Made by a program: the position numbers and the translations under genes. From Emticicia sp. CRIBPO (GTDB lineage Bacteria > Bacteroidota > Bacteroidia > Cytophagales > Spirosomataceae): a DNA stretch of 64,000 nt. The first letter of the stretch is position 1; every line of letters starts with the position of its first letter. Shown here piece by piece: positions 1 to 64,000 of this stretch. The notes beneath the pieces are model-generated. The model made no database searches. It was not told where the DNA came from and worked only from the letters and a program-made list of their open reading frames with translations. Where the stretch lies: contig NZ_JAAAKV010000010.1 of NCBI RefSeq assembly GCF_009905725.1, forward strand, positions 62,001-126,000, written 5' to 3'.

Positions 1-768
1 AAAAACGGCTGGGTGCAGAGCTACGGCAGCCGCTGTGTCAAACCCCCTGTAATTTACGGAGATATCAGCAGACCTGAAGACATGACGGTGAGATGGAGCA
101 GTTTTGCCCAGGCCAATACCGATAAACTGATGAAAGGTATGCTGACAGGTCCTGTAACGATCCTGCAATGGTCTTTTGTGAGAGATGATCAGCCAAGGTC
201 TGTTACCACCAACCAGATCGCCCTGGCTATCCGTGACGAAGTGGTGGCCCTGGAAAAAGCCGGTATCAAAGTCATTCAGATCGACGAACCTGCTATCCGA
301 GAAGGTCTTCCCCTCAGAAAAGCGGACCGGGCTGCTTACCTGGACTGGGCTGTAAGGGCGTTCAGGATCTCAGCCAGTGGTGTGGAGGATCAGACTCAGA
401 TACACACCCACATGTGCTACAGCGAGTTTAATGACATCATACAGCACATTGCCGCTATGGATGCCGATGTCATTACGATTGAGACGTCGAGGTCACAAAT
501 GGAGCTCCTGGAGGCCTTTGCCGATTTTAAGTATCCGAATGAAATCGGGCCCGGAGTTTATGATATACACTCTCCCCGTGTGCCTTCGGTAACTGAGATG
601 GTCGAACTTCTCGATAAAGCCAGTGCCCTTTTGCCTGTTAAAAACCTTTGGGTTAACCCGGATTGCGGATTAAAGACCCGTAAATGGCCTGAAACGGAGG
701 CCGCTCTTAAAAATATGGTAGCTGCGGCTCAGGCAGTCAGGGAGCTGACCAGCCAGAGCGTGAAATAA
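1..768 (+). CDS. metE: Cobalamin-independent methionine synthase, C-terminal part (5' end outside window)
   Basis: The reading frame is open from base 1, so only the last 255 residues of a roughly 760-residue enzyme are present. MetE moves a methyl group from 5-methyltetrahydropteroyl-triglutamate to homocysteine in the cytoplasm, the last step of methionine synthesis. The catalytic C-terminal barrel is visible: the HMC motif (His and Cys zinc ligands), the following ETSRS (Glu ligand) and PDCGLKTR (final Cys ligand) are intact and in the expected order. The sequence QIDEPAIRE also matches the family. A strong terminator follows the stop. Identity is secure; nothing can be said about the missing N-terminal half. 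Confidence 0.96.
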
Positions 769-776
769 AATAACAG

Positions 777-810
777 CCAACAGGCTGAACAAAAGCCTGT
801 TGGTTTAGTT
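777..810 (+). terminator. Intrinsic terminator of metE
   Basis: A perfect 10-bp stem (777-786 with 794-803, CCAACAGGCT / AGCCTGTTGG) with a 7-base loop is followed by TTTAGTT, directly after the metE stop codon. Confidence 0.75.
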
Positions 811-832
811 AATGGATTAAACACGAGCCATT

Positions 833-1351
833 ATGATACATTATTCTGAAAATTACGCTGAAATGCTCCGTAGCAATTATGCGTCAGCTAAAAGCGGACC
901 CTTAATTTGCTGGGATATCCTGCTAATGGACGAACAGGAGGAAGTGATGAAAGAACTCCTGTTTCTGGAAGGCCTGAGAATTCGCTTCAACTGGCAGTCT
1001 GACATTGATTTTGAGTCCCTGATCAGGAATAAATATACATTGGTTATTACCAATCTTTCTCAGGAAATTATCTGGACCAGTGCGGGGTTTTACACGATGA
1101 CAGGTTATAAGATGGAGGAGGTTCTGGGAAAGAGACCTTCTTTTCTCCAGGGTGAAAATACGAATTCAAAAACAAAACAAATCATGGCAGATAAGATCAG
1201 GAATTTTGAACCTGCGGAAGCCCGTTTAGTCAATTACCGGAAAGACGGCAAGCCCTATCTTTGTTATGTAAAAATCCAGGCTATCCGCAACCAGGCCGGC
1301 AATTATTCTCATTTCTTTGCGATAGAGAAGAATATAAGGGAAAAAGACTGA
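833..1351 (+). CDS. Stand-alone PAS protein with a LOV-like core lacking the photoactive cysteine
   Basis: A 172-residue cytoplasmic protein. Residues 1-60 are unrecognised. Residues about 68-168 form one PAS domain and no output domain follows. The core resembles LOV photoreceptors: GYKMEEVLG, FLQGENT and NYRKDG are LOV-type signatures. In LOV domains the segment before FLQ reads NCRFLQG with the flavin-reactive cysteine; here it is RPSFLQG (residues 101-107), with Pro102 at the cysteine position. The late conserved glutamine appears to be Glu165. Flavin-adduct photochemistry is therefore unlikely; it could still bind a flavin or another ligand, or act as a protein-interaction module. It stands alone between metE and the iron locus. 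Confidence 0.8.
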   Translation: MIHYSENYAEMLRSNYASAKSGPLICWDILLMDEQEEVMKELLFLEGLRIRFNWQSDIDFESLIRNKYTLVITNLSQEIIWTSAGFYTMTGYKMEEVLGKRPSFLQGENTNSKTKQIMADKIRNFEPAEARLVNYRKDGKPYLCYVKIQAIRNQAGNYSHFFAIEKNIREKD

Positions 1352-1441
1352 TTTTCTCTGGAATATTCCCTTCGTTAATTAGGATTAATAAGTAGTAAAC
1401 CTGATCAAATAAACTTCAACCAGGTTTAGTGAAATTTATCC

Positions 1442-3055
1442 TTAAGCTTTACTCAGAATTACCTCTTCTTTTTCTTTTTGTTGTTGTCTCAGTACTTTTG
1501 CAGTAGCAATTACCCGGTTTAGTATCAGGCAGGTAATCCCGGTAACCAACCAGAAAAGGTCAGTTCCCGCAATATAATCCTGGCCGTTTGAAAGAGACTT
1601 CCAGAGCCAGTCCCCTGTAGTCAGTCCGTTGGTGACGGGTACCAATACAGAGAATAACCCTCCGGCAAAAAGATAAAAACGGGTGAGTTTTTTTTCATCG
1701 TAAAGCACTATGCCTGTGATGGTCAGGGCCAGCCATGAAAGGAAGAAGGTGGTATCCACCCACAGTTTATGTTGTTCTCCGCCTTTGAGCCAGAGTTCCG
1801 CATGAAATATGATGGCTGTAGCCGGGAAAAGCCCGAAACATATGGCCAGGAAAACCACGGTGACCCTGTGATGAAAGCGTTTTTGTTGATCTGTATAGTT
1901 CTTATTTTTCCGGGCTTCTTTCCAGATCAGTATACCGCTTACAATGACAAAACAGGTGAACAGTGCCATCAAAAAATACAGCGTTTTGACCAGTATACCG
2001 CCGAAAGTGGCAAAGTGTAAATGCCCGATGGCCTCTACAACAGAATGTGTGTAGGTTTTATTCACCCCGGGAATAGAACTGTAAACTTCAGAGCCGTTAT
2101 TCAGCCGGTAGCCCAAATAGCCGTAAGAGGAAAAAGTCTTTTTGTCGAGGCTCCGGAGTCGGAAATTAATGGCCCCGTCTTCTTTCATGATATTCCGGGT
2201 GTTGACGCTGATGATCTCAAACTTACCCTTAAAATCTGTTTCGACTTTTTTATAGATTTCTTCTACTTTTTCAGAGTTATCGGCTGTTTTTGCATTTTTA
2301 TCATAAGTTACGGCCATGTTGGGATAAGCCATGGCGTAAACTTTCTCGGGGTTCCCCTTATAAAACACCATGACAGCGGGGAGCAGTACGAGAAGTAATA
2401 AGAGATAGAAAGCCCCGGTGATGGCATACATCAGCTGGTAGGGAAGGCCCAGTAAGCCGAAAACGGTGTGGCTGTTCGTCCAGATCTGTTTCCAGGACCC
2501 TCTGAAAGAAAACGACCAGAACTTCGTCAGCATGTTTTTCCAGTGGATCAGCAAGCCTGTGATGGTTGCAAATACAAAAAAGAGAGCGACAAACCCAGCC
2601 AGCCATCTGCCCAGATAAGGGATCTGGTCCAGGAAGTGCAGACGATAAAGCGTTTCCCCGATGGTGGAAGAACCCGCTTCATGAATGGCGTAGGTTTCCG
2701 GATGCATTTTGGTTGTAAAATGTATCTCTTTCCCGTCTTTTCCGGGGGTAAGGTGGCCGTAAATATTTATCAGGGGACTGTGCTCAGAGGGCAGCGTGAT
2801 GTAAATGTCTTCATTGATATCGAGCGTAGGTTTTTCTTTATAAAGTGCCTTGAATACCTCTGAAGTCCTGATTTCACCGGCTGGAACGTGGTTACGGAAG
2901 GACGGATTCTCCCACGTATAAAATTCCGACTTGAAAAGCGTAAACGCTCCTGCAAAAAAAATGATGTACAGGGCAACGCTGATGACGATACCGCTGACGG
3001 TATGGGTATGAAAGAAAATATTATATGCCCTGTTTCCGGGTCCCTTTAGTTTCAT
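1442..3055 (-). CDS. PepSY-associated membrane protein, XusC-like (siderophore iron reductase candidate)
   Basis: A 537-residue inner-membrane protein with PepSY-type architecture: a first helix at about 13-41 preceded by FFHTHTVSG, periplasmic PepSY segments, paired helices around 145-170 and 200-235, another near 355-378 after HLHFATFGG, and a helical C-terminus. Such proteins are thought to reduce or strip iron from siderophores at the inner membrane. The start overlaps the stop of the upstream 93-residue gene (ATGA), so three genes form one minus-strand operon diverging from a TonB receptor and a DUF4374 lipoprotein. That trio (TonB receptor, DUF4374, PepSY) matches XusA, XusB and XusC of Bacteroides thetaiotaomicron xenosiderophore use. 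The family is clear; the exact ligand is unknown. Confidence 0.82.
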   Translation of the reverse strand: MKLKGPGNRAYNIFFHTHTVSGIVISVALYIIFFAGAFTLFKSEFYTWENPSFRNHVPAGEIRTSEVFKALYKEKPTLDINEDIYITLPSEHSPLINIYGHLTPGKDGKEIHFTTKMHPETYAIHEAGSSTIGETLYRLHFLDQIPYLGRWLAGFVALFFVFATITGLLIHWKNMLTKFWSFSFRGSWKQIWTNSHTVFGLLGLPYQLMYAITGAFYLLLLLVLLPAVMVFYKGNPEKVYAMAYPNMAVTYDKNAKTADNSEKVEEIYKKVETDFKGKFEIISVNTRNIMKEDGAINFRLRSLDKKTFSSYGYLGYRLNNGSEVYSSIPGVNKTYTHSVVEAIGHLHFATFGGILVKTLYFLMALFTCFVIVSGILIWKEARKNKNYTDQQKRFHHRVTVVFLAICFGLFPATAIIFHAELWLKGGEQHKLWVDTTFFLSWLALTITGIVLYDEKKLTRFYLFAGGLFSVLVPVTNGLTTGDWLWKSLSNGQDYIAGTDLFWLVTGITCLILNRVIATAKVLRQQQKEKEEVILSKA

Positions 3056-3333
3056 TTTAAAATATAAATAATAAGTGAAAAAATAAGAGTCAGAACCAGA
3101 TAAAGCCCCCAGATTTTCCAGCCGTTTCTGGCCAGGAAAGTCAGGATCATTAAACCACCCCAGACGATGAAGAAAGTAAAACTTGAAGTAAGGATAATGA
3201 CTTCATGGGCACTTTTAAAGGAAGAAAGCATCAGGTGAAAACTGCCGGATACGAGGTAGCCGCCGATCAGGGCTGCCGTAATTTTTAAGGCTCTCTGGCC
3301 TTTTGAACTTAAATATTTTTGATTGGCAGGCAT
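3052..3333 (-). CDS. Small membrane protein of the iron locus (DUF3649-like by context)
   Basis: A 93-residue protein with three predicted helices at about 17-36, 44-64 and 70-92, and a lysine-rich N-terminus. It overlaps its upstream neighbour by one base (TGATG) and its downstream PepSY neighbour by four, so translation is probably coupled. In proteobacterial siderophore loci, PepSY proteins often travel with two small membrane proteins, DUF3325 and DUF3649. This gene and the next fit that pattern in size, order and topology. The family match is inferred from context, not from a motif I can point to. Confidence 0.6.
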   Translation of the reverse strand: MPANQKYLSSKGQRALKITAALIGGYLVSGSFHLMLSSFKSAHEVIILTSSFTFFIVWGGLMILTFLARNGWKIWGLYLVLTLIFSLIIYILK

Positions 3334-3638
3334 CAGCTTAAAAGGTCAATACTTAAAAAAACTACTAATATAAAAAGAAGCGACACGGCGAAAGACCTCC
3401 TGATATTGAACAGAAAGCACACTACGCAATAAGCCGGAGGAACAGCCGTCAGAAATATCAGTAAACCCAAAGCAGGTCCCCATGTGGCATAATAAATATA
3501 CCCGGCAACTGCCAGAAGCAGAAAGCCCGGCCACGAAGGTATTTTTGATAAAAACGGTGTTTTAAGGTTATTCGGGAAGTATTTTGACTTCGAATAAAAG
3601 AGCAAAGCTCCCAGCATAGAGATAAAGAAACCTGTCAC
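3333..3638 (-). CDS. Small membrane protein, first gene of the iron operon (DUF3325-like by context)
   Basis: A 101-residue protein with about three or four hydrophobic helices (3-16, 34-50, 54-74, 80-99). It is the first gene of the three-gene minus-strand operon, and its start lies just downstream of a 37-bp element repeated in the divergent promoter region. Size and position suggest the DUF3325 partner often found with PepSY iron-uptake proteins. The role is unknown; association with the PepSY protein in the inner membrane is an inference. Confidence 0.6.
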   Translation of the reverse strand: MTGFFISMLGALLFYSKSKYFPNNLKTPFLSKIPSWPGFLLLAVAGYIYYATWGPALGLLIFLTAVPPAYCVVCFLFNIRRSFAVSLLFILVVFLSIDLLS

Positions 3639-3645
3639 AATAGAT

Positions 3646-3682
3646 ATTTTTTTACAAATATTATATTTATTTAGACTAATTA
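3646..3682. promoter_or_regulatory. Candidate iron-responsive operator, copy 1
   Basis: The 27 bases at 3656-3682 are identical to 3805-3831. With the flanking seven-T run, the match is 37 bases with two differences. The core contains TTAGACTAA, a perfect 4-1-4 inverted repeat. It lies just upstream of the minus-strand membrane-protein operon, where a Fur- or DtxR-type repressor would be expected in a siderophore locus. The regulator itself is inferred. Confidence 0.5.
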
Positions 3683-3794
3683 CAAATTATTGTACAATTT
3701 TTGCCCCTGAATTTCAAATAAACGTGCTGACTTTGAATAGTACAAGTTTTGTGGCAGGCATTAAAAGTCAGATCCGCCGCTTTTTCTTTGGTTC

Positions 3795-3831
3795 ATTTTT
3801 TTGTAAATATTATATTTATTTAGACTAATTA
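3795..3831. promoter_or_regulatory. Candidate iron-responsive operator, copy 2
   Basis: The second copy of the 37-bp element lies 149 bp from the first in the same orientation. It ends 12 bases before the -7 box of the TonB receptor gene, so a bound repressor would cover the -33 region. A related sequence in the opposite orientation occurs at 57368-57385 upstream of a Cys-rich peptide gene. Confidence 0.5.
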
Positions 3832-3843
3832 AAAATAAATATA

Positions 3844-3851
3844 TAGATTTG
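3844..3851 (+). promoter_or_regulatory. -7 box of the TonB receptor promoter
   Basis: TAGATTTG matches the Bacteroidota -7 consensus TAnnTTTG and lies 22 bases before the start codon at 3874. No clear -33 TTTG is present at the usual spacing; the repeated TTTAGACTAATT element occupies that position. Confidence 0.5.
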
Positions 3852-3873
3852 CAACTTCTTAAATAATAAACCA

Positions 3874-6204
3874 ATGAAAATTATAAGATTAACTCTACTC
3901 CTCGTCTTTGTTTCAGCGTCCTATAAAAGTATTGCTCAGGGATATAGTGTCAGGGGTGTCGTTAAAAGCTCAACAGGAGAGCTTCTGCCTTTTACTACAG
4001 TTTCTTTAAAAAGTACAAGTAAAGCGGGTATAAGTGACAGCCTCGGGGTTTTCATTATCAATGACGTAAAAAAGGGAGAATACCAGCTCACAGCGAGCTC
4101 GGTGGGGTACAAGAATTTCGAGAGAAAAATTGTGGTAAACGGGACGATCTCCGTAGAGGATATTTTCCTTGAAAGTGCCGGACTTGACCTCGATGAGGTG
4201 GTAGTCAGGCAGGAAAAGCAAACCAAAATTCTGGAAACAAAACCCCTTTCGGTCAAAAGTATCGAAATCAGGAATGTCATCACCCAGAATGTGTTGCTGA
4301 CAGATATCGTAGACCGGATTTCCGGTGTAAGGATAAGGCGTTCCAGCTCACTGGGAGATCGTTCGGATATCTCCATTAACGGTATCAGGGGTGACGCAGT
4401 CAGGGTTTATATCGATGGTATCCCGATGGAGCTTCTATACCCTAATTTCGATATTTCCATGCTTCCGCTTGCGAATATAAAACGACTGGATGTGTATAAA
4501 GGCGTGCTGCCTGTAGATGTCGGAACGGACGCGATGGGTGGCGGAATCAACATCATCACAGAACAGAAATCATACAACTCCCTCAAAGCCACTTATTTTG
4601 CCGGATCGTACAACACCCACCTGGCGGATATCAACGTGGGTCTGGCCAACAAGAAAAACTACTTTCTGAACCTTTCAGCTGCCTATAATTACTCTGATAA
4701 CAGCTATGGTATGAATGCCCTGGTTTATGAAACCAACAAAGTAGAAAGGGTACGTCGTTTTCATGACCGGTTCCGGTTTTTCTATGGTGGAATAACCGCG
4801 GGTGTTCACAGTAAGCCCTGGGCAGATGAGCTCAGGCTGACCTTCAATTACTCAAAAGGGTACAAAGAGTTGCAAAACGGTGCCAGGGTAAATCATGTTG
4901 CTTTTGGCGGGGTGGTGTATCATGCTGAAAATACAGGCCTTACCCTGAAATATGACAAGTCGTTTCTGAATGAAAAGCTGCTGTTCACGACGATAGGCAA
5001 CTACAGTTACCAGATGATGAATTATGTGGACACGACTTCTAATGTGTACAGCTGGAGTGGCAAAATAGTAGGCCGGAATGCTCCGGGCGAATACACGGCG
5101 GAAAGATTAACTGACAATTACAGCCTCAGCTGGATCAACCGCAGCGGATTGTCCTTTAATCTCAAAAAGGGCCACAGGATAATGGCATCGAATCTTTATG
5201 CCCGGCAAAGGCTTACGGGGGTTGACTTCCTTGAAAAAGAGATCAGCGAGGATTATTTAAGGATACCGCAAACCTTGATGAAGAATGTTTTCGGGCTGCA
5301 ATATGAAGGAGAGTTTTATGATAAACTTACTTTGTCTTCCGCCCTCAAAAGGTTCGATTATGTATTGAACGGAGCCGAGAACTACACCTTTGAGCTGGTG
5401 AAGAAAAAAGACGGCATCTGGGGATGGAACAGCGGGCTGAAGTACGATATTAATGAAGAATTTTTTGTGAGGGCATCATATGAAAAAGGATACCTGATTC
5501 CGCAGTTTTACCAGTTTGTCGGGAATGGGGCGGATGTGCTGAGAAACACCGGGCTGATACCGGAAAGCAGCAATAACCTGAATGCCGGGATAGCTTACAC
5601 CGATAATTCAACGGGCCCTGTCCGGTTTTCTACTACGCTGAACGGTTTTTACAGACTTCAGAATGATATTATTTTTTTAGGGACGAGTTTGTTAAAAGTA
5701 TATGAAAATGCCGACCAGGTGCAGACGGTCGGATTTGAAGGTGAGGCTACGGCCGGACATACCAAAGGATTCAGCCTGAGTACCAACATCACATTCCTGA
5801 GAAAGAAATTTACAAAACTGAAAGATCCGAATAACCAGTACCTGGTAGGAGCGGCGTTTCCCAACAATCCTAATTTCTTCGGAAACCTGGAGTTTGCCTG
5901 GCAAAAAAGTAATTTATGGATTAAAAACGGGCAATTCAGGGTCTATACTTTCTATAATTACGTAGCTCCGTTTAACCATATCCTGGTGGGTAAAAACAAC
6001 AGCATCAAGACGACACCCGATGCTTATGTCCCGGTACAGCACAGGGTAGATGCCGGGTGTTCCTACAAGTTTCCGAAACAAAACCTCACGGCTTCCGTCA
6101 ATGTCATCAACCTGCTGAACCAGGAGTTGTATGATAATTTTTTAGTGCCCCGTGCCGGTATAAATTTCAATGCTAAGATTATTTATGAATTAACTAAATT
6201 TTAA
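3874..6204 (+). CDS. TonB-dependent receptor, XusA-like siderophore importer
   Basis: A 776-residue outer-membrane receptor. It has a signal peptide (residues 1-22, ending at IAQG), a carboxypeptidase-regulatory-like beta-sandwich at about 25-105, a plug domain at about 125-230 (DIVDRISGVRIRR, INGIRGDAVRVYIDGIP) and a 22-strand-type barrel to the C-terminal phenylalanine. It would import a ferric chelate across the outer membrane with TonB energy. The DUF4374 lipoprotein gene follows six bases later and would sit on the extracellular face. The divergent PepSY operon and the repeated operator-like elements support iron uptake. It is not SusC-type: it is shorter and has no SusD partner. The ligand cannot be read from sequence. 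Confidence 0.88.
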   Translation: MKIIRLTLLLVFVSASYKSIAQGYSVRGVVKSSTGELLPFTTVSLKSTSKAGISDSLGVFIINDVKKGEYQLTASSVGYKNFERKIVVNGTISVEDIFLESAGLDLDEVVVRQEKQTKILETKPLSVKSIEIRNVITQNVLLTDIVDRISGVRIRRSSSLGDRSDISINGIRGDAVRVYIDGIPMELLYPNFDISMLPLANIKRLDVYKGVLPVDVGTDAMGGGINIITEQKSYNSLKATYFAGSYNTHLADINVGLANKKNYFLNLSAAYNYSDNSYGMNALVYETNKVERVRRFHDRFRFFYGGITAGVHSKPWADELRLTFNYSKGYKELQNGARVNHVAFGGVVYHAENTGLTLKYDKSFLNEKLLFTTIGNYSYQMMNYVDTTSNVYSWSGKIVGRNAPGEYTAERLTDNYSLSWINRSGLSFNLKKGHRIMASNLYARQRLTGVDFLEKEISEDYLRIPQTLMKNVFGLQYEGEFYDKLTLSSALKRFDYVLNGAENYTFELVKKKDGIWGWNSGLKYDINEEFFVRASYEKGYLIPQFYQFVGNGADVLRNTGLIPESSNNLNAGIAYTDNSTGPVRFSTTLNGFYRLQNDIIFLGTSLLKVYENADQVQTVGFEGEATAGHTKGFSLSTNITFLRKKFTKLKDPNNQYLVGAAFPNNPNFFGNLEFAWQKSNLWIKNGQFRVYTFYNYVAPFNHILVGKNNSIKTTPDAYVPVQHRVDAGCSYKFPKQNLTASVNVINLLNQELYDNFLVPRAGINFNAKIIYELTKF

Positions 6205-6210
6205 TGCTAA

Positions 6211-7521
6211 ATGAAAACCAGAGTTTTATTATTAACAGTTCTATTATCAGCATCGCTTCTGGCCTGTAGTACAGACGGAGAAGCCGACCCGGAAGAAGTT
6301 TCACCTTACCAGGAAAGCGGTTATGTGGTTTCGACGATTGTGCAATCTTCAGGAAGCAATAACTATTATGCAGGCTTTTACCCTGAAATCCCGTCGGGAG
6401 ACATTGATCTGACCACCAAGTCAAGCTATGGCTATTTTTATCCGAGAGCTACCTGGAAGAGCTTTATGTTCGGGAGCAGTCTCAAAGGTGAAAACGCACT
6501 GACAAAAATGGCTGTTTCAAAGCAGACGGGTAACCTGGTGGAGGTAGCTTCTATTCCTTTGATTGAGTATCTGAATACCATTACCATCGTTTCTGATGAG
6601 TTGGGTGTGTATACCACCTGGGATAAGAAAGGAGTGGCCTTGTTTAACCCTTCGACGATGCAAAATCTTGAGACCATCGATATGACAGGCTCAAAATCAG
6701 TAGCGGGGGTTACCAGGGAGAACTATTCACACGCGGTATACAGAAAGCAGGACAATAAGCTTTTCCTGTTTTTACTGGCTGACAACAATAAAACAGGGCA
6801 GTTTTATGACGCAGTGGATGTGTACGCGGAGGTGGTTAACCTGACTACGAAGAAATGGGAAAAAACACTGACTTTCAGCCAGGCGACATACCCTATTTCA
6901 AGGGGGCTTGAAAATCCTTTGATTGACGAACAAGGCAATATTTTTGTCATTACACAGGGTCAATATGGTCTTGACGGTCAGTTGGGGCCGAATTCTGCGA
7001 AACGCTCAAGGCCTAAGATTTTGAAAATCCCTGCAGGAACTACGGAATTTGATGCTTCTTACGCCTTTAACCCGGTGGATAAGGTAGGGCAGCAAAACCT
7101 GTTGTTCCAATTGATTCTGGGCGGTGTTTATCATGCAAATGGTGTGGCTTATGCCTGTATTTCAGGTCAGCAGGATCCTCCTGCCTTGTTGGCCCTTATC
7201 GCTAAGTTGGCTGCCGGTACCATCACAGAAGCAGAATATGCCACATTGCAAAACCTGGCATTTTATGGTGCGAACCAGAGATGGGCAAAACTGGATCTGA
7301 ATGCCCAGACGGCGACCATCATTGAAAGTCTTCCTTTGACTGCTGGATTTGCTTATCCAAACTCGTATATCAGGGATGGTAAGGTTCATCTGCAGGTATA
7401 TAATTCCGATCTGAAACTGAATGGATTTTACGAATACAACCCTGCCAACGGAAACAGCACGAAGCTGTTTACAGTTACTGCCGGAGGACTGGCCATTAAC
7501 CTCATAAAGTTGTCTAAATAA
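6211..7521 (+). CDS. DUF4374 surface lipoprotein, XusB-like siderophore-binding protein
   Basis: A 436-residue lipoprotein: signal peptide with lipobox SLLAC and lipidated Cys19, followed by a stretch rich in acidic residues (STDGEADPEE) that resembles the Bacteroidota lipoprotein export signal for surface display. The rest is beta-rich, with repeated short strands and turns fitting the beta-propeller expected for DUF4374. In Bacteroides thetaiotaomicron the DUF4374 protein XusB binds ferric enterobactin-type siderophores and hands them to XusA. Here it is six bases downstream of a TonB receptor, so the same capture role is likely. A bidirectional terminator follows. Confidence 0.85.
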   Translation: MKTRVLLLTVLLSASLLACSTDGEADPEEVSPYQESGYVVSTIVQSSGSNNYYAGFYPEIPSGDIDLTTKSSYGYFYPRATWKSFMFGSSLKGENALTKMAVSKQTGNLVEVASIPLIEYLNTITIVSDELGVYTTWDKKGVALFNPSTMQNLETIDMTGSKSVAGVTRENYSHAVYRKQDNKLFLFLLADNNKTGQFYDAVDVYAEVVNLTTKKWEKTLTFSQATYPISRGLENPLIDEQGNIFVITQGQYGLDGQLGPNSAKRSRPKILKIPAGTTEFDASYAFNPVDKVGQQNLLFQLILGGVYHANGVAYACISGQQDPPALLALIAKLAAGTITEAEYATLQNLAFYGANQRWAKLDLNAQTATIIESLPLTAGFAYPNSYIRDGKVHLQVYNSDLKLNGFYEYNPANGNSTKLFTVTAGGLAINLIKLSK

Positions 7522-7544
7522 GACGGTGGTTTTAAGATCATTTA

Positions 7545-7584
7545 AAACCCCTGTCTTCGAGAAGCTTCTCAAAGACAGGGGTTT
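7545..7584. terminator. Bidirectional terminator between convergent genes
   Basis: A 13-bp perfect stem (7545-7557 with 7572-7584, AAACCCCTGTCTT / AAGACAGGGGTTT). The enclosed loop contains another palindrome, GAGAAGCTTCTC, so almost the whole 40 bases can fold. It lies between the DUF4374 gene and the convergent OmpA-like gene. Confidence 0.85.
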
Positions 7585-7604
7585 GATCAGGCTTTTAATT
7601 GTTA

Positions 7605-8624
7605 TCAGGGAATCTTAACAAACTCCACCCGTCTGTTTTGAGCTTTGCCTTCAAATGTGGCGTTGTCAGCTACAGGCTTGGTTTCACCGTATCCTTTGGT
7701 CATTAATCTCGTTCCTTCAATACCAAGTCCGGTCAGTTGGTTTTTTACTGCCTCGGCTCTCTGGGCAGAGAGCTTGAGATTGGCCTCGTCATTTCCGTCA
7801 CTATCGGTATAGCCCCCGATTTCTACTTTAAGAGCAGCATTTTCCTTGAGGATTTTGGCAATGGCATTGATTTCTCCTGCCGATTCAGGGCGGATGGCAG
7901 CACTGTTGACGGCGAAGTTAATGCCATGAGAAATGTATTTCCCGTCTGTAAATGCTTTGCCGATCATGTTCATTCCGCCGCCTTCAGCCAGTTTGAAGTT
8001 TTTAAACATCATGTTCATACCGTCAGAAGCATCGCCGGCCACCACCAGTGATTTTGCAATGAAATCGCATTCAGGGACACTGAGTATGCGGTACTGATCG
8101 CAATACACTTTGATCTGAGAACCTTTTACGGCTATGGCAAAATGGTGCCATTTGTTAAAGTAATTGTCACCGCCCAGGCTGGCGGGATATTCCCCGTTCA
8201 GTTTCTGGCCAGGCCCGTTAAACTCCAGGTAAGAGTTGTTCGTGGAAAAACTGACCACATTGTCTTCCCCATTCTTCAGGTGGATCATGAGGCCGTTATT
8301 GCTGTCATATTTGGCATCCAGCCAGGTGTCGAATTCAATGGTAAATTCTTTCGGAAGATAATTCGGGGTCTTGATCCTGGGAGTGAGCACCGTATAATAT
8401 TTTGTAATAAAGAAAGCGGGTTCGTCTTCCACTTTATTGACAACAGCCTGTCCCCCGGCCAGTTTCCAGTGAACACCGAATTCTCCTGATTCCGAGTCTG
8501 AGAAATCATCAGAAAATATAAGTTTGGAGCCGGGTACAAAATCGTAGTTCTGATAGGCTTTTAATTCCTGTGCATTTGCTTCAATGTTCAGTAGTGCAAC
8601 AGCCATTAACAAGAGTTTTTTCAT
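7605..8624 (-). CDS. OmpA-family protein with an N-terminal laminin-G/DUF1080-like beta-sandwich
   Basis: A 339-residue protein with a signal peptide (1-19, ending ANAQ). Residues 30-212 form a beta-rich module (IFSDDFSD, FTIEFDTWL, KWHHFAIAVKGSQIKVYCD) resembling concanavalin-like laminin-G or DUF1080 folds that bind sugars. Residues about 230-339 form an OmpA C-terminal domain with its peptidoglycan contacts: GGYTDSDG, LSAQRAEAV and NRRVEF are intact. It should be anchored to the cell wall on the periplasmic side; no transmembrane barrel is visible. It is monocistronic, convergent with the iron locus. Function beyond envelope attachment is unknown. Confidence 0.85.
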   Translation of the reverse strand: MKKLLLMAVALLNIEANAQELKAYQNYDFVPGSKLIFSDDFSDSESGEFGVHWKLAGGQAVVNKVEDEPAFFITKYYTVLTPRIKTPNYLPKEFTIEFDTWLDAKYDSNNGLMIHLKNGEDNVVSFSTNNSYLEFNGPGQKLNGEYPASLGGDNYFNKWHHFAIAVKGSQIKVYCDQYRILSVPECDFIAKSLVVAGDASDGMNMMFKNFKLAEGGGMNMIGKAFTDGKYISHGINFAVNSAAIRPESAGEINAIAKILKENAALKVEIGGYTDSDGNDEANLKLSAQRAEAVKNQLTGLGIEGTRLMTKGYGETKPVADNATFEGKAQNRRVEFVKIP

Positions 8625-8799
8625 GGTAGTAAGGTTTTAAACCGGGTTTTGAAGATGAAATAAAACTAGTGTTTTTTTTAGTCGCAGACTGGTTTTTTTA
8701 ATGAACAAACAGAAGGAGTAAATGACAGGTATGAATCTGATTATAATTGGAAATCAGTGGTGCTGAACGGGTAGGGGAGGTGGTCGCGAATGAAAAGGA

Positions 8800-8843
8800 A
8801 AGAGTCTGTAAACCAAGCCATGTTGGCTGGTTTACAGACTCTT
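8800..8843 (-). terminator. Intrinsic terminator downstream of the Gfo/Idh/MocA gene
   Basis: A 15-bp perfect outer stem (8800-8814 with 8829-8843) continues as a 5-bp inner stem (8816-8820 with 8824-8828) around a three-base loop, with one bulged base. On the minus strand it is followed by a T-rich stretch. It ends the keto-sugar gene group. Confidence 0.8.
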
Positions 8844-8869
8844 GAAAACAATCGGTATAATAATACGGA

Positions 8870-10207
8870 TCAGTACTTAAACGGCTTTCCACCCGCAAGT
8901 ACTTCCTGTGTTTTTTCGTCGAAAGTTACTTTCAGGCCGGTGCGGTAAGCCGCATTCGACATGATCGTAGCGATAGAGTGCGAGTAACCTGCTTCAATCG
9001 GAGCATGAGGTGTTTTTCTGTCTCTCACACATTCCATCCAGTTTTTGATGTGGTTGAATGTAAGCGAGTCACCACCGGTATTGGCCCCGGCCTCTACTTT
9101 CTCACCTTCCAGTTTGATTTTAGGAAGAAGATTGGCTTTTAATCCCATTGCTTTGGCTTCTCTCTCGCGGAGTCCGCCTGTATCAGAGATTTCGTTGGTA
9201 TCCAGGTTGATCATACCGCCATTGGAGTAATAAAGTTCTTTGGTGTCACCGGCAGCATTCGAGAATCTCGAAGTAAACTGAACCTGGAATCCTGAAGTTT
9301 TATCGTTGGCCGGGCCGTAATCAAATACTACCGTTAAGGTATCTGCATTGGTACGTCCGTCTTTCCACTGGTAGATACCGCCGTTGGCTACCACGCTTCT
9401 TGGGTGATTGAGACCACTGAACCAGTGTACCGTATCAATCTGGTGACTCATCCATTGTCCGGGAATTCCCGAAGAATAAGGCCAGAACAAACGGTACTCA
9501 AGATATTTACGCGGATCAAACGGCACCATCGGGCGGTTAAGCAGATAGCGTTTCCAGTCCACATCAGACTCTTTCAGATTAGCTACCAGGTCAGGTCTTC
9601 TCCATCTGCCCGGCTGGTTCACGTTCCACATCAGCTCCACCATCACGATCGGGCCGAATTTGCCTGATTTGATGAAGTCTTCAGCGGCAAAGTAGTTTTC
9701 ACCACTTCTACGCTGAGAACCGATCTGTACGATTTTCCCTGAAGCTTTCACGGCTTTCAGAACAGCACGGTTGTCTTCCATGGTTTCTGCCAGCGGCTTT
9801 TCGGTGTAAGTGTCACATCCGGCCTTAACAGCTTCAATGGTATGAATGGCATGCTGAAAATCTGCAGTTGAGATAAATACGGCATCTACAGATTTTGATG
9901 CATATAGCTCGTCATTATTACGATAAACTTTTACATCAGTTCCTAATTGCTTGTCGATGAAAGCTTTACCTTCTTCACGACGACGGTTCCAAATGTCTGA
10001 AAGTGCCACCATTTCGAAGTTTTTCTCCTTCATAAGAGCTTTGAACGGTGGAATATGAGAGGCTCTGAACCTGTCAGAATAGCCTACGCAGGCAACTCTG
10101 ACCCTGTCATTGGCACCCATGATCTTGCCATAGCTTTTGACCGAAAATCCGGTAGCTACGCCTGCCATGATGCTTTTTTTGATAAAATCTCTACGGGTTG
10201 AATCCAT
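8870..10207 (-). CDS. Gfo/Idh/MocA-family oxidoreductase, exported
   Basis: A 445-residue NAD(P)-dependent sugar oxidoreductase. The N-terminus carries a twin-arginine-type signal (STRRDFIKKSIMAG). A Rossmann fold begins near residue 35 (VRVACVGYSDR), and YTEKPLAETMEDN near residue 140 matches the conserved EKP catalytic-lysine motif. Related enzymes oxidise or reduce sugars at C3, among other reactions. It is the last gene of a minus-strand group with a double-DUF1080 protein and a TIM-barrel isomerase. Together with SusC and SusD this suggests uptake and processing of a glycoside through a 3-keto intermediate in the periplasm. The substrate is not identifiable. A terminator follows. Confidence 0.9.
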   Translation of the reverse strand: MDSTRRDFIKKSIMAGVATGFSVKSYGKIMGANDRVRVACVGYSDRFRASHIPPFKALMKEKNFEMVALSDIWNRRREEGKAFIDKQLGTDVKVYRNNDELYASKSVDAVFISTADFQHAIHTIEAVKAGCDTYTEKPLAETMEDNRAVLKAVKASGKIVQIGSQRRSGENYFAAEDFIKSGKFGPIVMVELMWNVNQPGRWRRPDLVANLKESDVDWKRYLLNRPMVPFDPRKYLEYRLFWPYSSGIPGQWMSHQIDTVHWFSGLNHPRSVVANGGIYQWKDGRTNADTLTVVFDYGPANDKTSGFQVQFTSRFSNAAGDTKELYYSNGGMINLDTNEISDTGGLREREAKAMGLKANLLPKIKLEGEKVEAGANTGGDSLTFNHIKNWMECVRDRKTPHAPIEAGYSHSIATIMSNAAYRTGLKVTFDEKTQEVLAGGKPFKY

Positions 10208-10370
10208 GATAGATAATCGTTTGTTATAATAATAGTTGAATCTCTTTGACTAGGTTTCCGTGTTCCGGTATTTGAGCATCTGAATTTACGACTTTTCCTG
10301 GTTTTTCAATCAAAAAAGACGGTATAATGCCCTGTGTTTACGTTTTCTTAATAGACAGAATCACCTTAAC

Positions 10371-11720
10371 TTACTTGATCTCCCTGATTTTCAGGTTTTT
10401 GAAAGATACATTGTTTCCGTGGTCTTGTAAAAGGATGTTGCCTTTGTCAGCCGCACCGAAACCTTTGTATTTTTCATATTTACTTCTGGCAACCAAGGCG
10501 TTGTAGATATTGCTTTTACGCTCATATTCTACTGCTTTGAAGCCGTTCAGCCAGTGCTGTACCGTGTTGTTCGGGTAAACAATCAGGCGGGCCTGGTTCC
10601 ATTCTCCGATTTTTTTCTGGAAACGCTTATCCGGTTTATTGGACGGTATAAGGTCATACAAACTGGCCAGTGTACGGTTGCCTGCAGCTCCGAGTTTCGC
10701 ATCAGGGTGTTTTTCGTCATCAAGTACCTGAAACTCCAGACCGATACCCGATTTCCCTCCTGAATCGTATTGCTCGTCCACAAAATATTTCAGACCTGAG
10801 TTGGCTCCTTCGGTAAGTTTAAACTCGAAAACCAATTCAAAAGCACCAAATTTTTCATCGGTTACAATGTCATTACCGGTTTCAGATCCGTCTGAAGGGC
10901 TTACATTGATCGTGCCGTCAACTACGCTCCAGTGTTTGTTTGGCATTTTGTCTGAATGCACACCTCTCCATCCTGTAAAGTCTTTGCCGTTAAAAAGCAA
11001 TTTGAAACCCTGTGCCTTTTCGATGTCAGACAGGTTGTTCAGCAGAAGGTTAACCACCGGGGTGTCGTCAGCCGGACTTGGCTTAAGATTGGTCGTCTGA
11101 ATCCTGATATTTCTCCAGCGGATCTCTGTTCCCGGCTTCTGGTCTTTTCCGATAGAGTGTACCTGAAGGGCAATAAAGCCTTTGGCAGTTACATCATCTA
11201 CAAGATTGGCAACCGCTACGCCATTTACCCAGGTACGGATCACGTTGCCGATGGCTTCGATCCTGTATTTGTTCCAGGCGTCTTTTTTGAAAGCAGTTTT
11301 AGATTTCGGATTGATGTTCGGAATGTAAAGCCAGTCTCGTCTCGCTTCATCATAAATACCTCCCGACCAGGCCCTGTCTGAAGGGTCAATCTCCATCTGG
11401 TAACCATGCACACGTCCATCTTTGAAATCAGGAGTCGACAGACTTCTGAACTGGATGCCTGAGTTCATCGAATTGTCAACTTTCAATTCAAGTTCGAGAA
11501 TGAAATCGCCGTAATCTTTTTCTGTAGCAAGGAATGAGTTGGGGGTATCAGAAACTGTAGTACCTACAATCTGCCCGTTTTCCACACGGTATTTCGCTTT
11601 CCCGTTGAGTTGTTTCCACCCTTTGAGGGTTTTGCCATCAAATAGGTTTGTCCAGGTTTGTCCGAAAGAAAATCCGGAAACCGATAAGGCCATCAATGTG
11701 TAAAAAACTGTTTTTTTCAT
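10371..11720 (-). CDS. Tandem DUF1080 (3-keto-disaccharide hydrolase-like) protein
   Basis: The start at 11720 is chosen because residues 1-21 then form a clean signal peptide (MKKTVFYTLMALSVSGFSFG); an in-frame upstream ATG at 11804 would only add a non-signal extension that overlaps the preceding gene. The 449-residue protein holds two DUF1080 beta-sandwiches, about 22-195 and 210-449, each starting with the signature LFDGK or LFNGKDFTGWRG and containing a NSG(I/L)(Q/K)(F/Y) motif. DUF1080 enzymes cleave 3-keto-glycosides made by Gfo/Idh/MocA oxidoreductases, which fits the next gene. Whether both halves are catalytic is unknown. Confidence 0.88.
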   Translation of the reverse strand: MKKTVFYTLMALSVSGFSFGQTWTNLFDGKTLKGWKQLNGKAKYRVENGQIVGTTVSDTPNSFLATEKDYGDFILELELKVDNSMNSGIQFRSLSTPDFKDGRVHGYQMEIDPSDRAWSGGIYDEARRDWLYIPNINPKSKTAFKKDAWNKYRIEAIGNVIRTWVNGVAVANLVDDVTAKGFIALQVHSIGKDQKPGTEIRWRNIRIQTTNLKPSPADDTPVVNLLLNNLSDIEKAQGFKLLFNGKDFTGWRGVHSDKMPNKHWSVVDGTINVSPSDGSETGNDIVTDEKFGAFELVFEFKLTEGANSGLKYFVDEQYDSGGKSGIGLEFQVLDDEKHPDAKLGAAGNRTLASLYDLIPSNKPDKRFQKKIGEWNQARLIVYPNNTVQHWLNGFKAVEYERKSNIYNALVARSKYEKYKGFGAADKGNILLQDHGNNVSFKNLKIREIK

Positions 11721-11745
11721 GAAGATGATATAATATGATAGATGC

Positions 11746-12642
11746 TTAAAATTGAATTCCGATTTTATTGGCCAGGTATTCATGAGATATTTTCCCTGAG
11801 TCAAGAGCTGTACGGCCTTTTACCGGTACTGCGTCCAATTCTACGATGTTCCAGCCTTTGAAATTGATTTTTCTCAGATTTTCAAAGATAGCCGGAAAAT
11901 CCACGGCACCCTGACCGATCTCGACAAAGCGGTATCCTGATTTGTTTTCAGCATCCGGTCTGGTGTCTTTGATGTGGGTGGCGTACAGGATCGACTTGTA
12001 TTTAAGAACTGCGTCTGCAGGTTTTCCGCCGCCCTGGTGATAATGGGCCACGTCAAGAAGAAGCTTGATGTACTTCTTGTCCATTTCATTCACGATGATA
12101 TCAACCTCTTCGGGTGTTTCACCAAGCTGGTGCATGTGGTTATGATAAGCCACCTGCAGGCCGGTTTCGTCTTTGACGGCCTTGGCCACCGCCGACATGT
12201 TTCTGGCATAATCTTTAAGTTCCTGTGTAGTAGGCATGCGGTCTTTCGGCCGGATGTTGTTGGTAAATTGAAGGCATTCACCACCGAGGGCTTTTACAAA
12301 CTTAGCATGGTTAACATGCACTTCAACGTCTTTTTTATAGTCGCTGATGCTGATGTTGCCGCTTGAAAACATCGGTAATTTCAAACCGTTGGATTGGATG
12401 GTGGTTTTCAGATCCTGAGGGGAATCCTTAAAAACCGGGTAAGTGTTGGCTCTCAGCTGGATTCCTTTAAATCCGAGAGCTGCAATTTCTTTGATGGCTA
12501 CCAGGTCATTTCCGTTCCAGGTAATGGCAGAATAAGCCATTTTTTGTTTGTTTTTCATCGCCAGAGACGCAAAAGTCTCCGCACTCAGAAATGAAGCAGC
12601 GGATAGAAGTGAGACTTGATTTAAAAACTTTCTTCGGTTCAT
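11746..12642 (-). CDS. Sugar phosphate isomerase/epimerase-like TIM barrel, exported
   Basis: A 298-residue xylose-isomerase-like TIM-barrel protein. The N-terminal MNRRKFLNQVSLLSAASF resembles a twin-arginine signal. Barrel motifs include LGFKGIQLRA (strand 2), YHNHMHQLGETPEEVD (metal-site histidine region) and LLLDVAHYHQGG, all typical of the AP-endonuclease-2 sugar isomerase superfamily. The gene lies just upstream of the double-DUF1080 protein on the minus strand, so it probably acts on the same keto-sugar. The exact reaction (isomerase, epimerase or keto-sugar dehydration) cannot be told. Confidence 0.88.
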   Translation of the reverse strand: MNRRKFLNQVSLLSAASFLSAETFASLAMKNKQKMAYSAITWNGNDLVAIKEIAALGFKGIQLRANTYPVFKDSPQDLKTTIQSNGLKLPMFSSGNISISDYKKDVEVHVNHAKFVKALGGECLQFTNNIRPKDRMPTTQELKDYARNMSAVAKAVKDETGLQVAYHNHMHQLGETPEEVDIIVNEMDKKYIKLLLDVAHYHQGGGKPADAVLKYKSILYATHIKDTRPDAENKSGYRFVEIGQGAVDFPAIFENLRKINFKGWNIVELDAVPVKGRTALDSGKISHEYLANKIGIQF

Positions 12643-12674
12643 AATGATTGAATAAATTAAAAACTGTTAAAAAA

Positions 12675-12702
12675 AGAAAACCCCTATAAAAATAGGGGTT
12701 TC
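12675..12702 (-). terminator. Intrinsic terminator of the susC-susD operon
   Basis: A 10-bp stem (12678-12687 with 12692-12701, AAACCCCTAT / ATAGGGGTTT) with a four-base loop. On the minus strand it is followed by TTCTTTTTTT. It separates the SusD-like gene from the downstream sugar-metabolism genes, so read-through would be partial. Confidence 0.85.
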
Positions 12703-12728
12703 TCCCATTTTAACCTATGATAAAAAAA

Positions 12729-14411
12729 TTAATATCCCGGATTCTGAGCGAATACACCTTTGTCCGATCTGTCAATCTGAGTTTGAGGGATAGGACGCAG
12801 ATTATGTATGTCTTTAACGTTACCTGCAGCCTGAGGGTTGTAAAGTTTGACTCTTTCAACCAGGTTGCCCCAACGCTTCAAATCCATCCAGCGTGTTTGT
12901 TCACCTGCTAATTCTCTTGCCCTTTCCTGCATCAGGAATTCCATGTTCATTTGTTCAGGAGTGATCAGCATAGCATCTTTTTTACCCGGCCATCCTGCTC
13001 TCTGACGAACGACATTGATAGCAGCGGTGGCTTCCGCCATATTTCCGGCTTTCATTTGTGCTTCTGCCAGCATCAGGTAAACATCAGCCAGACGGAAAAC
13101 GAAGTAGTCACGGCTACCTGGTTCGTAGGTCAAATCCGGACGTTTGGTATCAAAGAATTTAATAAGCGTCGGAAATAAGGCCTCATCATACCTGCTTGGA
13201 ACCAAAACCTGGTATTTTTTCTTGGCACGTTCTTCCACAGACATTTCATAGCCGGGGATGAAAATGGCCGTATCACCCGCTGCGAAAGTAAGCTTAGACT
13301 TAGAGTTGTCAAAAGACGCGTTTAAGTTAGAACCCGGGTTGTTACTTAACCAGGTATCTCTGAATGTTTTCTTGTAACGTGAGTCATTCACACGGTCCTG
13401 GAAACAGGTTTCCAAAAGGTACTTGGTAGGACGCAAACGCTTAAACGGTCGACCATAGAACACATCACGTTTCATTCCCGGCTGTACATCATACTGCATG
13501 CCAAAGAAAAGGTGAAGGTTATTTCCTCCGTTGGCTGCTGCAATACCATTAGTAAGATTGGTAAGTGGGTCTGATGTATATTGTACTGCAAAAACGATCT
13601 CACTGTTCTCCTGGTTGTTTTCATCAAATACACTTGCAAAATCAGCTTGCAGACTAAAACCCGGGGTTGCAATAACAGATTTACATAATTCTGCTGCCTT
13701 TGTAAAATCATCTGAAGCTTTTGAAGTTGAATAAGCCTTGGCCAGATACACTTTTGCCAACAACGTTTGTGCCGCAGCTTTTGTAGCACGACCGTACTGA
13801 GTTGCTTTGGCTGTTCCTTCAAGACCTGGAATAGCTTCGTTCAGATCCTTGATGATTGCCGCATATATTTCAGCATCTGATGCCCTTTTGGTTGCTTTTG
13901 TCGGAGCCAGGGTTTCTGTTAGTCTCAAATCTATACCACCAAATTGCTGGTGTAATATATAGTAATAATGGGCTCTCAGAAATTTAACTTCTGCAACACT
14001 TTTAACTTTTACGGCTTCTGTAACAGTCGAGGCCGGTGCTCTTTCAATGACAGCATTACAGGTATTTATACCACGATAGAGCTCATCCCAGGTGTTTCCC
14101 AGATAATCAATAGTTGGCTGTAACTGGGTATCATAAAAGTGAAACCCTTTGTAACCACCATCAGCACCGGTGGCGTAGATGTCGGTACCATACTCCGTTA
14201 AAGTCAATCCTTGCTGTGTACCATAATAATATCTGAGCGACGAATACGCTGATTTTACAGCATCTTCAAAGCCTTTTGGCGTATTGATATAGTCGTTTCC
14301 TATACCTGACACTACCGTTTCATCCAATAAATCCTGACATGACTGGGTTGTGAGCAACAAACCCACAACTGCCGTGATTTTAATTGGTTTTAATATATTT
14401 TTCAAGTTCAT
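12729..14411 (-). CDS. SusD/RagB-family nutrient-binding lipoprotein
   Basis: A 560-residue surface lipoprotein. The start at 14411 is preferred over the in-frame ATG at 14447 because it puts a normal signal peptide first (MNLKNILKPIKITAVVG) with a lipobox ending TTQSC, lipidated Cys25. The helical SusD body includes NTCNAVIERAP, VAEVKFLRAHYYYIL and, near the C-terminus, LMQERARELAGEQTRWMDLKRW, all hallmark segments. It pairs with the SusC-like receptor 40 bases upstream to capture oligosaccharides or other glycans. The AraC regulator is divergent from the pair. The substrate is unknown. Confidence 0.95.
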   Translation of the reverse strand: MNLKNILKPIKITAVVGLLLTTQSCQDLLDETVVSGIGNDYINTPKGFEDAVKSAYSSLRYYYGTQQGLTLTEYGTDIYATGADGGYKGFHFYDTQLQPTIDYLGNTWDELYRGINTCNAVIERAPASTVTEAVKVKSVAEVKFLRAHYYYILHQQFGGIDLRLTETLAPTKATKRASDAEIYAAIIKDLNEAIPGLEGTAKATQYGRATKAAAQTLLAKVYLAKAYSTSKASDDFTKAAELCKSVIATPGFSLQADFASVFDENNQENSEIVFAVQYTSDPLTNLTNGIAAANGGNNLHLFFGMQYDVQPGMKRDVFYGRPFKRLRPTKYLLETCFQDRVNDSRYKKTFRDTWLSNNPGSNLNASFDNSKSKLTFAAGDTAIFIPGYEMSVEERAKKKYQVLVPSRYDEALFPTLIKFFDTKRPDLTYEPGSRDYFVFRLADVYLMLAEAQMKAGNMAEATAAINVVRQRAGWPGKKDAMLITPEQMNMEFLMQERARELAGEQTRWMDLKRWGNLVERVKLYNPQAAGNVKDIHNLRPIPQTQIDRSDKGVFAQNPGY

Positions 14412-14451
14412 CTTACTAAAATTTAAATTATTTTGATTGAATATCACCCAT

Positions 14452-17400
14452 TTAGAATCTTACGTTCAGACCAAAAGTGGTTACTGAAGTAGCAGGAGTC
14501 ACACCATTACCGATCGAGGTAGTTCCGTTACCCGATGAAGTAATGGTCGCTTCAGGGTCAATACCATTGTATTTACTACGGAATTCAGACCATATTTTTG
14601 GTTGCTGAATACTCGAAAACAGACGCAGAGATTCCATTCCCAGTTTGCTGGCGATCTTTTGAGGGAAAGTATAACCAAAGTTTACGTTTCTTAATTTAAT
14701 GAATGTTCCGTCAAAATAGATCAGCGTTGAATTGTAAACCGGGAATTCCTGGGTGCTCTTAGGACGAGGGAATTCATTCGTAGGGTTGTTCGGAGTCCAG
14801 TAATCAACCTTGATTTGCTGATATCTTCCTGCAAGAGCATTGTTGTCTCTGTGGAAACCGCTCATAATCATATTTCCGAAACGGCCAAACAAGAAGGCTG
14901 ATAAATCGAATCCTTTGTAGCTGAACCTGGTGGTAAATCCGGCACTGAATTTAGGAATATCGGAGCCAAGCAACACCCTGTCATCCGCAGTGATTTTGCC
15001 ATCACCGTTGGTGTCCTGAACTCTGATTTGTCCCACTTCACTACCGAAGGATTTTGCCAGATCAGCTTCGTTTGTCTGCCAGATGCCCACTTTTTTGAAG
15101 TCGAAGTATGAGTTAAGGGGCTGTCCGATAAACCAACGGTTACCCAGGTCATCTACTTTTCCGTTATACAATGAAATGATGGCTTCTTTGTTTTTGGTAA
15201 ATGTAAAGTCTGTTGTCCATTTGAAACCAGATTGGGTATTCATGTTCACAGTTGTAAAGCCCAGTTCGATCCCTTTGTTACGGGTTTGACCTACGTTACG
15301 GGTTACAGCGTTGAAACCTGTAGAGCCTGGCAATTGGTCAGACAATAACAGATCGGTTGTATTTGTTTCGTATAATTCTAATGAACCCTGCACACGGCCT
15401 CTGAAGAAACTGAAGTCTAAACCGATGTTGGCTGTTGCCGAAGTTTCCCATTTCAGATCCGGGTTACCGATCGTGTTCGGACGATAGCCGAATGCAGCCG
15501 TTGTACCGAAGGCATATACAGTTCTGCCCAGTAAACCTTGCGTCTGGTAAGGAGCAACCCCCTGGTTACCCACTTTACCCCAACCAGCTCTCAGTTTCAA
15601 CAGGTCAATCCAACTGATTTGTTTCAAAAAGTTTTCATTGCTGATGTTCCAACCCAAAGCCACACCCGGGAAGTTACCATACTTGGTGTTTTCACCGAAA
15701 CGGCTGGATCCGTCACGACGCATGGTTGCTGTTAACAGGTATTTGTCGTTGAAATCGTAGTTGACACGTGCCATGTAGGAATTGATCGTCCACTCGCTTA
15801 GCAAGCTACCGACGCCCAACACTGAACTGGCATTTCCCAGGTTATAAAACTGCTGTGTTTCAGCTGGTACACCCTGCACGTCGGCAGTGTATCTTTCAAA
15901 TCTGTCCTTTTGGATAGATTGAAGGGCTGTTATAGCGAGGTTATGCTTTTTGGCAAATGTTTTGTTATAAGTGACGATGTTCTCCAGAGTATAGTTAAAG
16001 CCGAAATCGTTACGTGAAGAAGCTCTCGGCTCTCCGTATTTACGATCGTTGGTAGCAGAACCGATAAAACGACCCCATCTCGAAAGTGTAAAGTCCGGTC
16101 CGAAGTTGACCCTGTAATTCAGGCCGTCAATGATTTTAACTTCGGCAAAAAGACTGTTGAAAATCCTGTATCTCTTCGTGTTATCTACCTGGTTTCCAGG
16201 GATAATCTCGAATAAGGGGTTAGTAAGCAAGGCATCATTCGTTTGAGAGAAAATCAAATTTCCTTTGTCGTCGTAAGGACTACCCAAAGGGTTCTGATTA
16301 ATCGTAAAACTATATGGGTTCAGGTTTTCTCCGTTCCTGATGCTGTACATAATATAGGACGAAAGACCCATTTTCAGATGCTTGTTAATACGGTGGTCTA
16401 TGTTTGCTCTTAACGATAAACGCGTATAATCCAGACCATCCGAGATTCCTTTATCCTGGAAATAGCCCCCTGAAATGTAGAACTGGGTTTTCTCTGTTCC
16501 TCCCTGAATACCCAGAGAGTGGTTCTGCATAGTACCATTGTGCAAAATCAAATCCTGGTAATTGGTATTTGTTCCTGCCGCAAGACCTTTGGCTACTGCC
16601 GGGTCTCCACCTAAAACCGCAATTTTTGCATCAGCGGCTGCATCCACTACACCAGTCGGAACCGGATTTCCGGCGGCATCCTTGTAAAGATTGGTTGCAC
16701 GATAGGCTTCACGGACATATTCTGCGAACTCAGGACCATCAAACAATTCGATTTTATCCAGTGGTTTTGAAACACCGCCATAAGTATCAAAAGTGACTAC
16801 GGTTTTTCCTTTTATCGCACCCCTTTTAGTGGTTACAAGTACCACACCGTTTGCACCCCTGGCACCATAAATGGCTGTTGCAGTGGCGTCCTTCAGTACT
16901 TCCATGGATTGAATATCACTTGGGTTCATATCTTCATACCCTGCCGACAAAGGAATACCATCGACCACATAAAGAGGGTCATTGCCCGCATTGAATGAAC
17001 GACGGCCACGGATCAGGATCTTAGGCACCGAACCCGGCTTGGAACCTGACTGGGAAACGTCAACACCGGCCACACGTCCTTGCATGGCTTGTCCGATGCT
17101 TGTAATGGGCATTTCACTGATTTGTTTGGCACTCACCTGGGAGATCGCTCCTGTGAGCTGACTTTTCTTCTGGGTACCATAACCCACTACCACCACTTCA
17201 GATAAATTGGTGGCATCTTCTGCTAAACTGACATCAATACGGGTTTTGTTTCCTACCGTAATTTCCTGGCTGATAAACCCGATGTAACTGAAAACCAGGA
17301 TGGATTTTTCATTCGGAACATTGATCTTGTAAGATCCGTTTGCATCGGCCACGGAACCCTGGTTGGTCCCTTTAACTGTAACGCTTACGCCGGGCAGACC

Positions 17401-17511
17401 GCTGCCTCCGGCATCTTTAATAGAGCCACTCACCTGCTTCGACTGGGCGAAAGTGAAGTGCGTTTGCAATACAAGAAGTATGCAAACCAATTGGAATAAA
17501 TTTTTTTTCAT
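14452..17511 (-). CDS. SusC/RagA-family TonB-linked outer-membrane transporter
   Basis: A 1019-residue receptor. It has a signal peptide ending at FAQ (residue 23), a carboxypeptidase-regulatory-like domain (about 27-100), the classic SusC junction VVVVGYGTQKKSQLTGAIS (about 107-125), a plug with VDGIPLSAGYEDMNPSDIQS and EVLKDATATAIYGARGANGV, and a large barrel ending in NVRF. It would import the ligand captured by the SusD partner. It is the first gene of the minus-strand cluster, facing an AraC-type regulator across 165 bases. The downstream isomerase, DUF1080 and oxidoreductase genes suggest a glycoside ligand. Confidence 0.96.
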   Translation of the reverse strand: MKKNLFQLVCILLVLQTHFTFAQSKQVSGSIKDAGGSGLPGVSVTVKGTNQGSVADANGSYKINVPNEKSILVFSYIGFISQEITVGNKTRIDVSLAEDATNLSEVVVVGYGTQKKSQLTGAISQVSAKQISEMPITSIGQAMQGRVAGVDVSQSGSKPGSVPKILIRGRRSFNAGNDPLYVVDGIPLSAGYEDMNPSDIQSMEVLKDATATAIYGARGANGVVLVTTKRGAIKGKTVVTFDTYGGVSKPLDKIELFDGPEFAEYVREAYRATNLYKDAAGNPVPTGVVDAAADAKIAVLGGDPAVAKGLAAGTNTNYQDLILHNGTMQNHSLGIQGGTEKTQFYISGGYFQDKGISDGLDYTRLSLRANIDHRINKHLKMGLSSYIMYSIRNGENLNPYSFTINQNPLGSPYDDKGNLIFSQTNDALLTNPLFEIIPGNQVDNTKRYRIFNSLFAEVKIIDGLNYRVNFGPDFTLSRWGRFIGSATNDRKYGEPRASSRNDFGFNYTLENIVTYNKTFAKKHNLAITALQSIQKDRFERYTADVQGVPAETQQFYNLGNASSVLGVGSLLSEWTINSYMARVNYDFNDKYLLTATMRRDGSSRFGENTKYGNFPGVALGWNISNENFLKQISWIDLLKLRAGWGKVGNQGVAPYQTQGLLGRTVYAFGTTAAFGYRPNTIGNPDLKWETSATANIGLDFSFFRGRVQGSLELYETNTTDLLLSDQLPGSTGFNAVTRNVGQTRNKGIELGFTTVNMNTQSGFKWTTDFTFTKNKEAIISLYNGKVDDLGNRWFIGQPLNSYFDFKKVGIWQTNEADLAKSFGSEVGQIRVQDTNGDGKITADDRVLLGSDIPKFSAGFTTRFSYKGFDLSAFLFGRFGNMIMSGFHRDNNALAGRYQQIKVDYWTPNNPTNEFPRPKSTQEFPVYNSTLIYFDGTFIKLRNVNFGYTFPQKIASKLGMESLRLFSSIQQPKIWSEFRSKYNGIDPEATITSSGNGTTSIGNGVTPATSVTTFGLNVRF

Positions 17512-17651
17512 AGACGTAGGTTTTGATTGATTGGTTTAAATTCTCCAAAAAATTATATTTTATTAAAGAATTTTAACAAAATTAGGTCTTTGATTAGTTT
17601 TCTTCCACCATTATTTACGCAAATTCTAATGATTTTTTGACGACTTAGATT

Positions 17652-17659
17652 TATCTTTG
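17652..17659 (+). promoter_or_regulatory. -7 box of the AraC-type regulator gene
   Basis: TATCTTTG matches TAnnTTTG and lies 17 bases before the start codon at 17677. No -33 element sits at the usual spacing, so this is tentative. Confidence 0.35.
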
Positions 17660-17676
17660 GCAAAAATTGTCTTAAT

Positions 17677-18540
17677 ATGAAGCCTCAGTTACTGAAAATT
17701 TCTAACCCTTCCAATACTTCATATAATCTTTATCTGCAGGAGTGTCCCTTTTTTCCAACCCCATGGCACTATCATCCTGAATTTGAGATTGTTTTGATGC
17801 TGGAAAGCACGGGTAAGAAATACATTGGCAGCAGTATTACCGACTTTCAGCCCGGGGATTTATGCATGATCGGCTCATATCTCCCTCATTATTATAAAAA
17901 CGACATAAGGTATACTGAGAAAGACTCCGGGCTCAATGCCAAGTCGATAGTCATCCATTTTAATTATGATTTTCTGGGAGAGAAATTTCTCGACATCCCT
18001 GAAAGTGCCATGATCAAGAATCTGCTTGAAAGGTCCAAAAGAGGAATTCAGTTCGGAACCAACATTTCGGGAAGGTTAAAAGACAAAATGATTGATCTCA
18101 CCCAAATGGAAGGCATGGCCCGTCTTATCGGGCTGATACAGATACTGGAGGAGCTGGGAAGAACGAAAGATGCCGATTATCTGACCACAGACGCTATTCA
18201 GCTCAGAAATGAAGTGGACTCAAACAGGATCAAAAAAGTATTGGAATTTGTGAGTGAGAATTTCCAGAACGACATTATGCTTGAAGACGTGGCACAGCTC
18301 GCGAACATGAGCGAATCGGCTTTCAGCAGGTATTTTAAGAAAAGAACAAGAAAAACATTTTCCACTTTTTTAACGGAAATAAGGATCGAACACGCCTGTA
18401 AGCTTTTACAGAATGATAAAATGAGCGTTTCGGAGATATCTTTCGACAGTGGTTTCAATAACCTGTCCAACTTTAACCGCCAGTTTAAAACCATCAAAAA
18501 AATACCACCACTTACCTACAGGATGAAATATCTCGAGTAA
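17677..18540 (+). CDS. AraC-family transcriptional regulator of the Sus-like cluster
   Basis: A 287-residue cytoplasmic regulator. The N-terminal part (about 15-110) is a cupin-type sensing domain (PWHYHPEFEIVLMLE, DLCMIGSYLPHYY). The C-terminal 100 residues carry two helix-turn-helix motifs: LEDVAQLANMSESAFSRYFK and VSEISFDSGFNNLSNFNRQF, the latter with the usual AraC signature. It is divergent from the SusC gene, with the shared spacer the likely control region. The cupin presumably senses a sugar or breakdown product of the imported glycan; this is inferred from position. Confidence 0.93.
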   Translation: MKPQLLKISNPSNTSYNLYLQECPFFPTPWHYHPEFEIVLMLESTGKKYIGSSITDFQPGDLCMIGSYLPHYYKNDIRYTEKDSGLNAKSIVIHFNYDFLGEKFLDIPESAMIKNLLERSKRGIQFGTNISGRLKDKMIDLTQMEGMARLIGLIQILEELGRTKDADYLTTDAIQLRNEVDSNRIKKVLEFVSENFQNDIMLEDVAQLANMSESAFSRYFKKRTRKTFSTFLTEIRIEHACKLLQNDKMSVSEISFDSGFNNLSNFNRQFKTIKKIPPLTYRMKYLE

Positions 18541-18652
18541 GGGGTTTTTGAAAATTTACGGCGTCATTTGTAAAAGATATCAGAAATAATTCGAATTTAG
18601 TCTGATCAAAAAGTATTCAAACCCATTTTGAAACTTATAAACCCTTTATGAA

Positions 18653-19165
18653 ATGAAAAAAATCGCCGCTCTCTCTGCTTTTATTTTCTTTGCCTTTACC
18701 GGCTTTGCCCAGACATTCTCTGTAAAAAAAGGCGGGCATGTCTATACCATGGAAATTCCTGATTATCTGACGAAAACCTATTCGCTGAACGAGGTGGCGA
18801 CCTTGCAATACATGAACTCCAACAAGGAGGCATATGTGATTGTGATCGAAGATTCTAAAGAATTACTGGAAAGCCTGGGGACCAAGTTTGTTGATTCCAA
18901 AGATTTCCTGGACAATTTTACGTCTACTTTTCATAAAGATGACAAAAACCGTACTCTGGGGTCTGTCAGCCAGTTTACTGCCAACAACAACAAACACAGC
19001 CAGGTGGAAATGACCTGGGAAAATGACGGGCTTAATTTTTACATGATTATTACGGGTGTGGAAACACCGACCCATTTTTATAAAATAATGACCTGGACAA
19101 TCAGCGAAAATAAGGACCTGCTGAAGAGTGACTTCCTGAGGATTTCCAAATCACTGAAAGACTAA
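18653..19165 (+). CDS. Exported protein of unknown function
   Basis: A 170-residue protein with a clear signal peptide (MKKIAALSAFIFFAFTGFAQ) and a compact alpha/beta body with no recognisable catalytic motif. The ATG five bases upstream is out of frame, so the start is secure. It stands alone between the AraC regulator and the CarH-like regulator on the same strand, with spacers of over 100 bases on both sides. Probably periplasmic. I do not recognise the family. Confidence 0.75.
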   Translation: MKKIAALSAFIFFAFTGFAQTFSVKKGGHVYTMEIPDYLTKTYSLNEVATLQYMNSNKEAYVIVIEDSKELLESLGTKFVDSKDFLDNFTSTFHKDDKNRTLGSVSQFTANNNKHSQVEMTWENDGLNFYMIITGVETPTHFYKIMTWTISENKDLLKSDFLRISKSLKD

Positions 19166-19280
19166 TGTTAAACTTTTTCAGGGATAATTGGTTATATGTC
19201 TTACAGGCTGATACATGGTCTCAATCGCGTTGACTTCAATGTGATTTTATGTTAATACTAAAGTGGACAACGCAAAATAA

Positions 19281-20162
19281 ATGAGTAGCTATTCTATTAA
19301 GGATCTTGAACACTTGTCGGGCATCAAAGCTCATACGCTTCGAATCTGGGAGCAGAGGTTCAGTATAATCAGTCCTAAGAGAACCACTACCAACATCCGG
19401 TGTTATGATGACCGGGATCTTAAGCACGTCCTGAACATTTCCCTGCTGAAAGAGCATGGTTTCAAGATTTCTGAAATAGCTAAATTTTCTTTTGAAGAAT
19501 TGTCGAAGGAAGTTGTGGCTGTTTCTGAAAAACAGCTTAATTATCCGGATCAGATCCATGCCCTGACTATCGCCATGATTGACCTGGATGAAAGTAAGTT
19601 TGAAAAGGTCATGGCGACCAATATCCTCCAGTTTGGTTTTGAAAACACCGTAATCAATATTATTTATCCCTTTCTCAGCCGGATCGGGGTATTGTGGATG
19701 ACCGGGTCTATCGGCCCTGCACAGGAGCATTTCATTTCCAACCTGATCCGCCAGAAGATGATCGTGGCCATTGACGGTCAGCTGGTCAGGGATAATCCGG
19801 ACGCCAAAAAGTTTGTGCTGTTTAATCCTGAAGGCGAATTTCATGAATTGGGCTTACTTTTTGCGAGCTACATACTGAGAGCAAGGAGCAATAAGGTTAT
19901 TTACCTGGGGCAGAGCCTTCCGTTGGAAGAGCTGGGTTTCGTTTGTAATTTACACAAGCCTCAGTATATGTTCACTTCGGTTACCAGTTTTCCGGGCAAT
20001 GACGAAATTCAGGATTATATTCTGAGGTTGAGTAAAAGATTTCCGGACGTGAAAATTCTGATGACGGGTTATCAGGTCATACGGCAGCAAATGGAGATCC
20101 CTCAGAATGTAACGATTATTACCAATATAAGGCAATTGATAGAATTAGCGGAGGAAAAATAA
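19281..20162 (+). CDS. CarH-like MerR-family regulator with a B12-binding photoreceptor domain
   Basis: A 293-residue cytoplasmic regulator. Residues 1-75 form a MerR winged helix (YSIKDLEHLSGIKAHTLRIWEQRF). Residues about 90-165 form the helical cap and 175-290 the cobalamin-binding Rossmann domain. The CarH photoreceptor signature is complete: Trp139, nine residues, then Glu149-His150 (W-x9-EH), the upper-face contacts to adenosylcobalamin, and EFHELG with His188 as lower axial ligand (CarH: E/D-x-H-x-x-G). Known CarH proteins bind DNA as tetramers in the dark and fall apart in light, releasing carotenoid genes. No carotenoid gene is present here, so targets are unknown. Confidence 0.9.
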   Translation: MSSYSIKDLEHLSGIKAHTLRIWEQRFSIISPKRTTTNIRCYDDRDLKHVLNISLLKEHGFKISEIAKFSFEELSKEVVAVSEKQLNYPDQIHALTIAMIDLDESKFEKVMATNILQFGFENTVINIIYPFLSRIGVLWMTGSIGPAQEHFISNLIRQKMIVAIDGQLVRDNPDAKKFVLFNPEGEFHELGLLFASYILRARSNKVIYLGQSLPLEELGFVCNLHKPQYMFTSVTSFPGNDEIQDYILRLSKRFPDVKILMTGYQVIRQQMEIPQNVTIITNIRQLIELAEEK

Positions 20163-20170
20163 AAACAAAT

Positions 20171-20187
20171 GGCGGCCAAAAGCCGCC
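20171..20187. terminator. Terminator hairpin between convergent genes
   Basis: GGCGGC (20171-20176) pairs with GCCGCC (20182-20187) across a five-base CAAAA loop. Both sides are AT-rich, so it may serve the CarH-like gene and the convergent secreted-protein gene. Confidence 0.7.
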
Positions 20188-20226
20188 TTATGTTTATTTG
20201 TTAACCTAAACTATAATTAAAAATCT

Positions 20227-20625
20227 TTATATTTTGATTTGTCTGACAGCAGCGTCTTTCGGCTGGTTAGTCACGACTTGTATTTCTTTCTTAAGAAGTT
20301 CCTGGTCATTTGAGATTTCAATGACGTAATTTCCTTCAGCTAAATTATCCATATTAAGATTAACGCCGTATTTGGTGTTTTTCTTATCTACGAACTCAGT
20401 TAAAAGTGATTTTCCATCAATGCTCTTCAATTCGATTTTGAGATACTGACCTTTGGCCTTCTCAATGAAAAGCTTAAGATTATGAGTGTTGGTCACATTG
20501 TACATTCCGACTTCAAAAGTAACAGGATTTTTTGTTTCTTTTACTTTAGGAGTAGTTGCAAATGAGGCAAAAGAGATAGTTAAGGCCATAGCAAGGCCAG
20601 CGATTGTTCTAAATAGCTTTTTCAT
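20227..20625 (-). CDS. Small exported beta-rich protein resembling a free-standing secretion-tail fold
   Basis: A 132-residue protein with a signal peptide (MKKLFRTIAGLAMALTISF, cleavage near Ala23). The mature part resembles the beta-sandwich of type IX secretion C-terminal tails: a YLKIELKSIDGKSLL strand pair, then LNMDNLAEGNYVIEI, close to the usual LSGLAxGVYxVxI pattern, and a final hydrophobic strand. Here that fold is the whole protein rather than a tail on a cargo, so it is probably not a sorting signal. Function unknown. It is monocistronic and convergent with the CarH-like gene. Confidence 0.7.
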   Translation of the reverse strand: MKKLFRTIAGLAMALTISFASFATTPKVKETKNPVTFEVGMYNVTNTHNLKLFIEKAKGQYLKIELKSIDGKSLLTEFVDKKNTKYGVNLNMDNLAEGNYVIEISNDQELLKKEIQVVTNQPKDAAVRQIKI

Positions 20626-20969
20626 AATTGTAAATTGTTTTTAAGTAATATTTGCTTTTTCTAAAGGATGGCCTTTCAATTCGAAAGGTTGCATCATTGT
20701 TTTTAAAAATTAGTAATTTTTTTATTTGTTAATAAATGTCTTACTGATTTATGATTCAAAAGTAATGGACAAATCGGTACTGTGCAATACATAATAGTAT
20801 GTATGGTCTATTTCCTGTATGAATGGAAAAAAAATGAGATGCATAAAATGATGAAGTTTATAAGTACAGCTTTGTACAGTTTCTAACGAGGTTGGTGTGC
20901 TAATATTATATAAAACATAAAAAAAGTCCTGATTTTTTTCAGGACTTTTTCTGAGGTTTATAACTGCCA
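20626..20969. other. Spacer of about 340 bases without a supported gene
   Basis: It holds the AT-rich upstream region of the 132-residue secreted protein (right of 20625) and the asd terminator near 20921-20950. One short minus-strand open frame (20749-20970) runs through the terminator hairpin and has no recognisable features, so I do not call it. Confidence 0.6.
20921..20950 (-). terminator. Intrinsic terminator of asd
   Basis: A 12-bp perfect stem (20921-20932 with 20939-20950, AAAAAGTCCTGA / TCAGGACTTTTT) with a six-T loop, 20 bases past the asd stop codon; the minus-strand continuation is T-rich. Confidence 0.88.
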
Positions 20970-21962
20970 TTAAATCAGGCCTTTCTTAACCAGGTATTCC
21001 GCAATCTGCACGGCGTTGGTTGCCGCACCCTTACGCAGGTTATCGGCCACTACCCAGAGATTGAGTGTATTCGGCTGGGATTCATCCCTGCGGATACGGC
21101 CTACAAACACTTCGTCTTTACCATGTGCCGTGATAGGCATAGGATAAAGGAAGTTGGCAGGATCGTCCTGAACGACCACACCTTCCATTTCGCTGAGAAG
21201 TGTTCTGACTTCATTCAGATCAAAATCATTTTCAAATTCAATATTAACAGCCTCAGAGTGCCCGCCAATGGTCGGGATACGGACAGTAGTGGCAGTTACT
21301 TTGATAGAATCGTCGCCCATGATCTTGTTGGTTTCCTTGATCATCTTCATCTCTTCTTTGGTGTAACCGTTTTCCTGGAACACATCTATATGAGGCAATA
21401 CATTCAGGTCGATTTTGTGAGGGTACACTTTCTTAACGGTGTTGTCTCCCGCACGTTCAGCAAAAAGCTGGTCTACGGCCGCTTTACCTGTGCCGGTTAC
21501 AGACTGGTAAGTAGACACTACCACTCTTTTGATTTTATATTTTTCGTGCAATGGTTTCAATACCACAACCATCTGGATCGTCGAGCAATTCGGATTGGCG
21601 ATGATCTTATCTTCGGCAGTAAGTACATCAGCATTCACTTCCGGCACGATCAGTTTCTTGCTTGGGTCCATTCTCCAGGCAGAAGAGTTATCGATAACGG
21701 TGATGCCTTCCGCTGCAAACTTGGGAGCGATTTCAAGTGAGGTGCTGCCACCTGCAGAAAAAATGGCCACATCCGGCTTCATCTTGATGGCCTCTTCGTA
21801 ACCAACTACGGTAAATTGTTTATCCTTAAAGGTGATCTTATTTCCGATTGACCTTTCGGATGCCACCGGAATGATTTCTGTTACAGGGAAATTTCTTTCC
21901 GCCAATACTTTCAGGATTTCGCCACCGACAAGCCCGGTAGCACCAACAACTGCTATTTTCAT
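20970..21962 (-). CDS. asd: Aspartate-semialdehyde dehydrogenase
   Basis: A 330-residue cytoplasmic enzyme that reduces aspartyl-4-phosphate to aspartate semialdehyde with NADPH, the branch point to lysine/diaminopimelate, threonine and methionine. The NADP-binding start MKIAVVGATGLVGGE, the phosphate contact SAWRMDP, the nucleophile Cys126 in NPNCSTIQ and the His region PTIGGHSEAVNIE are all present. Length is normal. It is monocistronic with its own terminator, 150 bases from the upstream 5-formyl-THF cyclo-ligase gene on the same strand. Confidence 0.97.
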   Translation of the reverse strand: MKIAVVGATGLVGGEILKVLAERNFPVTEIIPVASERSIGNKITFKDKQFTVVGYEEAIKMKPDVAIFSAGGSTSLEIAPKFAAEGITVIDNSSAWRMDPSKKLIVPEVNADVLTAEDKIIANPNCSTIQMVVVLKPLHEKYKIKRVVVSTYQSVTGTGKAAVDQLFAERAGDNTVKKVYPHKIDLNVLPHIDVFQENGYTKEEMKMIKETNKIMGDDSIKVTATTVRIPTIGGHSEAVNIEFENDFDLNEVRTLLSEMEGVVVQDDPANFLYPMPITAHGKDEVFVGRIRRDESQPNTLNLWVVADNLRKGAATNAVQIAEYLVKKGLI

Positions 21963-22112
21963 GATATTTAATATACCCCCCGACCCATGGCAGGGTTTTA
22001 AATTAATGATGATAAAGAGAGAGGTCTATTCTCTTTATTTTTTGTTTATTGGATTGATGGGTGTAATTGGGATGCAAAATTAATTGTTTTTTGATTAATT
22101 ATATCCCTTATT

Positions 22113-22703
22113 TCAAAAAAAACTCCAGACTTTACCGGGGGTGATACAATAGTTGAGTGGAATATCAAATTCGTCTGTATCGTCAATGTGGTCAACAGGT
22201 TCAAAAAAGGACAGGCCCACCTTTGTTACTTCCGGTGGGCATGCAGCCAAAAAACGGTCGTAGAAGCCTTTGCCATAACCTACCCGCTGGCCTGACTTAT
22301 CGAAAATGAGCAGCGGGATCAGTATCAGGGTGTCTTCTTCTTTTATTTTTTCAAAGAAATGAGCGTCGTCGTTGCTTTCCGATACAGGTTCGGGTATGCC
22401 CCATTGATTTTCTTTCAGTGTGATGTTTTCAGTAAAGAGATGGTGATTCATGCTGCCGTTGCGGTTGGCAAACGGCACATAGACATCAGAAGGGAAATCC
22501 CGGCGTAGTGTTTCGATGATCAGTCGGGTATCTACCTCATTGTTTTTTTCGATCGGCAGGAAAGTGTGCACCACGCTATACCGGTGCATCATCAGGCGGC
22601 TGAACAACTGGTCATGAATGCGTTCACTTAAACGTCTGACTTCATCAGAAGTAAGCCCCTTTCTTTTTTGACTGTATATTTTCCTGAGTTCCTGTTTTAC
22701 CAT
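22113..22703 (-). CDS. 5-formyltetrahydrofolate cyclo-ligase
   Basis: A 196-residue enzyme that converts 5-formyl-THF to 5,10-methenyl-THF with ATP, salvaging folate one-carbon units. The C-terminal GQRVGYGKGFYDRFL motif is the ATP/substrate signature, with LIPLLIFDKSG just before it. The start overlaps the end of the upstream PD40 lipoprotein gene by seven bases, indicating translational coupling although the functions look unrelated. Confidence 0.93.
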   Translation of the reverse strand: MVKQELRKIYSQKRKGLTSDEVRRLSERIHDQLFSRLMMHRYSVVHTFLPIEKNNEVDTRLIIETLRRDFPSDVYVPFANRNGSMNHHLFTENITLKENQWGIPEPVSESNDDAHFFEKIKEEDTLILIPLLIFDKSGQRVGYGKGFYDRFLAACPPEVTKVGLSFFEPVDHIDDTDEFDIPLNYCITPGKVWSFF

Positions 22704-23734
22704 TGTATTTCTTTCAAACCTGTCATGTATAAATCAAACCCGCCCTGGCCTCCCGGTCTGTCAGAAGAGAATATCATCGGATAGTACGAAAAGTTGTTCA
22801 GGTTAGGGAGTATCGGCCGGTATTCATCATATTTAGTATTGATCCGCTGACCTGCATTTACCGGCTGCGACCATCTGCCGTTGGTGTAGGTAGAATAGTA
22901 AATGTCAAAACCCCCTTCGCCACCGGACCTGTTCGACGTAAAAACCATGGTGTTACCATTCAGATAGGGGCATTTGTCTTCAAAGGGTGAACTCAACTCT
23001 TCCACTTTTCTGAGTGTAAATGACTTGGGCTTGGTGAGGTTTTCCATGGTCACCCTTTCACTTGAGCCTCGGGGAATGGTAAGTTCGTAAATGTCAAAAT
23101 TGCCTCCGCGGTCGGAACAAAAGTATATCCTGTCGCCATAGGGGCTGATGGACGGATAAGCTGAATTGTGGCTGTCGTTCAGCAACTCAAAATTTGCGGG
23201 TTCGGAGATTTCTCCGGTTCTGCCCTGTCTGCTCACGTATTTAATCTTCAGTTTCCCGGAGGCGTCATCTGCATAAAACAAAGCTGAGAATTTCTCAGAA
23301 TCACCGTATGTTACAATGGTGTTGGTGTAGGTAGAGACAAAATTAGGCCCCAGTACATTAAAATCACCATTGACTTTACTGATAAAAGAAGAGGCCTCCG
23401 CATTTTCATTAAAATCGGGCACCCAACTCCCGTTGCTGTTCCTTGAAAGATTCAGTTTGTCTTTTTTACTGTCATAAGTAACAAAGGCCGGAAAGCTCAC
23501 CAGGTTGAAATGAGACCGCTTTTCCCTGTCTGACGAAAACACAATGGAAAAGTTGCCATATTTGTTTTGTGCAATATTCGAATTGTAGTCGTTATAGGGA
23601 GAATTGAATTCTTCCAGGTTAACGACGTCTTTCATGAACTTCCCGTCGCGGTTTCTTTCCGACTCGAAAATGTTGCATCCTGATATGCTCAAAATTAAAG
23701 AAATAAAAAACGCCGTATTGGTATAGGTTTTCAT
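22697..23734 (-). CDS. PD40/TolB-like beta-propeller lipoprotein
   Basis: A 345-residue lipoprotein with lipobox SISGC (Cys20). Several WD40-like PD40 repeats are visible: YPSISPYGDRIYFCSDRGGNFDIYE, NGNTMVFTSNRSGGEGGFDIY and PMIFSSDRPGGQGGFDLYM. Such propellers occur in TolB and in Bacteroidota OmpA-linked envelope proteins, but no OmpA domain is attached here. It is probably periplasmic or surface-anchored with a structural or interaction role. It is the first gene of a two-gene unit with the cyclo-ligase. Confidence 0.85.
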   Translation of the reverse strand: MKTYTNTAFFISLILSISGCNIFESERNRDGKFMKDVVNLEEFNSPYNDYNSNIAQNKYGNFSIVFSSDREKRSHFNLVSFPAFVTYDSKKDKLNLSRNSNGSWVPDFNENAEASSFISKVNGDFNVLGPNFVSTYTNTIVTYGDSEKFSALFYADDASGKLKIKYVSRQGRTGEISEPANFELLNDSHNSAYPSISPYGDRIYFCSDRGGNFDIYELTIPRGSSERVTMENLTKPKSFTLRKVEELSSPFEDKCPYLNGNTMVFTSNRSGGEGGFDIYYSTYTNGRWSQPVNAGQRINTKYDEYRPILPNLNNFSYYPMIFSSDRPGGQGGFDLYMTGLKEIQW

Positions 23735-23806
23735 GTTTTTTTATTTGATTTACATATCATTGATGATTCAAAAATACATCAGGGGGTTGGATTAACAAGG
23801 AAAAGT

Positions 23807-24358
23807 ATGAATCAGAAAGCAGCGAGGGGGAAAATTTTGATTGCGGAGCCTTTTTTGGGTGATCCGAATTTCGAGAGGAGTGTGGTGTTGCTTTGTGAGC
23901 ATAATCCTGAAGGGTCTTTCGGTTTTGTTTTGAACCAGTCTTCCAATCTCAGGCTGGGGGACGTCATCGAGGGGGTTTATGTTGACTTTCCTTTATATAT
24001 AGGCGGGCCTGTAGAACAAAACACACTGCATTTTATACACAGGCTCGGAGACATGATTGATAACACCGTGGAAATCGGAAACGGGATTTACTGGTCGGGT
24101 GACTTCGAGAGCCTGAGGACACTGATCAACATCGGGAAAATTTCTGAAAACGACATCCGGCTTTTCCTGGGGTACTCAGGGTGGGGGACAGGCCAGCTGG
24201 ATGCTGAATTAGGAAATAACTCATGGATTTTGTCGGATATTGATGCTGCTACCATATTCGATTCTTCTCCACAGCAATTCTGGAGGATTGTGCTTAAGAA
24301 AAAAGGCGGAGATTTTAAAGTATTGTCTAATTATCCGACGGACCCGAGGTTAAATTAA
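23807..24358 (+). CDS. YqgE/AlgH family protein
   Basis: A 183-residue cytoplasmic protein of the UPF0301 family. The signatures GKILIAEPFLGDPNFERSVV, GSFGFVLNQ, LYIGGPVEQNTLHFIH and LFLGYSGWGTGQLDAEL cover the whole length. The family is widespread; a role in transcriptional regulation (AlgH) has been proposed but the biochemistry is not settled. Its stop codon abuts that of the convergent mobA gene with no spacer and no terminator. Confidence 0.95.
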   Translation: MNQKAARGKILIAEPFLGDPNFERSVVLLCEHNPEGSFGFVLNQSSNLRLGDVIEGVYVDFPLYIGGPVEQNTLHFIHRLGDMIDNTVEIGNGIYWSGDFESLRTLINIGKISENDIRLFLGYSGWGTGQLDAELGNNSWILSDIDAATIFDSSPQQFWRIVLKKKGGDFKVLSNYPTDPRLN

Positions 24359-24943
24359 TCAGAAGCCGCCTTTCAGGAAAGAATCCCTTTCTTCCGGCGT
24401 ATTGATGTTCTTAAGCCAGTCTTCTTCGTAATCTTTAATGAGTTCGATATCATTTTCCATTAATATTTTAACAGGCGATATCCTGTCCAGTTTTCTGTTT
24501 GACTCCAGAATGGGATAGGAGGCCGGTTCCCATATCGTAAAAAGAGGGTCGGGTCTTGAGGTTTCTTTGTTATAAAATGCAGTGGCCGTTTTGGAGGGAT
24601 TTCTCCGGGATACGAGGTAATTAATGCTGTTTTGGTTGATCAGCGGCATGTCGCAGGCAATAACCAGCCAGGCGGATGAATGATCTGAAGCAAAAGCAGA
24701 CAGGATGGCCCCGACCGGCCCGAGGTTGTCAAACTGATCCTCTATAACTTTAAAGTTTCCGAAGGCTTCTGTCTGATCAGGTCTGCAGGATACACAGGCG
24801 TCAATTCCGGCCTGGGATAATTCCCTGTGAAGAAATTCCACCTGGGGGGCCTGGTGATAAATGAGGGTACTTTTGTCTTGCCCCATCCTCAGGCTTTTAC
24901 CTCCTGCGAGTATCAGGGCCTTCAGGGGAGCGGTATTCATCAT
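24359..24943 (-). CDS. mobA: Molybdenum cofactor guanylyltransferase
   Basis: A 194-residue enzyme that joins GMP to molybdopterin to give the bis-MGD cofactor used by the nitrate reductase encoded at 35468-38983. The nucleotide-binding start LILAGGKSLRMGQDKSTL (LAGGxSxRMGxDK) and the metal-binding ACDMPLINQ motif are clear. It lies seven bases after moaC, last in a moaA-moaC-mobA run. MoaD, MoaE, MoeA and MogA are not in this window and must be encoded elsewhere. Confidence 0.94.
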   Translation of the reverse strand: MMNTAPLKALILAGGKSLRMGQDKSTLIYHQAPQVEFLHRELSQAGIDACVSCRPDQTEAFGNFKVIEDQFDNLGPVGAILSAFASDHSSAWLVIACDMPLINQNSINYLVSRRNPSKTATAFYNKETSRPDPLFTIWEPASYPILESNRKLDRISPVKILMENDIELIKDYEEDWLKNINTPEERDSFLKGGF

Positions 24944-24950
24944 CGTTTTA

Positions 24951-25430
24951 TTACTGTTCGAAAAAGTAATCTTTTTTGCCGCCGGTTTTAGAGATCAGAC
25001 GGGTTTCCCTGATCACAATCTCATGAGAGAAGGCCTTGCACATGTCATAGATGGTCAATGCCGCTATGCTGGCCCCGGTGAGGGCTTCCATTTCGATGCC
25101 GGTTTTGCCTGTCAGTGAGGCTGTGCATTCTATCACGACTTCATGTTTGGCATTCACTTCAATGATGATCTGACAGTTTTCCAGTCCGAGCGGATGACAG
25201 AGCGGAATCAGGTCGCCGGTTTTTTTAGCGGCCATGACCCCGGCAATAATAGCAGTCTGAAAAACCGGGCCTTTTTTGGTATGTATTTCCTCGTTCTGAA
25301 GACGGCTCATGATGTCTTCATGAAGCACCACTATGCTCCTGGCCGTGGCTGTCCGTCGGGTAATGGCTTTGCCTCCGACGTCTACCATCGAGGGATTACC
25401 CTGTGAATCTATATGCGTAAAATTTTCCAT
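24951..25430 (-). CDS. moaC: Cyclic pyranopterin monophosphate synthase
   Basis: A 159-residue enzyme of molybdopterin synthesis, acting after MoaA to form cyclic pyranopterin monophosphate. The motifs MVDVGGKAITRRTATA, KKTGDLIPLCHPL and MEALTGASIAALTIYDMCKA are full family signatures, including the catalytic lysine region near the C-terminus. It is 15 bases downstream of moaA and 7 upstream of mobA, so it is surely co-transcribed. Confidence 0.97.
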   Translation of the reverse strand: MENFTHIDSQGNPSMVDVGGKAITRRTATARSIVVLHEDIMSRLQNEEIHTKKGPVFQTAIIAGVMAAKKTGDLIPLCHPLGLENCQIIIEVNAKHEVVIECTASLTGKTGIEMEALTGASIAALTIYDMCKAFSHEIVIRETRLISKTGGKKDYFFEQ

Positions 25431-25445
25431 AAAATACTTCGTGAT

Positions 25446-26432
25446 TTAGCCGCCGATGGTAGTCATTGATTCTCTGACGACTGTTTTTCTCATTTTTTCA
25501 GCTTCAAAACCGTCTTTTGCCCTGTGCTGAAGGGTTTCGCGGAAGAAATCTTTCAGATCATCATCACTGATACCTTTTCTCATCAGGTCGCGGACATTGG
25601 CACCGCCATCTTCATACAGACAGGTCTTGAATGACCCCGTTGGGGTGATCCTGATGCGGTTACAGGTGCCGCAGAAGGTCCGGCTGAATGCCGCGATGAC
25701 TCCGACGGAGCCTTTGTGTCCCGGAATCTGGTAATTATAGGAGGTTGAATTGGCCTCGTCAGTTGTTTTGTAAAGATCGGGATATTTTGTCCTGATTTTC
25801 TCGATGATATTCTGATAGGTAAGCGGTTTTGATTTTTCATTGCCGAAACCTACGCCGTTGAACGGCATTTCTTCTATAAAACGGATGGAAACAGGTTTGT
25901 CTTTGCCCAGGTCCACCATCGATAAAATATCTTCATCGTTTTTCTGAGCCATCACCACCGTGTTGATTTTAGTGGGAATCTCATGTTCCAGCAAGGCATC
26001 AAGTGTTTTCAGGACATTCGGTAGTTCGTCCCGCCTGGTCATCTGCATAAACCTTTCGCGGTCAAGGGAATCGAGGCTGAGGTTCACCGAAGCAATGCCC
26101 AGGGCTTTTAATTCCGGAACAAACGGAGCCGTCAGCACTCCGTTGGTCGTGAGGTTGATCTTCTGAATGTTTTTATTCTCAGAAATCTTCCATAAAAAAT
26201 CCATGAGGTCTTTTCTGACAAAAGGCTCACCACCGGTGATTCTTACCTTGTTGACCCCCATTTCAGATAAAACGGTGATGAGGCGGATCATTTCTTCGTA
26301 AGACAGCAGGTGGTTTTTAGGAAGAAAATCTATTCCTTCATGTGGCATACAGTAAAAACACCGCAGGTTACACCGGTCTGTAACCGCCAAACGCAAATAG
26401 TTGATTGGCCTGCCGTGATTATCTGTTAACAT
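25446..26432 (-). CDS. moaA: GTP 3',8-cyclase
   Basis: A 328-residue radical-SAM enzyme that starts molybdenum-cofactor synthesis from GTP. Cys21, Cys25 and Cys28 (CNLRCFYC) bind the radical-SAM cluster. A second cluster motif, FCGTCNR ending with a later Cys in FKTCLY, lies in the C-terminal third. The protein ends in Gly-Gly, the conserved tail needed for activity. It is separated by 122 bases from the upstream cysteine desulfurase, so it may have its own promoter, though it belongs to the nitrate region. Confidence 0.97.
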   Translation of the reverse strand: MLTDNHGRPINYLRLAVTDRCNLRCFYCMPHEGIDFLPKNHLLSYEEMIRLITVLSEMGVNKVRITGGEPFVRKDLMDFLWKISENKNIQKINLTTNGVLTAPFVPELKALGIASVNLSLDSLDRERFMQMTRRDELPNVLKTLDALLEHEIPTKINTVVMAQKNDEDILSMVDLGKDKPVSIRFIEEMPFNGVGFGNEKSKPLTYQNIIEKIRTKYPDLYKTTDEANSTSYNYQIPGHKGSVGVIAAFSRTFCGTCNRIRITPTGSFKTCLYEDGGANVRDLMRKGISDDDLKDFFRETLQHRAKDGFEAEKMRKTVVRESMTTIGG

Positions 26433-26554
26433 GATTTCTTTTTAAAATATTTCAATACATTCTTTATCCTTCTGTCCCTTTACTTTCTCCGTTTTTCCTG
26501 TTTTATGCAAAATATAAATTTACACTTTCTTCGTCACTTTCTAAAGTTTAGTGC

Positions 26555-27694
26555 TCAGCCTTTGATTTCAAGAAGGGTTTCTTCAACGTGCTTTTTGAGA
26601 TCTGAGAGGTCCTGTTCTGTGGTGAAACGCCCAAAACTGAATCTCAGTGAACTGTACGCGTCATCATCGCTCAATCCCATGGCTTTCAATACATGAGAGG
26701 GGTCGACTGAAGCCGAGTTACAGGCAGAACCATTGGATATTGCTATTTGGTTCATTTTCATCAAAAGCTCCTCGCCGTCAAATCCTTTAAAACATACATT
26801 TGAAATGCCCGGAATTCTTGACTGTTCAGCTCCATTGATCTTACAAAAGTCAAACCTTTGTAAGAGAAAGTCTTCAAAATCAGATTTAAACCGGCCCATT
26901 TTTTCAGATTCCTGCTCCGTCGCTGCACCAGCCAGCTCACAGGCCATGCCTAAACCAACGATGCCTGTGATGTTTAAAGTGCCCGATCTCCTTGATCTTT
27001 CATGCCCGCCTCCGTCCTGCTGGGCAATCAGCTTAATGTTGTTTCTGACATATAAAACGCCAACGCCTTTCGGACCGTAAATTTTATGTCCCGAGAAACT
27101 CAGTAAATCCGCACCGAGTTCGTTAATATCAGTTTTCAGCTTTCCTATGCCCTGGGTCGCATCGGTGTGAAACAGGACGTCGTTTTGACGGGCAAGCTCT
27201 CCGATTTTCCGGATGTCCTGGATAACTCCGGTTTCATTATTGACCCACATCACCGAAATCATCAGGGTTTCCGGTCTGATGGCCGATTTTAGTTTTTCAA
27301 TATTTAGCAGTCCGTCCGGTTCCACCTCCAGGTAAGTGACTTCAAAGCCCTTTTTCTCCAGGTTTTTAAGCGTATCCAGCACGGCCTTGTGCTCTGTTTT
27401 TAAGGAAATAATATGGTTTTTAGCCCCTGAAGCAGCTTCGGCTACTCCCTTAATGGCCAGATTGATCGATTCTGTGGCCCCGCCCGTAAAAGTGATCTCT
27501 TTCGGAGATGCACCCAGCAGATCAGCCACCTGTGCCCTGGCTTTGGTTACGGCCTCTTCGGCTTTCCATCCGAAAGCATGAAACCTGCTGGAGGAATTCC
27601 CGAAATGCTCTGTAAAATAAGGCAGCATTTCGTTCAGCACCCTTTCGTCAACAGGAGTGGTGGCAGCATAGTCCAGGTATATCGGGTAATTCAT
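26555..27694 (-). CDS. Cysteine desulfurase, NifS/IscS type
   Basis: A 379-residue PLP enzyme that takes sulfur from cysteine for Fe-S clusters, Mo-cofactor or thiolation. Lys204 in SFSGHKIYGPKG holds PLP; the catalytic Cys325 lies in NGSACNSAS. YLDYAATTPVD at the N-terminus is typical. Its start overlaps the stop of the NarL-like regulator by four bases, so it is translationally coupled to the nitrate-sensing pair. A housekeeping role is possible, but the position suggests it supplies sulfur for the iron-sulfur and molybdenum enzymes of nitrate assimilation. Confidence 0.95.
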   Translation of the reverse strand: MNYPIYLDYAATTPVDERVLNEMLPYFTEHFGNSSSRFHAFGWKAEEAVTKARAQVADLLGASPKEITFTGGATESINLAIKGVAEAASGAKNHIISLKTEHKAVLDTLKNLEKKGFEVTYLEVEPDGLLNIEKLKSAIRPETLMISVMWVNNETGVIQDIRKIGELARQNDVLFHTDATQGIGKLKTDINELGADLLSFSGHKIYGPKGVGVLYVRNNIKLIAQQDGGGHERSRRSGTLNITGIVGLGMACELAGAATEQESEKMGRFKSDFEDFLLQRFDFCKINGAEQSRIPGISNVCFKGFDGEELLMKMNQIAISNGSACNSASVDPSHVLKAMGLSDDDAYSSLRFSFGRFTTEQDLSDLKKHVEETLLEIKG

Positions 27695-28347
27695 GACTGG
27701 GACAATAAACCTTCTTTACTTGCTTTCTGGATCAGTTCGGCGGTGTTGCTGAGCCCGGTTTTTTTCAGCATGTTCGCCCGGTGGTTACTCACCGTTCTGA
27801 TGCTGAGTTCAAGCGATTCCGCAATTTCTTTGCTGCTTTGTCCTTCAGCGATGAGTTTCAGTATCTGTATCTCTTTTTTAGAGATCAGCGACTTGATTTT
27901 GCCTCCTGTTTCCTGTCCTAATCCTCCCTTGGATTGCAAGGCTCCCACCAGGATACCGGATATCTGGTGCGGGAAGTATTTCTGTCCGTTATAAATGGTA
28001 TGAATGGCCTTCATGATCTCGTCTTTGTCGCTGTCTTTCAGTAAATAACCATCTACGCCGTTCTGAATGCTTTTTACGACATAGTCTTCATTATTGTGCA
28101 TCGAAAAGACGAGTATCTTAATCTTCGGGTGTGTTTTCGATAGGATTTTTGCTGTTTCTATGCCGTTCAGGTTGGGCATGTTGAGGTCCAGCAGCATCAT
28201 GTCCGGACGCAGCAGTTCTGCCACTTCCAGGGCCGCCTTGCCGTCTACGGCCTCGCCTATGACTTCAATGTCTTCTTCCTCTTCAAACAGGGCTTTTAAG
28301 CCTTTTCTGACGACCTCGTGATCATCCACCAAAACCAATTTAATCAT
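27691..28347 (-). CDS. NarL/LuxR-family response regulator
   Basis: A 218-residue regulator. The receiver domain has the acid pair Asp8-Asp9, phospho-acceptor Asp54 (LLDLNMP) and the conserved lysine in YLLKDSD. The C-terminal LuxR-type helix-turn-helix (about 150-212) includes LKLIAEGQSSKEIAESLELSIRTVSNHRANML. The cognate kinase is 15 bases upstream. Its position downstream of nirBD and the kinase's P-box-like motif suggest it activates nitrate/nitrite genes; repeated AATACTTA elements in that region are possible targets. Confidence 0.94.
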   Translation of the reverse strand: MIKLVLVDDHEVVRKGLKALFEEEEDIEVIGEAVDGKAALEVAELLRPDMMLLDLNMPNLNGIETAKILSKTHPKIKILVFSMHNNEDYVVKSIQNGVDGYLLKDSDKDEIMKAIHTIYNGQKYFPHQISGILVGALQSKGGLGQETGGKIKSLISKKEIQILKLIAEGQSSKEIAESLELSIRTVSNHRANMLKKTGLSNTAELIQKASKEGLLSQS

Positions 28348-28362
28348 GTGATGCTATTTTGA

Positions 28363-29793
28363 TTATTCCGCATAAGCCGAAAGAGGCAATTTAATTAAAA
28401 TTGTGGTTCCTTCTCCTATTCCGGTATAAAGTTTAAACGATCCGTCCAGCAATTGGGTTCTCGTTTTCATGTTTTCAAGGCCGTTATGGATCAGTGATTT
28501 CCTGGTTTTCTTTTGCTTTTCTTTTTTAAAGCCAATGCCATTGTCCCGTATTCCCAGGCTAACGCTTTCTTTGCCGGTTTCAATATCAATAAACATAGAA
28601 GTGGCCTGAGCGTGTTTTATCGTGTTGTTGAGGGCTTCCTGCACAATCCTGTAGAGGTTGATCTCGATATTCTGGGGCATTCTTGCGGCTTTTTGCGGGG
28701 CATTGATTTCAATATGAATGCCCGACGCTTTTTCTGCATGTTCACAAAGGATTTTGAGGGCCGGAGTCAGGCCGAAATCATTCAACACCGGCGGCATCAG
28801 GTTAAATGAAGCCATGCGGGTTGACTCTATCGTTTCGTTGATCAGGAGATGAAGTTCCTCGTAGGCTTTCCTGAATTTGAGGTCGCCTTCCTGTCCTTTG
28901 AGCCGGGCTGCATTCAGTTTTATGCCCGTAAGCATCTGCCCGACGCCGTCGTGGAGCTCTCTTGAAAGTCTTTTTCTTTCTTCTTCCTGGCCTTCGAGCA
29001 ATGCAGAAGACCGCACGAGATCTTCTTTTCTGAGGATCTCATACTTTTCATTCCCGGCTTTTAAAAGCTGCTCCTGGGTTGCTTTCAGTTCGATATTTGT
29101 TTCCGTGAGTTTCTGGTTGATGTCCTGGAGCTCTTTTTCCGAATCGGTTATTTTGAGAATGACGTCGGAGACGTAGTTGATCAGAGGCATAAAAATCATA
29201 AAAGCCTCTACAATCAGGGTCAGCAGGGTCAGAAACAGGATCAGGTATTCAAAAGACCTTACACGGTTTACCCTTTCGCTGGCTTCGAGGTCATACTGGA
29301 AGACGATGTTGTTCATCTGGGTCAGGAACTGCTTCTCATTTTTCAGGATGACATCAATGGCCTGATCGTAATACCGGACCTGGTGCTGATCAAAGTGTCT
29401 TAGGCTCTTTTCCATCGGGAGATAGACTTTGTCAAGTTCTGCAAATTTCTCCCTGATAAGTTTGCTGTTGGTGACATGATACGATTTTTCCAGTGTCAGG
29501 TGCCCGTTTTTTAAGCCTTCATAAGATTGCTTCCAAAGCCTGAACGATGCTCTGAAATCTGCATAATCGATAGAATCCTTTTGGGTGGAGGCTATCAGGG
29601 CCATTTTGGTCAGCTTCTGACTCAGCATTCTTTGTCTTCCCGCTACATTGATTACATGGGAGTCGTCAAGAGAGTCCTTGAGGGTGTATTGCACCGTCAC
29701 ATGCCCAAAAATGGTCAGAATAGCCACCATGGTAAGGGCAATGAGGTAAAAGAACTTCTGCTCCTTTGCTACAGTTTTGTCAATGTTGGCCAT
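28363..29793 (-). CDS. NarX-like sensor histidine kinase with a P-box-like ligand motif
   Basis: The start at 29793 gives 476 residues and a short cytoplasmic lead into the first helix; an in-frame ATG at 29910 would add 39 atypical residues. Helix 1 spans about 14-34 and helix 2 about 183-205, enclosing a helical periplasmic sensor of the PilJ/NarX type. SHVINVAGRQRMLSQK (45-60) resembles the NarX P-box that binds nitrate. After a coiled coil (215-265) comes the HisKA_3 domain with His281 (SRELHDGVGQ) and an ATPase domain (IVQEALNNTIKHA, DNGIGF). It is followed by its NarL-like partner and preceded by nirD, so nitrate or nitrite is the likely signal. Confidence 0.88.
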   Translation of the reverse strand: MANIDKTVAKEQKFFYLIALTMVAILTIFGHVTVQYTLKDSLDDSHVINVAGRQRMLSQKLTKMALIASTQKDSIDYADFRASFRLWKQSYEGLKNGHLTLEKSYHVTNSKLIREKFAELDKVYLPMEKSLRHFDQHQVRYYDQAIDVILKNEKQFLTQMNNIVFQYDLEASERVNRVRSFEYLILFLTLLTLIVEAFMIFMPLINYVSDVILKITDSEKELQDINQKLTETNIELKATQEQLLKAGNEKYEILRKEDLVRSSALLEGQEEERKRLSRELHDGVGQMLTGIKLNAARLKGQEGDLKFRKAYEELHLLINETIESTRMASFNLMPPVLNDFGLTPALKILCEHAEKASGIHIEINAPQKAARMPQNIEINLYRIVQEALNNTIKHAQATSMFIDIETGKESVSLGIRDNGIGFKKEKQKKTRKSLIHNGLENMKTRTQLLDGSFKLYTGIGEGTTILIKLPLSAYAE

Positions 29794-29894
29794 TTTGCTG
29801 GAAAAAGGAAAATGAAAAAGGGTTTTCTGAGATTTCTTTCCGCAGGAACCGGATTCTGGCTGCAATTTATGAAAATATTGAATCAATTCATTTT

Positions 29895-29934
29895 GATATT
29901 GCAGATACACCGTATGCGGAGCCTCTGCAATATC
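29895..29934. promoter_or_regulatory. Hairpin in the nirD-sensor kinase spacer
   Basis: GATATTGCAGA (29895-29905) pairs perfectly with TCTGCAATATC (29924-29934). The 18-base loop holds a second small stem, CCG-TATG-CGG. It lies in the 179-base gap between nirD and the kinase gene and lacks a U-tract, so it may be an mRNA processing or attenuation element, or an operator. Confidence 0.4.
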
Positions 29935-29972
29935 AGATCAAATTGCAAATTACTGATTCACAAATCACTAAA

Positions 29973-30323
29973 TCAAAACTCACTGATCCCTACAAAAACC
30001 TCTCCGTTGCTCACTTTTACCGGGTAAGTCTGTATTTTGTAGTCCTCCCCGCTCAGACATTGGCCGGTTTCGAGGGAGAAGGTCTTTTTATGAAAGGGGC
30101 AGGCTACTTTAGGTTCTGATCCCTGTGAGCCGATCATGCCTCTCGATAAAGCCATCTGTTGCTTATGAGGGCAAAGGTTCTGGGTGGCAAACCACTCTCC
30201 GCGTCTTTTGAAATTATAAATCGCTATCTGTTCACCGTTGATATAGGCACAAACGCCTTCATTTTCAGGAATATCATCTGCCGAACATGCTTTTATCCAT
30301 TTGATGTCTTCTAAAATTTCCAT
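29973..30323 (-). CDS. nirD: Nitrite reductase (NADH) small subunit, Rieske type
   Basis: A 116-residue Rieske-fold protein. Both cluster motifs of a true Rieske [2Fe-2S] centre are present: LCPHKQQ (Cys-x-His) and ACPFHKKTF (Cys-x2-His), unlike some NirD proteins that have lost them. It partners NirB, 22 bases upstream, in reducing nitrite to ammonium. The start and length are normal for the family. Confidence 0.94.
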   Translation of the reverse strand: MEILEDIKWIKACSADDIPENEGVCAYINGEQIAIYNFKRRGEWFATQNLCPHKQQMALSRGMIGSQGSEPKVACPFHKKTFSLETGQCLSGEDYKIQTYPVKVSNGEVFVGISEF

Positions 30324-30345
30324 GCTGATTTTAAAATTTAATGTT

Positions 30346-32877
30346 TTAGGCTAATACATTCCAGTCTTTTGCTTTGATCTGGTCACGAAACGGCACCAGT
30401 TCTACGGTCGGGTCTTTTTCTTCCGGAGCGTTGACAAAGTGGCTGAATCTCTTCCTGATTTCAGGGGTTTCCACCGCTTCTTTCCACTCACATTTGTAGT
30501 TGTTGATCAGGACTTGTATTTCCTGTTCCAACTCGTTGCATATTCCCAGGGCATCATCAAGAATGACAGATTTCAGATACGCCAGTCCGCCTTCCATCTT
30601 ATCAAGCCATGGGGCTGTTCTCTGAAGCGGTTCGGCGGTTTTGATGTAGAACATCAGGAACCTGTCGATGAGCTTCAGGCAGGTCTCGCTGTCCACATCG
30701 GTGGCCAGTAGTTCTGCGTGGCGTGGTTTCGAGCCTCCGTTGCCACATACATAAAGGTTCCAGCCTTTTTCTGTGGCGATGATCCCGAAGTCCTTGCTTT
30801 GTGCCTCTGCACATTCACGGATGCAGCCCGAAACGGCAGATTTTAACTTATGAGGAGAACGCAATCCTTTGTACCGGTTTTCGACTTCAATAGCAAAGCT
30901 GACAGCATCCTGTACCCCGAACCTGCACCAGGTAGTGCCCACGCAGCTTTTTACGGTACGCAATGATTTCCCGTAGGCGTGGCCGCTTTCAAAACCGGCG
31001 TCAATGAGTTCTTCCCAGATCTTAGGCAGGTCACTCATGTGGGCTCCAAAGAGGTCTATTCTCTGTCCGCCGGTAATTTTGGTATAAAGGCCGTATTTCT
31101 GGGCCACCTGTCCGATCACGATCAGCTTTTCCGGCGTTATTTCTCCACCAGGGATTCTCGGAACTACCGAGTAAGTTCCTCCACGCTGGATGTTGGCCAG
31201 GTAGCGGTCGTTGGAGTCCTGGGCAGTGGCCCTTCCTTTTTCAAGTACATTCTCGTTCCATAAACTCGCGAGTATAGATGCTACAGCCGGTTTACAGGTT
31301 TCGCAGCCGTCTCCATGGCCCAGTTCATCCAGTACGCCGTCATATGATTTGATGCCTTTGATTTTAACAAGGTCGAATAATTCCTGGCGGGTGTAGCTGA
31401 AATGCTCGCATAGCACATTCCTGACCAGTATGCCCTGTGCTTTCATGGTGCACTGGATCAGGTCTTTCACCATCGGTGTGCAGCCGCCGCATCCGGTACA
31501 GGCTTTGGTGCTTTTTTTGATATCATCCAGGCTGAAAGTCTTGTTTTCTGTGATCTGATGAATGATGTCTCCTTTGGTGACAGCCTCACAAGAGCAGATC
31601 AGGGCTTCATCCGGCAGGGACATGAGACCCGAGCCTGCGTCGGATTCTCCGCCTCTTGAACCCAGGATCAGGTCCTCAGGGTCAGGCGGCAAAACGATAT
31701 TGTTATTAGCCGTTTGCAGCAGCATGTTGTATTGAGAGGCGTCTCCTACAAGAATGCCTCCCAGCAGTCGCTTTTTGTCAAGGCTGATGTTGATTCTCTT
31801 ATAAATGCCCTTGGCCCTGTTTTCAAAAGTGATGGTCTGGCAATCCGGCTCCTGTGCGAAGGCATTGCCGAAACTGGCTACATCCACTCCCAGTAACTTC
31901 AGCTTGGTCGACATGTCAAATCCGGTGAATTTTTTGGCAGGGGCAAGTTCTTCTTTCAGGTTAACAAGGTAAGAAGCCACCACTTCCGCCATTTCATAAC
32001 CGGGAGCTAACAGGCCATAGATGGCTTTCTGGTGCAAGGCACATTCGCCGATCGCAAAAATTTCAGGATCGGAAGTCTGAAGGTGGTCGTTTACTACAAT
32101 TCCACCGCGGATGCCTACTTCAAGTTCCGCCAGTCTGGCCAGTTCATCCCTTGGTTTTATGCCGGCCGAGATAACGAGCATGTCCACCTCGAGTTTTTCA
32201 TCATCGGCAAATGCCATTCCCTGTATCGTGTTTTCACCCAGGATTTCTTTGGTGTTTTTATTACAATGGGTCTTGATGTTCAGTTCAAGGAGCTTGGCCG
32301 CCAGGATGTCGGATCCTGCCTGGTCTATCTGGCGGGGCATCAGTCTCGGGGCAAATTCTATCACATGGGTTTCTTTCAGTCCAAGGTCAAGCAGGGCTTT
32401 GGCCGCCTCGAGGCCTAGCAGCCCACCGCCGATGACCGCTCCTTTGGTCGCTTTTCCGGCGTAGTCTTTCATCATGTCCAGGTCTTCGATGGTACGGTAC
32501 ACAAATACCCCGTCTTTCTCTACACCCGGAATTTCCGGCACAAAAGGAGCGGAGCCTGTAGCCATGACCAGGAAATCATAGGTGAGTTCAAGACCATGAT
32601 GAGAATATACTTTCTTTTGTTCCCTGTCGATGTTCGTAACCGGATCACTCAGGTATAAGGTAATGCCGTTTTCCTGGTACCAGCTGATGGGGGCCAGGGT
32701 CAGTTCCTCAATGGATTTCTCTGCAAAGTAGGCACTCAGGTGGACCCTGTCATATGCTACCCTGGGCTCTTCACCGAAAACCACCAGTTCAAAATCTTTT
32801 GTTTTGGCGAGTAATTTTTCGCAGAATTTATATCCTACCATCCCATTGCCAACGACTACGATCCGATACTTTTTCAT
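30346..32877 (-). CDS. nirB: Assimilatory nitrite reductase (NADH) large subunit
   Basis: An 843-residue cytoplasmic enzyme reducing nitrite to ammonium with six electrons from NAD(P)H. The N-terminal half has FAD and NAD Rossmann motifs (VVVGNGMVGYKFCE, GAVIGGGLLGLEAAKALLDLG). A BFD-like [2Fe-2S] region follows (CSCEAVTKGDI and CTGCGGC), then the siroheme/[4Fe-4S] domain with ligands Cys645, Cys651, Cys685 and Cys689 (C-x5-C and C-x3-C). All cofactor residues are intact. It is the first gene of the minus-strand nitrite operon, divergent from cobA, which makes the siroheme precursor. Expression is probably set by nitrate through the two-component pair downstream. Confidence 0.97.
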   Translation of the reverse strand: MKKYRIVVVGNGMVGYKFCEKLLAKTKDFELVVFGEEPRVAYDRVHLSAYFAEKSIEELTLAPISWYQENGITLYLSDPVTNIDREQKKVYSHHGLELTYDFLVMATGSAPFVPEIPGVEKDGVFVYRTIEDLDMMKDYAGKATKGAVIGGGLLGLEAAKALLDLGLKETHVIEFAPRLMPRQIDQAGSDILAAKLLELNIKTHCNKNTKEILGENTIQGMAFADDEKLEVDMLVISAGIKPRDELARLAELEVGIRGGIVVNDHLQTSDPEIFAIGECALHQKAIYGLLAPGYEMAEVVASYLVNLKEELAPAKKFTGFDMSTKLKLLGVDVASFGNAFAQEPDCQTITFENRAKGIYKRINISLDKKRLLGGILVGDASQYNMLLQTANNNIVLPPDPEDLILGSRGGESDAGSGLMSLPDEALICSCEAVTKGDIIHQITENKTFSLDDIKKSTKACTGCGGCTPMVKDLIQCTMKAQGILVRNVLCEHFSYTRQELFDLVKIKGIKSYDGVLDELGHGDGCETCKPAVASILASLWNENVLEKGRATAQDSNDRYLANIQRGGTYSVVPRIPGGEITPEKLIVIGQVAQKYGLYTKITGGQRIDLFGAHMSDLPKIWEELIDAGFESGHAYGKSLRTVKSCVGTTWCRFGVQDAVSFAIEVENRYKGLRSPHKLKSAVSGCIRECAEAQSKDFGIIATEKGWNLYVCGNGGSKPRHAELLATDVDSETCLKLIDRFLMFYIKTAEPLQRTAPWLDKMEGGLAYLKSVILDDALGICNELEQEIQVLINNYKCEWKEAVETPEIRKRFSHFVNAPEEKDPTVELVPFRDQIKAKDWNVLA

Positions 32878-32943
32878 TTTTCAGGAAATTAAGTAATTGA
32901 AAAATATAATAATTGTATTATTTAAAGAATAATTTTAAATAAT

Positions 32944-32959
32944 GAGTATAAATACTTAG
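32944..32959. promoter_or_regulatory. Candidate nitrate-regulon operator, upstream of nirB
   Basis: GAGTATAAATACTTAG contains the inverted repeat AGTAT-AA-ATACT and the octamer AATACTTA (32951-32958). It lies 67-82 bases upstream of the nirB start. The same octamer occurs before cobA and narK. Confidence 0.4.
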
Positions 32960-33106
32960 TCAAAAGTAGTACTATTATTGTATATTCCAAAATATTTATC
33001 TAAAATTGAAGAAAAATTGATATAATATTTGCTGAAATTCAATTTTTGTAAAATAATTGTTCAATATGTGTATTTGAAAAGTACAATTTTTGATTTTTAT
33101 ATTTTT

Positions 33107-33122
33107 GAGTACTAATACTTAT
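33107..33122. promoter_or_regulatory. Candidate nitrate-regulon operator, upstream of cobA
   Basis: GAGTACTAATACTTAT differs from the nirB copy at four of 16 positions and keeps GAGTA and AATACTTA. It overlaps the expected cobA transcription start: a -7 box TATTTTTG ends at 33107, with TTTG at 33073-33076 as possible -33. A factor bound here might repress rather than activate. Confidence 0.35.
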
Positions 33123-33128
33123 ATTATA

Positions 33129-33899
33129 ATGAAAATAACTAAATTAACCCTGGTAGGGGCCGGACCCGGAGATGAGGAGCTGATCACTTTGAAAGGGGTA
33201 AGGGCTCTTCAATCTGCCGATGTGGTCTTGTATGATGCACTGGCCAATAAGTCGCTGCTTGATTTTGTGCCTGAAGGGGTGCCTTGTCTGTTTGTGGGGA
33301 AGCGTTCGGGAGAGCACAGTATGAAACAGGAAGAGATCAACGAGTTGATTGTCTCTTCTGCTTTTACTTACGGGCATGTGGTCAGATTGAAGGGCGGTGA
33401 TCCGGTGGTGTTCGGCAGGGCGTTTGAGGAAATGGAATATGCAGAGGCTTTTGGTATCGCCTGCGAGTTGGTTCCCGGAGTGTCAAGTTGTATTGCCGTG
33501 CCGTCTTCTATAGGTATACCCGTGACGAGACGTGGAATCAGCGATAGTTTCTGGGTGATCACGGGTCATACACAGTCGGGTGGTGTTCCGGCGGATATAT
33601 ACCTGGCGGCACAGTCGTCTGCCACGGTGGTGGTGCTGATGGGTCTGGCCAGGTTAAAGGAAATAGCAGAGGTGTTTGCCGGTGCAGGCAAGGATGAGCT
33701 TCCGGTGGCGGTAATTCAGAATGGTACGAAAGAGGATGCGAGGTTTGTGGTAGGTCAGGTGAAGGATATTGCGGAGAAAGTAGGGGAGGTTCAGATTAAA
33801 AGGCCGTCGGTCATTGTTTTTGGTGAAGTGGTCGGAATTCATCCGGAATATATAGCCTTGTATTCTGAAAAATTGTTAAATGAAGAAATATTGGTTTAA
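33129..33899 (+). CDS. cobA: Uroporphyrinogen-III C-methyltransferase
   Basis: The start at 33129 (MKITKLTLVGAGPGD) is chosen over an in-frame ATG at 33090, which lies upstream of the likely -7 box and would add a non-family extension. The 257-residue enzyme methylates uroporphyrinogen III twice with SAM to give precorrin-2, the precursor of siroheme for NirB. Motifs VGAGPGDEELITLKG, VVRLKGGDPVVFGR and VPGVSSCIAVPS are diagnostic. The later oxidation and iron-insertion step (CysG N-terminal or Met8 type) is not encoded in this window. Confidence 0.96.
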   Translation: MKITKLTLVGAGPGDEELITLKGVRALQSADVVLYDALANKSLLDFVPEGVPCLFVGKRSGEHSMKQEEINELIVSSAFTYGHVVRLKGGDPVVFGRAFEEMEYAEAFGIACELVPGVSSCIAVPSSIGIPVTRRGISDSFWVITGHTQSGGVPADIYLAAQSSATVVVLMGLARLKEIAEVFAGAGKDELPVAVIQNGTKEDARFVVGQVKDIAEKVGEVQIKRPSVIVFGEVVGIHPEYIALYSEKLLNEEILV

Positions 33900-34046
33900 A
33901 AAATTGGCAAAAATGACTATAAAATTTAAAAACTGGCAAAAATAGGTTTTAAAAATGACTGGTTTTTGATAATATTTTTACAAATCCGCAAAATGAAATA
34001 TAATATTTTAAAGAAACTTTAAAACGGATAAAAGAATTTGGTTATT

Positions 34047-34067
34047 TATACTTAAATTAATACTTAA
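34047..34067. promoter_or_regulatory. Candidate nitrate-regulon operator, upstream of narK
   Basis: Two direct copies of ATACTTAA (34048-34055 and 34060-34067) sit 12 bases apart, about one helical turn, 28-48 bases upstream of the -7 box. The second includes the octamer AATACTTA shared with the nirB and cobA upstream regions. Confidence 0.4.
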
Positions 34068-34071
34068 TTTC

Positions 34072-34102
34072 TTTTGAGTATTTTTATCAATTAATATCTT
34101 TG
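34072..34102 (+). promoter_or_regulatory. Promoter of the nitrate-assimilation plus-strand operon
   Basis: TTTTG at 34072-34076 and TATCTTTG at 34095-34102 are separated by 18 bases, fitting the Bacteroidota -33 / -7 (TAnnTTTG) layout. The narK start codon is 24 bases further on. Confidence 0.6.
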
Positions 34103-34126
34103 ATCAGAATTAAACCAAAGAAAACA

Positions 34127-35431
34127 ATGAATACTAAAAGACCCCTTGAAAAACTGGACATTTTCAGCCTGAGTACTCCCCAGATGAAGACCTTTCACAT
34201 CACCTGGTTCACTTTCTTTATGTGTTTCTTCGGCTGGTTTGGCCTGGCTCCGCTGATGCCTACCATCAGGCAGGATCTGGGACTGACCAAAGAGCAGGTA
34301 GGTAACACCCTTATTGCTGCTGTTTCTGCCACCATCTTTGCCCGTTTGCTGATCGGACGTCTGTGCGACACCTGGGGGCCAAGAAAAACCTACACTGCCC
34401 TGCTGGTATTTTGTTCTATCCCGGTGATGCTGGTGGGTTTATCCAAAACTTATGAGACTTTTTTACTTTTCAGGCTTGCCATCGGGGTGATCGGTGCTTC
34501 TTTTGTCATCACCCAATACCATACTTCAGTGATGTTTGCTCCTGCTATTAAAGGAACAGCCAACGCTGTAGCCGGTGGATGGGGAAACCTGGGTGGAGGC
34601 ATCACCAATATGGCTATGCCCTTTATTTTTGCGGGCATCATTGGCCTGGGATATACCGAAGGGCAAGCCTGGAGATACGCCATGGTGATTCCGGGTGTTC
34701 TTTTGTTGTTCTGTGCCTATCTGTATTATTTTCATACGCAGGACTCGCCGGAAGGCAATTATGAAGACATGGACCGCACAGGTGCTGCCAAAGAAAAGGG
34801 CAGCAACTGGGAAGTGATCAAAGACTGGAGGGTCTGGGCCCTGACCATTGCGTATTCGATCTGTTTCGGGATGGAGATTACTTTTGATAATGTGGCGGCA
34901 CTTCACTTTGTTGACAATTTTGGGATCAGCCAGAAAATGGCAGGGCTGATTGCCGGTATCTTCGGTTTCATGAACATTTTTGCCAGGGCACTCGGAGGCA
35001 TCCTGGCTGATAAAATCGGTCGCAAATGGGGTTTGTCCGGTAAAGGATGGATCCTGGGAGGTTTTATCGTGATCGAAGGCCTGGGGCTTATCTTCTTCGC
35101 CAGCACAGTATCTATTGAGATGGCTATTGTCAGCATGGCTCTTTTTGCTCTCTTCCTTAAAATGGCCAACGGAGCCACTTACTCCCTGACTCCCTTCCTG
35201 AATCCGCGTAATGTTGGTTTTGTGGCCGGGGTGGTCGGTGCAGGCGGAAACATCGGAGGTATGATGATGGGCTTCCTGTTTAAATCTAAAGACATTACTT
35301 ATGCCCAGGCATTTGAATATATCGGTTATGCGGCCATCGTGGCGGCGGTGATCATATTGCTAACCAAATTCGACAAAAAAGAAAAGGCTGTGACAACTCC
35401 TGCTGAGGAAATTCCTGAGTACGCTGCCTGA
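34127..35431 (+). CDS. narK: Nitrate/nitrite transporter, NarK-type MFS
   Basis: The start at 34127 (MNTKRPLEKLD) follows the promoter at proper distance; an in-frame ATG at 34100 overlaps the -7 box and is rejected. The 434-residue protein has 12 predicted helices. The two nitrate-signature motifs of the NNP family are present: GGWGNLGGGITNMAMP near the middle of the first half and GVVGAGGNIGGMMMG in the second half. It brings nitrate into the cytoplasm for the reductase encoded next, 36 bases downstream. Confidence 0.94.
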   Translation: MNTKRPLEKLDIFSLSTPQMKTFHITWFTFFMCFFGWFGLAPLMPTIRQDLGLTKEQVGNTLIAAVSATIFARLLIGRLCDTWGPRKTYTALLVFCSIPVMLVGLSKTYETFLLFRLAIGVIGASFVITQYHTSVMFAPAIKGTANAVAGGWGNLGGGITNMAMPFIFAGIIGLGYTEGQAWRYAMVIPGVLLLFCAYLYYFHTQDSPEGNYEDMDRTGAAKEKGSNWEVIKDWRVWALTIAYSICFGMEITFDNVAALHFVDNFGISQKMAGLIAGIFGFMNIFARALGGILADKIGRKWGLSGKGWILGGFIVIEGLGLIFFASTVSIEMAIVSMALFALFLKMANGATYSLTPFLNPRNVGFVAGVVGAGGNIGGMMMGFLFKSKDITYAQAFEYIGYAAIVAAVIILLTKFDKKEKAVTTPAEEIPEYAA

Positions 35432-35467
35432 AATCCATTGCTTTCTGATCTGTAAATCATTCCTGTT

Positions 35468-38400
35468 ATGAACGCCGAAGTCAATAAAAAATATAAGACC
35501 ACTTGTTGCTATTGTGGGGTAGGGTGTGGTATCGAAATCACCCACCAGGGAAACGGCAAAATCCATGTGGAAGGTGACAAGTCGCACCCGGTCAATAAAG
35601 GCATGCTTTGTTCAAAAGGAATGAATTTACATTACACTGTCAACGACCAGTCTGACAGGCTGCTGGTTCCACAGATGCGGATGAACCGGAGTATGCCGCT
35701 GCAGCCAACGACCTGGGACGATGCCCTGGAAAGGACAGCGGCCATTTTCAGGACTTTTATTGCCAAATACGGACCTGAATCTGTCGGAATTTATGTGTCG
35801 GGCCAGTGTCTTACAGAAGAGTATTATCTCTGGAACAAACTGATGAAAGGCTTTATCGGGGCCAATAATATTGACACGAATTCAAGGCTTTGCATGAGCT
35901 CGGCCGTGGTAGGTTATAAAATGTCGCTGGGCGAGGACTCTGTACCAGTGTGTTATGATGACATCGAACTTTCTGACTGTCTGTTGGTAACAGGTGCCAA
36001 CCCGGCCTGGTGTCACCCGATCATCTGGAGACGGGTGGAGGCCCATAAGCAAGCCAATCCGGGCGTAAAGATCATTGTGGTGGATCCGCGTAAAACGCAG
36101 TCAGCTGCACAGGCGGACCTGCACTTGCAGATCAATCCCGGCACAGACGTGACACTGAACCATGCCATAGGAAGGGCTTTGATAGAGCTGAATGCCATTG
36201 ACCATGATTTTATTCAGAACCATACCAATGGTTTTGAGGCCTATAAAAACTCGGTATTCCTGAGGTCTGTGGAAGAAGCCGCAGAAATCTGCGGTATCGC
36301 ATCCGAAGATATCCGGCTGGCTGCTCAATGGATTGCTGAAGCGAAGGGTTTTCTGTCGATGTGGACCATGGGTCTTAACCAGTCGGTGATTGGCGTGAAT
36401 AAAAATCTGTCGCTGATTAACTTGTCGCTCATCACCGGGAAGATCGGCAAACCGGGCAACGGACCGTTTTCGCTTACCGGTCAGCCTAATGCCATGGGTG
36501 GCCGTGAGGTGGGTGGACTGGCGAATATGCTGGCCTCACACCGGGAGTTGTCTAACGCTGTACACCGCGAAGAAATGCAGCAATTCTGGGGCGGCTCGCC
36601 TATTGCTGAAAAGCCGGGACTGACGGCCACAGAAATGTTTGAAGCCCTCGCTGACGGGAGAATGAAAGCGATCTGGATAGTTTGTACTAACCCGTTAGTG
36701 AGTCTGCCTGATGTAAAAATGGCTGAAAAGGCCCTGAAAAATGCGAGACTGGTGGTGGTGCAGGACATTTCTAACCGTGCCGATACCATAAAATATGCCG
36801 ATATTGTGCTTCCTGCCGCTGCATGGGCAGAGAAGGAGGGGACTATGACCAACGCCGAAAGGAGGATATCCTATCTTAATAAGGTAGTGGATGCTCCGGG
36901 AGATACTAAACCTGATGTACAGATTATAACGTCTTTTGCTGCAAAAATGGGTTGGGGAACTCATTTCAATTACAATTCTACTGCAGATATTTATGATGAA
37001 TATGTCCGCACAACTGCCAACACTACCATTGATATTTCAGGTCTGAATTATGATATTCTGAAAAAACAGACCGTTCAATGGCCTTATAAAACCTCGGATG
37101 AAAACGGGAAGGGCAAGAGGCTCTTTGAAGACCGGCAGTTTTATACCCCGGACAAGAGAGCCAGGATTCAGACCGTCGATGATATCAACCAGTCGGAGCC
37201 GGTGAGCAGCGATTTCCCTTTGATATTGCTGACGGGCAGGGTCAGAGACCAGTGGCACACCATGACCAAAACCGGAAGGGTCAATAAACTTAACCAGCAC
37301 CGCGAGCAGCCTTTTATTGAAATCAGCCCGAAAGACGCCGAAAAAAGAGGGATTCTGGAGGGTGATGTGGTGGTGATCAGCGGCAGACGCGGGGAGGTGA
37401 AGGTAAAAGCGACTATTACGGGAGATGTCAAAGCGGGCACCTGCTTTTTGCCAATGCACTGGGGGCGGATCCAGGGCAGTGATTTCGGACGGGCCAACAA
37501 CCTGACGAACAACCTGGTTGACCCCAAGTCAAAAGAGCCTGATTTTAAGTTTTCGGCTGTAGAGATCGTGAAATATGTCAAACCGAAAGAGAAAATCGTC
37601 GTGATCGGGGCAGGTTCTGCGGCTCTGGGCTTTATTTCGACCTATCGCCAGTTGAATGAAACCGATGAGATTGAAGTGTTTTCAAAGGAAATTTATCCTT
37701 TTTATAACCGGGTAATGCTGCCTGATTATGTTTCAGGCACCCAAAACTGGGACCAGCTGGTGAAGCTTAGGGAAGACCAGTTTGAACAACAGAACATCAA
37801 AGTCAATAAAGGCATCAGTATTGAACATATTGACCGGAAAAATAAGGTCGTGGTTGATTCTGAGGGTCAGGAGCATTGTTACGATAAGCTGTTCTTAGGA
37901 ATGGGCAGCAGGGCTTTCATGCCGAGGAATTTCCCTAAAATTCCGGGCATCTTCAACATGAGAAGCCGCCTGGATGCCGACGCTCTGGGGCCTTTCATTG
38001 CGGAGAAAAAACGGGCGGTTATCGTGGGTGGAGGACTTCTGGGCCTGGAAATGGCCGCTTCTTTGCGTGAGCTGGATATTCCGGTGACGGTGGTTCAGAG
38101 GATCGGCCGGTTTATGGACAGGCAGCTGGATACGCTTGGCAGTGCGATCCTTCACGAAGAAATCGTAGCCCGTGGCATTGAAGTGTTTTACAATGATGAA
38201 GTGGAGCAATTCTTCGGAGTCGAAAAAATAGAAGGTATCAGGCTGAAATCCGGTCAGAGTATTTCCTGTAACCTGCTGATTGTGGCGGCCGGAACGCAGC
38301 CTGTCATTGAACTGGCCCAGCAATCTGGGCTGGAATGTAACCGCGGCATTGTGGTCAATGATTATCTGCAAACCTCCGATCCGGATATTTTTGCCTGTGG

Positions 38401-38983
38401 CGAAATAGCCCAGTGGAGAGGTGAGATGTGGGGCATCACAGCCGCTGCAGAACAGCAGGCTGAGGTGGTGGCCAAATATCTTGCTGGAGACCTGGCAGCG
38501 GTTTATAAGGGCAGTTTGTCTATGAACCTCCTTAAAATGCACGGACTTAACCTGTGCTCTCTGGGCATGGTGGAGATTCCGGCCGATGGTCAGGATTATG
38601 AGGAAGTGGTATTTATCGATAAATCGAGACATTATTATAAAAAGTGCGTCATCAAAGACGACAAGCTGGTAGGAGCCATCCTGATCGGAGACAAGTCGGA
38701 ATTCCTGGAGTTCAGAGACCTGATATTTAAAGGTATCGAATTATCTGAAAAAAGACTGCAGCTGCTCAGGTCTGGTAAAAAAGCTGAGCCGGTTATCGGT
38801 AAACTGATCTGCTCGTGCAGCAATGTGGGCGAAGGCAACCTGCTGAATGCGATCGCGGGGGGCTGCAAAGAAGCCAGCAGTTTATACCAGACCACAGGGG
38901 CGGGAACGGGCTGCGGCTCGTGCAGGGTAGAGGTCAGGGCTATTCTTGACAAAGCATTGAGCGAAGCGGTGGTAGCCGCGTAA
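35468..38983 (+). CDS. Assimilatory nitrate reductase fused to FAD/NAD(P)H reductase and BFD [2Fe-2S] domain
   Basis: A 1171-residue cytoplasmic enzyme. Residues 1-700 are a molybdopterin (bis-MGD) nitrate reductase: [4Fe-4S] ligands Cys13, Cys16, Cys20 and Cys48, and probable Mo ligand Cys142 in SRLCMSS. Residues about 705-1090 are an FAD/NAD-linked reductase like the NirB N-terminus or NasB, with IVVIGAGSAALGF near 710 and VIVGGGLLGLEMAAS near 855. Residues about 1112-1165 form a BFD-like [2Fe-2S] domain (LICSCSNVGEGN, GTGCGSCR). It is thus a one-chain NAD(P)H-nitrate reductase, where Bacillus uses separate NasC and NasB. It follows narK and precedes a rubredoxin protein, 21 bases away. Confidence 0.93.
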   Translation: MNAEVNKKYKTTCCYCGVGCGIEITHQGNGKIHVEGDKSHPVNKGMLCSKGMNLHYTVNDQSDRLLVPQMRMNRSMPLQPTTWDDALERTAAIFRTFIAKYGPESVGIYVSGQCLTEEYYLWNKLMKGFIGANNIDTNSRLCMSSAVVGYKMSLGEDSVPVCYDDIELSDCLLVTGANPAWCHPIIWRRVEAHKQANPGVKIIVVDPRKTQSAAQADLHLQINPGTDVTLNHAIGRALIELNAIDHDFIQNHTNGFEAYKNSVFLRSVEEAAEICGIASEDIRLAAQWIAEAKGFLSMWTMGLNQSVIGVNKNLSLINLSLITGKIGKPGNGPFSLTGQPNAMGGREVGGLANMLASHRELSNAVHREEMQQFWGGSPIAEKPGLTATEMFEALADGRMKAIWIVCTNPLVSLPDVKMAEKALKNARLVVVQDISNRADTIKYADIVLPAAAWAEKEGTMTNAERRISYLNKVVDAPGDTKPDVQIITSFAAKMGWGTHFNYNSTADIYDEYVRTTANTTIDISGLNYDILKKQTVQWPYKTSDENGKGKRLFEDRQFYTPDKRARIQTVDDINQSEPVSSDFPLILLTGRVRDQWHTMTKTGRVNKLNQHREQPFIEISPKDAEKRGILEGDVVVISGRRGEVKVKATITGDVKAGTCFLPMHWGRIQGSDFGRANNLTNNLVDPKSKEPDFKFSAVEIVKYVKPKEKIVVIGAGSAALGFISTYRQLNETDEIEVFSKEIYPFYNRVMLPDYVSGTQNWDQLVKLREDQFEQQNIKVNKGISIEHIDRKNKVVVDSEGQEHCYDKLFLGMGSRAFMPRNFPKIPGIFNMRSRLDADALGPFIAEKKRAVIVGGGLLGLEMAASLRELDIPVTVVQRIGRFMDRQLDTLGSAILHEEIVARGIEVFYNDEVEQFFGVEKIEGIRLKSGQSISCNLLIVAAGTQPVIELAQQSGLECNRGIVVNDYLQTSDPDIFACGEIAQWRGEMWGITAAAEQQAEVVAKYLAGDLAAVYKGSLSMNLLKMHGLNLCSLGMVEIPADGQDYEEVVFIDKSRHYYKKCVIKDDKLVGAILIGDKSEFLEFRDLIFKGIELSEKRLQLLRSGKKAEPVIGKLICSCSNVGEGNLLNAIAGGCKEASSLYQTTGAGTGCGSCRVEVRAILDKALSEAVVAA

Positions 38984-39004
38984 TTCATTTAAATTTTAGT
39001 AATC

Positions 39005-40468
39005 ATGAATGATTTTTGTACACTCCGTGTCAATTTCAAAGGAGGCATCATTTCTCCGGGCGAATTGCAGCAGATTCTTGAGATCGTCAAAGGATTTCAT
39101 GTCAGGCATATCAAATTCGGCTTAAGGCAGCAGCTGTTTATTCACCTGCCTTACGCCCTGCTCTCCGGGATCGAGAAAAGATTCAAAAAGCATTATGTTG
39201 CTTACCAGATCGACAGTAATTTTTATCCGAACCTCGTAAGTTCTTATGTGGCGGAGGAGGTTTTTCAGAAAGGGAACTGGCTTTCTGAAGGTATTTATAA
39301 GGACATTTTCGACCAGTTTGATTATGAGCCGAAGCTTAAGATCAATATCTCTGATAATGAACAGAGTTTCAGTCCTTTCTTTTCAGGACATATCAATTTC
39401 ATTGCTTCCAGGATCCCGAATTTCTGGCACCTGGCTGTTCGTAAACCCAAGTCCAATACCGTGCTGGATTATGATAAGCTGATATACACCCATGAGGTCG
39501 CCAGGGTTTGTCAGCAGATTGAAGAGAACATCGGAAGTTATGAAGAAGAAAATCAGGATTTCAGTCAGATTTTTTCACATCTGGATGTTTCTATTTCCAA
39601 CGATGTGGAGGAAGGCCTCAGGCTGCCTCATTTTTCATTGCCTTATTATGAAGGATTTAACCGCTACGGAAAGAAAACATGGCTGGGGATTTACCGCCGC
39701 AATGAAAGCTATGCCGTCGATTTTCTGCTTGAAGTCTGTGAATTGTGTCTCAATACCCGTGTCGGTGAAATTTGCCTGACGCCATGGAAGTCGCTCATTA
39801 TCAAAAACATTGAAGAAAATGACCGCTCAAAATGGAGTGCGGTACTGGCCAAATACGACATCAATGTCCGCCACGCGGCCAACGAACTCAACTGGCAGGT
39901 GGAAGATGATTCGGAAGAGGGATTGTCTCTAAAAAACCGGATCGTCAATTATTTTAACCAGAATGACCTCCGGACTTTCGGACTGTGCTTTGGCGTAAAA
40001 ATTATGCCGAGAACAGAAGTTTTTGCCTCGATAATGGTGCAAAAACGCAGTCTGAAGTTGTTTGGGCTTATTCCGCTGATCCCGGTTTATGACCTCTCGT
40101 TTACCGAAGATTTTGACCCTAACGGACGCACCAAAAAATATTTTGCCACAGGCGTGTTAAGCATCAACCTGGAAGAACAGGTCAGGAGAATGGTGCTGAA
40201 ATATAACCACGCTGTAGCTGAGAACAATATCAAAAAAGCTAACCTGAAACCCACTTTAAAAGAGAAACCCGAGCATGTTATCGAAAAGGTACACCAATGC
40301 CCGACCTGTTATACCATTTACGACTCTGCTTTTGGGGACGAACTGAATGACATTCCGGCGGGTGTACCTTTTAAAAAATTACCGGCGGATTACTGCTGCC
40401 CTGTTTGCGAAACGACCAAAGAAAAATTTAAGCCAATAAAAAACCTGACGCATTATGAGAAAATTTAA
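39005..40468 (+). CDS. Siroheme-reductase-like protein lacking cluster ligands, with C-terminal rubredoxin
   Basis: A 487-residue cytoplasmic protein. Residues 1-70 (NFKGGIISPGELQQILEIVK, FGLRQQLFIHLP) and about 235-300 (GEICLTPWKSLIIKNIEE) look like the two ferredoxin-like half-domains of nitrite/sulfite reductases, and the segment between resembles their linking domain. The siroheme/[4Fe-4S] ligand set (C-x5-C then C-x3-C) is absent. Residues 432-480 are a full rubredoxin: Cys432, Cys435, 29 residues, then Cys465 and Cys468 (CPTCYTIYD, CPVCETTKEKF). Its place between the nitrate reductase and the porin suggests an electron carrier or assembly factor. Its 3' end overlaps the porin gene by 14 bases. 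I know no proven function. Confidence 0.85.
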   Translation: MNDFCTLRVNFKGGIISPGELQQILEIVKGFHVRHIKFGLRQQLFIHLPYALLSGIEKRFKKHYVAYQIDSNFYPNLVSSYVAEEVFQKGNWLSEGIYKDIFDQFDYEPKLKINISDNEQSFSPFFSGHINFIASRIPNFWHLAVRKPKSNTVLDYDKLIYTHEVARVCQQIEENIGSYEEENQDFSQIFSHLDVSISNDVEEGLRLPHFSLPYYEGFNRYGKKTWLGIYRRNESYAVDFLLEVCELCLNTRVGEICLTPWKSLIIKNIEENDRSKWSAVLAKYDINVRHAANELNWQVEDDSEEGLSLKNRIVNYFNQNDLRTFGLCFGVKIMPRTEVFASIMVQKRSLKLFGLIPLIPVYDLSFTEDFDPNGRTKKYFATGVLSINLEEQVRRMVLKYNHAVAENNIKKANLKPTLKEKPEHVIEKVHQCPTCYTIYDSAFGDELNDIPAGVPFKKLPADYCCPVCETTKEKFKPIKNLTHYEKI

Positions 40469-41816
40469 CATCATTCTATTGATCATGGCCTTGTCTGTTA
40501 TGAAAGGATGGGCACAGTTCAGCCTGACGGGCCAGCTTCGTACACGAACAGAATACCGCAACGGATGGGGTTCTCCGGTGGCAGAAAGTGCCAAACCGGG
40601 CATATTTACTTCTCAGAGAACCCGCCTCAATTTCGGATACGCAGGATACCGCTTTAAGTTGTACAGCAGCCTGCAGGACGTCAGGGTCTGGGGACAGGAC
40701 CAGTCAACGGTCAACAGGAATTCCAACGAAACCAAAAATGGTCTGATGCTGCATGAGGCCTGGGCTGAAATCAGTTTACTGGATACGGCACAGACCAGGA
40801 AAGGAACGGAACTGAGTCTGAAAATCGGCCGCCAGGAACTGGTCTACGACGATGTGCGGTTCCTCGGCAACCTTGACTGGCTGCAGCAGGCACGTCGCCA
40901 TGACGCCGCATTGCTTAAATATGCCGGGAAAGCATGGACGGTTCATGCCGGGGCTGCTTTTAATCAGAATGGAGAATCTGAGACTTCAACGGTTTATAAC
41001 GGCGTTCCCACCGGAGGAAATACACCCGGAACCAACGGGATAGGGCTGATGTACAAGTCGATGCAGTTTGTGTATGTGAAGAAAAAACTGTCGTTCGGCT
41101 ATGCGTCATTCCTGAGTTTTAAAGATGACTTTAATAAAACTACGAAAGATCAGAACGGGGTGGTGACGAACGTGACGGGAGTTAACAGCCGGATTACCAC
41201 CGGGCTTTATCTGACCGGAACTTCGGGCAAGATTAATTTTACCCTGAGCGGCTATCTTCAGAATGGTAAAAATAAGTCGGGACAAAATCTGAATGCGTAT
41301 TTTTATACGGCTCAGGGTAACTACAAAGCAGGGAAAAAGCTTTCGCTAGGTCTTGGATATGACTATACCTCAGGCAATAAAACGCAGGGAGCCATAACGA
41401 CAGATCACAAATTCGATCCGCTTTACGGCACGCCTCACAAATTCTGGGGAAACATGGATTACTTTTATGTGGCCAAAGGATTCGGACAAACAGGATTATC
41501 TGACTTCTATTTCAAGTCGGTTTACAAGCCTGCAGATAAATGGCTGATTAACTTTGATATCCACCAGTTTAACGCCACTACACCCGTTTTTATGGCGGAA
41601 TCAACTACTCCTCTGAGCAAAAACTTCGGGCAGGAGTATGACCTGGTGGCCAGCTATACTTTGACGAAAATTATCAGTTTTGAAGCAGGATATTCAGTCT
41701 TCAATACTTCAGAAACGCTTTCTTCGCCGTCGGTTAAAAACATAGCCAACGCTCAGAAAGTAGCGACCTGGGGATATCTGACCCTCAATATTAAACCGGA
41801 TTTTATGGCCAAATGA
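40455..41816 (+). CDS. Outer-membrane porin, alginate-export-like barrel, of the nitrate operon
   Basis: A 453-residue beta-barrel protein with a signal peptide (MRKFNIILLIMALSVMKGWAQ). The N-terminal barrel region QLRTRTEYRNGWG, SQRTRLNFGYAGYRF, LKIGRQELVYDDVRFLGN and WLQQARRHDAA matches the alginate-export (AlgE-like) family. Strands alternate to the C-terminus. The gene overlaps the rubredoxin protein by 14 bases, so it belongs to the nitrate operon; the simplest idea is a nitrate or anion channel in the outer membrane, not alginate export. It ends one base from the convergent decarboxylase gene. Confidence 0.82.
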   Translation: MRKFNIILLIMALSVMKGWAQFSLTGQLRTRTEYRNGWGSPVAESAKPGIFTSQRTRLNFGYAGYRFKLYSSLQDVRVWGQDQSTVNRNSNETKNGLMLHEAWAEISLLDTAQTRKGTELSLKIGRQELVYDDVRFLGNLDWLQQARRHDAALLKYAGKAWTVHAGAAFNQNGESETSTVYNGVPTGGNTPGTNGIGLMYKSMQFVYVKKKLSFGYASFLSFKDDFNKTTKDQNGVVTNVTGVNSRITTGLYLTGTSGKINFTLSGYLQNGKNKSGQNLNAYFYTAQGNYKAGKKLSLGLGYDYTSGNKTQGAITTDHKFDPLYGTPHKFWGNMDYFYVAKGFGQTGLSDFYFKSVYKPADKWLINFDIHQFNATTPVFMAESTTPLSKNFGQEYDLVASYTLTKIISFEAGYSVFNTSETLSSPSVKNIANAQKVATWGYLTLNIKPDFMAK

Positions 41817-41817
41817 A

Positions 41818-42477
41818 TTAGGCCAGTTCTGCGATAACCGTTTCACCTCCCACAGGGCGGTCTTCAAGATTAACGAGAATTTTAGCATCCAGGGGCAGGA
41901 AAATGTCTATTCTTGAACCGAATTTGATAAAACCAAACTCTTCTCCCTGTGTTACGGGGAGATTTTCTTTTACATACCAGCAAAGTCTTCTGGCCAGGGC
42001 CCCGGCGATTTGTCTGAAAAGCACCTCTGTGCCGTTCTCATGTTTTACGACGATGGTTGTACGCTCGTTTTCAGTGCTGGACTTCGGATGCCAGGCTACC
42101 AGGTATTTGCCGGGATGGTATTTAAAATAAGAAACAATGCCTGACAGGGGATTAAAATTAATGTGTACATTGATGGGCGACATGAAGATCGAAATCTGTC
42201 TTCTGGGGCCTTTAAAATATTCAGTTTCAATGACTTCTTCGATCACTACGACCTTGCCGTCTGCAGGAGCAATAATGTGTTTGGGATTTATTGGGGTTTT
42301 TCTCGTAGGTTTGCGAAAAAATTGAAGGACAATCAGGAATAGGACAACACTTACGGCGATCAGCAGGTTATGAATCAGTTCGTTCTCAGGGAAAAGGTAT
42401 CTGATTAAAAAGTTAATGGCCAGTAGTCCGACGGTGCTGATGATTAAGGTTCCTGTTCCTTCTTTATGTATTGTCAT
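41818..42477 (-). CDS. psd: Phosphatidylserine decarboxylase proenzyme, short form
   Basis: A 219-residue membrane-associated enzyme making phosphatidylethanolamine. Two hydrophobic segments lie at about 10-30 and 36-50. The family motifs APADGKVV, MSPINVHINFNP and, near the C-terminus, GFIKFGSRIDIFLP are present. Self-cleavage at Gly-Ser in FGS would create the pyruvoyl group; FGS rather than LGST is usual for this short type. The usual partner pssA is not adjacent. It is transcribed against the nitrate operon. Confidence 0.93.
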   Translation of the reverse strand: MTIHKEGTGTLIISTVGLLAINFLIRYLFPENELIHNLLIAVSVVLFLIVLQFFRKPTRKTPINPKHIIAPADGKVVVIEEVIETEYFKGPRRQISIFMSPINVHINFNPLSGIVSYFKYHPGKYLVAWHPKSSTENERTTIVVKHENGTEVLFRQIAGALARRLCWYVKENLPVTQGEEFGFIKFGSRIDIFLPLDAKILVNLEDRPVGGETVIAELA

Positions 42478-42593
42478 TTGAGTTTTCAGAGTAAATTACA
42501 CAGGCAAATATACTAAACAATGCCTAGGTGATTCAGGATGTTTTAAATTTATTTTGGTACCTGGTCAAATTTGGAGCGAAGATTGGAAGTTCT

Positions 42594-45155
42594 ATGAATA
42601 TGAATAATAGTTTGGTTTTTTGCGGAGAATGGCCGCTGAGGCATAAAATCCTTCTGGGGTTAGCCTGTTTTATAGTTGTTTTTTTGATGGTGTTTTCGGC
42701 AATAGCCTGGTATACCGGTCTTGAAAATGTAATTCAGTGGGATGTGGTGAGTGAGCTGCATCAGAAGATCATCAGCACTGCGGTGTTTAACGACGGTACT
42801 TTTGGTTTTTCTGCCTCTTCGCCGGTTTATTATATCAAGGAGCGTTATCTGCCCGGGCAGATCCGGGTCAATCACCTGGCGTTCCAGATGCTTTTGGGAG
42901 GAGGACTCACCGGACTGGCTTTTATTCTCACAGGGGCTTTCAGGCTGAAAGGCATGTGGTTCCTGTTGTTTATCATTCTTACAGGAGCGGTTTTAATGAC
43001 TTTCAGATTGGAAAATGCTTTCGGACAAACCAACCAGACGGCTTTTCTGATTGCGTTTGTCCTGGTCGCCGGATTATTTTATGTCCTTAATTCCTGGGCA
43101 CCTGACATGGACACACTCAGGGCCGCCGGTTTGTTTTCCGGGCTGTTCGGACTTTTGTTCCTGGCTTTCATGTATTTTAACCAGATCAACCAGCCCGTGC
43201 TTTCCGCAGCTTCTTACGGTCTGATCAGTTTCCTGGTCATTTCAGCGGTTTTCATTTTTCTTATTTCTCATGAAATACTCGCAGGGTTGATCTGGATGGT
43301 GTCACAAACCGCCAGGAAAGGAAACAGTTCGCTCGGGCAATACCTGCTGATCTCTGTTATTTTTCTTTTAAATGCCGTTTTGATATACCTTGAAAACTCG
43401 AAGAGCATAGATACCAGTTTCCTGATATTGAATCCCCTGGCTATTTATATCATTTCAGCAGTTCTTGGTCTTTGGGGCATCCGCAAGTTCCTCGAGCAGA
43501 AGTCTGTGTTCAGTTTTTCTGCCTCAGGAGTATGGATTTATACGGGTATGGCGATCATTACCACCGCCACGATCTGTTTTATATACGCGACAGCCAATGA
43601 TTCACTGCAGGAAGTGCTGGAAGACTACATCGCTATCTGCCAGCTGGCCGCCGGACTGGCTTTCTTTGTGCACGTGCTCATTAACTTTATCCAGCTGTTT
43701 AAACAGGGTCTGGATGTTCACAAAGTCCTCTACAGGCCACCTTTCAGCCGCCTGTTACTGGCCAGGGTGGGGGCTTTGTTTCTTGTTGTTATGTTTTTGT
43801 CTTTTAAAAATTTCTATACTTATTACCAGACCATGGCAGGTTATAACAATGCCATTGGTGATTATTACCTCGCGGAGGGGGATTTATCTGGAGCTGAGAC
43901 ATTTTACAAGCAGTCTACCCATTACGAACTGCTGAATCACAAAGCCAATTTTACATTGGCGTCTATAGCCCTGAGCCAGGATGATAAGATCAATGCCGGG
44001 TTCTTTTTTAAACAGGCCCTCGAAAAACATCCGAGTCCTTTTGCCTATGCAGGACTGAGCCGCAGTCTTGAGAATGAAAACTTGTTCTTTGATGCTTATT
44101 TCACCACGCAGAAAGCGGTGGCGAAATTTCCGGAAGACAGCCGCTTGCTGACCAATATGGCCTATTTTCAGGGGAAATCCCAGCTGACAGACAGCGTATT
44201 GCACTACCTTGACCTGGCTCAGAAAAACTGTAAGAATTGTGAAGTGGAGAACGCTAATTTCCTGGCATTCTGGATTGAAAACGGAAAAAAAGAAAAGCTG
44301 GAAGAAATGAGCAGCCGGATACCTGCCCAGGACTATTATTCGAACAAAGCCAACAGGGCGGCCATCAGTAAAATACTGGGTAAAGCAGGCGAATCGGAAC
44401 TGCTGACTTTAAGCAAGGATTCTTTGCTGGATGTGAGCCGTTTTGCTTTTGCTTATAATTCCGGAACGAATATCCTGACAACACCCAAAGGAGATGCCGA
44501 CCTGTTTCTGAAGTTGCAGCAGAAGGAAGGCAACGGGGATTTTCAGGAAGACCTGGCTTTTATCAGGGCCAGTCAGAATTATTTCCATCAAAACAAAATG
44601 AATGGCTTGAAGCAACTCAGTATCCTCGCTTCTCAGGCCCGGAAAAACCAGGCGGTTTATCATCAGAACCTGGGTCTGTGGTTTTTGAAAGAAGGGGTTT
44701 ATGACCAGGCCGTCTACCAGCTGGGTGCTGCGGGCGACAGCAGCTCCGTTGCCTTGCTGACAAGCCAGAATTACAAAGGCAATCTTGATGGCCGTCTTGA
44801 ATTACAGGCCGGGGCCATTACAGAGAAGGGAATTACGTTGAAAAATGTAGATGAACTGGTCAATAAAGCCCCTTTAAACCCTTATCTGCTGGATAAGGTC
44901 GCTGCTTTTCTCGGAAAAGCAAAAGAAGATAACAAGGCATATAACATGCTGTTTTACGCCACAGAGCTTAATCCGAATTCGGCTTTGCTATGGCAACTGT
45001 ACACCAATAAAGCAATGGATATGAGCCTGACGGAATACGCTCAGAATGGGCTGGATAAGCTGAAAACACTTCTTCCGAAGTCTGAATTTGATCAGTTTAA
45101 CACACTTTATCAGTTCCGGAAAGCAGAAAAGGAAAGATCATCCGCTGGTTTTTAA
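42594..45155 (+). CDS. Large polytopic membrane protein with TPR-like C-terminal half, function unknown
   Basis: The start at 42594 is chosen because it puts a normal short N-terminus before the first helix; the open frame reaches back to an ATG at 42528. The 853-residue protein has about 11 predicted helices in its first 430 residues, then a soluble half built of helical repeats (GDYYLAEGDLSGAETFYKQS, NFTLASIALSQDDKINAGFF, AYAGLSRSLENENLFFDAYF), typical of TPR. That pairing recalls glycosyltransferase- or polymerase-like membrane proteins with TPR tails, but I see no catalytic motif. It is monocistronic and convergent with the next gene. Confidence 0.75.
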   Translation: MNMNNSLVFCGEWPLRHKILLGLACFIVVFLMVFSAIAWYTGLENVIQWDVVSELHQKIISTAVFNDGTFGFSASSPVYYIKERYLPGQIRVNHLAFQMLLGGGLTGLAFILTGAFRLKGMWFLLFIILTGAVLMTFRLENAFGQTNQTAFLIAFVLVAGLFYVLNSWAPDMDTLRAAGLFSGLFGLLFLAFMYFNQINQPVLSAASYGLISFLVISAVFIFLISHEILAGLIWMVSQTARKGNSSLGQYLLISVIFLLNAVLIYLENSKSIDTSFLILNPLAIYIISAVLGLWGIRKFLEQKSVFSFSASGVWIYTGMAIITTATICFIYATANDSLQEVLEDYIAICQLAAGLAFFVHVLINFIQLFKQGLDVHKVLYRPPFSRLLLARVGALFLVVMFLSFKNFYTYYQTMAGYNNAIGDYYLAEGDLSGAETFYKQSTHYELLNHKANFTLASIALSQDDKINAGFFFKQALEKHPSPFAYAGLSRSLENENLFFDAYFTTQKAVAKFPEDSRLLTNMAYFQGKSQLTDSVLHYLDLAQKNCKNCEVENANFLAFWIENGKKEKLEEMSSRIPAQDYYSNKANRAAISKILGKAGESELLTLSKDSLLDVSRFAFAYNSGTNILTTPKGDADLFLKLQQKEGNGDFQEDLAFIRASQNYFHQNKMNGLKQLSILASQARKNQAVYHQNLGLWFLKEGVYDQAVYQLGAAGDSSSVALLTSQNYKGNLDGRLELQAGAITEKGITLKNVDELVNKAPLNPYLLDKVAAFLGKAKEDNKAYNMLFYATELNPNSALLWQLYTNKAMDMSLTEYAQNGLDKLKTLLPKSEFDQFNTLYQFRKAEKERSSAGF

Positions 45156-45159
45156 ACCA

Positions 45160-46863
45160 TCAGAAAAGCTGATAATTATCCGCGATATTCCACCTGATGG
45201 CGGCTTTGAAAAGACTTTCCGATCCTTTGCTCAGAGTGGAGGTTCTGTTCATATAAGAGGCATCAATAAAAAGGTTGTGAACCAACATAAATGACGCGTT
45301 AAAATCCAGGAGCCGGATATTGTTTCTGTAGCCCTGACCGATAAAGTTGTCATAATCCTTCGGCCTGTTTTCGCCGTTTACTTTCTTAATGTCACCACCC
45401 CAGTTGAAGCCATCGGCTCCGTCCATGCCTTTTACGGCATTCATGTAAGTGACCCTCAGGTTAAGTTTGCCAAATGGCTGGTATCTCAGTATCGAAATGA
45501 ATTCCGCAAAATTGGATCCTAAAGGATGGGCCACCGGCACATTATAGTTGATGGCATTACTGACCGTAGCCAGGTGAGAATAAGTATAAGGCCTCGCCAG
45601 GTTGCCTTCTATCTGCAGGTCAAGGTTTTTGACGGTTAAAACATCAATATATCTTAAGCCCAGCTGAGCAGCATATTTTTTAGCCCACCAGCCTTTCTTT
45701 TTGTTTTCTGTCAGGTTAAATTCATCCAGTACGAACTGACCGTAAAGTGAAGCCGTTTTGAAGAAATTTAATTTCATATCAACCCCCACCAGGGCATTAT
45801 CCGAACTACCGAGGAAGCCTTCAACAAAACGATAGAAAATAATCGGATTGAGGTAATTCATGTCAAAACCTGATTCCCGGGGGCCGAAAAACACGTTTTC
45901 AAATAATCCCAGGTTGAAGTTCTTTGTGATATTGAAATTAAGATGGTGAAAGGCCATGAATTTCGGCGGAACCGTCACTTTACTGGTTGCCGGCCTTTCG
46001 ACCTGCAGATCGTTCATCTGGGCCACCATAAAGAGGTATTGCATGCGGCCTATCTTGGCATTGGCCTTCAGATTAAGATACGGGGCACTGAAATCACTGA
46101 TGATCATGGACCTGATCCCTGAACCGATAAAAGTCTTATCGTGTCCGAACTGCAGGCTGAGGTTTTTGATGGGTCTGAAAACAATATAACCCATAGCCAT
46201 AATGTAGTCGGTTTTCATCGTCAGAGAGTCATCGCCAACTACTTTGGTAAAGCCCAGATAAGGAAACCCACGCTGCCCCCTGGCATATGTTCTGATATAA
46301 TCAGGTGTGGTAGCCTGGTTCTCCGTAAACATGGTGTAGAAACCCAGTTTATTATTCAAACTTCCCCTGATTTCAACTCCTCTGGTATTGATGAACTGGC
46401 TCTCACTGTTGGCTCCGCTGACCATGTCTGTTCCGCCGCCAAGATTCAGGATAGGAGAAACGTGTATGTCATAATCCCTGGTATGGGCACTTAAAAAATC
46501 AGCTTTTTTTCTGTAGATATATTTCAGGATCGGTTTTTTGTAAGAAACAGAAGGCACGGTGCCGTCAGCCAGGTATTCCCAGTTGTCATTTTTCAGGTAC
46601 TGGATGTTCCACTGGTCGACTTTTGAGATTTTCTGGTTTTTTGAAGAGTCAAACTGAGCCACCATATCAATAATGGCGGATCTTTCAAATGGCCTGATGT
46701 TGGAATGAACCTGGTTGGATAATCTCCCGGATTTGATTTCAAGCCGTTCAACTTTATGATAGTAGTCCTGATTTAACGGAGCCAAAACACTTTGACCTTG
46801 AGCGGTAAAACTGACAAACAGGCCAATATAAAGTATGACTTTAATTCCTTGTATTTTTCTCAT
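45160..46863 (-). CDS. Outer-membrane beta-barrel protein (possibly Wzi/RemB-like)
   Basis: A 567-residue protein with a signal peptide ending at AQGQ (residue 24), then a helical stretch at 33-75 (YYHKVERLEIKSGRLSN, RPFERSAIIDMV) and a long series of amphipathic beta strands to the C-terminal phenylalanine. An N-terminal helical segment with RP before a barrel recalls capsule-assembly Wzi or gliding-motility RemB proteins. The likeness is general and I cannot confirm it. It is monocistronic, convergent with the membrane-TPR gene and divergent from ispH. Confidence 0.65.
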   Translation of the reverse strand: MRKIQGIKVILYIGLFVSFTAQGQSVLAPLNQDYYHKVERLEIKSGRLSNQVHSNIRPFERSAIIDMVAQFDSSKNQKISKVDQWNIQYLKNDNWEYLADGTVPSVSYKKPILKYIYRKKADFLSAHTRDYDIHVSPILNLGGGTDMVSGANSESQFINTRGVEIRGSLNNKLGFYTMFTENQATTPDYIRTYARGQRGFPYLGFTKVVGDDSLTMKTDYIMAMGYIVFRPIKNLSLQFGHDKTFIGSGIRSMIISDFSAPYLNLKANAKIGRMQYLFMVAQMNDLQVERPATSKVTVPPKFMAFHHLNFNITKNFNLGLFENVFFGPRESGFDMNYLNPIIFYRFVEGFLGSSDNALVGVDMKLNFFKTASLYGQFVLDEFNLTENKKKGWWAKKYAAQLGLRYIDVLTVKNLDLQIEGNLARPYTYSHLATVSNAINYNVPVAHPLGSNFAEFISILRYQPFGKLNLRVTYMNAVKGMDGADGFNWGGDIKKVNGENRPKDYDNFIGQGYRNNIRLLDFNASFMLVHNLFIDASYMNRTSTLSKGSESLFKAAIRWNIADNYQLF

Positions 46864-46944
46864 TAAAATTTGACTCAGGTAGTTTCAGAATTGCGAAATT
46901 AAGGATATTTTTGATATTACTCATAAAAATAGTATGCTTATCCT

Positions 46945-46952
46945 TAAATTTG
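46945..46952 (+). promoter_or_regulatory. -7 box of ispH
   Basis: TAAATTTG matches TAnnTTTG and lies 69 bases before the ispH start. No -33 TTTG at normal spacing is visible, so the call is tentative. Confidence 0.35.
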
Positions 46953-47021
46953 CAACAAAGTATCACACCGGAATGTTAAATACGGTGAAAGATAAAAATC
47001 ATCCTCAAATTACCGATCATA

Positions 47022-48248
47022 ATGAAGTCGTTCGAAATACCGGAAATATACAAAAGTAATATCATCGGAAAAATCAAGGAAGTAAGGAGGAAGAATGATA
47101 AACTCAAGAAAGACTTCAGTCCTACCGTGCTTGATTTCGGGTCGGTGGAGATATTGATAGCCAGGCACTTCGGGTTTTGTTATGGTGTTGAGAATGCCGT
47201 TGAGATAGCCTATAAAACCATTAATGAAAATGAAGGTAAAAGGGTATTTTTACTCAGCGAGATGATCCATAACCCTGATGTGAACCAGGATCTGCTCTCG
47301 AGGGGAGTTAAGTTCCTGATGGATACGAGTGGTAATCAGCTGATAGATTTTGACGAACTGAATCCTGATGATGCCGTCATTGTTCCGGCTTTCGGAACCA
47401 CCCTGGAACTTCAGCAGGAACTGGAAAAAAGAAATATAGATCCTTATAAATTTGATACCACCTGCCCGTTTGTTGAGAAAGTATGGAACCGTGCCGGGCA
47501 GATCGGGGATAGGGGTTATTCTATCGTTGTACACGGAAAACCCAATCATGAAGAAACCCGGGCGACGTTTTCCCACAGTAAGGAGAAGTCTCCGACGGTG
47601 GTGGTCAGAGATCATAAGCAAGCAGAGCTCCTGGCCGAATATATTACTTCAAAAAGGACTAAAGAGCAATTTTATAAAGATTTTGAAGGACAGTATTCCG
47701 TTGGTTTTGATCCGGAAAAAGACCTGGTCAGAATCGGTGTGGTAAACCAGACTACCATGCTGGCCCAGGAAACGCAGGGTATCGCAGATTTTCTGAAACA
47801 GACCATTGTGGACCACAGGAACCTGAAGCCGGAAGAGACAGAAGGTTATTTTGCCAATACCCGCGACACCCTCTGCTATGCCACAAACGATAACCAGGAA
47901 GCTACCTACGCCCTTCTCAAAGAGCAGGCAGACCTTGCGGTGGTAGTAGGTGGATACAACAGCTCAAACACCTCACACCTGGTAGAATTGCTTGAAGAAA
48001 AGATACCTACCTACTTCATTCAGTCGCAGGACAAGATATTGTCAGGAGACCTCATCAGGCATTATGATCTTCATACACATGCCGAAAAAGTAACGGAAAA
48101 TTTTATTCCTGAAAAAGACAAAATCAAAATTATTCTTACGTGCGGAGCTTCTTGCCCAGACTCCATAGTCGAATCTGTTTTGTTAAAATTAATTTCGGTG
48201 AATGATAATACCCGCCCGCTTGAGGACGTTCTTAGAGAGATAGGCTGA
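47022..48248 (+). CDS. ispH: 4-hydroxy-3-methylbut-2-enyl diphosphate reductase, long form
   Basis: A 408-residue iron-sulfur enzyme, the last step of the MEP isoprenoid pathway, forming IPP and DMAPP. The three [4Fe-4S] cysteines are Cys53 (FGFCYGVENAV), Cys148 (DTTCPFVEKVW) and the one in LTCGASCPDS near residue 378. It carries about 40 extra N-terminal residues and internal extensions like the long type of cyanobacteria, plants and Bacteroidota. The presence of the MEP pathway is thus shown. It is monocistronic. Confidence 0.95.
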   Translation: MKSFEIPEIYKSNIIGKIKEVRRKNDKLKKDFSPTVLDFGSVEILIARHFGFCYGVENAVEIAYKTINENEGKRVFLLSEMIHNPDVNQDLLSRGVKFLMDTSGNQLIDFDELNPDDAVIVPAFGTTLELQQELEKRNIDPYKFDTTCPFVEKVWNRAGQIGDRGYSIVVHGKPNHEETRATFSHSKEKSPTVVVRDHKQAELLAEYITSKRTKEQFYKDFEGQYSVGFDPEKDLVRIGVVNQTTMLAQETQGIADFLKQTIVDHRNLKPEETEGYFANTRDTLCYATNDNQEATYALLKEQADLAVVVGGYNSSNTSHLVELLEEKIPTYFIQSQDKILSGDLIRHYDLHTHAEKVTENFIPEKDKIKIILTCGASCPDSIVESVLLKLISVNDNTRPLEDVLREIG

Positions 48249-48495
48249 TCCATTCGGCAGTGGGTTTAGAAGGAGAGGCCTTGTTATCGTTTTTTGATTT
48301 TCCGGGGTATTTTGTAACAGCCTGAAAGGGCCCTTAAATGGTCTGTTGCGAATTTTTTCCGGGGAATTTTAACTGGTCAACCTTAAGATTTAAAATATTT
48401 TCAGAACAAGTTGAAATTCAATTTTTTCTTGTTATATTTACATTCTTTTGGATATTCTCTTTTTACCCGATTTTATAATTTAAACATTAAGAACC

Positions 48496-48702
48496 ATGAC
48501 TATGCTTGAATATGTTAAAATGATCTTGGAGAAGGTGAGTTTCGATAAAAAGTTGTTTGAAAAAGAATTAATGAAGGGAATCAAAGAGCTGATTCCTGAT
48601 GATGTGAAAGAGCTACAAAATTGGTGTTATGATAGATTCGGAAACATGTACCAGAACATTCTCAATAAGATTTTTAGAAAATCACATTTAGGTTTAGCAT
48701 AA
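48496..48702 (+). CDS. Small helical protein of unknown function
   Basis: A 68-residue protein, predicted mostly helical and amphipathic (MLEYVKMILEKVSFDKKLFEKEL, then IKELIPDDVKELQNWCYDRFG). Translation may begin at the ATG at 48496 or two codons later at 48502. It has its own AT-rich upstream region and a strong bidirectional terminator directly after the stop, which supports a real gene. No signal peptide or transmembrane helix. I do not recognise a family. Confidence 0.7.
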   Translation: MTMLEYVKMILEKVSFDKKLFEKELMKGIKELIPDDVKELQNWCYDRFGNMYQNILNKIFRKSHLGLA

Positions 48703-48704
48703 AT

Positions 48705-48737
48705 AAAAAAGCCCTTCGTTTATCGAAGGGCTTTTTT
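48705..48737. terminator. Bidirectional terminator between the small helical gene and pyrC
   Basis: A 14-bp stem (48705-48718 with 48724-48737, six A, GCCCTTCG / CGAAGGGC, six T) around a five-base loop, with T-runs on both strands. The last base is part of the pyrC stop codon. Confidence 0.9.
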
Positions 48738-50074
48738 TATCTCTCAAATACAAGTCTTTTTCCTTTCCCCTTTTCATTAAATTTCCCGTTTTCATAGACC
48801 AGGTTTCCTGACACAAAGGTATGGGTCACAGTGGCCGGAAATACATGGCCTTGAAATGGAGACCAGCCGCATTTGTAGTAAATGTTGTCTTTATTGACGG
48901 TAAAAGGTCTGTTTATGTCAAAAACAGCGAAATCAGCCCAGTAACCTTCTCTGATGAACCCTCTTTTCTCGATCTCGAAACACACTGCCGGGGCGTGGGC
49001 CATTTTCTCCACGATTTTCTCCAGGCTGATCAATCCCTTTTGGTAAAACTCCAGCATCGTGACCAGGCTGTGTTGCACCAGCGGTAAGCCTGAAGGAGCG
49101 TTCCAGTAATCCTTATCTTTTTCTTCCCGGGTGTGGGGGGCGTGGTCTGTGGCGATGATATCCAGGCGGTCATCCAGCAGGGCTTTCAGAAGGTTCTCCC
49201 TGTGTCCGTGTTTGATGGCAGGGTTACATTTGATATCATTGCCCAGTATTTTGTAGTCTTCAGCATCAAAAAACAAATGATGAACACACAATTCAGACGT
49301 AATTTTCTTGTCTTTCAAAGGAATCGTATTATCAAAAAGATCCAATTCCTGGGAGGTCGACAAGTGCAGTATATGCAGCCGGGTGCCATGCTTTTTTGCC
49401 AGGTTGGTAGCCATCTCGGAAGACTTGTAACAAGCCTCTTCATTCCGTATCATACAATGGATGTCATACGGCAGTTCTGAACCCGCATACTTTTCTTTAT
49501 AGTATTCAAGATTGGCTTTTACGGTGGCCTCGTCTTCACAATGCGTGGCAATGAGCGAGGTGAAATTTGAGAATATTTTCTCCAGCACACTCTGGTCGTC
49601 TACCAGCATATTGCCGGTTGAGCTGCCCATGAATATTTTTAAGCCGCAGACATTTTTGATGTCCGTACGCATGGCCTCATCGTAGTTGTCATTGGAGGCC
49701 CCCATAAAAAACGAGTAGTTGGCCCACGAGTTTTCAGAGGCGATCCTGTATTTGTCTTCAAGAAGCTCTTTTGTCAGGGCATTGGGAACAGTGTTGGGCA
49801 TTTCCATAAAGGTGGTTACCCCGCCGGCCACCGCTGCTTTTGATTCTGTCTCGATATTGGCTTTGTGCGTCAGACCGGGTTCTCTGAAGTGGACCTGGTC
49901 GTCGATCACCCCCGGCATCAGGTATTTTCCCTGAAGGTCAATGACTTTCTCAACATTATCAGACGATAAATTCTTTCCTATTTTTTCAATCAGGCCATTT
50001 TTGATCAAAATATCCTGTTCACTTATTTCACCTTCATTGATGATCTTGGCATTGACGATTAAGCAGGTACTCAT
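48737..50074 (-). CDS. pyrC: Dihydroorotase with an altered metal motif
   Basis: A 445-residue amidohydrolase of pyrimidine synthesis (carbamoyl-aspartate to dihydroorotate). The N-terminal metal motif, usually His-x-His in DxHVHxREPG, here reads DDQVHFREPG: Gln60 replaces the first His while His62 stays. The other landmarks are present: LKIFMGSS (carboxy-lysine region), ATHCEDE, LHILHLST and IATDHAPHT. As far as I recall the Gln form is common in Bacteroidota dihydroorotases, so it is probably a lineage trait rather than decay, but it may mean a changed metal site. It starts nine bases after the TPR gene on the same strand. Confidence 0.9.
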   Translation of the reverse strand: MSTCLIVNAKIINEGEISEQDILIKNGLIEKIGKNLSSDNVEKVIDLQGKYLMPGVIDDQVHFREPGLTHKANIETESKAAVAGGVTTFMEMPNTVPNALTKELLEDKYRIASENSWANYSFFMGASNDNYDEAMRTDIKNVCGLKIFMGSSTGNMLVDDQSVLEKIFSNFTSLIATHCEDEATVKANLEYYKEKYAGSELPYDIHCMIRNEEACYKSSEMATNLAKKHGTRLHILHLSTSQELDLFDNTIPLKDKKITSELCVHHLFFDAEDYKILGNDIKCNPAIKHGHRENLLKALLDDRLDIIATDHAPHTREEKDKDYWNAPSGLPLVQHSLVTMLEFYQKGLISLEKIVEKMAHAPAVCFEIEKRGFIREGYWADFAVFDINRPFTVNKDNIYYKCGWSPFQGHVFPATVTHTFVSGNLVYENGKFNEKGKGKRLVFER

Positions 50075-50083
50075 GTTACGGTT

Positions 50084-51205
50084 TTATTTTAAATTGCTCA
50101 GGCCGCTTTTAGCTTCTTTAACCACCCATTCATTGTTGGCGATCTCAATCGTCTTTTTGAAATAGGCTTTTGCTTTGGCGGTCTCTTTTTGTTTTGCAAA
50201 TATACGGCCCATTCCGAGATATGCCATACCGATGTATTCTTCTGTGTACCTGCCGTCGGGTTTTAACTGGACTGCCCTGCTGTAGTTAGCCAGGGCTGAT
50301 TTAAGATCGTTATCCTTTTTTTCATTGATAATGCCTTCAAATACATAGTTCGCAATCTGATAAGTCCTTTCCCTGCGATTTTTTAGAGCGGCTTTTAACT
50401 TTTCTGCTTCATCATAATTCTCGTTCAGCAGGAGGCATTCTGTATACTTCATCGTAAAAATGACATTGTTGGGGTACTTGTTGTGAAGCCAGGCTGCTGT
50501 AGACATGGCTTTTCTGAAGTTGGATTCATATTTAATGTTGATGGTCGTCAGATAAGTGGCTGACTCGATCCTTGAAAAAATTGAATTTCTTACGGCCAGT
50601 TCAAGTTCGTTGAGTCCCAGTTTTTTATTGCCGCCCTCAAAGAATATCACGATCGGTTTTACGATCGGATGGGTTTCAGGATATTGCTCCCGGTAATAAT
50701 TATACAAACCTGAGGCAAACAGGAACTCCGGGTTGGAATTCTTGTACTTAATGCCTTCTTTGAAGTAAGAGTGGGCACTTTTGGCCTCACCTGCCGCTTT
50801 CATATATTCTTTCTGATAATTGTAAATCAGGGCAATGAAGCCGTGGGAGGCCAGTAGAAAGAAAGTGGCTTCCACTTTGGTGGCCGGTTTTTTATAGAGG
50901 GCTTCTGAAAGGTCTATGCATTTATTCAGTTCGCTGATGTACCTTTTTAAGGCTGCGGGATTTTCTTCAATCGGAAGGTTTTCCCACTGAATCCTCAGGG
51001 CGTTGATCAGATGGCTGACAGGGTGGTTTTTGTACTGGGCGATTACAGGGCTGAAGCTTTCGTCGGCTTCTTCAAATTCAAAGTTGTACATATGATCCAG
51101 TCCCTTTACCGTAAGGGCTTTACTTTTTGGATCATTGAGAAATTGTGCTTGGGCAGTTAAACTTATACAAAGGAAGATACAAAGCCGGATAATCGTTTTC
51201 TTCAT
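50084..51205 (-). CDS. Exported TPR-repeat protein
   Basis: A 373-residue protein with a signal peptide (MKKTIIRLCIFLCISLTAQAQ). The mature part is all-helical with tetratricopeptide-like repeats, for example MYNFEFEEADESFSPVIAQY near the start and AYLGMGRIFAKQKETAKAKAYFKKTIEIA at the end. It is probably periplasmic, an interaction scaffold. The pyrC gene follows nine bases later, so the two are likely co-transcribed although no functional link is obvious. Confidence 0.82.
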   Translation of the reverse strand: MKKTIIRLCIFLCISLTAQAQFLNDPKSKALTVKGLDHMYNFEFEEADESFSPVIAQYKNHPVSHLINALRIQWENLPIEENPAALKRYISELNKCIDLSEALYKKPATKVEATFFLLASHGFIALIYNYQKEYMKAAGEAKSAHSYFKEGIKYKNSNPEFLFASGLYNYYREQYPETHPIVKPIVIFFEGGNKKLGLNELELAVRNSIFSRIESATYLTTINIKYESNFRKAMSTAAWLHNKYPNNVIFTMKYTECLLLNENYDEAEKLKAALKNRRERTYQIANYVFEGIINEKKDNDLKSALANYSRAVQLKPDGRYTEEYIGMAYLGMGRIFAKQKETAKAKAYFKKTIEIANNEWVVKEAKSGLSNLK

Positions 51206-51322
51206 TCTGAGATCAGTACTTGTTTGTTTATTTTCTGCTTTCCCGGTTTCATTTTAAGGGTTGGCAGGATGAAAGTGATTCTTTTAAGAATAACGCATTT
51301 TGTGAAGAAAAAGTTAAAAAAA

Positions 51323-51348
51323 AGGGTTGTCTTTCTCAAGACAACCCT
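51323..51348 (-). terminator. Intrinsic terminator of the collagen-like lipoprotein gene
   Basis: An 11-bp perfect stem (51323-51333 with 51338-51348, AGGGTTGTCTT / AAGACAACCCT) with a TCTC loop, followed on the minus strand by a run of seven T. Confidence 0.9.
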
Positions 51349-51369
51349 CTCAATATCTTTGAGTAATAA

Positions 51370-51966
51370 TTATAGCTGAACTTTAGCAGTTTTGTTAGCA
51401 TAATTAACTACTTCAGAATAGCTCTTAAGGTTTACACCATCTTTAAGCATTGCAGTAGCCAAAGTTTTTTGGATTACAATAACTTCAAATGTAATAGCTG
51501 CTGCAGGAGCAAATGTTGCAGAACCACCATTAGGCTGGAAACGGTAAAGGATTTCAGCTTGTCCGGTTTTGTAAGAGTAATCTACACGTTCTACTGAAGT
51601 ATCAGTAGTGTAAGTAAGAGGAAGTGCTTTTTTAGTTACACCACTTTTAATGAAAACCTGTACATAGCTATCACCCAGAATAGTTGCACTAGCAAGGGCA
51701 GCAGATCCCCACTTGGTTGTAGAGGCAGTACCGATACCAGGAACATCAACCAAAGCCCAGTCAGCAACCGCTACAGTTTTTTCGAAACTGGTAATGTTGG
51801 CGTTTCCGTTAGTACCGTTAGTACCATTGGTACCGTTTGTTCCCGGAGTACCCTGATCTCCTTTAGCTCCCTGAGGGCCTGCCGGACCAACATCTCCTTT
51901 GCAAGAATAAAATGCCATTGATGCAGACAAAGTAAAAATTGATAGTAGCCTAACTAATTTGTTCAT
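51370..51966 (-). CDS. Lipoprotein with a short collagen-like repeat
   Basis: A 198-residue lipoprotein with signal peptide and lipobox AFYSC (Cys22). Directly after it come eleven Gly-x-y triplets (residues 24-54), ending in four GTN copies encoded by a near-perfect 9-base repeat at 51805-51840. The rest (60-198) is a beta-rich domain of unknown type. Collagen-like stalks behind a lipidated cysteine occur in Bacteroidota surface proteins; the repeat probably lifts the domain off the membrane. The 9-base repeats could vary in number by slippage. It is monocistronic. Confidence 0.8.
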   Translation of the reverse strand: MNKLVRLLSIFTLSASMAFYSCKGDVGPAGPQGAKGDQGTPGTNGTNGTNGTNGNANITSFEKTVAVADWALVDVPGIGTASTTKWGSAALASATILGDSYVQVFIKSGVTKKALPLTYTTDTSVERVDYSYKTGQAEILYRFQPNGGSATFAPAAAITFEVIVIQKTLATAMLKDGVNLKSYSEVVNYANKTAKVQL

Positions 51967-52099
51967 AATTTTGAGTTTAAGATTTATTTGACTTCAAGAT
52001 TTTTAGCAATATTATTCAAAAATGAACAACTTTGCAAACCAATAGAGCTGAATATTTATTTTACGGTAAATTTTTTTAACAATTCCCAAATTCAATAAA

Positions 52100-52567
52100 A
52101 TGCAAAAGTTAGATTGTCTGTTGCAAGTAGCTGATTTTCACAAAACTTTCCATCATCCAATAGTCGAAAACCCTTCAATTCCTTCTGAAGATCGCTGTAA
52201 ATTAAGGGTTGAACTCATTTCTGAAGAGCTCAAAGAATTACAGGAAGCTATTCAGAATAATGACATAGTTGAAGTAGCTGACGCCCTCTGTGACATCCAG
52301 TATGTTTTGTCTGGTGCTGTTCTTGAATTCGGACTTGGTGAGAAATTCAAAACGCTTTTCGACGAAGTTCAGAGGTCCAACATGAGTAAGGCGTGCAATT
52401 CCGTAGAAGAAGCCGAAGCTACCGTAAATCACTATCTGGCAAAAGGCACAGAATGCTATTTTAAAAAAGACGGGGAAAAATACCTGGTATACAGGACCGC
52501 AGATAACAAGACCCTGAAAAGTGTGAATTATTCTCCGGCAGATCTTAAAAGTATCGTTGAGGCTTAA
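52100..52567 (+). CDS. MazG-like NTP pyrophosphohydrolase family protein
   Basis: A 155-residue protein of the all-alpha NTP pyrophosphohydrolase (PRA-PH/MazG) superfamily. The metal-binding pattern is visible: EELKELQEA (E-x3-E type) and VEVADALCDIQYV (E-x2-D type). Such enzymes cleave nucleotides to monophosphate and pyrophosphate, often for damaged nucleotides; the substrate here is unknown. The pepT start lies eight bases after its stop, so they may be co-transcribed. Confidence 0.85.
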   Translation: MQKLDCLLQVADFHKTFHHPIVENPSIPSEDRCKLRVELISEELKELQEAIQNNDIVEVADALCDIQYVLSGAVLEFGLGEKFKTLFDEVQRSNMSKACNSVEEAEATVNHYLAKGTECYFKKDGEKYLVYRTADNKTLKSVNYSPADLKSIVEA

Positions 52568-52574
52568 AAATAAT

Positions 52575-53843
52575 ATGAGCAATCAGATCAGTTTATTGAA
52601 TTACTCGGACCCTTCATTGGTGCAGCGTTTCCTGAAGTATGTTCAGGTAGACACGCAGTCAGACCCGCATTCAGCCTCTTCACCTTCCACTGAAAAGCAA
52701 AAGGACCTGAGCCGGATGCTGGTAGAGGAGCTTCTGGAGATGGGCATTTCAGATGCTCATCTTGACGAATACGGCTACGTTTACGGCACTTTAAAAAACA
52801 ATTCTGAGAAGCAGGTACCGGTAATCTGTTTTTGTTCACATGTCGACACGTCACCTGATTGTCCGGGAGCCGGGGTTAAACCCATTATTCATTACGATTA
52901 TCAGGGCGGGGACCTTGTTTTACCGGACGATGTCGCACAGGTGCTCAGATCAGCAGAACATCCCGATCTGGCCGCCCAGCTGGGCAACGACATCATAACC
53001 GCCAGTGGCAAAACGCTCCTGGGGGCTGATAATAAGGCAGGTGTGGCAGAGATCATGTCTGCTGTAGAATACCTGGTTCAGCATCCTGAAATTAAGCATG
53101 GGGACATTAAGATTCTGTTTACACCGGATGAAGAAATAGGAAGAGGGACCGCTAATGTAGATTTGAAAAAACTTGGGGCTGATTATGCTTATACCATTGA
53201 CGGAGAGACGCTTGGCTCAATGGAGAATGAAACATTTTCTGCAGATGGTGTCGAGATCGTGATCAAAGGCGTAAGTACTCATCCGGGCTTTGCCAAAGGT
53301 AAACTGGAGAACGCTCTGAAAATAGCCGGGGAAATACTGGCAGGGCTTCCGAAAGAAGGCTTGTCGCCGGAAACCACTTCCGGCATGGAAGGATTTATCC
53401 ACCCCGTAGGTTTTTCAGGTATCCAGGAAGAAGCCACCCTTGAATTTATCATCCGTGATTTTACGGTCAAAGGACTGGAAGAAAAAGAAGACCTTTTGAA
53501 AAACATTACGGGGAAAGTCCTGGAAAGCTATCCGAATTCCAAGGCGGAGGTCAGGGTTACTGAGCAATACCGGAACATGAAAGAGATATTGGACCAACAT
53601 CCGGCCGTCATCAACAATGCCCTGGAAGCTATAAAAAGATCCGGACTTGATCCCAAGCTTCAGAGCATCAGGGGAGGCACCGACGGTTCAAGGCTTTCTT
53701 TTATGGGCCTTCCCTGCCCTAATATTTTTGCGGGTGAGCATGCTTTCCATTCAAGATTGGAATGGGTATCTGTCCAGGATATGCAAAAAGCCACCGAAGT
53801 AATCATAAATCTGGCGGGAATCTGGGAGGAACAGGGAACATAA
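52575..53843 (+). CDS. pepT: Peptidase T (tripeptide aminopeptidase)
   Basis: The start at 52575 (MSNQISLLNY) follows the previous stop and matches family length; an earlier ATG at 52557 overlaps the previous gene. The 422-residue cytoplasmic M20B metallopeptidase removes N-terminal residues from tripeptides. Zinc ligands and catalytic residues are seen in CFCSHVDTSPDC, LLGADNKAGVAE, FTPDEEIGRGT and IDGETLGSMENETF; IRGGTDGSRLSF near the C-terminus completes the site. Confidence 0.96.
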   Translation: MSNQISLLNYSDPSLVQRFLKYVQVDTQSDPHSASSPSTEKQKDLSRMLVEELLEMGISDAHLDEYGYVYGTLKNNSEKQVPVICFCSHVDTSPDCPGAGVKPIIHYDYQGGDLVLPDDVAQVLRSAEHPDLAAQLGNDIITASGKTLLGADNKAGVAEIMSAVEYLVQHPEIKHGDIKILFTPDEEIGRGTANVDLKKLGADYAYTIDGETLGSMENETFSADGVEIVIKGVSTHPGFAKGKLENALKIAGEILAGLPKEGLSPETTSGMEGFIHPVGFSGIQEEATLEFIIRDFTVKGLEEKEDLLKNITGKVLESYPNSKAEVRVTEQYRNMKEILDQHPAVINNALEAIKRSGLDPKLQSIRGGTDGSRLSFMGLPCPNIFAGEHAFHSRLEWVSVQDMQKATEVIINLAGIWEEQGT

Positions 53844-53869
53844 TGTATATTTAGAATTCAAAAAAGCCG

Positions 53870-54538
53870 ATGAATCATATCACCGAAAAAATAAAAGAGA
53901 TTGAAGCAAAACTGCCTGCAGGGGTTAAGCTCGTAGCAGTTTCCAAGCTTAAGCCGGTTGAAACCCTCATGCAGGCTTACGAAGGTGGTTTCAGGAGGTT
54001 TGGTGAGAATTATGTCCAGGAGTTGTCCGGAAAGTTTGAAAACATGCCAAAGGACATTGAGTGGCATATGATCGGCCATCTGCAGTCCAATAAAGTCAAA
54101 TACATCGCTCCTTTTGTGAGCATGATCCATTCGGTAGACAGCTTTAAATTGCTGGTTGAAATCAATAAGCAAGCTGCCAAAAACGACCGGGTGATAGATT
54201 GTCTGCTACAAGTCCATATTGCCGAGGAAGACACTAAAACAGGGATGTCCGAAGAGGAATTACTTGAAATCATAAATGCCGATCAGCTTAAATCCCTTAA
54301 AAATGTCCGTATTCTGGGCCTGATGGGCATGAGTACTTTTACGGACGACCTGTATCAGGTAAGGAGGGAATTTAAGTCGCTTAAAAAGATTTTTGACGAT
54401 GTAAAATCCATGGGAAAAACGTCGGACAATTTCTCCATGAATGAGATTTCAATGGGCATGAGTGGTGACTGGCCGCTGGCCATTGAAGAAGGAAGTACCA
54501 TGGTCCGCGTAGGCAGTGCTATATTTGGAAGCCGCTGA
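53870..54538 (+). CDS. Pyridoxal phosphate homeostasis protein, YggS/PLPBP family
   Basis: A 222-residue cytoplasmic single-barrel PLP-binding protein. The PLP lysine lies in VKLVAVSKLKPVETL, with FGENYVQEL, WHMIGHLQSNKVKYI, MGMSTFTDD and the glycine-rich MGMSGDWPLAIEEGSTMVRVGSAIFG phosphate site all present. It binds and buffers PLP and has no known catalysis. It is 26 bases from pepT. Confidence 0.95.
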   Translation: MNHITEKIKEIEAKLPAGVKLVAVSKLKPVETLMQAYEGGFRRFGENYVQELSGKFENMPKDIEWHMIGHLQSNKVKYIAPFVSMIHSVDSFKLLVEINKQAAKNDRVIDCLLQVHIAEEDTKTGMSEEELLEIINADQLKSLKNVRILGLMGMSTFTDDLYQVRREFKSLKKIFDDVKSMGKTSDNFSMNEISMGMSGDWPLAIEEGSTMVRVGSAIFGSR

Positions 54539-54728
54539 AACAGGATTCCCGGAAAATAAAAAAAACCTCCTTTAGAAAAAGAAGGTGTAAAGTCTAAGGT
54601 TAAGGTTGATTGTTTTTGGCTGGGTTGAATAGTGATACAAATATAGTACATTTACGGGAAAAAATATAAGAAGTTAAAGGAAAAGAATTCATTTATTTAT
54701 AAACCTTTCATTATCAACCAGTAAAACA

Positions 54729-55670
54729 ATGATCAATCGCAGAAATTTTTTAACTAAAGCAGTGGGTACAGTAGCCGCAACGAGCCTTGGAGCAGCAGAT
54801 GTGCTGGCAGGGCCGTCCGGAATTACTTCTCAGATCAGCAACGCACCTCATAAATATAAACTTCTGTATGCCCCGCACTTCGGGATGTTCGAGAACTCTG
54901 CGGGGAAAGACCTTTTCGATCAGCTGAAATTTATGGCTGATAACGGCTTTATGGCCCTGGAAGACAACGGTATGATGGGACGTACTGTGGAAACTCAGAA
55001 GAAACTGGGTGAGACCATGGCCAAATTAGGTATGAAAATGGGCGTTTTCGTCATCGACGGTGGAGACAACTGGAAGATTTCATTGACCACCGGAAAAGCC
55101 GAATTTAAAGAGAAATTTCTGAAAACATGCCGTGAGGCCGTTGAGGTAGCCAAAAGAACCAACGCCAAATGGATGACCATTGTACCGGGCTTTTTTGAAC
55201 GCAGATTGCCTGAAGGTATCCAGACGGCCAATGTGATTGATGCTTTCAGACGTGCCAGCGATATATTTGAGCCTCATAACCTGACGATGGTAATGGAGCC
55301 TCTGAGCGATACACCTGAGCTGTTCCTGAGACACTCAGATCAGTCATATCTGATATGCAAGGCCGTGAACAGCTCTGCCTGTAAAATCCTCTTTGACATG
55401 TGGCACATGCAACGTAACGAAGGACAGATGACCAGGAACATGGACCTGGTTTGGGACGAGATCGGCTATTTCCAGATCGGAGATGATCCGGGTCGTAATG
55501 AACCTACTACCGGCGAAGTCAACTATAAATTCCTGTTCAAACACATTTATGACAAAGCCAAGGCCAACAACCAGGAGTTTATCCTGGGGATGGAGCACGG
55601 CAACTTCTTCAAAGGAAAAGAAGGCGAGCAAAAGCTCATTGAAGCTTACCAGTGGAGCGATAATTTTTAA
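54729..55670 (+). CDS. Hydroxypyruvate-isomerase-like TIM barrel protein, exported
   Basis: A 313-residue sugar isomerase/epimerase-type barrel. The N-terminus MINRRNFLTKAVGTVAATSLG is a probable twin-arginine signal. Barrel motifs KFMADNGFMALEDNGMMG, MTIVPGFFERRLPEG, MVMEPLSDTPELF, CKILFDMWHMQRNEG and GMEHGNFFKG carry the Glu, Asp, His and Glu metal residues of the hydroxypyruvate isomerase family. It is the first of a plus-strand trio with a histidine phosphatase and a Gfo/Idh/MocA oxidoreductase, repeating the barrel-oxidoreductase pairing seen at 8870-12642. Substrate unknown. Confidence 0.87.
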   Translation: MINRRNFLTKAVGTVAATSLGAADVLAGPSGITSQISNAPHKYKLLYAPHFGMFENSAGKDLFDQLKFMADNGFMALEDNGMMGRTVETQKKLGETMAKLGMKMGVFVIDGGDNWKISLTTGKAEFKEKFLKTCREAVEVAKRTNAKWMTIVPGFFERRLPEGIQTANVIDAFRRASDIFEPHNLTMVMEPLSDTPELFLRHSDQSYLICKAVNSSACKILFDMWHMQRNEGQMTRNMDLVWDEIGYFQIGDDPGRNEPTTGEVNYKFLFKHIYDKAKANNQEFILGMEHGNFFKGKEGEQKLIEAYQWSDNF

Positions 55671-55728
55671 TCAGACGCATATCAAAGCCGGGAAGTTTAC
55701 TTTCCGGCTTTATCTTTAAAATAAACCT

Positions 55729-56214
55729 ATGAAAAAGACCCTCTTTGTTCTCTTCTTAGCCATTTCCGGCTTTTTAACTTCCTGTACCACAAGTTATTAT
55801 GTCGTGAGGCATGGAGAGAAAACCACTGCACCGCCTAAAGATCCTGTGCTTTCTGAGACCGGTATGGCCAGAGCTCAGAAGCTTAAAGCTCAATTGAAAG
55901 ATAAAGGCATAAAGAAAATATATTCGAGTAACACCCAGCGGACTAAGATGACCGCCCAGCCTTTGGCAGATGTTTTGGGTGTTCAGATCGAGGTATATAA
56001 TCCTTTGGATCAGCTCCCTTTTATTGAAAAACTTAAGTCATCGCGTGATAACACACTGGTGGTAGCTCACAGCAATACCATCAAACAGGTGCTGAACGGA
56101 CTGGCCGGTAAAGAAGTGCTCGCAAAAGACCTCGACGAAAGCGAATATGACAATATTTACGTGATCAAACGGTCGAAGTCGGGGAAGGCTACTGTTAAGG
56201 CTGGGAAATACTGA
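55729..56214 (+). CDS. Histidine phosphatase family lipoprotein
   Basis: A 161-residue protein with lipobox FLTSC (Cys19) followed almost at once by the phosphatase motif VVRHGEK (Arg27-His28-Gly29). The second half has KIYSSNTQRTKMTAQPLA and LVVAHSNTIKQVLNG, with the conserved second Arg and His. It is small like SixA or PhoE-type phosphatases. Lipidation places it in the envelope, so it probably removes phosphate from an extracytoplasmic sugar or nucleotide. It sits between the two exported sugar enzymes. Confidence 0.87.
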   Translation: MKKTLFVLFLAISGFLTSCTTSYYVVRHGEKTTAPPKDPVLSETGMARAQKLKAQLKDKGIKKIYSSNTQRTKMTAQPLADVLGVQIEVYNPLDQLPFIEKLKSSRDNTLVVAHSNTIKQVLNGLAGKEVLAKDLDESEYDNIYVIKRSKSGKATVKAGKY

Positions 56215-56245
56215 TAAAAAGATCATTTCAAAAAAAGCATTTCAA

Positions 56246-57331
56246 ATGAACAGAAGAGATTTTATCAATAAAGCAGGAATGACCGCAGGTGGGTTGTTGC
56301 TATCTTCGCATGCCAGAAGTTTTGGAAGGGAAGATAAGAAACTGGGCATTGCTCTGGTTGGATTGGGCAGTTATGCTACATTTCAACTGGCTCCTGCTTT
56401 GCAGGATTCAAAACTGTGTAAACTAACGGGTATTGTCACGGGGACACCTGAGAAGGCAGAGAAGTGGTCGGCTCAGTACAACATTCCTAAAAAGAATATC
56501 TATAACTATCAGAATTTTGACCAGATCAAAGACAATCCGGATATTGATATTGTCTATGTGGTTTTGCCTAATTCAATGCACGCTGAATATACCATCAGGG
56601 CAGCCAGAGCCGGTAAGCATGTTATCTGTGAAAAACCGATGGCCCTCAATGTGGCTGAATGCAAAGCTATGATAAAAGCCTGTGATGAAGCTAAAGTTCA
56701 TCTGTCTGTCGGTTACCGTTTGTATTTTGAGCCGCATCACCTGGAGATGAGGAGATTAGGCACTCAAAAGATCCATGGCGGGGTTAAGATGATAGAAAGC
56801 AGCCTTGGTTTTTCGATGGCAGATCCGAAAGTATGGCGGCTCAATAAGGCCCTTGGCGGAGGCGGGGCCATCATGGATCTCGGGGTTTATTGTATCCAGG
56901 GAGCCAGAAGGACGATAGGAGAACTTCCCGAAGCCGTTACTGCACAGGGTTTCGTGCGTGATCATAATGTTTTCAAGGGCATTTACGAGATGGTGATGTT
57001 CCAGATGGAGTTTCCGGGCGGAGCCATTTCCAACTCGACTACCACTTACACCTCTTATATCGACAGACTCTATGCCACCACCGGATATAAATGGTTCAGC
57101 CTGGAGCCTTCTTATAATGGGACTGGTGCTTCCGGTAATTCGTCAGAGGGGAAAATCAGTTTCCAGACCAATCCTTACCAGCAGACCCGCCAGATGGACG
57201 ACTTTGCCGATTGTATCCTCAACAACCGGAAATCAGAAGCATCCGGAGAAGAAGGAATGACCGATCTGAAGATCATTGAAGCCATAAAAAAAGCGGCTGA
57301 CACAGGTAAAAAGGTAAAAGTCAGCTACTAA
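56246..57331 (+). CDS. Gfo/Idh/MocA-family oxidoreductase, exported (glucose-fructose oxidoreductase-like)
   Basis: A 361-residue NAD(P)-dependent sugar oxidoreductase with a twin-arginine-type signal (MNRRDFINKAGMTAGG). The Rossmann fold begins near residue 33 (LGIALVGLGSYATF). AGKHVICEKPMALNVAECKA has the EKP catalytic motif, and GGGGAIMDLGVYCIQGAR matches the active-site loop of glucose-fructose oxidoreductase-like enzymes. It ends the plus-strand trio. Export with a tightly bound cofactor, as in glucose-fructose oxidoreductase, is plausible. Substrate unknown. Confidence 0.9.
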   Translation: MNRRDFINKAGMTAGGLLLSSHARSFGREDKKLGIALVGLGSYATFQLAPALQDSKLCKLTGIVTGTPEKAEKWSAQYNIPKKNIYNYQNFDQIKDNPDIDIVYVVLPNSMHAEYTIRAARAGKHVICEKPMALNVAECKAMIKACDEAKVHLSVGYRLYFEPHHLEMRRLGTQKIHGGVKMIESSLGFSMADPKVWRLNKALGGGGAIMDLGVYCIQGARRTIGELPEAVTAQGFVRDHNVFKGIYEMVMFQMEFPGGAISNSTTTYTSYIDRLYATTGYKWFSLEPSYNGTGASGNSSEGKISFQTNPYQQTRQMDDFADCILNNRKSEASGEEGMTDLKIIEAIKKAADTGKKVKVSY

Positions 57332-57367
57332 GAATAAATTTATTTCAGAAAAAAATAGCAGAACTTA

Positions 57368-57385
57368 TTAAGATTAAGTCTAAAT
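57368..57385. promoter_or_regulatory. Candidate iron-responsive operator upstream of the Cys-rich peptide gene
   Basis: TTAAGATTAAGTCTAAAT, read on the minus strand, begins ATTTAGACT then TAAT. It matches the ATTTAGACTAAT core of the two elements in the siderophore locus with one extra base. It ends five bases before the -7 box, where a repressor would block transcription. Confidence 0.45.
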
Positions 57386-57390
57386 ATGCT

Positions 57391-57398
57391 TATATTTG
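57391..57398 (+). promoter_or_regulatory. -7 box of the Cys-rich peptide gene
   Basis: TATATTTG is a perfect TAnnTTTG match. It places the transcript start near 57405, which rules out the in-frame ATG at 57386 and supports translation from 57424. Confidence 0.55.
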
Positions 57399-57423
57399 CA
57401 TTTTCTTTTTCTAAAATATTTGT

Positions 57424-57588
57424 GATGGAGTACGGCTTAGAGGAACAGGATCATACTATTTCTACATTTTCGACCAAGGGTTTTATGTGCATGCCTTTTG
57501 ATAACGAGTGCTGTGTGCTGAAAAAATGCTGTAAGTCTTATAAAGATAAGGGTGGCAAGCAATGTAAAAAATGTCCTAAGAAAAAATA
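57424..57588 (+). CDS. Cys-rich small protein of 54 residues, candidate iron-regulated metal binder
   Basis: A cytoplasmic peptide with seven cysteines: Cys22, Cys29-Cys30, Cys35-Cys36, Cys47 and Cys50, and a lysine-rich tail (KQCKKCPKKK). The N-terminal 20 residues lack cysteine. Paired CC and CxxC spacing suits metal or cluster binding. The start at 57424 is chosen from promoter position; the frame also has an ATG at 57386. It is monocistronic between a clear -7 promoter and a bidirectional terminator. The operator-like sequence upstream resembles that of the siderophore locus, so regulation by iron is proposed. I recall similar unannotated peptides in related genomes but no function. Confidence 0.75.
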
Positions 57589-57635
57589 AGGGAATTAATT
57601 ATAGAGATTTAGCTTATTGTTGATATATTTTCAAC

Positions 57636-57665
57636 AAAAAAGACTGGTGTTGGCCAGTCTTTTTT
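57636..57665. terminator. Bidirectional terminator between the Cys-rich peptide gene and the M28 gene
   Basis: A 12-bp perfect stem (57636-57647 with 57654-57665, six A and GACTGG / CCAGTC and six T) with a six-base loop, giving a T-run on both strands. Confidence 0.9.
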
Positions 57666-57688
57666 GTTTTTATGAAGTCAGGACAGCA

Positions 57689-58708
57689 TTATTGAACACT
57701 ACCTTCATTATACAATACCTGGAGAACGGTTTGACCCACGGCCTTTAAAGTGTTTTTGTCAATAGCAGATATATCATCATCATGGGTATGATGAGCTTTG
57801 AAAAAATCTGCACCGCTACTTCCGAAAGAAGTTTTCAGATCAATGATATCAATCATCGGAATTTTAGCATTGGCTATCACCGGCACGTGGTCGTCGTAGA
57901 TACTTCCACCGCTTTCATTTAAAAAGTACTGGCTAAACCCAAGCTGAGACGCGGTATTCCATACATTTTTTACAATGGAAGGAGCGGCCTGCATAGAGGT
58001 CTCATCATATCTGAATGTCGCGTTTTTAGCCCCGACCATATCCAGAAGAATACCATAGAAAGCAGTGTAATTAGGTTTATGAAGGTTTTTTGACCAGTAG
58101 TCTGATCCTAAAAGATATCCTCCGTATTGTAATCCGGAATCTTTCTTATAATCAATGGCTTCGCCCCAGTCTTCCGCATCAAAAAGAATGATGTCTATGC
58201 CTACCTCAGGTTTTTTGGGAGCCTCGTGGATGATTCTTGCGATCTCCAGCAGTACTGCTACGCCACTGGCACCGTCATTGGCCCCTGGAATCGGCTGAGT
58301 CTGACGTTCGTCGTCTTTGTCGGCAATCGGGCGGGTATCCCAGTGAGCGGCTAAAAGCACCCTCTTTGCGGCTGCCGGGTTAGTGGAAGCAATGATGTTT
58401 TTGGCGTTGAGTGCTTTGCCTTCATAATTGACAGGCTTGAAATTCTGCTCTGTTACTTCAAAGCCATATGATTTAAATTTCTGGATGAGCCACGCCGCTG
58501 TTTTTACATGTGCCGGAGTGTTGGGAACTCTCGGGCCGAAAGCCAGCTGTTTTTCAAGGAAATGAAAGGCAGAATCGCTTGAAAACGCAGGTGCTGGTAC
58601 ACTGACTACTGCCTGTTCCTCAGTAGTGGTTTCTGCTTTTTCGTTTGATCTGCAACCCGCAAAAATGATCAGGGAAACAACAAGAAATAGACCGGTTTTT
58701 TTCATCAA
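57689..58708 (-). CDS. M28 zinc peptidase / glutaminyl cyclase-like lipoprotein
   Basis: A 339-residue lipoprotein (lipobox IFAGC, Cys19). The M28 fold shows zinc residues His122 (AHWDTRP), Asp145 (GANDGASGV) and Glu179 (DAEDWGE), plus DHVPV and HHTHDD near the C-terminus. The GPRVPNTPAH start and AHWDTRP...GANDGASG pattern are shared with the glutaminyl-peptide cyclotransferase branch of M28, common in Bacteroidota, which converts N-terminal Gln to pyroglutamate on exported proteins. An aminopeptidase role is the alternative. Location: envelope. Confidence 0.88.
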   Translation of the reverse strand: MMKKTGLFLVVSLIIFAGCRSNEKAETTTEEQAVVSVPAPAFSSDSAFHFLEKQLAFGPRVPNTPAHVKTAAWLIQKFKSYGFEVTEQNFKPVNYEGKALNAKNIIASTNPAAAKRVLLAAHWDTRPIADKDDERQTQPIPGANDGASGVAVLLEIARIIHEAPKKPEVGIDIILFDAEDWGEAIDYKKDSGLQYGGYLLGSDYWSKNLHKPNYTAFYGILLDMVGAKNATFRYDETSMQAAPSIVKNVWNTASQLGFSQYFLNESGGSIYDDHVPVIANAKIPMIDIIDLKTSFGSSGADFFKAHHTHDDDISAIDKNTLKAVGQTVLQVLYNEGSVQ

Positions 58709-58871
58709 AAGGGTAGTTTTAATAAGATTTTCGGAATTTGACTCCGCAAAATTAGGGTTTTATTGCTAAATTAACGTATTTTGTTTCTCCGGATTGTATC
58801 TGAATACTACCCGGCAACAACACATGAGGTAAAATTCATGTTCGCTTTTCTAATAAAAAATGACATTTGTG

Positions 58872-59717
58872 ATGAAAAAACGTTTATACGCTTTCTCCTC
58901 TTTGGCCTTGGCTATACTTTGTTTTTCGTTCGTCGAAAGAAAACCTTCTGAATCAAAACCGGTCAAAGTTGTTAATTATTCCATATTCGGTTCCAAATAC
59001 GCCGTAACGCCTATCATAGACTCCAAGCTGGCCAATCATGTTTACTATGTAGTCAGCGGTCATGGTGGTCCTGATCCCGGAGCTGTCTGCAAAACCGATA
59101 AAAAATGCATTTCTGAGGACGAATATGCCTATGACATCAGCCTGAGACTGGCCAGGAACCTGATCAGCCACGGAGCCAAGGTTTACATGATCGTAAGGGA
59201 CGAAAATGATGGGATCAGGGATGATGAATACCTGGAAATGGATAACGACGAAACCGTCTGGATGGATCAGAAAATTCCAGGAGGGCAGATAGCGAGATTA
59301 AGACAGCGGACAACGATCATCAATAAACTGTATGAGGAAAATGCTCAAAAAGGATACCAGGTACAGCGGGTGATCGAAACCCACGTTGATTCACGCTATG
59401 TGGACCATAAAGTGGATATATTTTTCTATTATAACGACAGTAAACCCGAAAGCCAGCAGCTGGCCCATAAAATGTACGACACCATCAGGGACAAATATGA
59501 TTCTGCTCAGAAGGGCAGGGGATATTCCGGTGAAGTGAAGTCCAGGGAATTATGGATGATCCAGGCTTCGAAACCTCCCGTTGTCTTTATTGAACTGGGC
59601 AATATTACCAATGAGTTTGACCGCAAGCGGCTTTTGCTTCCTAACAACCGCCAGGCTATCGCCAACTGGTTTGCAGCCGGAATAGAAAAACACAGCGAGG
59701 AGGATATCAAACTCTGA
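58872..59717 (+). CDS. N-acetylmuramoyl-L-alanine amidase family protein
   Basis: The start at 58872 (MKKRLYAFSSLALAIL) gives a clean signal peptide; an ATG four codons upstream is less likely. The 281-residue protein is an Amidase_3-type zinc hydrolase: His64 (SGHGGPDPG), Glu84 (EDEYAYD), His171 (ETHVDSR) and catalytic Glu241 (FIELGN). It would cut the amide bond between N-acetylmuramic acid and the peptide stem in the periplasm. Insertions between the first Glu and second His lengthen the domain. Its stop codon abuts that of convergent cysS. Confidence 0.9.
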   Translation: MKKRLYAFSSLALAILCFSFVERKPSESKPVKVVNYSIFGSKYAVTPIIDSKLANHVYYVVSGHGGPDPGAVCKTDKKCISEDEYAYDISLRLARNLISHGAKVYMIVRDENDGIRDDEYLEMDNDETVWMDQKIPGGQIARLRQRTTIINKLYEENAQKGYQVQRVIETHVDSRYVDHKVDIFFYYNDSKPESQQLAHKMYDTIRDKYDSAQKGRGYSGEVKSRELWMIQASKPPVVFIELGNITNEFDRKRLLLPNNRQAIANWFAAGIEKHSEEDIKL

Positions 59718-61214
59718 TTACTCCTCCCAGGCCCAGTCTATGCGGTGTTTCATGTCTTTAATGGTCATGTTATTGCCTTTAAAGTAAGCACGCACCTGAT
59801 CCACTTTGTCGTATTGCTGGTTGGCCTTATATTCTTTATACAAAGTCAGCATACCGTTGATCACCGATTCGTCATTTCCCAGCTTTTCTTCTTTGAGCCC
59901 GAGGATATCTTCAAAGAACAGGACGAAGTTTGACTTCAATGCATCGAAAGTCTCCTGTCCCAAAGCAGAAGGGGCCAGCTGGTTCATATAGATCATGTTG
60001 ATGTATTTCAATAAGGTAAACAACTGAGCTATGGCCACTGCTGTGTTCAGGTCGTCATTGATGGCATCATAGAATGCCGTGATAGCTTTGTCTATTTCAG
60101 ATTTCTTTTTCTCGTCAACAGGTGTTTCAGAAGCTTCAAATTCAAGGGTCTTGACGATCCTGAGACCATTGATAAGTCTTCTGTAAGCTTTCTGCGATCC
60201 TTTCAGTGCGTCGTTAGAGAAATCAAGAGTACTTCTGTATTGCGACTGCAGCATGAAAAACCTGACCGTCATCGGGCTGTATGCCTGATCCAGTGAGGGA
60301 TGTGATCCTGAGAATAATTCTGCTGGTAAAAAACTGTTGCCCAGTGATTTGGACATCTTCTGTCCGTTGACCGTCAGCATATTGGAGTGCATCCAGTATC
60401 TCACGGGCTCTTCACCGGTGAGGGCTTTGCCCTGGGCAATTTCACATTCGTGGTGAGGGAATTTCAGGTCCATTCCACCGCCGTGAATATCGAATTGTTT
60501 ACCCAGGTATTTGGTGCTCATGCAGGTACATTCAAGGTGCCAGCCCGGGAATCCCATGCCCCATGGACTCGGCCATTGCATGATGTGCTCGGGAGCGGCT
60601 TTTTTCCAGATGGCAAAATCAAGCGGGTTTCTTTTCTCAGCCTGCCCGTCCAGCTCACGGGTTTCGTTTAATAAATCTTCCAGGATCCGGCCGGACAATT
60701 TTCCGTAGTCGTTTCCTGCTTCATTGTATTTATTGATGTCGAAATAAACAGAACCGTTGGATTCATAAGCCAGCCCTTTTTCGATCAGGGACTTGACGGC
60801 CTCAATCTGCTCTACCATATGCCCCGTAGCAGAAGGCTCAATGCTAGGAGGTAGGAAATTAAACTGATCAAGCACTTTATGGAAATCATTGGTATAGCGT
60901 TGCACGATCTCCATAGGCTCCAGTTTTTCGAGCTTGGCCATTTTACCGATTTTGTCTTCGCCTTCTTCTCCGTCTCCGACCAGGTGTCCCACATCGGTGA
61001 TATTCCGGACGTATCTTACTTTATAGCCGGTCTGCATCAGGTACCTGTAAAGCACATCAAAGGTCAGAAAAGACCGGATGTTACCCAAATGCACGTAATT
61101 ATAGACGGTCGGGCCGCAAACATACAGGCCTACGTGGCCGGGAATGATAGGTTCAAATATTTCTTTTTGTCGTGTGAGGGTATTGTAAACTTTCAAAGGC
61201 TGCATCCTGTTCAA
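59718..61214 (-). CDS. cysS: Cysteinyl-tRNA synthetase
   Basis: A 498-residue class I synthetase charging tRNA-Cys. Zinc ligand Cys33 lies in YVCGPTVYNY. The HIGH motif reads HLGN (42-45) and KMSKS lies in GQKMSKSLGNS near residue 285. WHLECTCMSTKYLG and HGGGMDLKFPHHECEIAQ supply the other zinc residues and adenylate contacts. The start may be 61214 or three codons later at 61205. It is monocistronic and essential. Confidence 0.97.
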   Translation of the reverse strand: MNRMQPLKVYNTLTRQKEIFEPIIPGHVGLYVCGPTVYNYVHLGNIRSFLTFDVLYRYLMQTGYKVRYVRNITDVGHLVGDGEEGEDKIGKMAKLEKLEPMEIVQRYTNDFHKVLDQFNFLPPSIEPSATGHMVEQIEAVKSLIEKGLAYESNGSVYFDINKYNEAGNDYGKLSGRILEDLLNETRELDGQAEKRNPLDFAIWKKAAPEHIMQWPSPWGMGFPGWHLECTCMSTKYLGKQFDIHGGGMDLKFPHHECEIAQGKALTGEEPVRYWMHSNMLTVNGQKMSKSLGNSFLPAELFSGSHPSLDQAYSPMTVRFFMLQSQYRSTLDFSNDALKGSQKAYRRLINGLRIVKTLEFEASETPVDEKKKSEIDKAITAFYDAINDDLNTAVAIAQLFTLLKYINMIYMNQLAPSALGQETFDALKSNFVLFFEDILGLKEEKLGNDESVINGMLTLYKEYKANQQYDKVDQVRAYFKGNNMTIKDMKHRIDWAWEE

Positions 61215-61312
61215 AATATTTTTTGGTTTTTAACACAAATCTAACGCTTAATACGCAATTCTCATGCCTGTTTTCCGGAATTAATATTCGGGGTTTTCTT
61301 AACTGCCGGTAA

Positions 61313-61347
61313 AATAAAAAGAGCGACCGCAGGCCGCTCTTTTTATT
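61313..61347 (-). terminator. Intrinsic terminator of the TSP3-OmpA gene
   Basis: A 13-bp perfect stem (61313-61325 with 61335-61347, AATAAAAAGAGCG / CGCTCTTTTTATT) with a nine-base loop, 18 bases beyond the stop codon and followed by a T-rich stretch on the minus strand. Confidence 0.88.
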
Positions 61348-61364
61348 CGTTGTCTTAAATATTC

Positions 61365-63071
61365 TTATTTAAGAACAAATTCAGTTCTTGAGCCGGCTTT
61401 TTTGCCGTCCGGAGTCAGATAGAATGTTTTAGGATCTTCATCTCCGAATCCGTCATATGTCATTCTTGATTTAGAGATACATTTCTTTTTAAGGAAATAA
61501 GTATACACTGCACAAGCTCTCAATTTAGCTAATCTTACGTCTGCTGCAGATTTTCCGCCGTCGTTGTAGGTATTGATACCTAAAACCGCATCCGGACATC
61601 TTGTCAACACTTTACAAACCCTTTGAAGTGATTTGTATGAAGATGGTTTAAGTTTGTTTGTACCTGCGTAGAATTCGATTCCCTGAGCAGCGAAGCCCAA
61701 TTCATCCAATTCAGCAGTAGTGATCAGACAGCCGCTTTTGGTTTTGTAACCAAGAGCCGGAGCCACACCATTTACATAACCTTCAGGACATCCCTGATTT
61801 GAAACCAATCCCGGAATTGAAGGACAAAGGTCTTTGTTATCAGGCACGCCGTCACCATCGCTGTCAGGACATCCTTTGGCACTGCTGGCACCCTGAACAT
61901 TCAGACAGTCGTCATCTTTGTCGGCAACACCGTCACCGTCACTGTCAGGACAACCGTTCAATGAAGCCGGACCGGCTACGTTAGGACAGGCATCTTCTTT
62001 ATCAGTGATACCGTCACCGTCTGTATCAGGACATCCTCTCAGTTCTTTAACACCAGGAACATCAGGACATGCATCGTCTTTGTCAGCTACGCCGTCATTG
62101 TCTTTATCAGGACAGCCGTTAAGAGCAGCAGTTCCTACTAAAGTCGGACAAGCGTCATCTTTATCAGCGATACCGTCACCATCTGTATCAGGACATCCTT
62201 TCAGGCCAAGAGGACCTGCAAGGGTCGGACAAGCATCATCTTTGTCAGGCACGCCGTCACCATCGGTGTCAGGACATCCCTGGAATTTACGAAGACCCGG
62301 TTCGTTAGGGCAAAGGTCACACTTGTCAACCACGCCGTCTTTATCAGAATCTTTGTCGCCAAACCTGTAAGAACCCAGGATGTTGGCAAGGAAGTAACCG
62401 TCGTTTCTTCCATCGTTACCAGCTATACTCAGACCATCAAGATAATCTGAAAGAGCATAACGGTAACCCGCTTCCACTCCGATGGTCCATCTTTCGGAAG
62501 CGTTGTATTTTAAACCTAAACCAAATGGAATCACAGCACCGAATTTTTTCAGATTGTCTCTGTCGGCTTGTAAATCACGTGGTATAACCGGGAAAGTAGC
62601 CCCCGGCTGCTGAGTAATGGTCGGATTGGTGTAAGTGACACCTATACCGGCGAATATGTAAGGAGATAAGGTTTTCTTTGTAAAGCCTTCACAAAGAAAT
62701 TTTCTTTCTTTAAAGGGATAGATTTCTGCAAGGAGTGCTGCTTCAACTAAGGGAGAGGTAAACTTCAATCTTCTGTAATCCCATCTTTTGTCAGGGTTGT
62801 CAAGATCATTTCCCGCAAGTCTTCCGAAAAGAACCTGAGGACGTACAGCAATGTAATCACTGATATGTCTTCTTAAAAATACGCCCCCTACAAGGCTGTT
62901 CTGAGATGCGTAGGGTTTGCTGCAGTGCATATCCCCGAAGTACTGGTTTACGCCTAACAAGGCTCCGACCTCCCAAGGATACGGTTTACATACTGTACAA
63001 GAATCTTGTGCTTGAGTCGTAGTGGATACAAAAGACAAGATTGCTACAAATAAAATTGCGACCTTCTTCAT
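61365..63071 (-). CDS. OmpA-family outer-membrane protein with seven thrombospondin type 3 repeats
   Basis: A 568-residue protein. Signal peptide 1-21; an N-terminal beta-barrel-like domain (about 30-237) with strands such as YIAVRPQVLFGRLAG and WTIGVEAGYRYALSDYL; then seven calcium-binding-type repeats (239-429) of 27 residues with DxDxDGxxD cores ending CP; and a C-terminal OmpA-like domain (about 448-568). In that domain the usual TD of the peptidoglycan site reads TY (INTYNDGG), while the Arg in LAKLRACAV is kept, so diaminopimelate binding may be weak. Cysteines recur in each repeat and probably form disulfides. It resembles major OmpA-type structural proteins of Bacteroidota. Confidence 0.9.
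   Translation of the reverse strand: MKKVAILFVAILSFVSTTTQAQDSCTVCKPYPWEVGALLGVNQYFGDMHCSKPYASQNSLVGGVFLRRHISDYIAVRPQVLFGRLAGNDLDNPDKRWDYRRLKFTSPLVEAALLAEIYPFKERKFLCEGFTKKTLSPYIFAGIGVTYTNPTITQQPGATFPVIPRDLQADRDNLKKFGAVIPFGLGLKYNASERWTIGVEAGYRYALSDYLDGLSIAGNDGRNDGYFLANILGSYRFGDKDSDKDGVVDKCDLCPNEPGLRKFQGCPDTDGDGVPDKDDACPTLAGPLGLKGCPDTDGDGIADKDDACPTLVGTAALNGCPDKDNDGVADKDDACPDVPGVKELRGCPDTDGDGITDKEDACPNVAGPASLNGCPDSDGDGVADKDDDCLNVQGASSAKGCPDSDGDGVPDNKDLCPSIPGLVSNQGCPEGYVNGVAPALGYKTKSGCLITTAELDELGFAAQGIEFYAGTNKLKPSSYKSLQRVCKVLTRCPDAVLGINTYNDGGKSAADVRLAKLRACAVYTYFLKKKCISKSRMTYDGFGDEDPKTFYLTPDGKKAGSRTEFVLK
61785..62357 (-). repeat. Seven tandem 81-base repeats encoding TSP3 calcium-binding units
   Basis: Each 81-base unit encodes 27 residues of the form CPDxDxDGxxDKxDxCPxxxGxxxxxG. 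The first unit is slightly divergent (DSDKDGVVDKCDLCP). Units differ at many bases, so this is an old expansion rather than recent slippage. On the other strand the repeats create a misleading 150-residue open frame. Confidence 0.9.
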
Positions 63072-63220
63072 GTTATTTTTGTTTGTTTTATAGAAAAAAT
63101 ACCATTAACCTGGCTAATAAAAATTATGTAATAATTTAATGATAATAAGTGCAAAAATATAATAAAATGAATTGAATAAAAATAATTTGGCAAATATTTA
63201 AATTTATTCTTCAAATCAGA

Positions 63221-64000
63221 TCATTGTTTTATCCCGGCTAAATCTAATAAAAAAACATATTCCATGGCTATTTCCCTCAGCTGTGAAAACCTGCCGGAGG
63301 CTCCACCATGCCCGGCCGTCATGTTCGTATGCATGAGCAGCAGGTTGTTGTCTTTCTTCATTTCCCGTAATTTTAAAACCCATTTGGCAGGCTCCCAATA
63401 TTGCACCTGACTGTCATGTAATCCGGTGGTCACCAGCATGTTCGGGTAGCTTTTTGCCTCTACATTGTCATACGGAGAGTAGGAAAGCATATAGTCATAC
63501 GAATCTTTGTTTTTTGGATTACCCCATTCTTCGAATTCCCCGGTGGTCAGCGGGATGGTTTCGTCAAGCATGGTAGTCACCACATCCACAAATGGCACAG
63601 CGGCTACAACACCTTTATACAATTCCGGAGCCTGGTTGATCACAGCTCCCATCAGTAGTCCGCCGGCACTTCCGCCCATGGCAAAAAGTTTCTCCTTATG
63701 AGCAAAATGATGAGAAATGAGGAATTTTGAGCAATCCGCAAAGTCATTGAAAGTGTTTTTCTTCTTAAACATCTTGCCGTCGTCATACCAGTTTCTGCCC
63801 ATTTCCTGGCCGCCCCTGATGTGACAAAGGGCATAGACAAAACCACGGTTCAGCAAGCTCAACCGGTTGGAACTGAAGGATGCGTCCATGGAAGCCCCGT
63901 AAGAACCATACGCATACTGCAGCAATGGTGCGGTACCGTCAATTTTGGTGTCTTTGTGATAGACGATTGAAACAGGTACTTTGGCTCCGTCGCGGGCGGT
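63221..64000 (-). CDS. ptrB: Oligopeptidase B-like S9 prolyl oligopeptidase, C-terminal part (5' end outside window)
   Basis: The frame is open through base 64000, so only the last 260 residues are present. This is the catalytic alpha/beta-hydrolase domain: the nucleophile serine in GGSAGG, the Asp in GLHDSQV and the His in GHGGASG are all intact. The upstream [29 protein letters not shown] and [11 protein letters not shown] segments are typical of oligopeptidase B, which cuts small peptides after basic residues. The missing part is the beta-propeller. Other S9A oligopeptidases are possible but less likely. Confidence 0.9.

Follow-up and report, generated by a model that had tools for sequence, protein, structure and literature searches.

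A rubredoxin-tailed, cluster-less member of the siroheme-reductase fold beside the single-chain nitrate reductase of Bacteroidota

The gene that directly follows the single-chain nitrate reductase gene of Emticicia sp. CRIBPO encodes a conserved and previously unrecognised member of the siroheme-reductase fold, which is cluster-less and ends in a rubredoxin. This protein, for which the label RubSir is coined here, was found in a window of 64,000 nucleotides (contig NZ_JAAAKV010000010.1, positions 62,001 to 126,000), to which all window coordinates below refer. RubSir very likely has a role in nitrate assimilation, probably one that directly serves the nitrate reductase. Our tentative preference, with a mechanism that we infer, is for a dedicated, non-catalytic partner subunit of the Bacteroidota single-chain NADH nitrate reductase, in which NasA is fused to a flavin part. 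This reading is based on the SiR/NirA fold, the loss of cysteines, the intact rubredoxin, the near-constant adjacency with the fusion and the conservation of the former cofactor site.

The preliminary description had proposed a siroheme-reductase scaffold, and both domain searches and structure prediction bear this out. A NIR_SIR_ferr half domain is recognised by Pfam (E 4e-9, 36.5 bits for a cut-off of 24), and an AlphaFold2 (AF2) model computed from 17 aligned sequences (pLDDT 84.2, pTM 0.76) had Mycobacterium tuberculosis NirA (1zj8) as its top Foldseek match (E 7.9e-17). In VIA comparisons, for which the stated background is a Z of 7 to 8, the model could be superposed on Escherichia coli SiRHP (4g38) with a Z of 28.1 (375 residues aligned, 3.3 Å, 12% identity), on the same NirA with a Z of 24.6 and on tobacco and spinach NiR with a Z of about 25 (about 395 residues for NirA and the plant enzymes alike). 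As modelled, the two-half SiR/NirA architecture is complete and its likeness to these enzymes is well above background. It is the fold and the profile alignment that tie RubSir to SiR, since the best 60 of 69 matches in a search of the PDB with the RubSir-family profile were all made via the rubredoxin stretch only. Profile comparisons do not establish descent from the NirA found near the fusion in five genomes, as they gave E 6e-6 with SiR and E 0.0013 with NirA, both being weak values from profiles of different depths. The NIR_SIR 4Fe-4S domain (PF01077) is absent from RubSir at E<=1, and PF09655 (Nitr_red_assoc), which we take to be cyanobacterial NarM, gave no match at E<=1 either. A Cep192_D8 match (16.8 bits, cut-off 33.5) was taken as chance, and a phage origin was set aside as no PHROG match was obtained at E<=0.1.

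The rubredoxin is a full one, as initially described, and matches PF00301 with 51.7 bits (cut-off 23). Its cysteines, C432, C435, C465 and C468, form two CxxC motifs and are all four present in 106 of 108 homologue rows (the window protein plus 107 loci, some rows being the same genomes reached twice), and solved rubredoxins match this part of RubSir with a VIA Z of about 9. It is also the sole PF00301 match of the whole source genome, which is 97.8% complete. The NCBIfam rubredoxin equivalog NF045768, a model of 54 positions, is not reached (44.9 bits vs 90), and the NorV model is matched by residues 394-480 only (32.5 bits vs 711). One homologue (L018, 1085-2473) has a shortened rubredoxin end, in which both CxxC motifs are kept and much of the intervening loop is gone; at E<=0.01, Pfam does not recognise it as a rubredoxin.

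The four cluster cysteines had been reported missing from the window protein, and this extends to all 108 homologue rows. When the RubSir family was profile-aligned to E. coli CysI together with 27 hemoproteins from relatives, the first half is clear (E about 1e-6 to 1e-7), whereas the second half is weak (E 0.019 for the whole half, 0.00086 for the half domain) and small shifts are possible. By HMM alignment, CysI C434 falls on a gap, C440 on L295, C479 on L327 and C483 on V331. Because the second half is weakly aligned, any nearby cysteine was looked for in the 108 rows. None occurs within residues 284-302, nor at residues 327 and 331, in any row; the only common cysteine within residues 322-336 is C328 (82/108), one residue from the C479 position, and one row has a cysteine at 335. 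By this alignment, the four canonical [4Fe-4S]/siroheme cysteines are lost in 108/108 rows. The equivalents of R117 (R41) and K217 (K112) are kept in 108/108 and 105/108 rows, respectively, as are N114, D117 and Q120 of the K215/K217 strip (108/108). Among the CysI residues that are presumably anion-binding (R83, R153, K215 and K217), the equivalent of R83 is Lys or Arg in 104/108 rows and that of K215 in 61/108, and the R153 equivalent is Arg in none. The description of a scaffold 'without ligands' is thus right for the known SiR ligands, but the body has conserved cysteines of its own: C245 and C248, each present in 106/108 rows (L016 and L017 have just one of the two each), and C257 (95/108). 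These form a C245-x2-C248-x8-C257 motif in the second half domain (window 39737-39775), with no SiR ligands among them, which is possibly a metal or redox site, or mere core packing.

The conservation of the body speaks against calling it 'decayed', if this is taken to mean that constraint has relaxed. Six strips round the CysI ligand positions (64 residues, their extents hand-picked) average 3.36 bits, compared to 2.55 for the other 344 residues of the body, and just 2/407 circular shifts of the strip pattern equal the observed value. The weakest is the R83 strip, with 2.57 bits, and the rubredoxin part averages 2.53 bits, which is below the body strips. The best conserved 9-mers include the loop that stands in for the cluster loop; LPYYEGFNR, TPWKSLIIK and PFFSGHINF, which lie outside the strips, are also among them. 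Across homologues spanning 27-61% identity (the closest named ones in the best 80 loci, from Lacihabitans, share 60-61%), this argues that the old cofactor site, or a partner surface there, is under constraint, which is not plain decay.

The gene is flanked by the nitrate reductase fusion and the porin, as originally reported, with a gap of 21 nt between the end of the fusion gene and its own start and an overlap of 14 nt between its 3' end and the porin start (Table 1). The best PDB sequence match of the fusion's flavin part is a NirB-family NAD(FAD)-dependent dehydrogenase. NirB itself is likely the nitrite reductase of the cluster. A nitrite reductase activity of RubSir was rejected on the sequence evidence, the ligand cysteines being lost and both a NirB over cut-off and a NirD-like gene being present; the NirD-like Rieske gene equally disposes of RubSir as a stand-in for a missing NirD. 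No RNA leader was detected between 24000 and 46000 by Rfam at gathering score. Promoter- and terminator-like sites number 26 and 15 between 32800 and 42600 (vs 14.8 and 9.9 in shuffles), none of them attributable to the RubSir gene.

Table 1. Features of RubSir and of its gene neighbourhood (window coordinates)
Feature	Position	Strand	Evidence
RubSir: NirA/CysI-fold body and C-terminal rubredoxin, 487 aa	39005..40468	+	ORF, Pfam, AF2 model, Foldseek, VIA
First half domain, ferredoxin-like (NIR_SIR_ferr), residues 3-59, containing R41-Q42 (= CysI R117-Q118)	39011..39181	+	Pfam, profile alignment
Strip equivalent to CysI K215/K217, residues 108-122	39326..39370	+	Profile alignment
Second half domain, residues 213-300, borders approximate, with non-SiR C245 and C248	39641..39904	+	Model, profile alignment
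Loop INVRHAANELNWQV, residues 286-299, replacing the CysI C434-x5-C440 cluster loop	39860..39901	+	Profile alignment, conservation
Strand RTFGLCFGVKI, residues 323-333, replacing CysI C479-x3-C483	39971..40003	+	Profile alignment, conservation
Rubredoxin domain, residues 430-475	40292..40429	+	Pfam
Nitrate reductase fusion: NasA part (molybdopterin), ending at about 37567, then NADH-flavin part containing Rubredoxin_C and a BFD [2Fe-2S] domain	35468..38983	+	Pfam/NCBIfam, PDB match
Outer-membrane protein (porin), Alginate_exp family	40455..41816	+	Pfam
NarK-type MFS transporter, 310.0 bits, just below NCBIfam cut-off 311.7	34100..35431	+	NCBIfam
Uroporphyrinogen-III C-methyltransferase (SUMT), siroheme synthesis	33090..33899	+	Pfam/NCBIfam
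NirB, nitrite reductase large subunit, above NirB cut-off	30346..32877	-	Pfam/NCBIfam
NirD-like Rieske protein	29973..30323	-	
Histidine kinase with PilJ-type sensor domain	28363..29910	-	
LuxR-type response regulator	27691..28347	-	
MobA-like, MoaC and MoaA-like molybdenum cofactor genes	24359..26432	-	

When bacterial and archaeal genome contigs were scanned, 223 of 258 pattern-matching stretches were found to encode a relative, so RubSir is not a chance ORF. In the best 80 loci, which were fetched, the flavin end of the fusion lies upstream on the same strand in 76 and the NasA part in 75, and the fetched stretch holds the porin in 70, NarK in 65, the siroheme methyltransferase in 57 and NirB in 52. 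The fusion ORF was measurable in 71 of these loci, 57 of which have a gap of at most 346 nt and the other 14 a gap of 0.9-1.9 kb with one ORF in between. Just four loci lack the fusion. In two of them (L026 and L095), the sequence stops 194 and 467 nt upstream of the matching stretch, and in another (L038, from G286) 635 nt upstream; as the fusion of G286 is on a different contig, where a kinase and a regulator follow it, the RubSir gene has been kept there though unlinked. The fourth (L050) is a Runella assembly that is discussed below. A PF09655-family gene lies directly downstream of RubSir in 28/80 loci (e.g. L031, 11479-11949, the one in which it was checked with Pfam), and a MoaA-like gene in two loci (L107 and L111).

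Co-occurrence with the fusion, which had been suggested as a check on a role in nitrate assimilation, was assessed in three overlapping genome samples and supports such a role, since 18/18, 14/14 and 22/27 fusions are accompanied by a copy in relatives, class and phylum, respectively. Among the relatives, the fusion is found in 18 of 39 genomes and RubSir in the same 18 (the copy of G015 is diverged, and in G019 and G022 the fusion runs off the contig). The class sample (247 genomes) yielded 15 full-length copies, 14 full-length fusions and 14 NirB over cut-off, the last in exactly the fusion-bearing genomes and the extra copy in G280; 13 further genomes, matched at E<=0.001 via rubredoxin or a half domain only, were left out of these counts. 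The phylum sample (296 genomes) has 23 copies (E<=1e-20) and 27 fusions (at least 1000 residues aligned), with 22 genomes in common. In four genomes of another class (f95, L181-L184), the RubSir gene again adjoins the flavin module.

The exceptions are informative. Five phylum-sample fusions (G476, G329, G297, G417 and G440; L191-L195) come without RubSir, no copy being found at E<=1e-20 in the genome or within the fetched 18.0-19.5 kb. Nearby, they have an intact NirA, its four cysteines all present, and the flavodoxin and reductase parts of CysJ on separate genes, which suggests an NADPH-driven NirA; NCBIfam scans covered two of these NirA and one of the CysJ pairs. These 18.0-19.5 kb contain no NirB. 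The same kind of nitrate reductase is adjoined, then, either by an intact siroheme enzyme or by RubSir with NirBD. Two copies lack the rubredoxin, and neither of their assemblies has an intact fusion or a NirB above its cut-off. The first, in G280, sits at a contig edge. The second, in the Runella metagenome assembly (G284; L050, 9585-10892, and L178), lies between MoeA and XdhC genes, in a genome where the NasA frame breaks off around residue 291, next to an ORF read as transposase-like, and where NirB has no match at E<=1e-50. These two cases, the one at a contig edge and the other from a metagenome, suggest a link between the rubredoxin and an intact nitrate module. Finally, nine relatives (G001, G007-G009, G016, G017, G021, G023 and G037) have a two-half sulfite-reductase-like hemoprotein and no RubSir, so the protein is not a general requirement for siroheme loading. 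Hence, the cofactor chaperone envisaged in the preliminary description is disfavoured in its general form, as a siroheme chaperone or chelatase, and, NirB being present as well, the job of RubSir is apparently not nitrite reduction and not siroheme maturation in general. The evidence fits an electron carrier, a docking subunit and a maturation factor specific to NasA or NirB alike.

NasA and NirB cannot be separated as partners by presence alone, because in the class sample NirB falls in the same 14 genomes as the fusion. Distance correlations were compared over 47 loci, with the reservation that many loci end within NirB, leaving it truncated, and that linkage is a confounder that may inflate the NasA values. 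With NarK, SUMT and porin as controls, the RubSir body correlates with the NasA Mo part at 0.69 and with the flavin part at 0.45 (reached by 0/999 permutations in each case), against 0.11 for NirB (170/999). When all other genes are controlled for, the values are 0.65 for NasA Mo, 0.29 for the flavin part, 0.23 for SUMT, 0.07 for NarK, -0.05 for the porin and -0.20 for NirB. SUMT is close to NasA in raw correlation (0.91 and 0.94), and controlling for NarK and porin only gives 0.69 for SUMT, 0.84 for NasA, 0.67 for the flavin part and 0.49 for NirB. Within Dyadobacter (26 loci), the body gives 0.22 with NasA Mo, 0.53 with the flavin part and 0.25 with NirB; in the remaining 21 loci, the rubredoxin part gives 0.31, 0.26 and 0.33, respectively. 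On balance, these sequence distances lean towards NasA rather than NirB as the partner.

A partner subunit might work as follows. The body of RubSir would dock on the NasA fusion, its old cavity holding another small ligand or serving as partner surface, and the rubredoxin would take single electrons from the rubredoxin-reductase-like FAD/[2Fe-2S] module of the fusion and hand them on. The molybdenum half would be their most likely recipient, NirB a less likely one. NirB too has the domains of the flavin part (Rubredoxin_C, BFD), so it could also be the electron donor. A point against this reading is that, on paper, FAD, BFD, [4Fe-4S] and Mo already give the fusion a complete electron path. 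In addition, 5/27 phylum fusions are without a copy, and the rubredoxin is less conserved than the body strips and is shortened in L018.

It is unlikely, although several observations would fit, that RubSir is a maturation factor whose cavity binds a siroheme-type tetrapyrrole or Moco (or a precursor) and which loads NirB or NasA with the rubredoxin as reductant. The cofactor-site strips are highly conserved and retain the K217 and R117 equivalents, the region also contains siroheme and Moco genes, the downstream MoaA-like genes of two loci and the PF09655 gene of 28/80 (Pfam-checked in one) point the same way, as does the rubredoxin-less Runella copy between MoeA and XdhC genes, and the SUMT distances correlate with the body. 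This has to be weighed against the nine relatives that possess a two-half siroheme hemoprotein without RubSir and the five fusions that do without a copy.

We consider it rather improbable that RubSir is a redox enzyme of another kind, with a siroheme or other metal centre devoid of the bridging cluster and fed by the rubredoxin, which would for instance remove NO or hydroxylamine arising in nitrate assimilation. Removal of NO is what flavorubredoxin and NorW do, and the conserved cofactor site, the extra conserved C245/C248 and the adjoining rubredoxin-reductase-like donor would suit such an enzyme. A nas system that includes NO detoxification is reported for Bradyrhizobium (PMC4724949). However, the four canonical cysteines and the R153 equivalent are gone, any other metal site is only putative, and L016 and L017 keep only one of C245/C248 each. 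A variant that we also hold to be improbable merges this with the partner-subunit reading: the constrained, cluster-free cavity would hold a different metal or tetrapyrrole centre, fed through the rubredoxin from the NADH-flavin module, making RubSir an obligate subunit of the nitrate reductase that handles electrons or by-products.

More doubtful still is a partnership with NirB, in which RubSir relays the fusion's electrons to NirB or aids nitrite reduction where NirB has replaced NirA. NirB over cut-off and fusion-linked copies occur in the same 14 class-sample genomes, and the RubSir-less fusions carry NirA and CysJ parts with no NirB within 18.0-19.5 kb. Against this, RubSir adjoins NasA rather than NirB wherever linkage is visible, the overall correlation with NirB distances is 0.11, and three genomes (G018, G019 and G022, though in assemblies of as many as 250-820 contigs) have the gene and the fusion but no NirB-type PF01077 match. 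Lastly, that RubSir is a vestigial passenger, i.e. a dead NirA retained by linkage, is hardly credible, since the loss of catalytic cysteines and the pairing of five fusions with an intact NirA instead are outweighed by a strong, patterned conservation over 27-61% identity and by the retention of the gene away from NasA in G286.

Returning to the partner subunit, which we favour, its components have parallels in known systems. With NirA/CysI (PF03460 and PF01077; PRK09567, TIGR02041), RubSir shares the two-half fold and the R117 and K217 equivalents, and in five genomes an intact NirA is found near the same kind of NasA fusion that RubSir accompanies elsewhere; unlike them, it is without the cluster/siroheme cysteines, the R153 equivalent and a PF01077 match, and has an added rubredoxin. 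Like the rubredoxin-tailed flavorubredoxin NorV, which works with NorW, it ends in a rubredoxin and is adjoined by a rubredoxin-reductase-like NADH-flavin module, but its body is a siroheme-reductase fold and the rubredoxin end alone matches NorV. A degenerate half domain is carried by Bacillus NasB. NasN of Mycobacterium smegmatis, a monomeric assimilatory nitrate reductase described as relying on NADPH, resembles by its description the fusion upstream of RubSir in being one chain with additional domains, and the accessible text on it does not contain the word rubredoxin (PMC7816997). In the NasC-NasB-NasG system of Paracoccus, as far as the available passages tell, the small Rieske protein NasG is thought to connect NasB (NirB) with the nitrate reductase (PMC3475470), whereas here a rubredoxin on a cluster-less reductase fold occurs in addition to a separate NirD-like Rieske protein.

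RubSir had been put forward as a new component of nitrate assimilation, but it is less new than that, the nitrate operons of this family being already on record as containing a 'rubredoxin' gene. In the public annotation of two homologue loci, the protein is a 'rubredoxin' and the fusion a 'nitrate reductase' (WP_232563077.1, WP_245126150.1). In the parts of the literature that could be consulted, a rubredoxin is listed in the nitrate operon of Aquirufa (PMC12528234, PMC11861422) and in a gene table of a third Aquirufa paper (PMC10821818), and a figure legend in a review on nitrate sensors has 'rub, rubredoxin' in gene neighbourhoods, adding that the role in nitrate metabolism of the genes drawn in gray is unclear (PMC8199190). 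Judging from neighbourhood and name, the rubredoxin gene of all these papers is probably the RubSir gene. No description of the reductase-like body was found in the passages of open-access literature that were searched, which is no proof of absence.

A constant companion of many one-chain nitrate reductases of Bacteroidota, named 'rubredoxin' only, is therefore a re-used siroheme-reductase fold without catalytic metal ligands. RubSir offers a direct test case for the recruitment of a dead enzyme, and it is likely to be a missing part when the fusion nitrate reductase is expressed in other hosts. The existence of two designs beside the fusion, NirA with CysJ parts or RubSir with NirBD, makes the role of the partner testable. 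As for regulation, the PilJ-type histidine kinase and LuxR regulator encoded beside nirD (27691-29910) are probably the nitrate sensor of the cluster.
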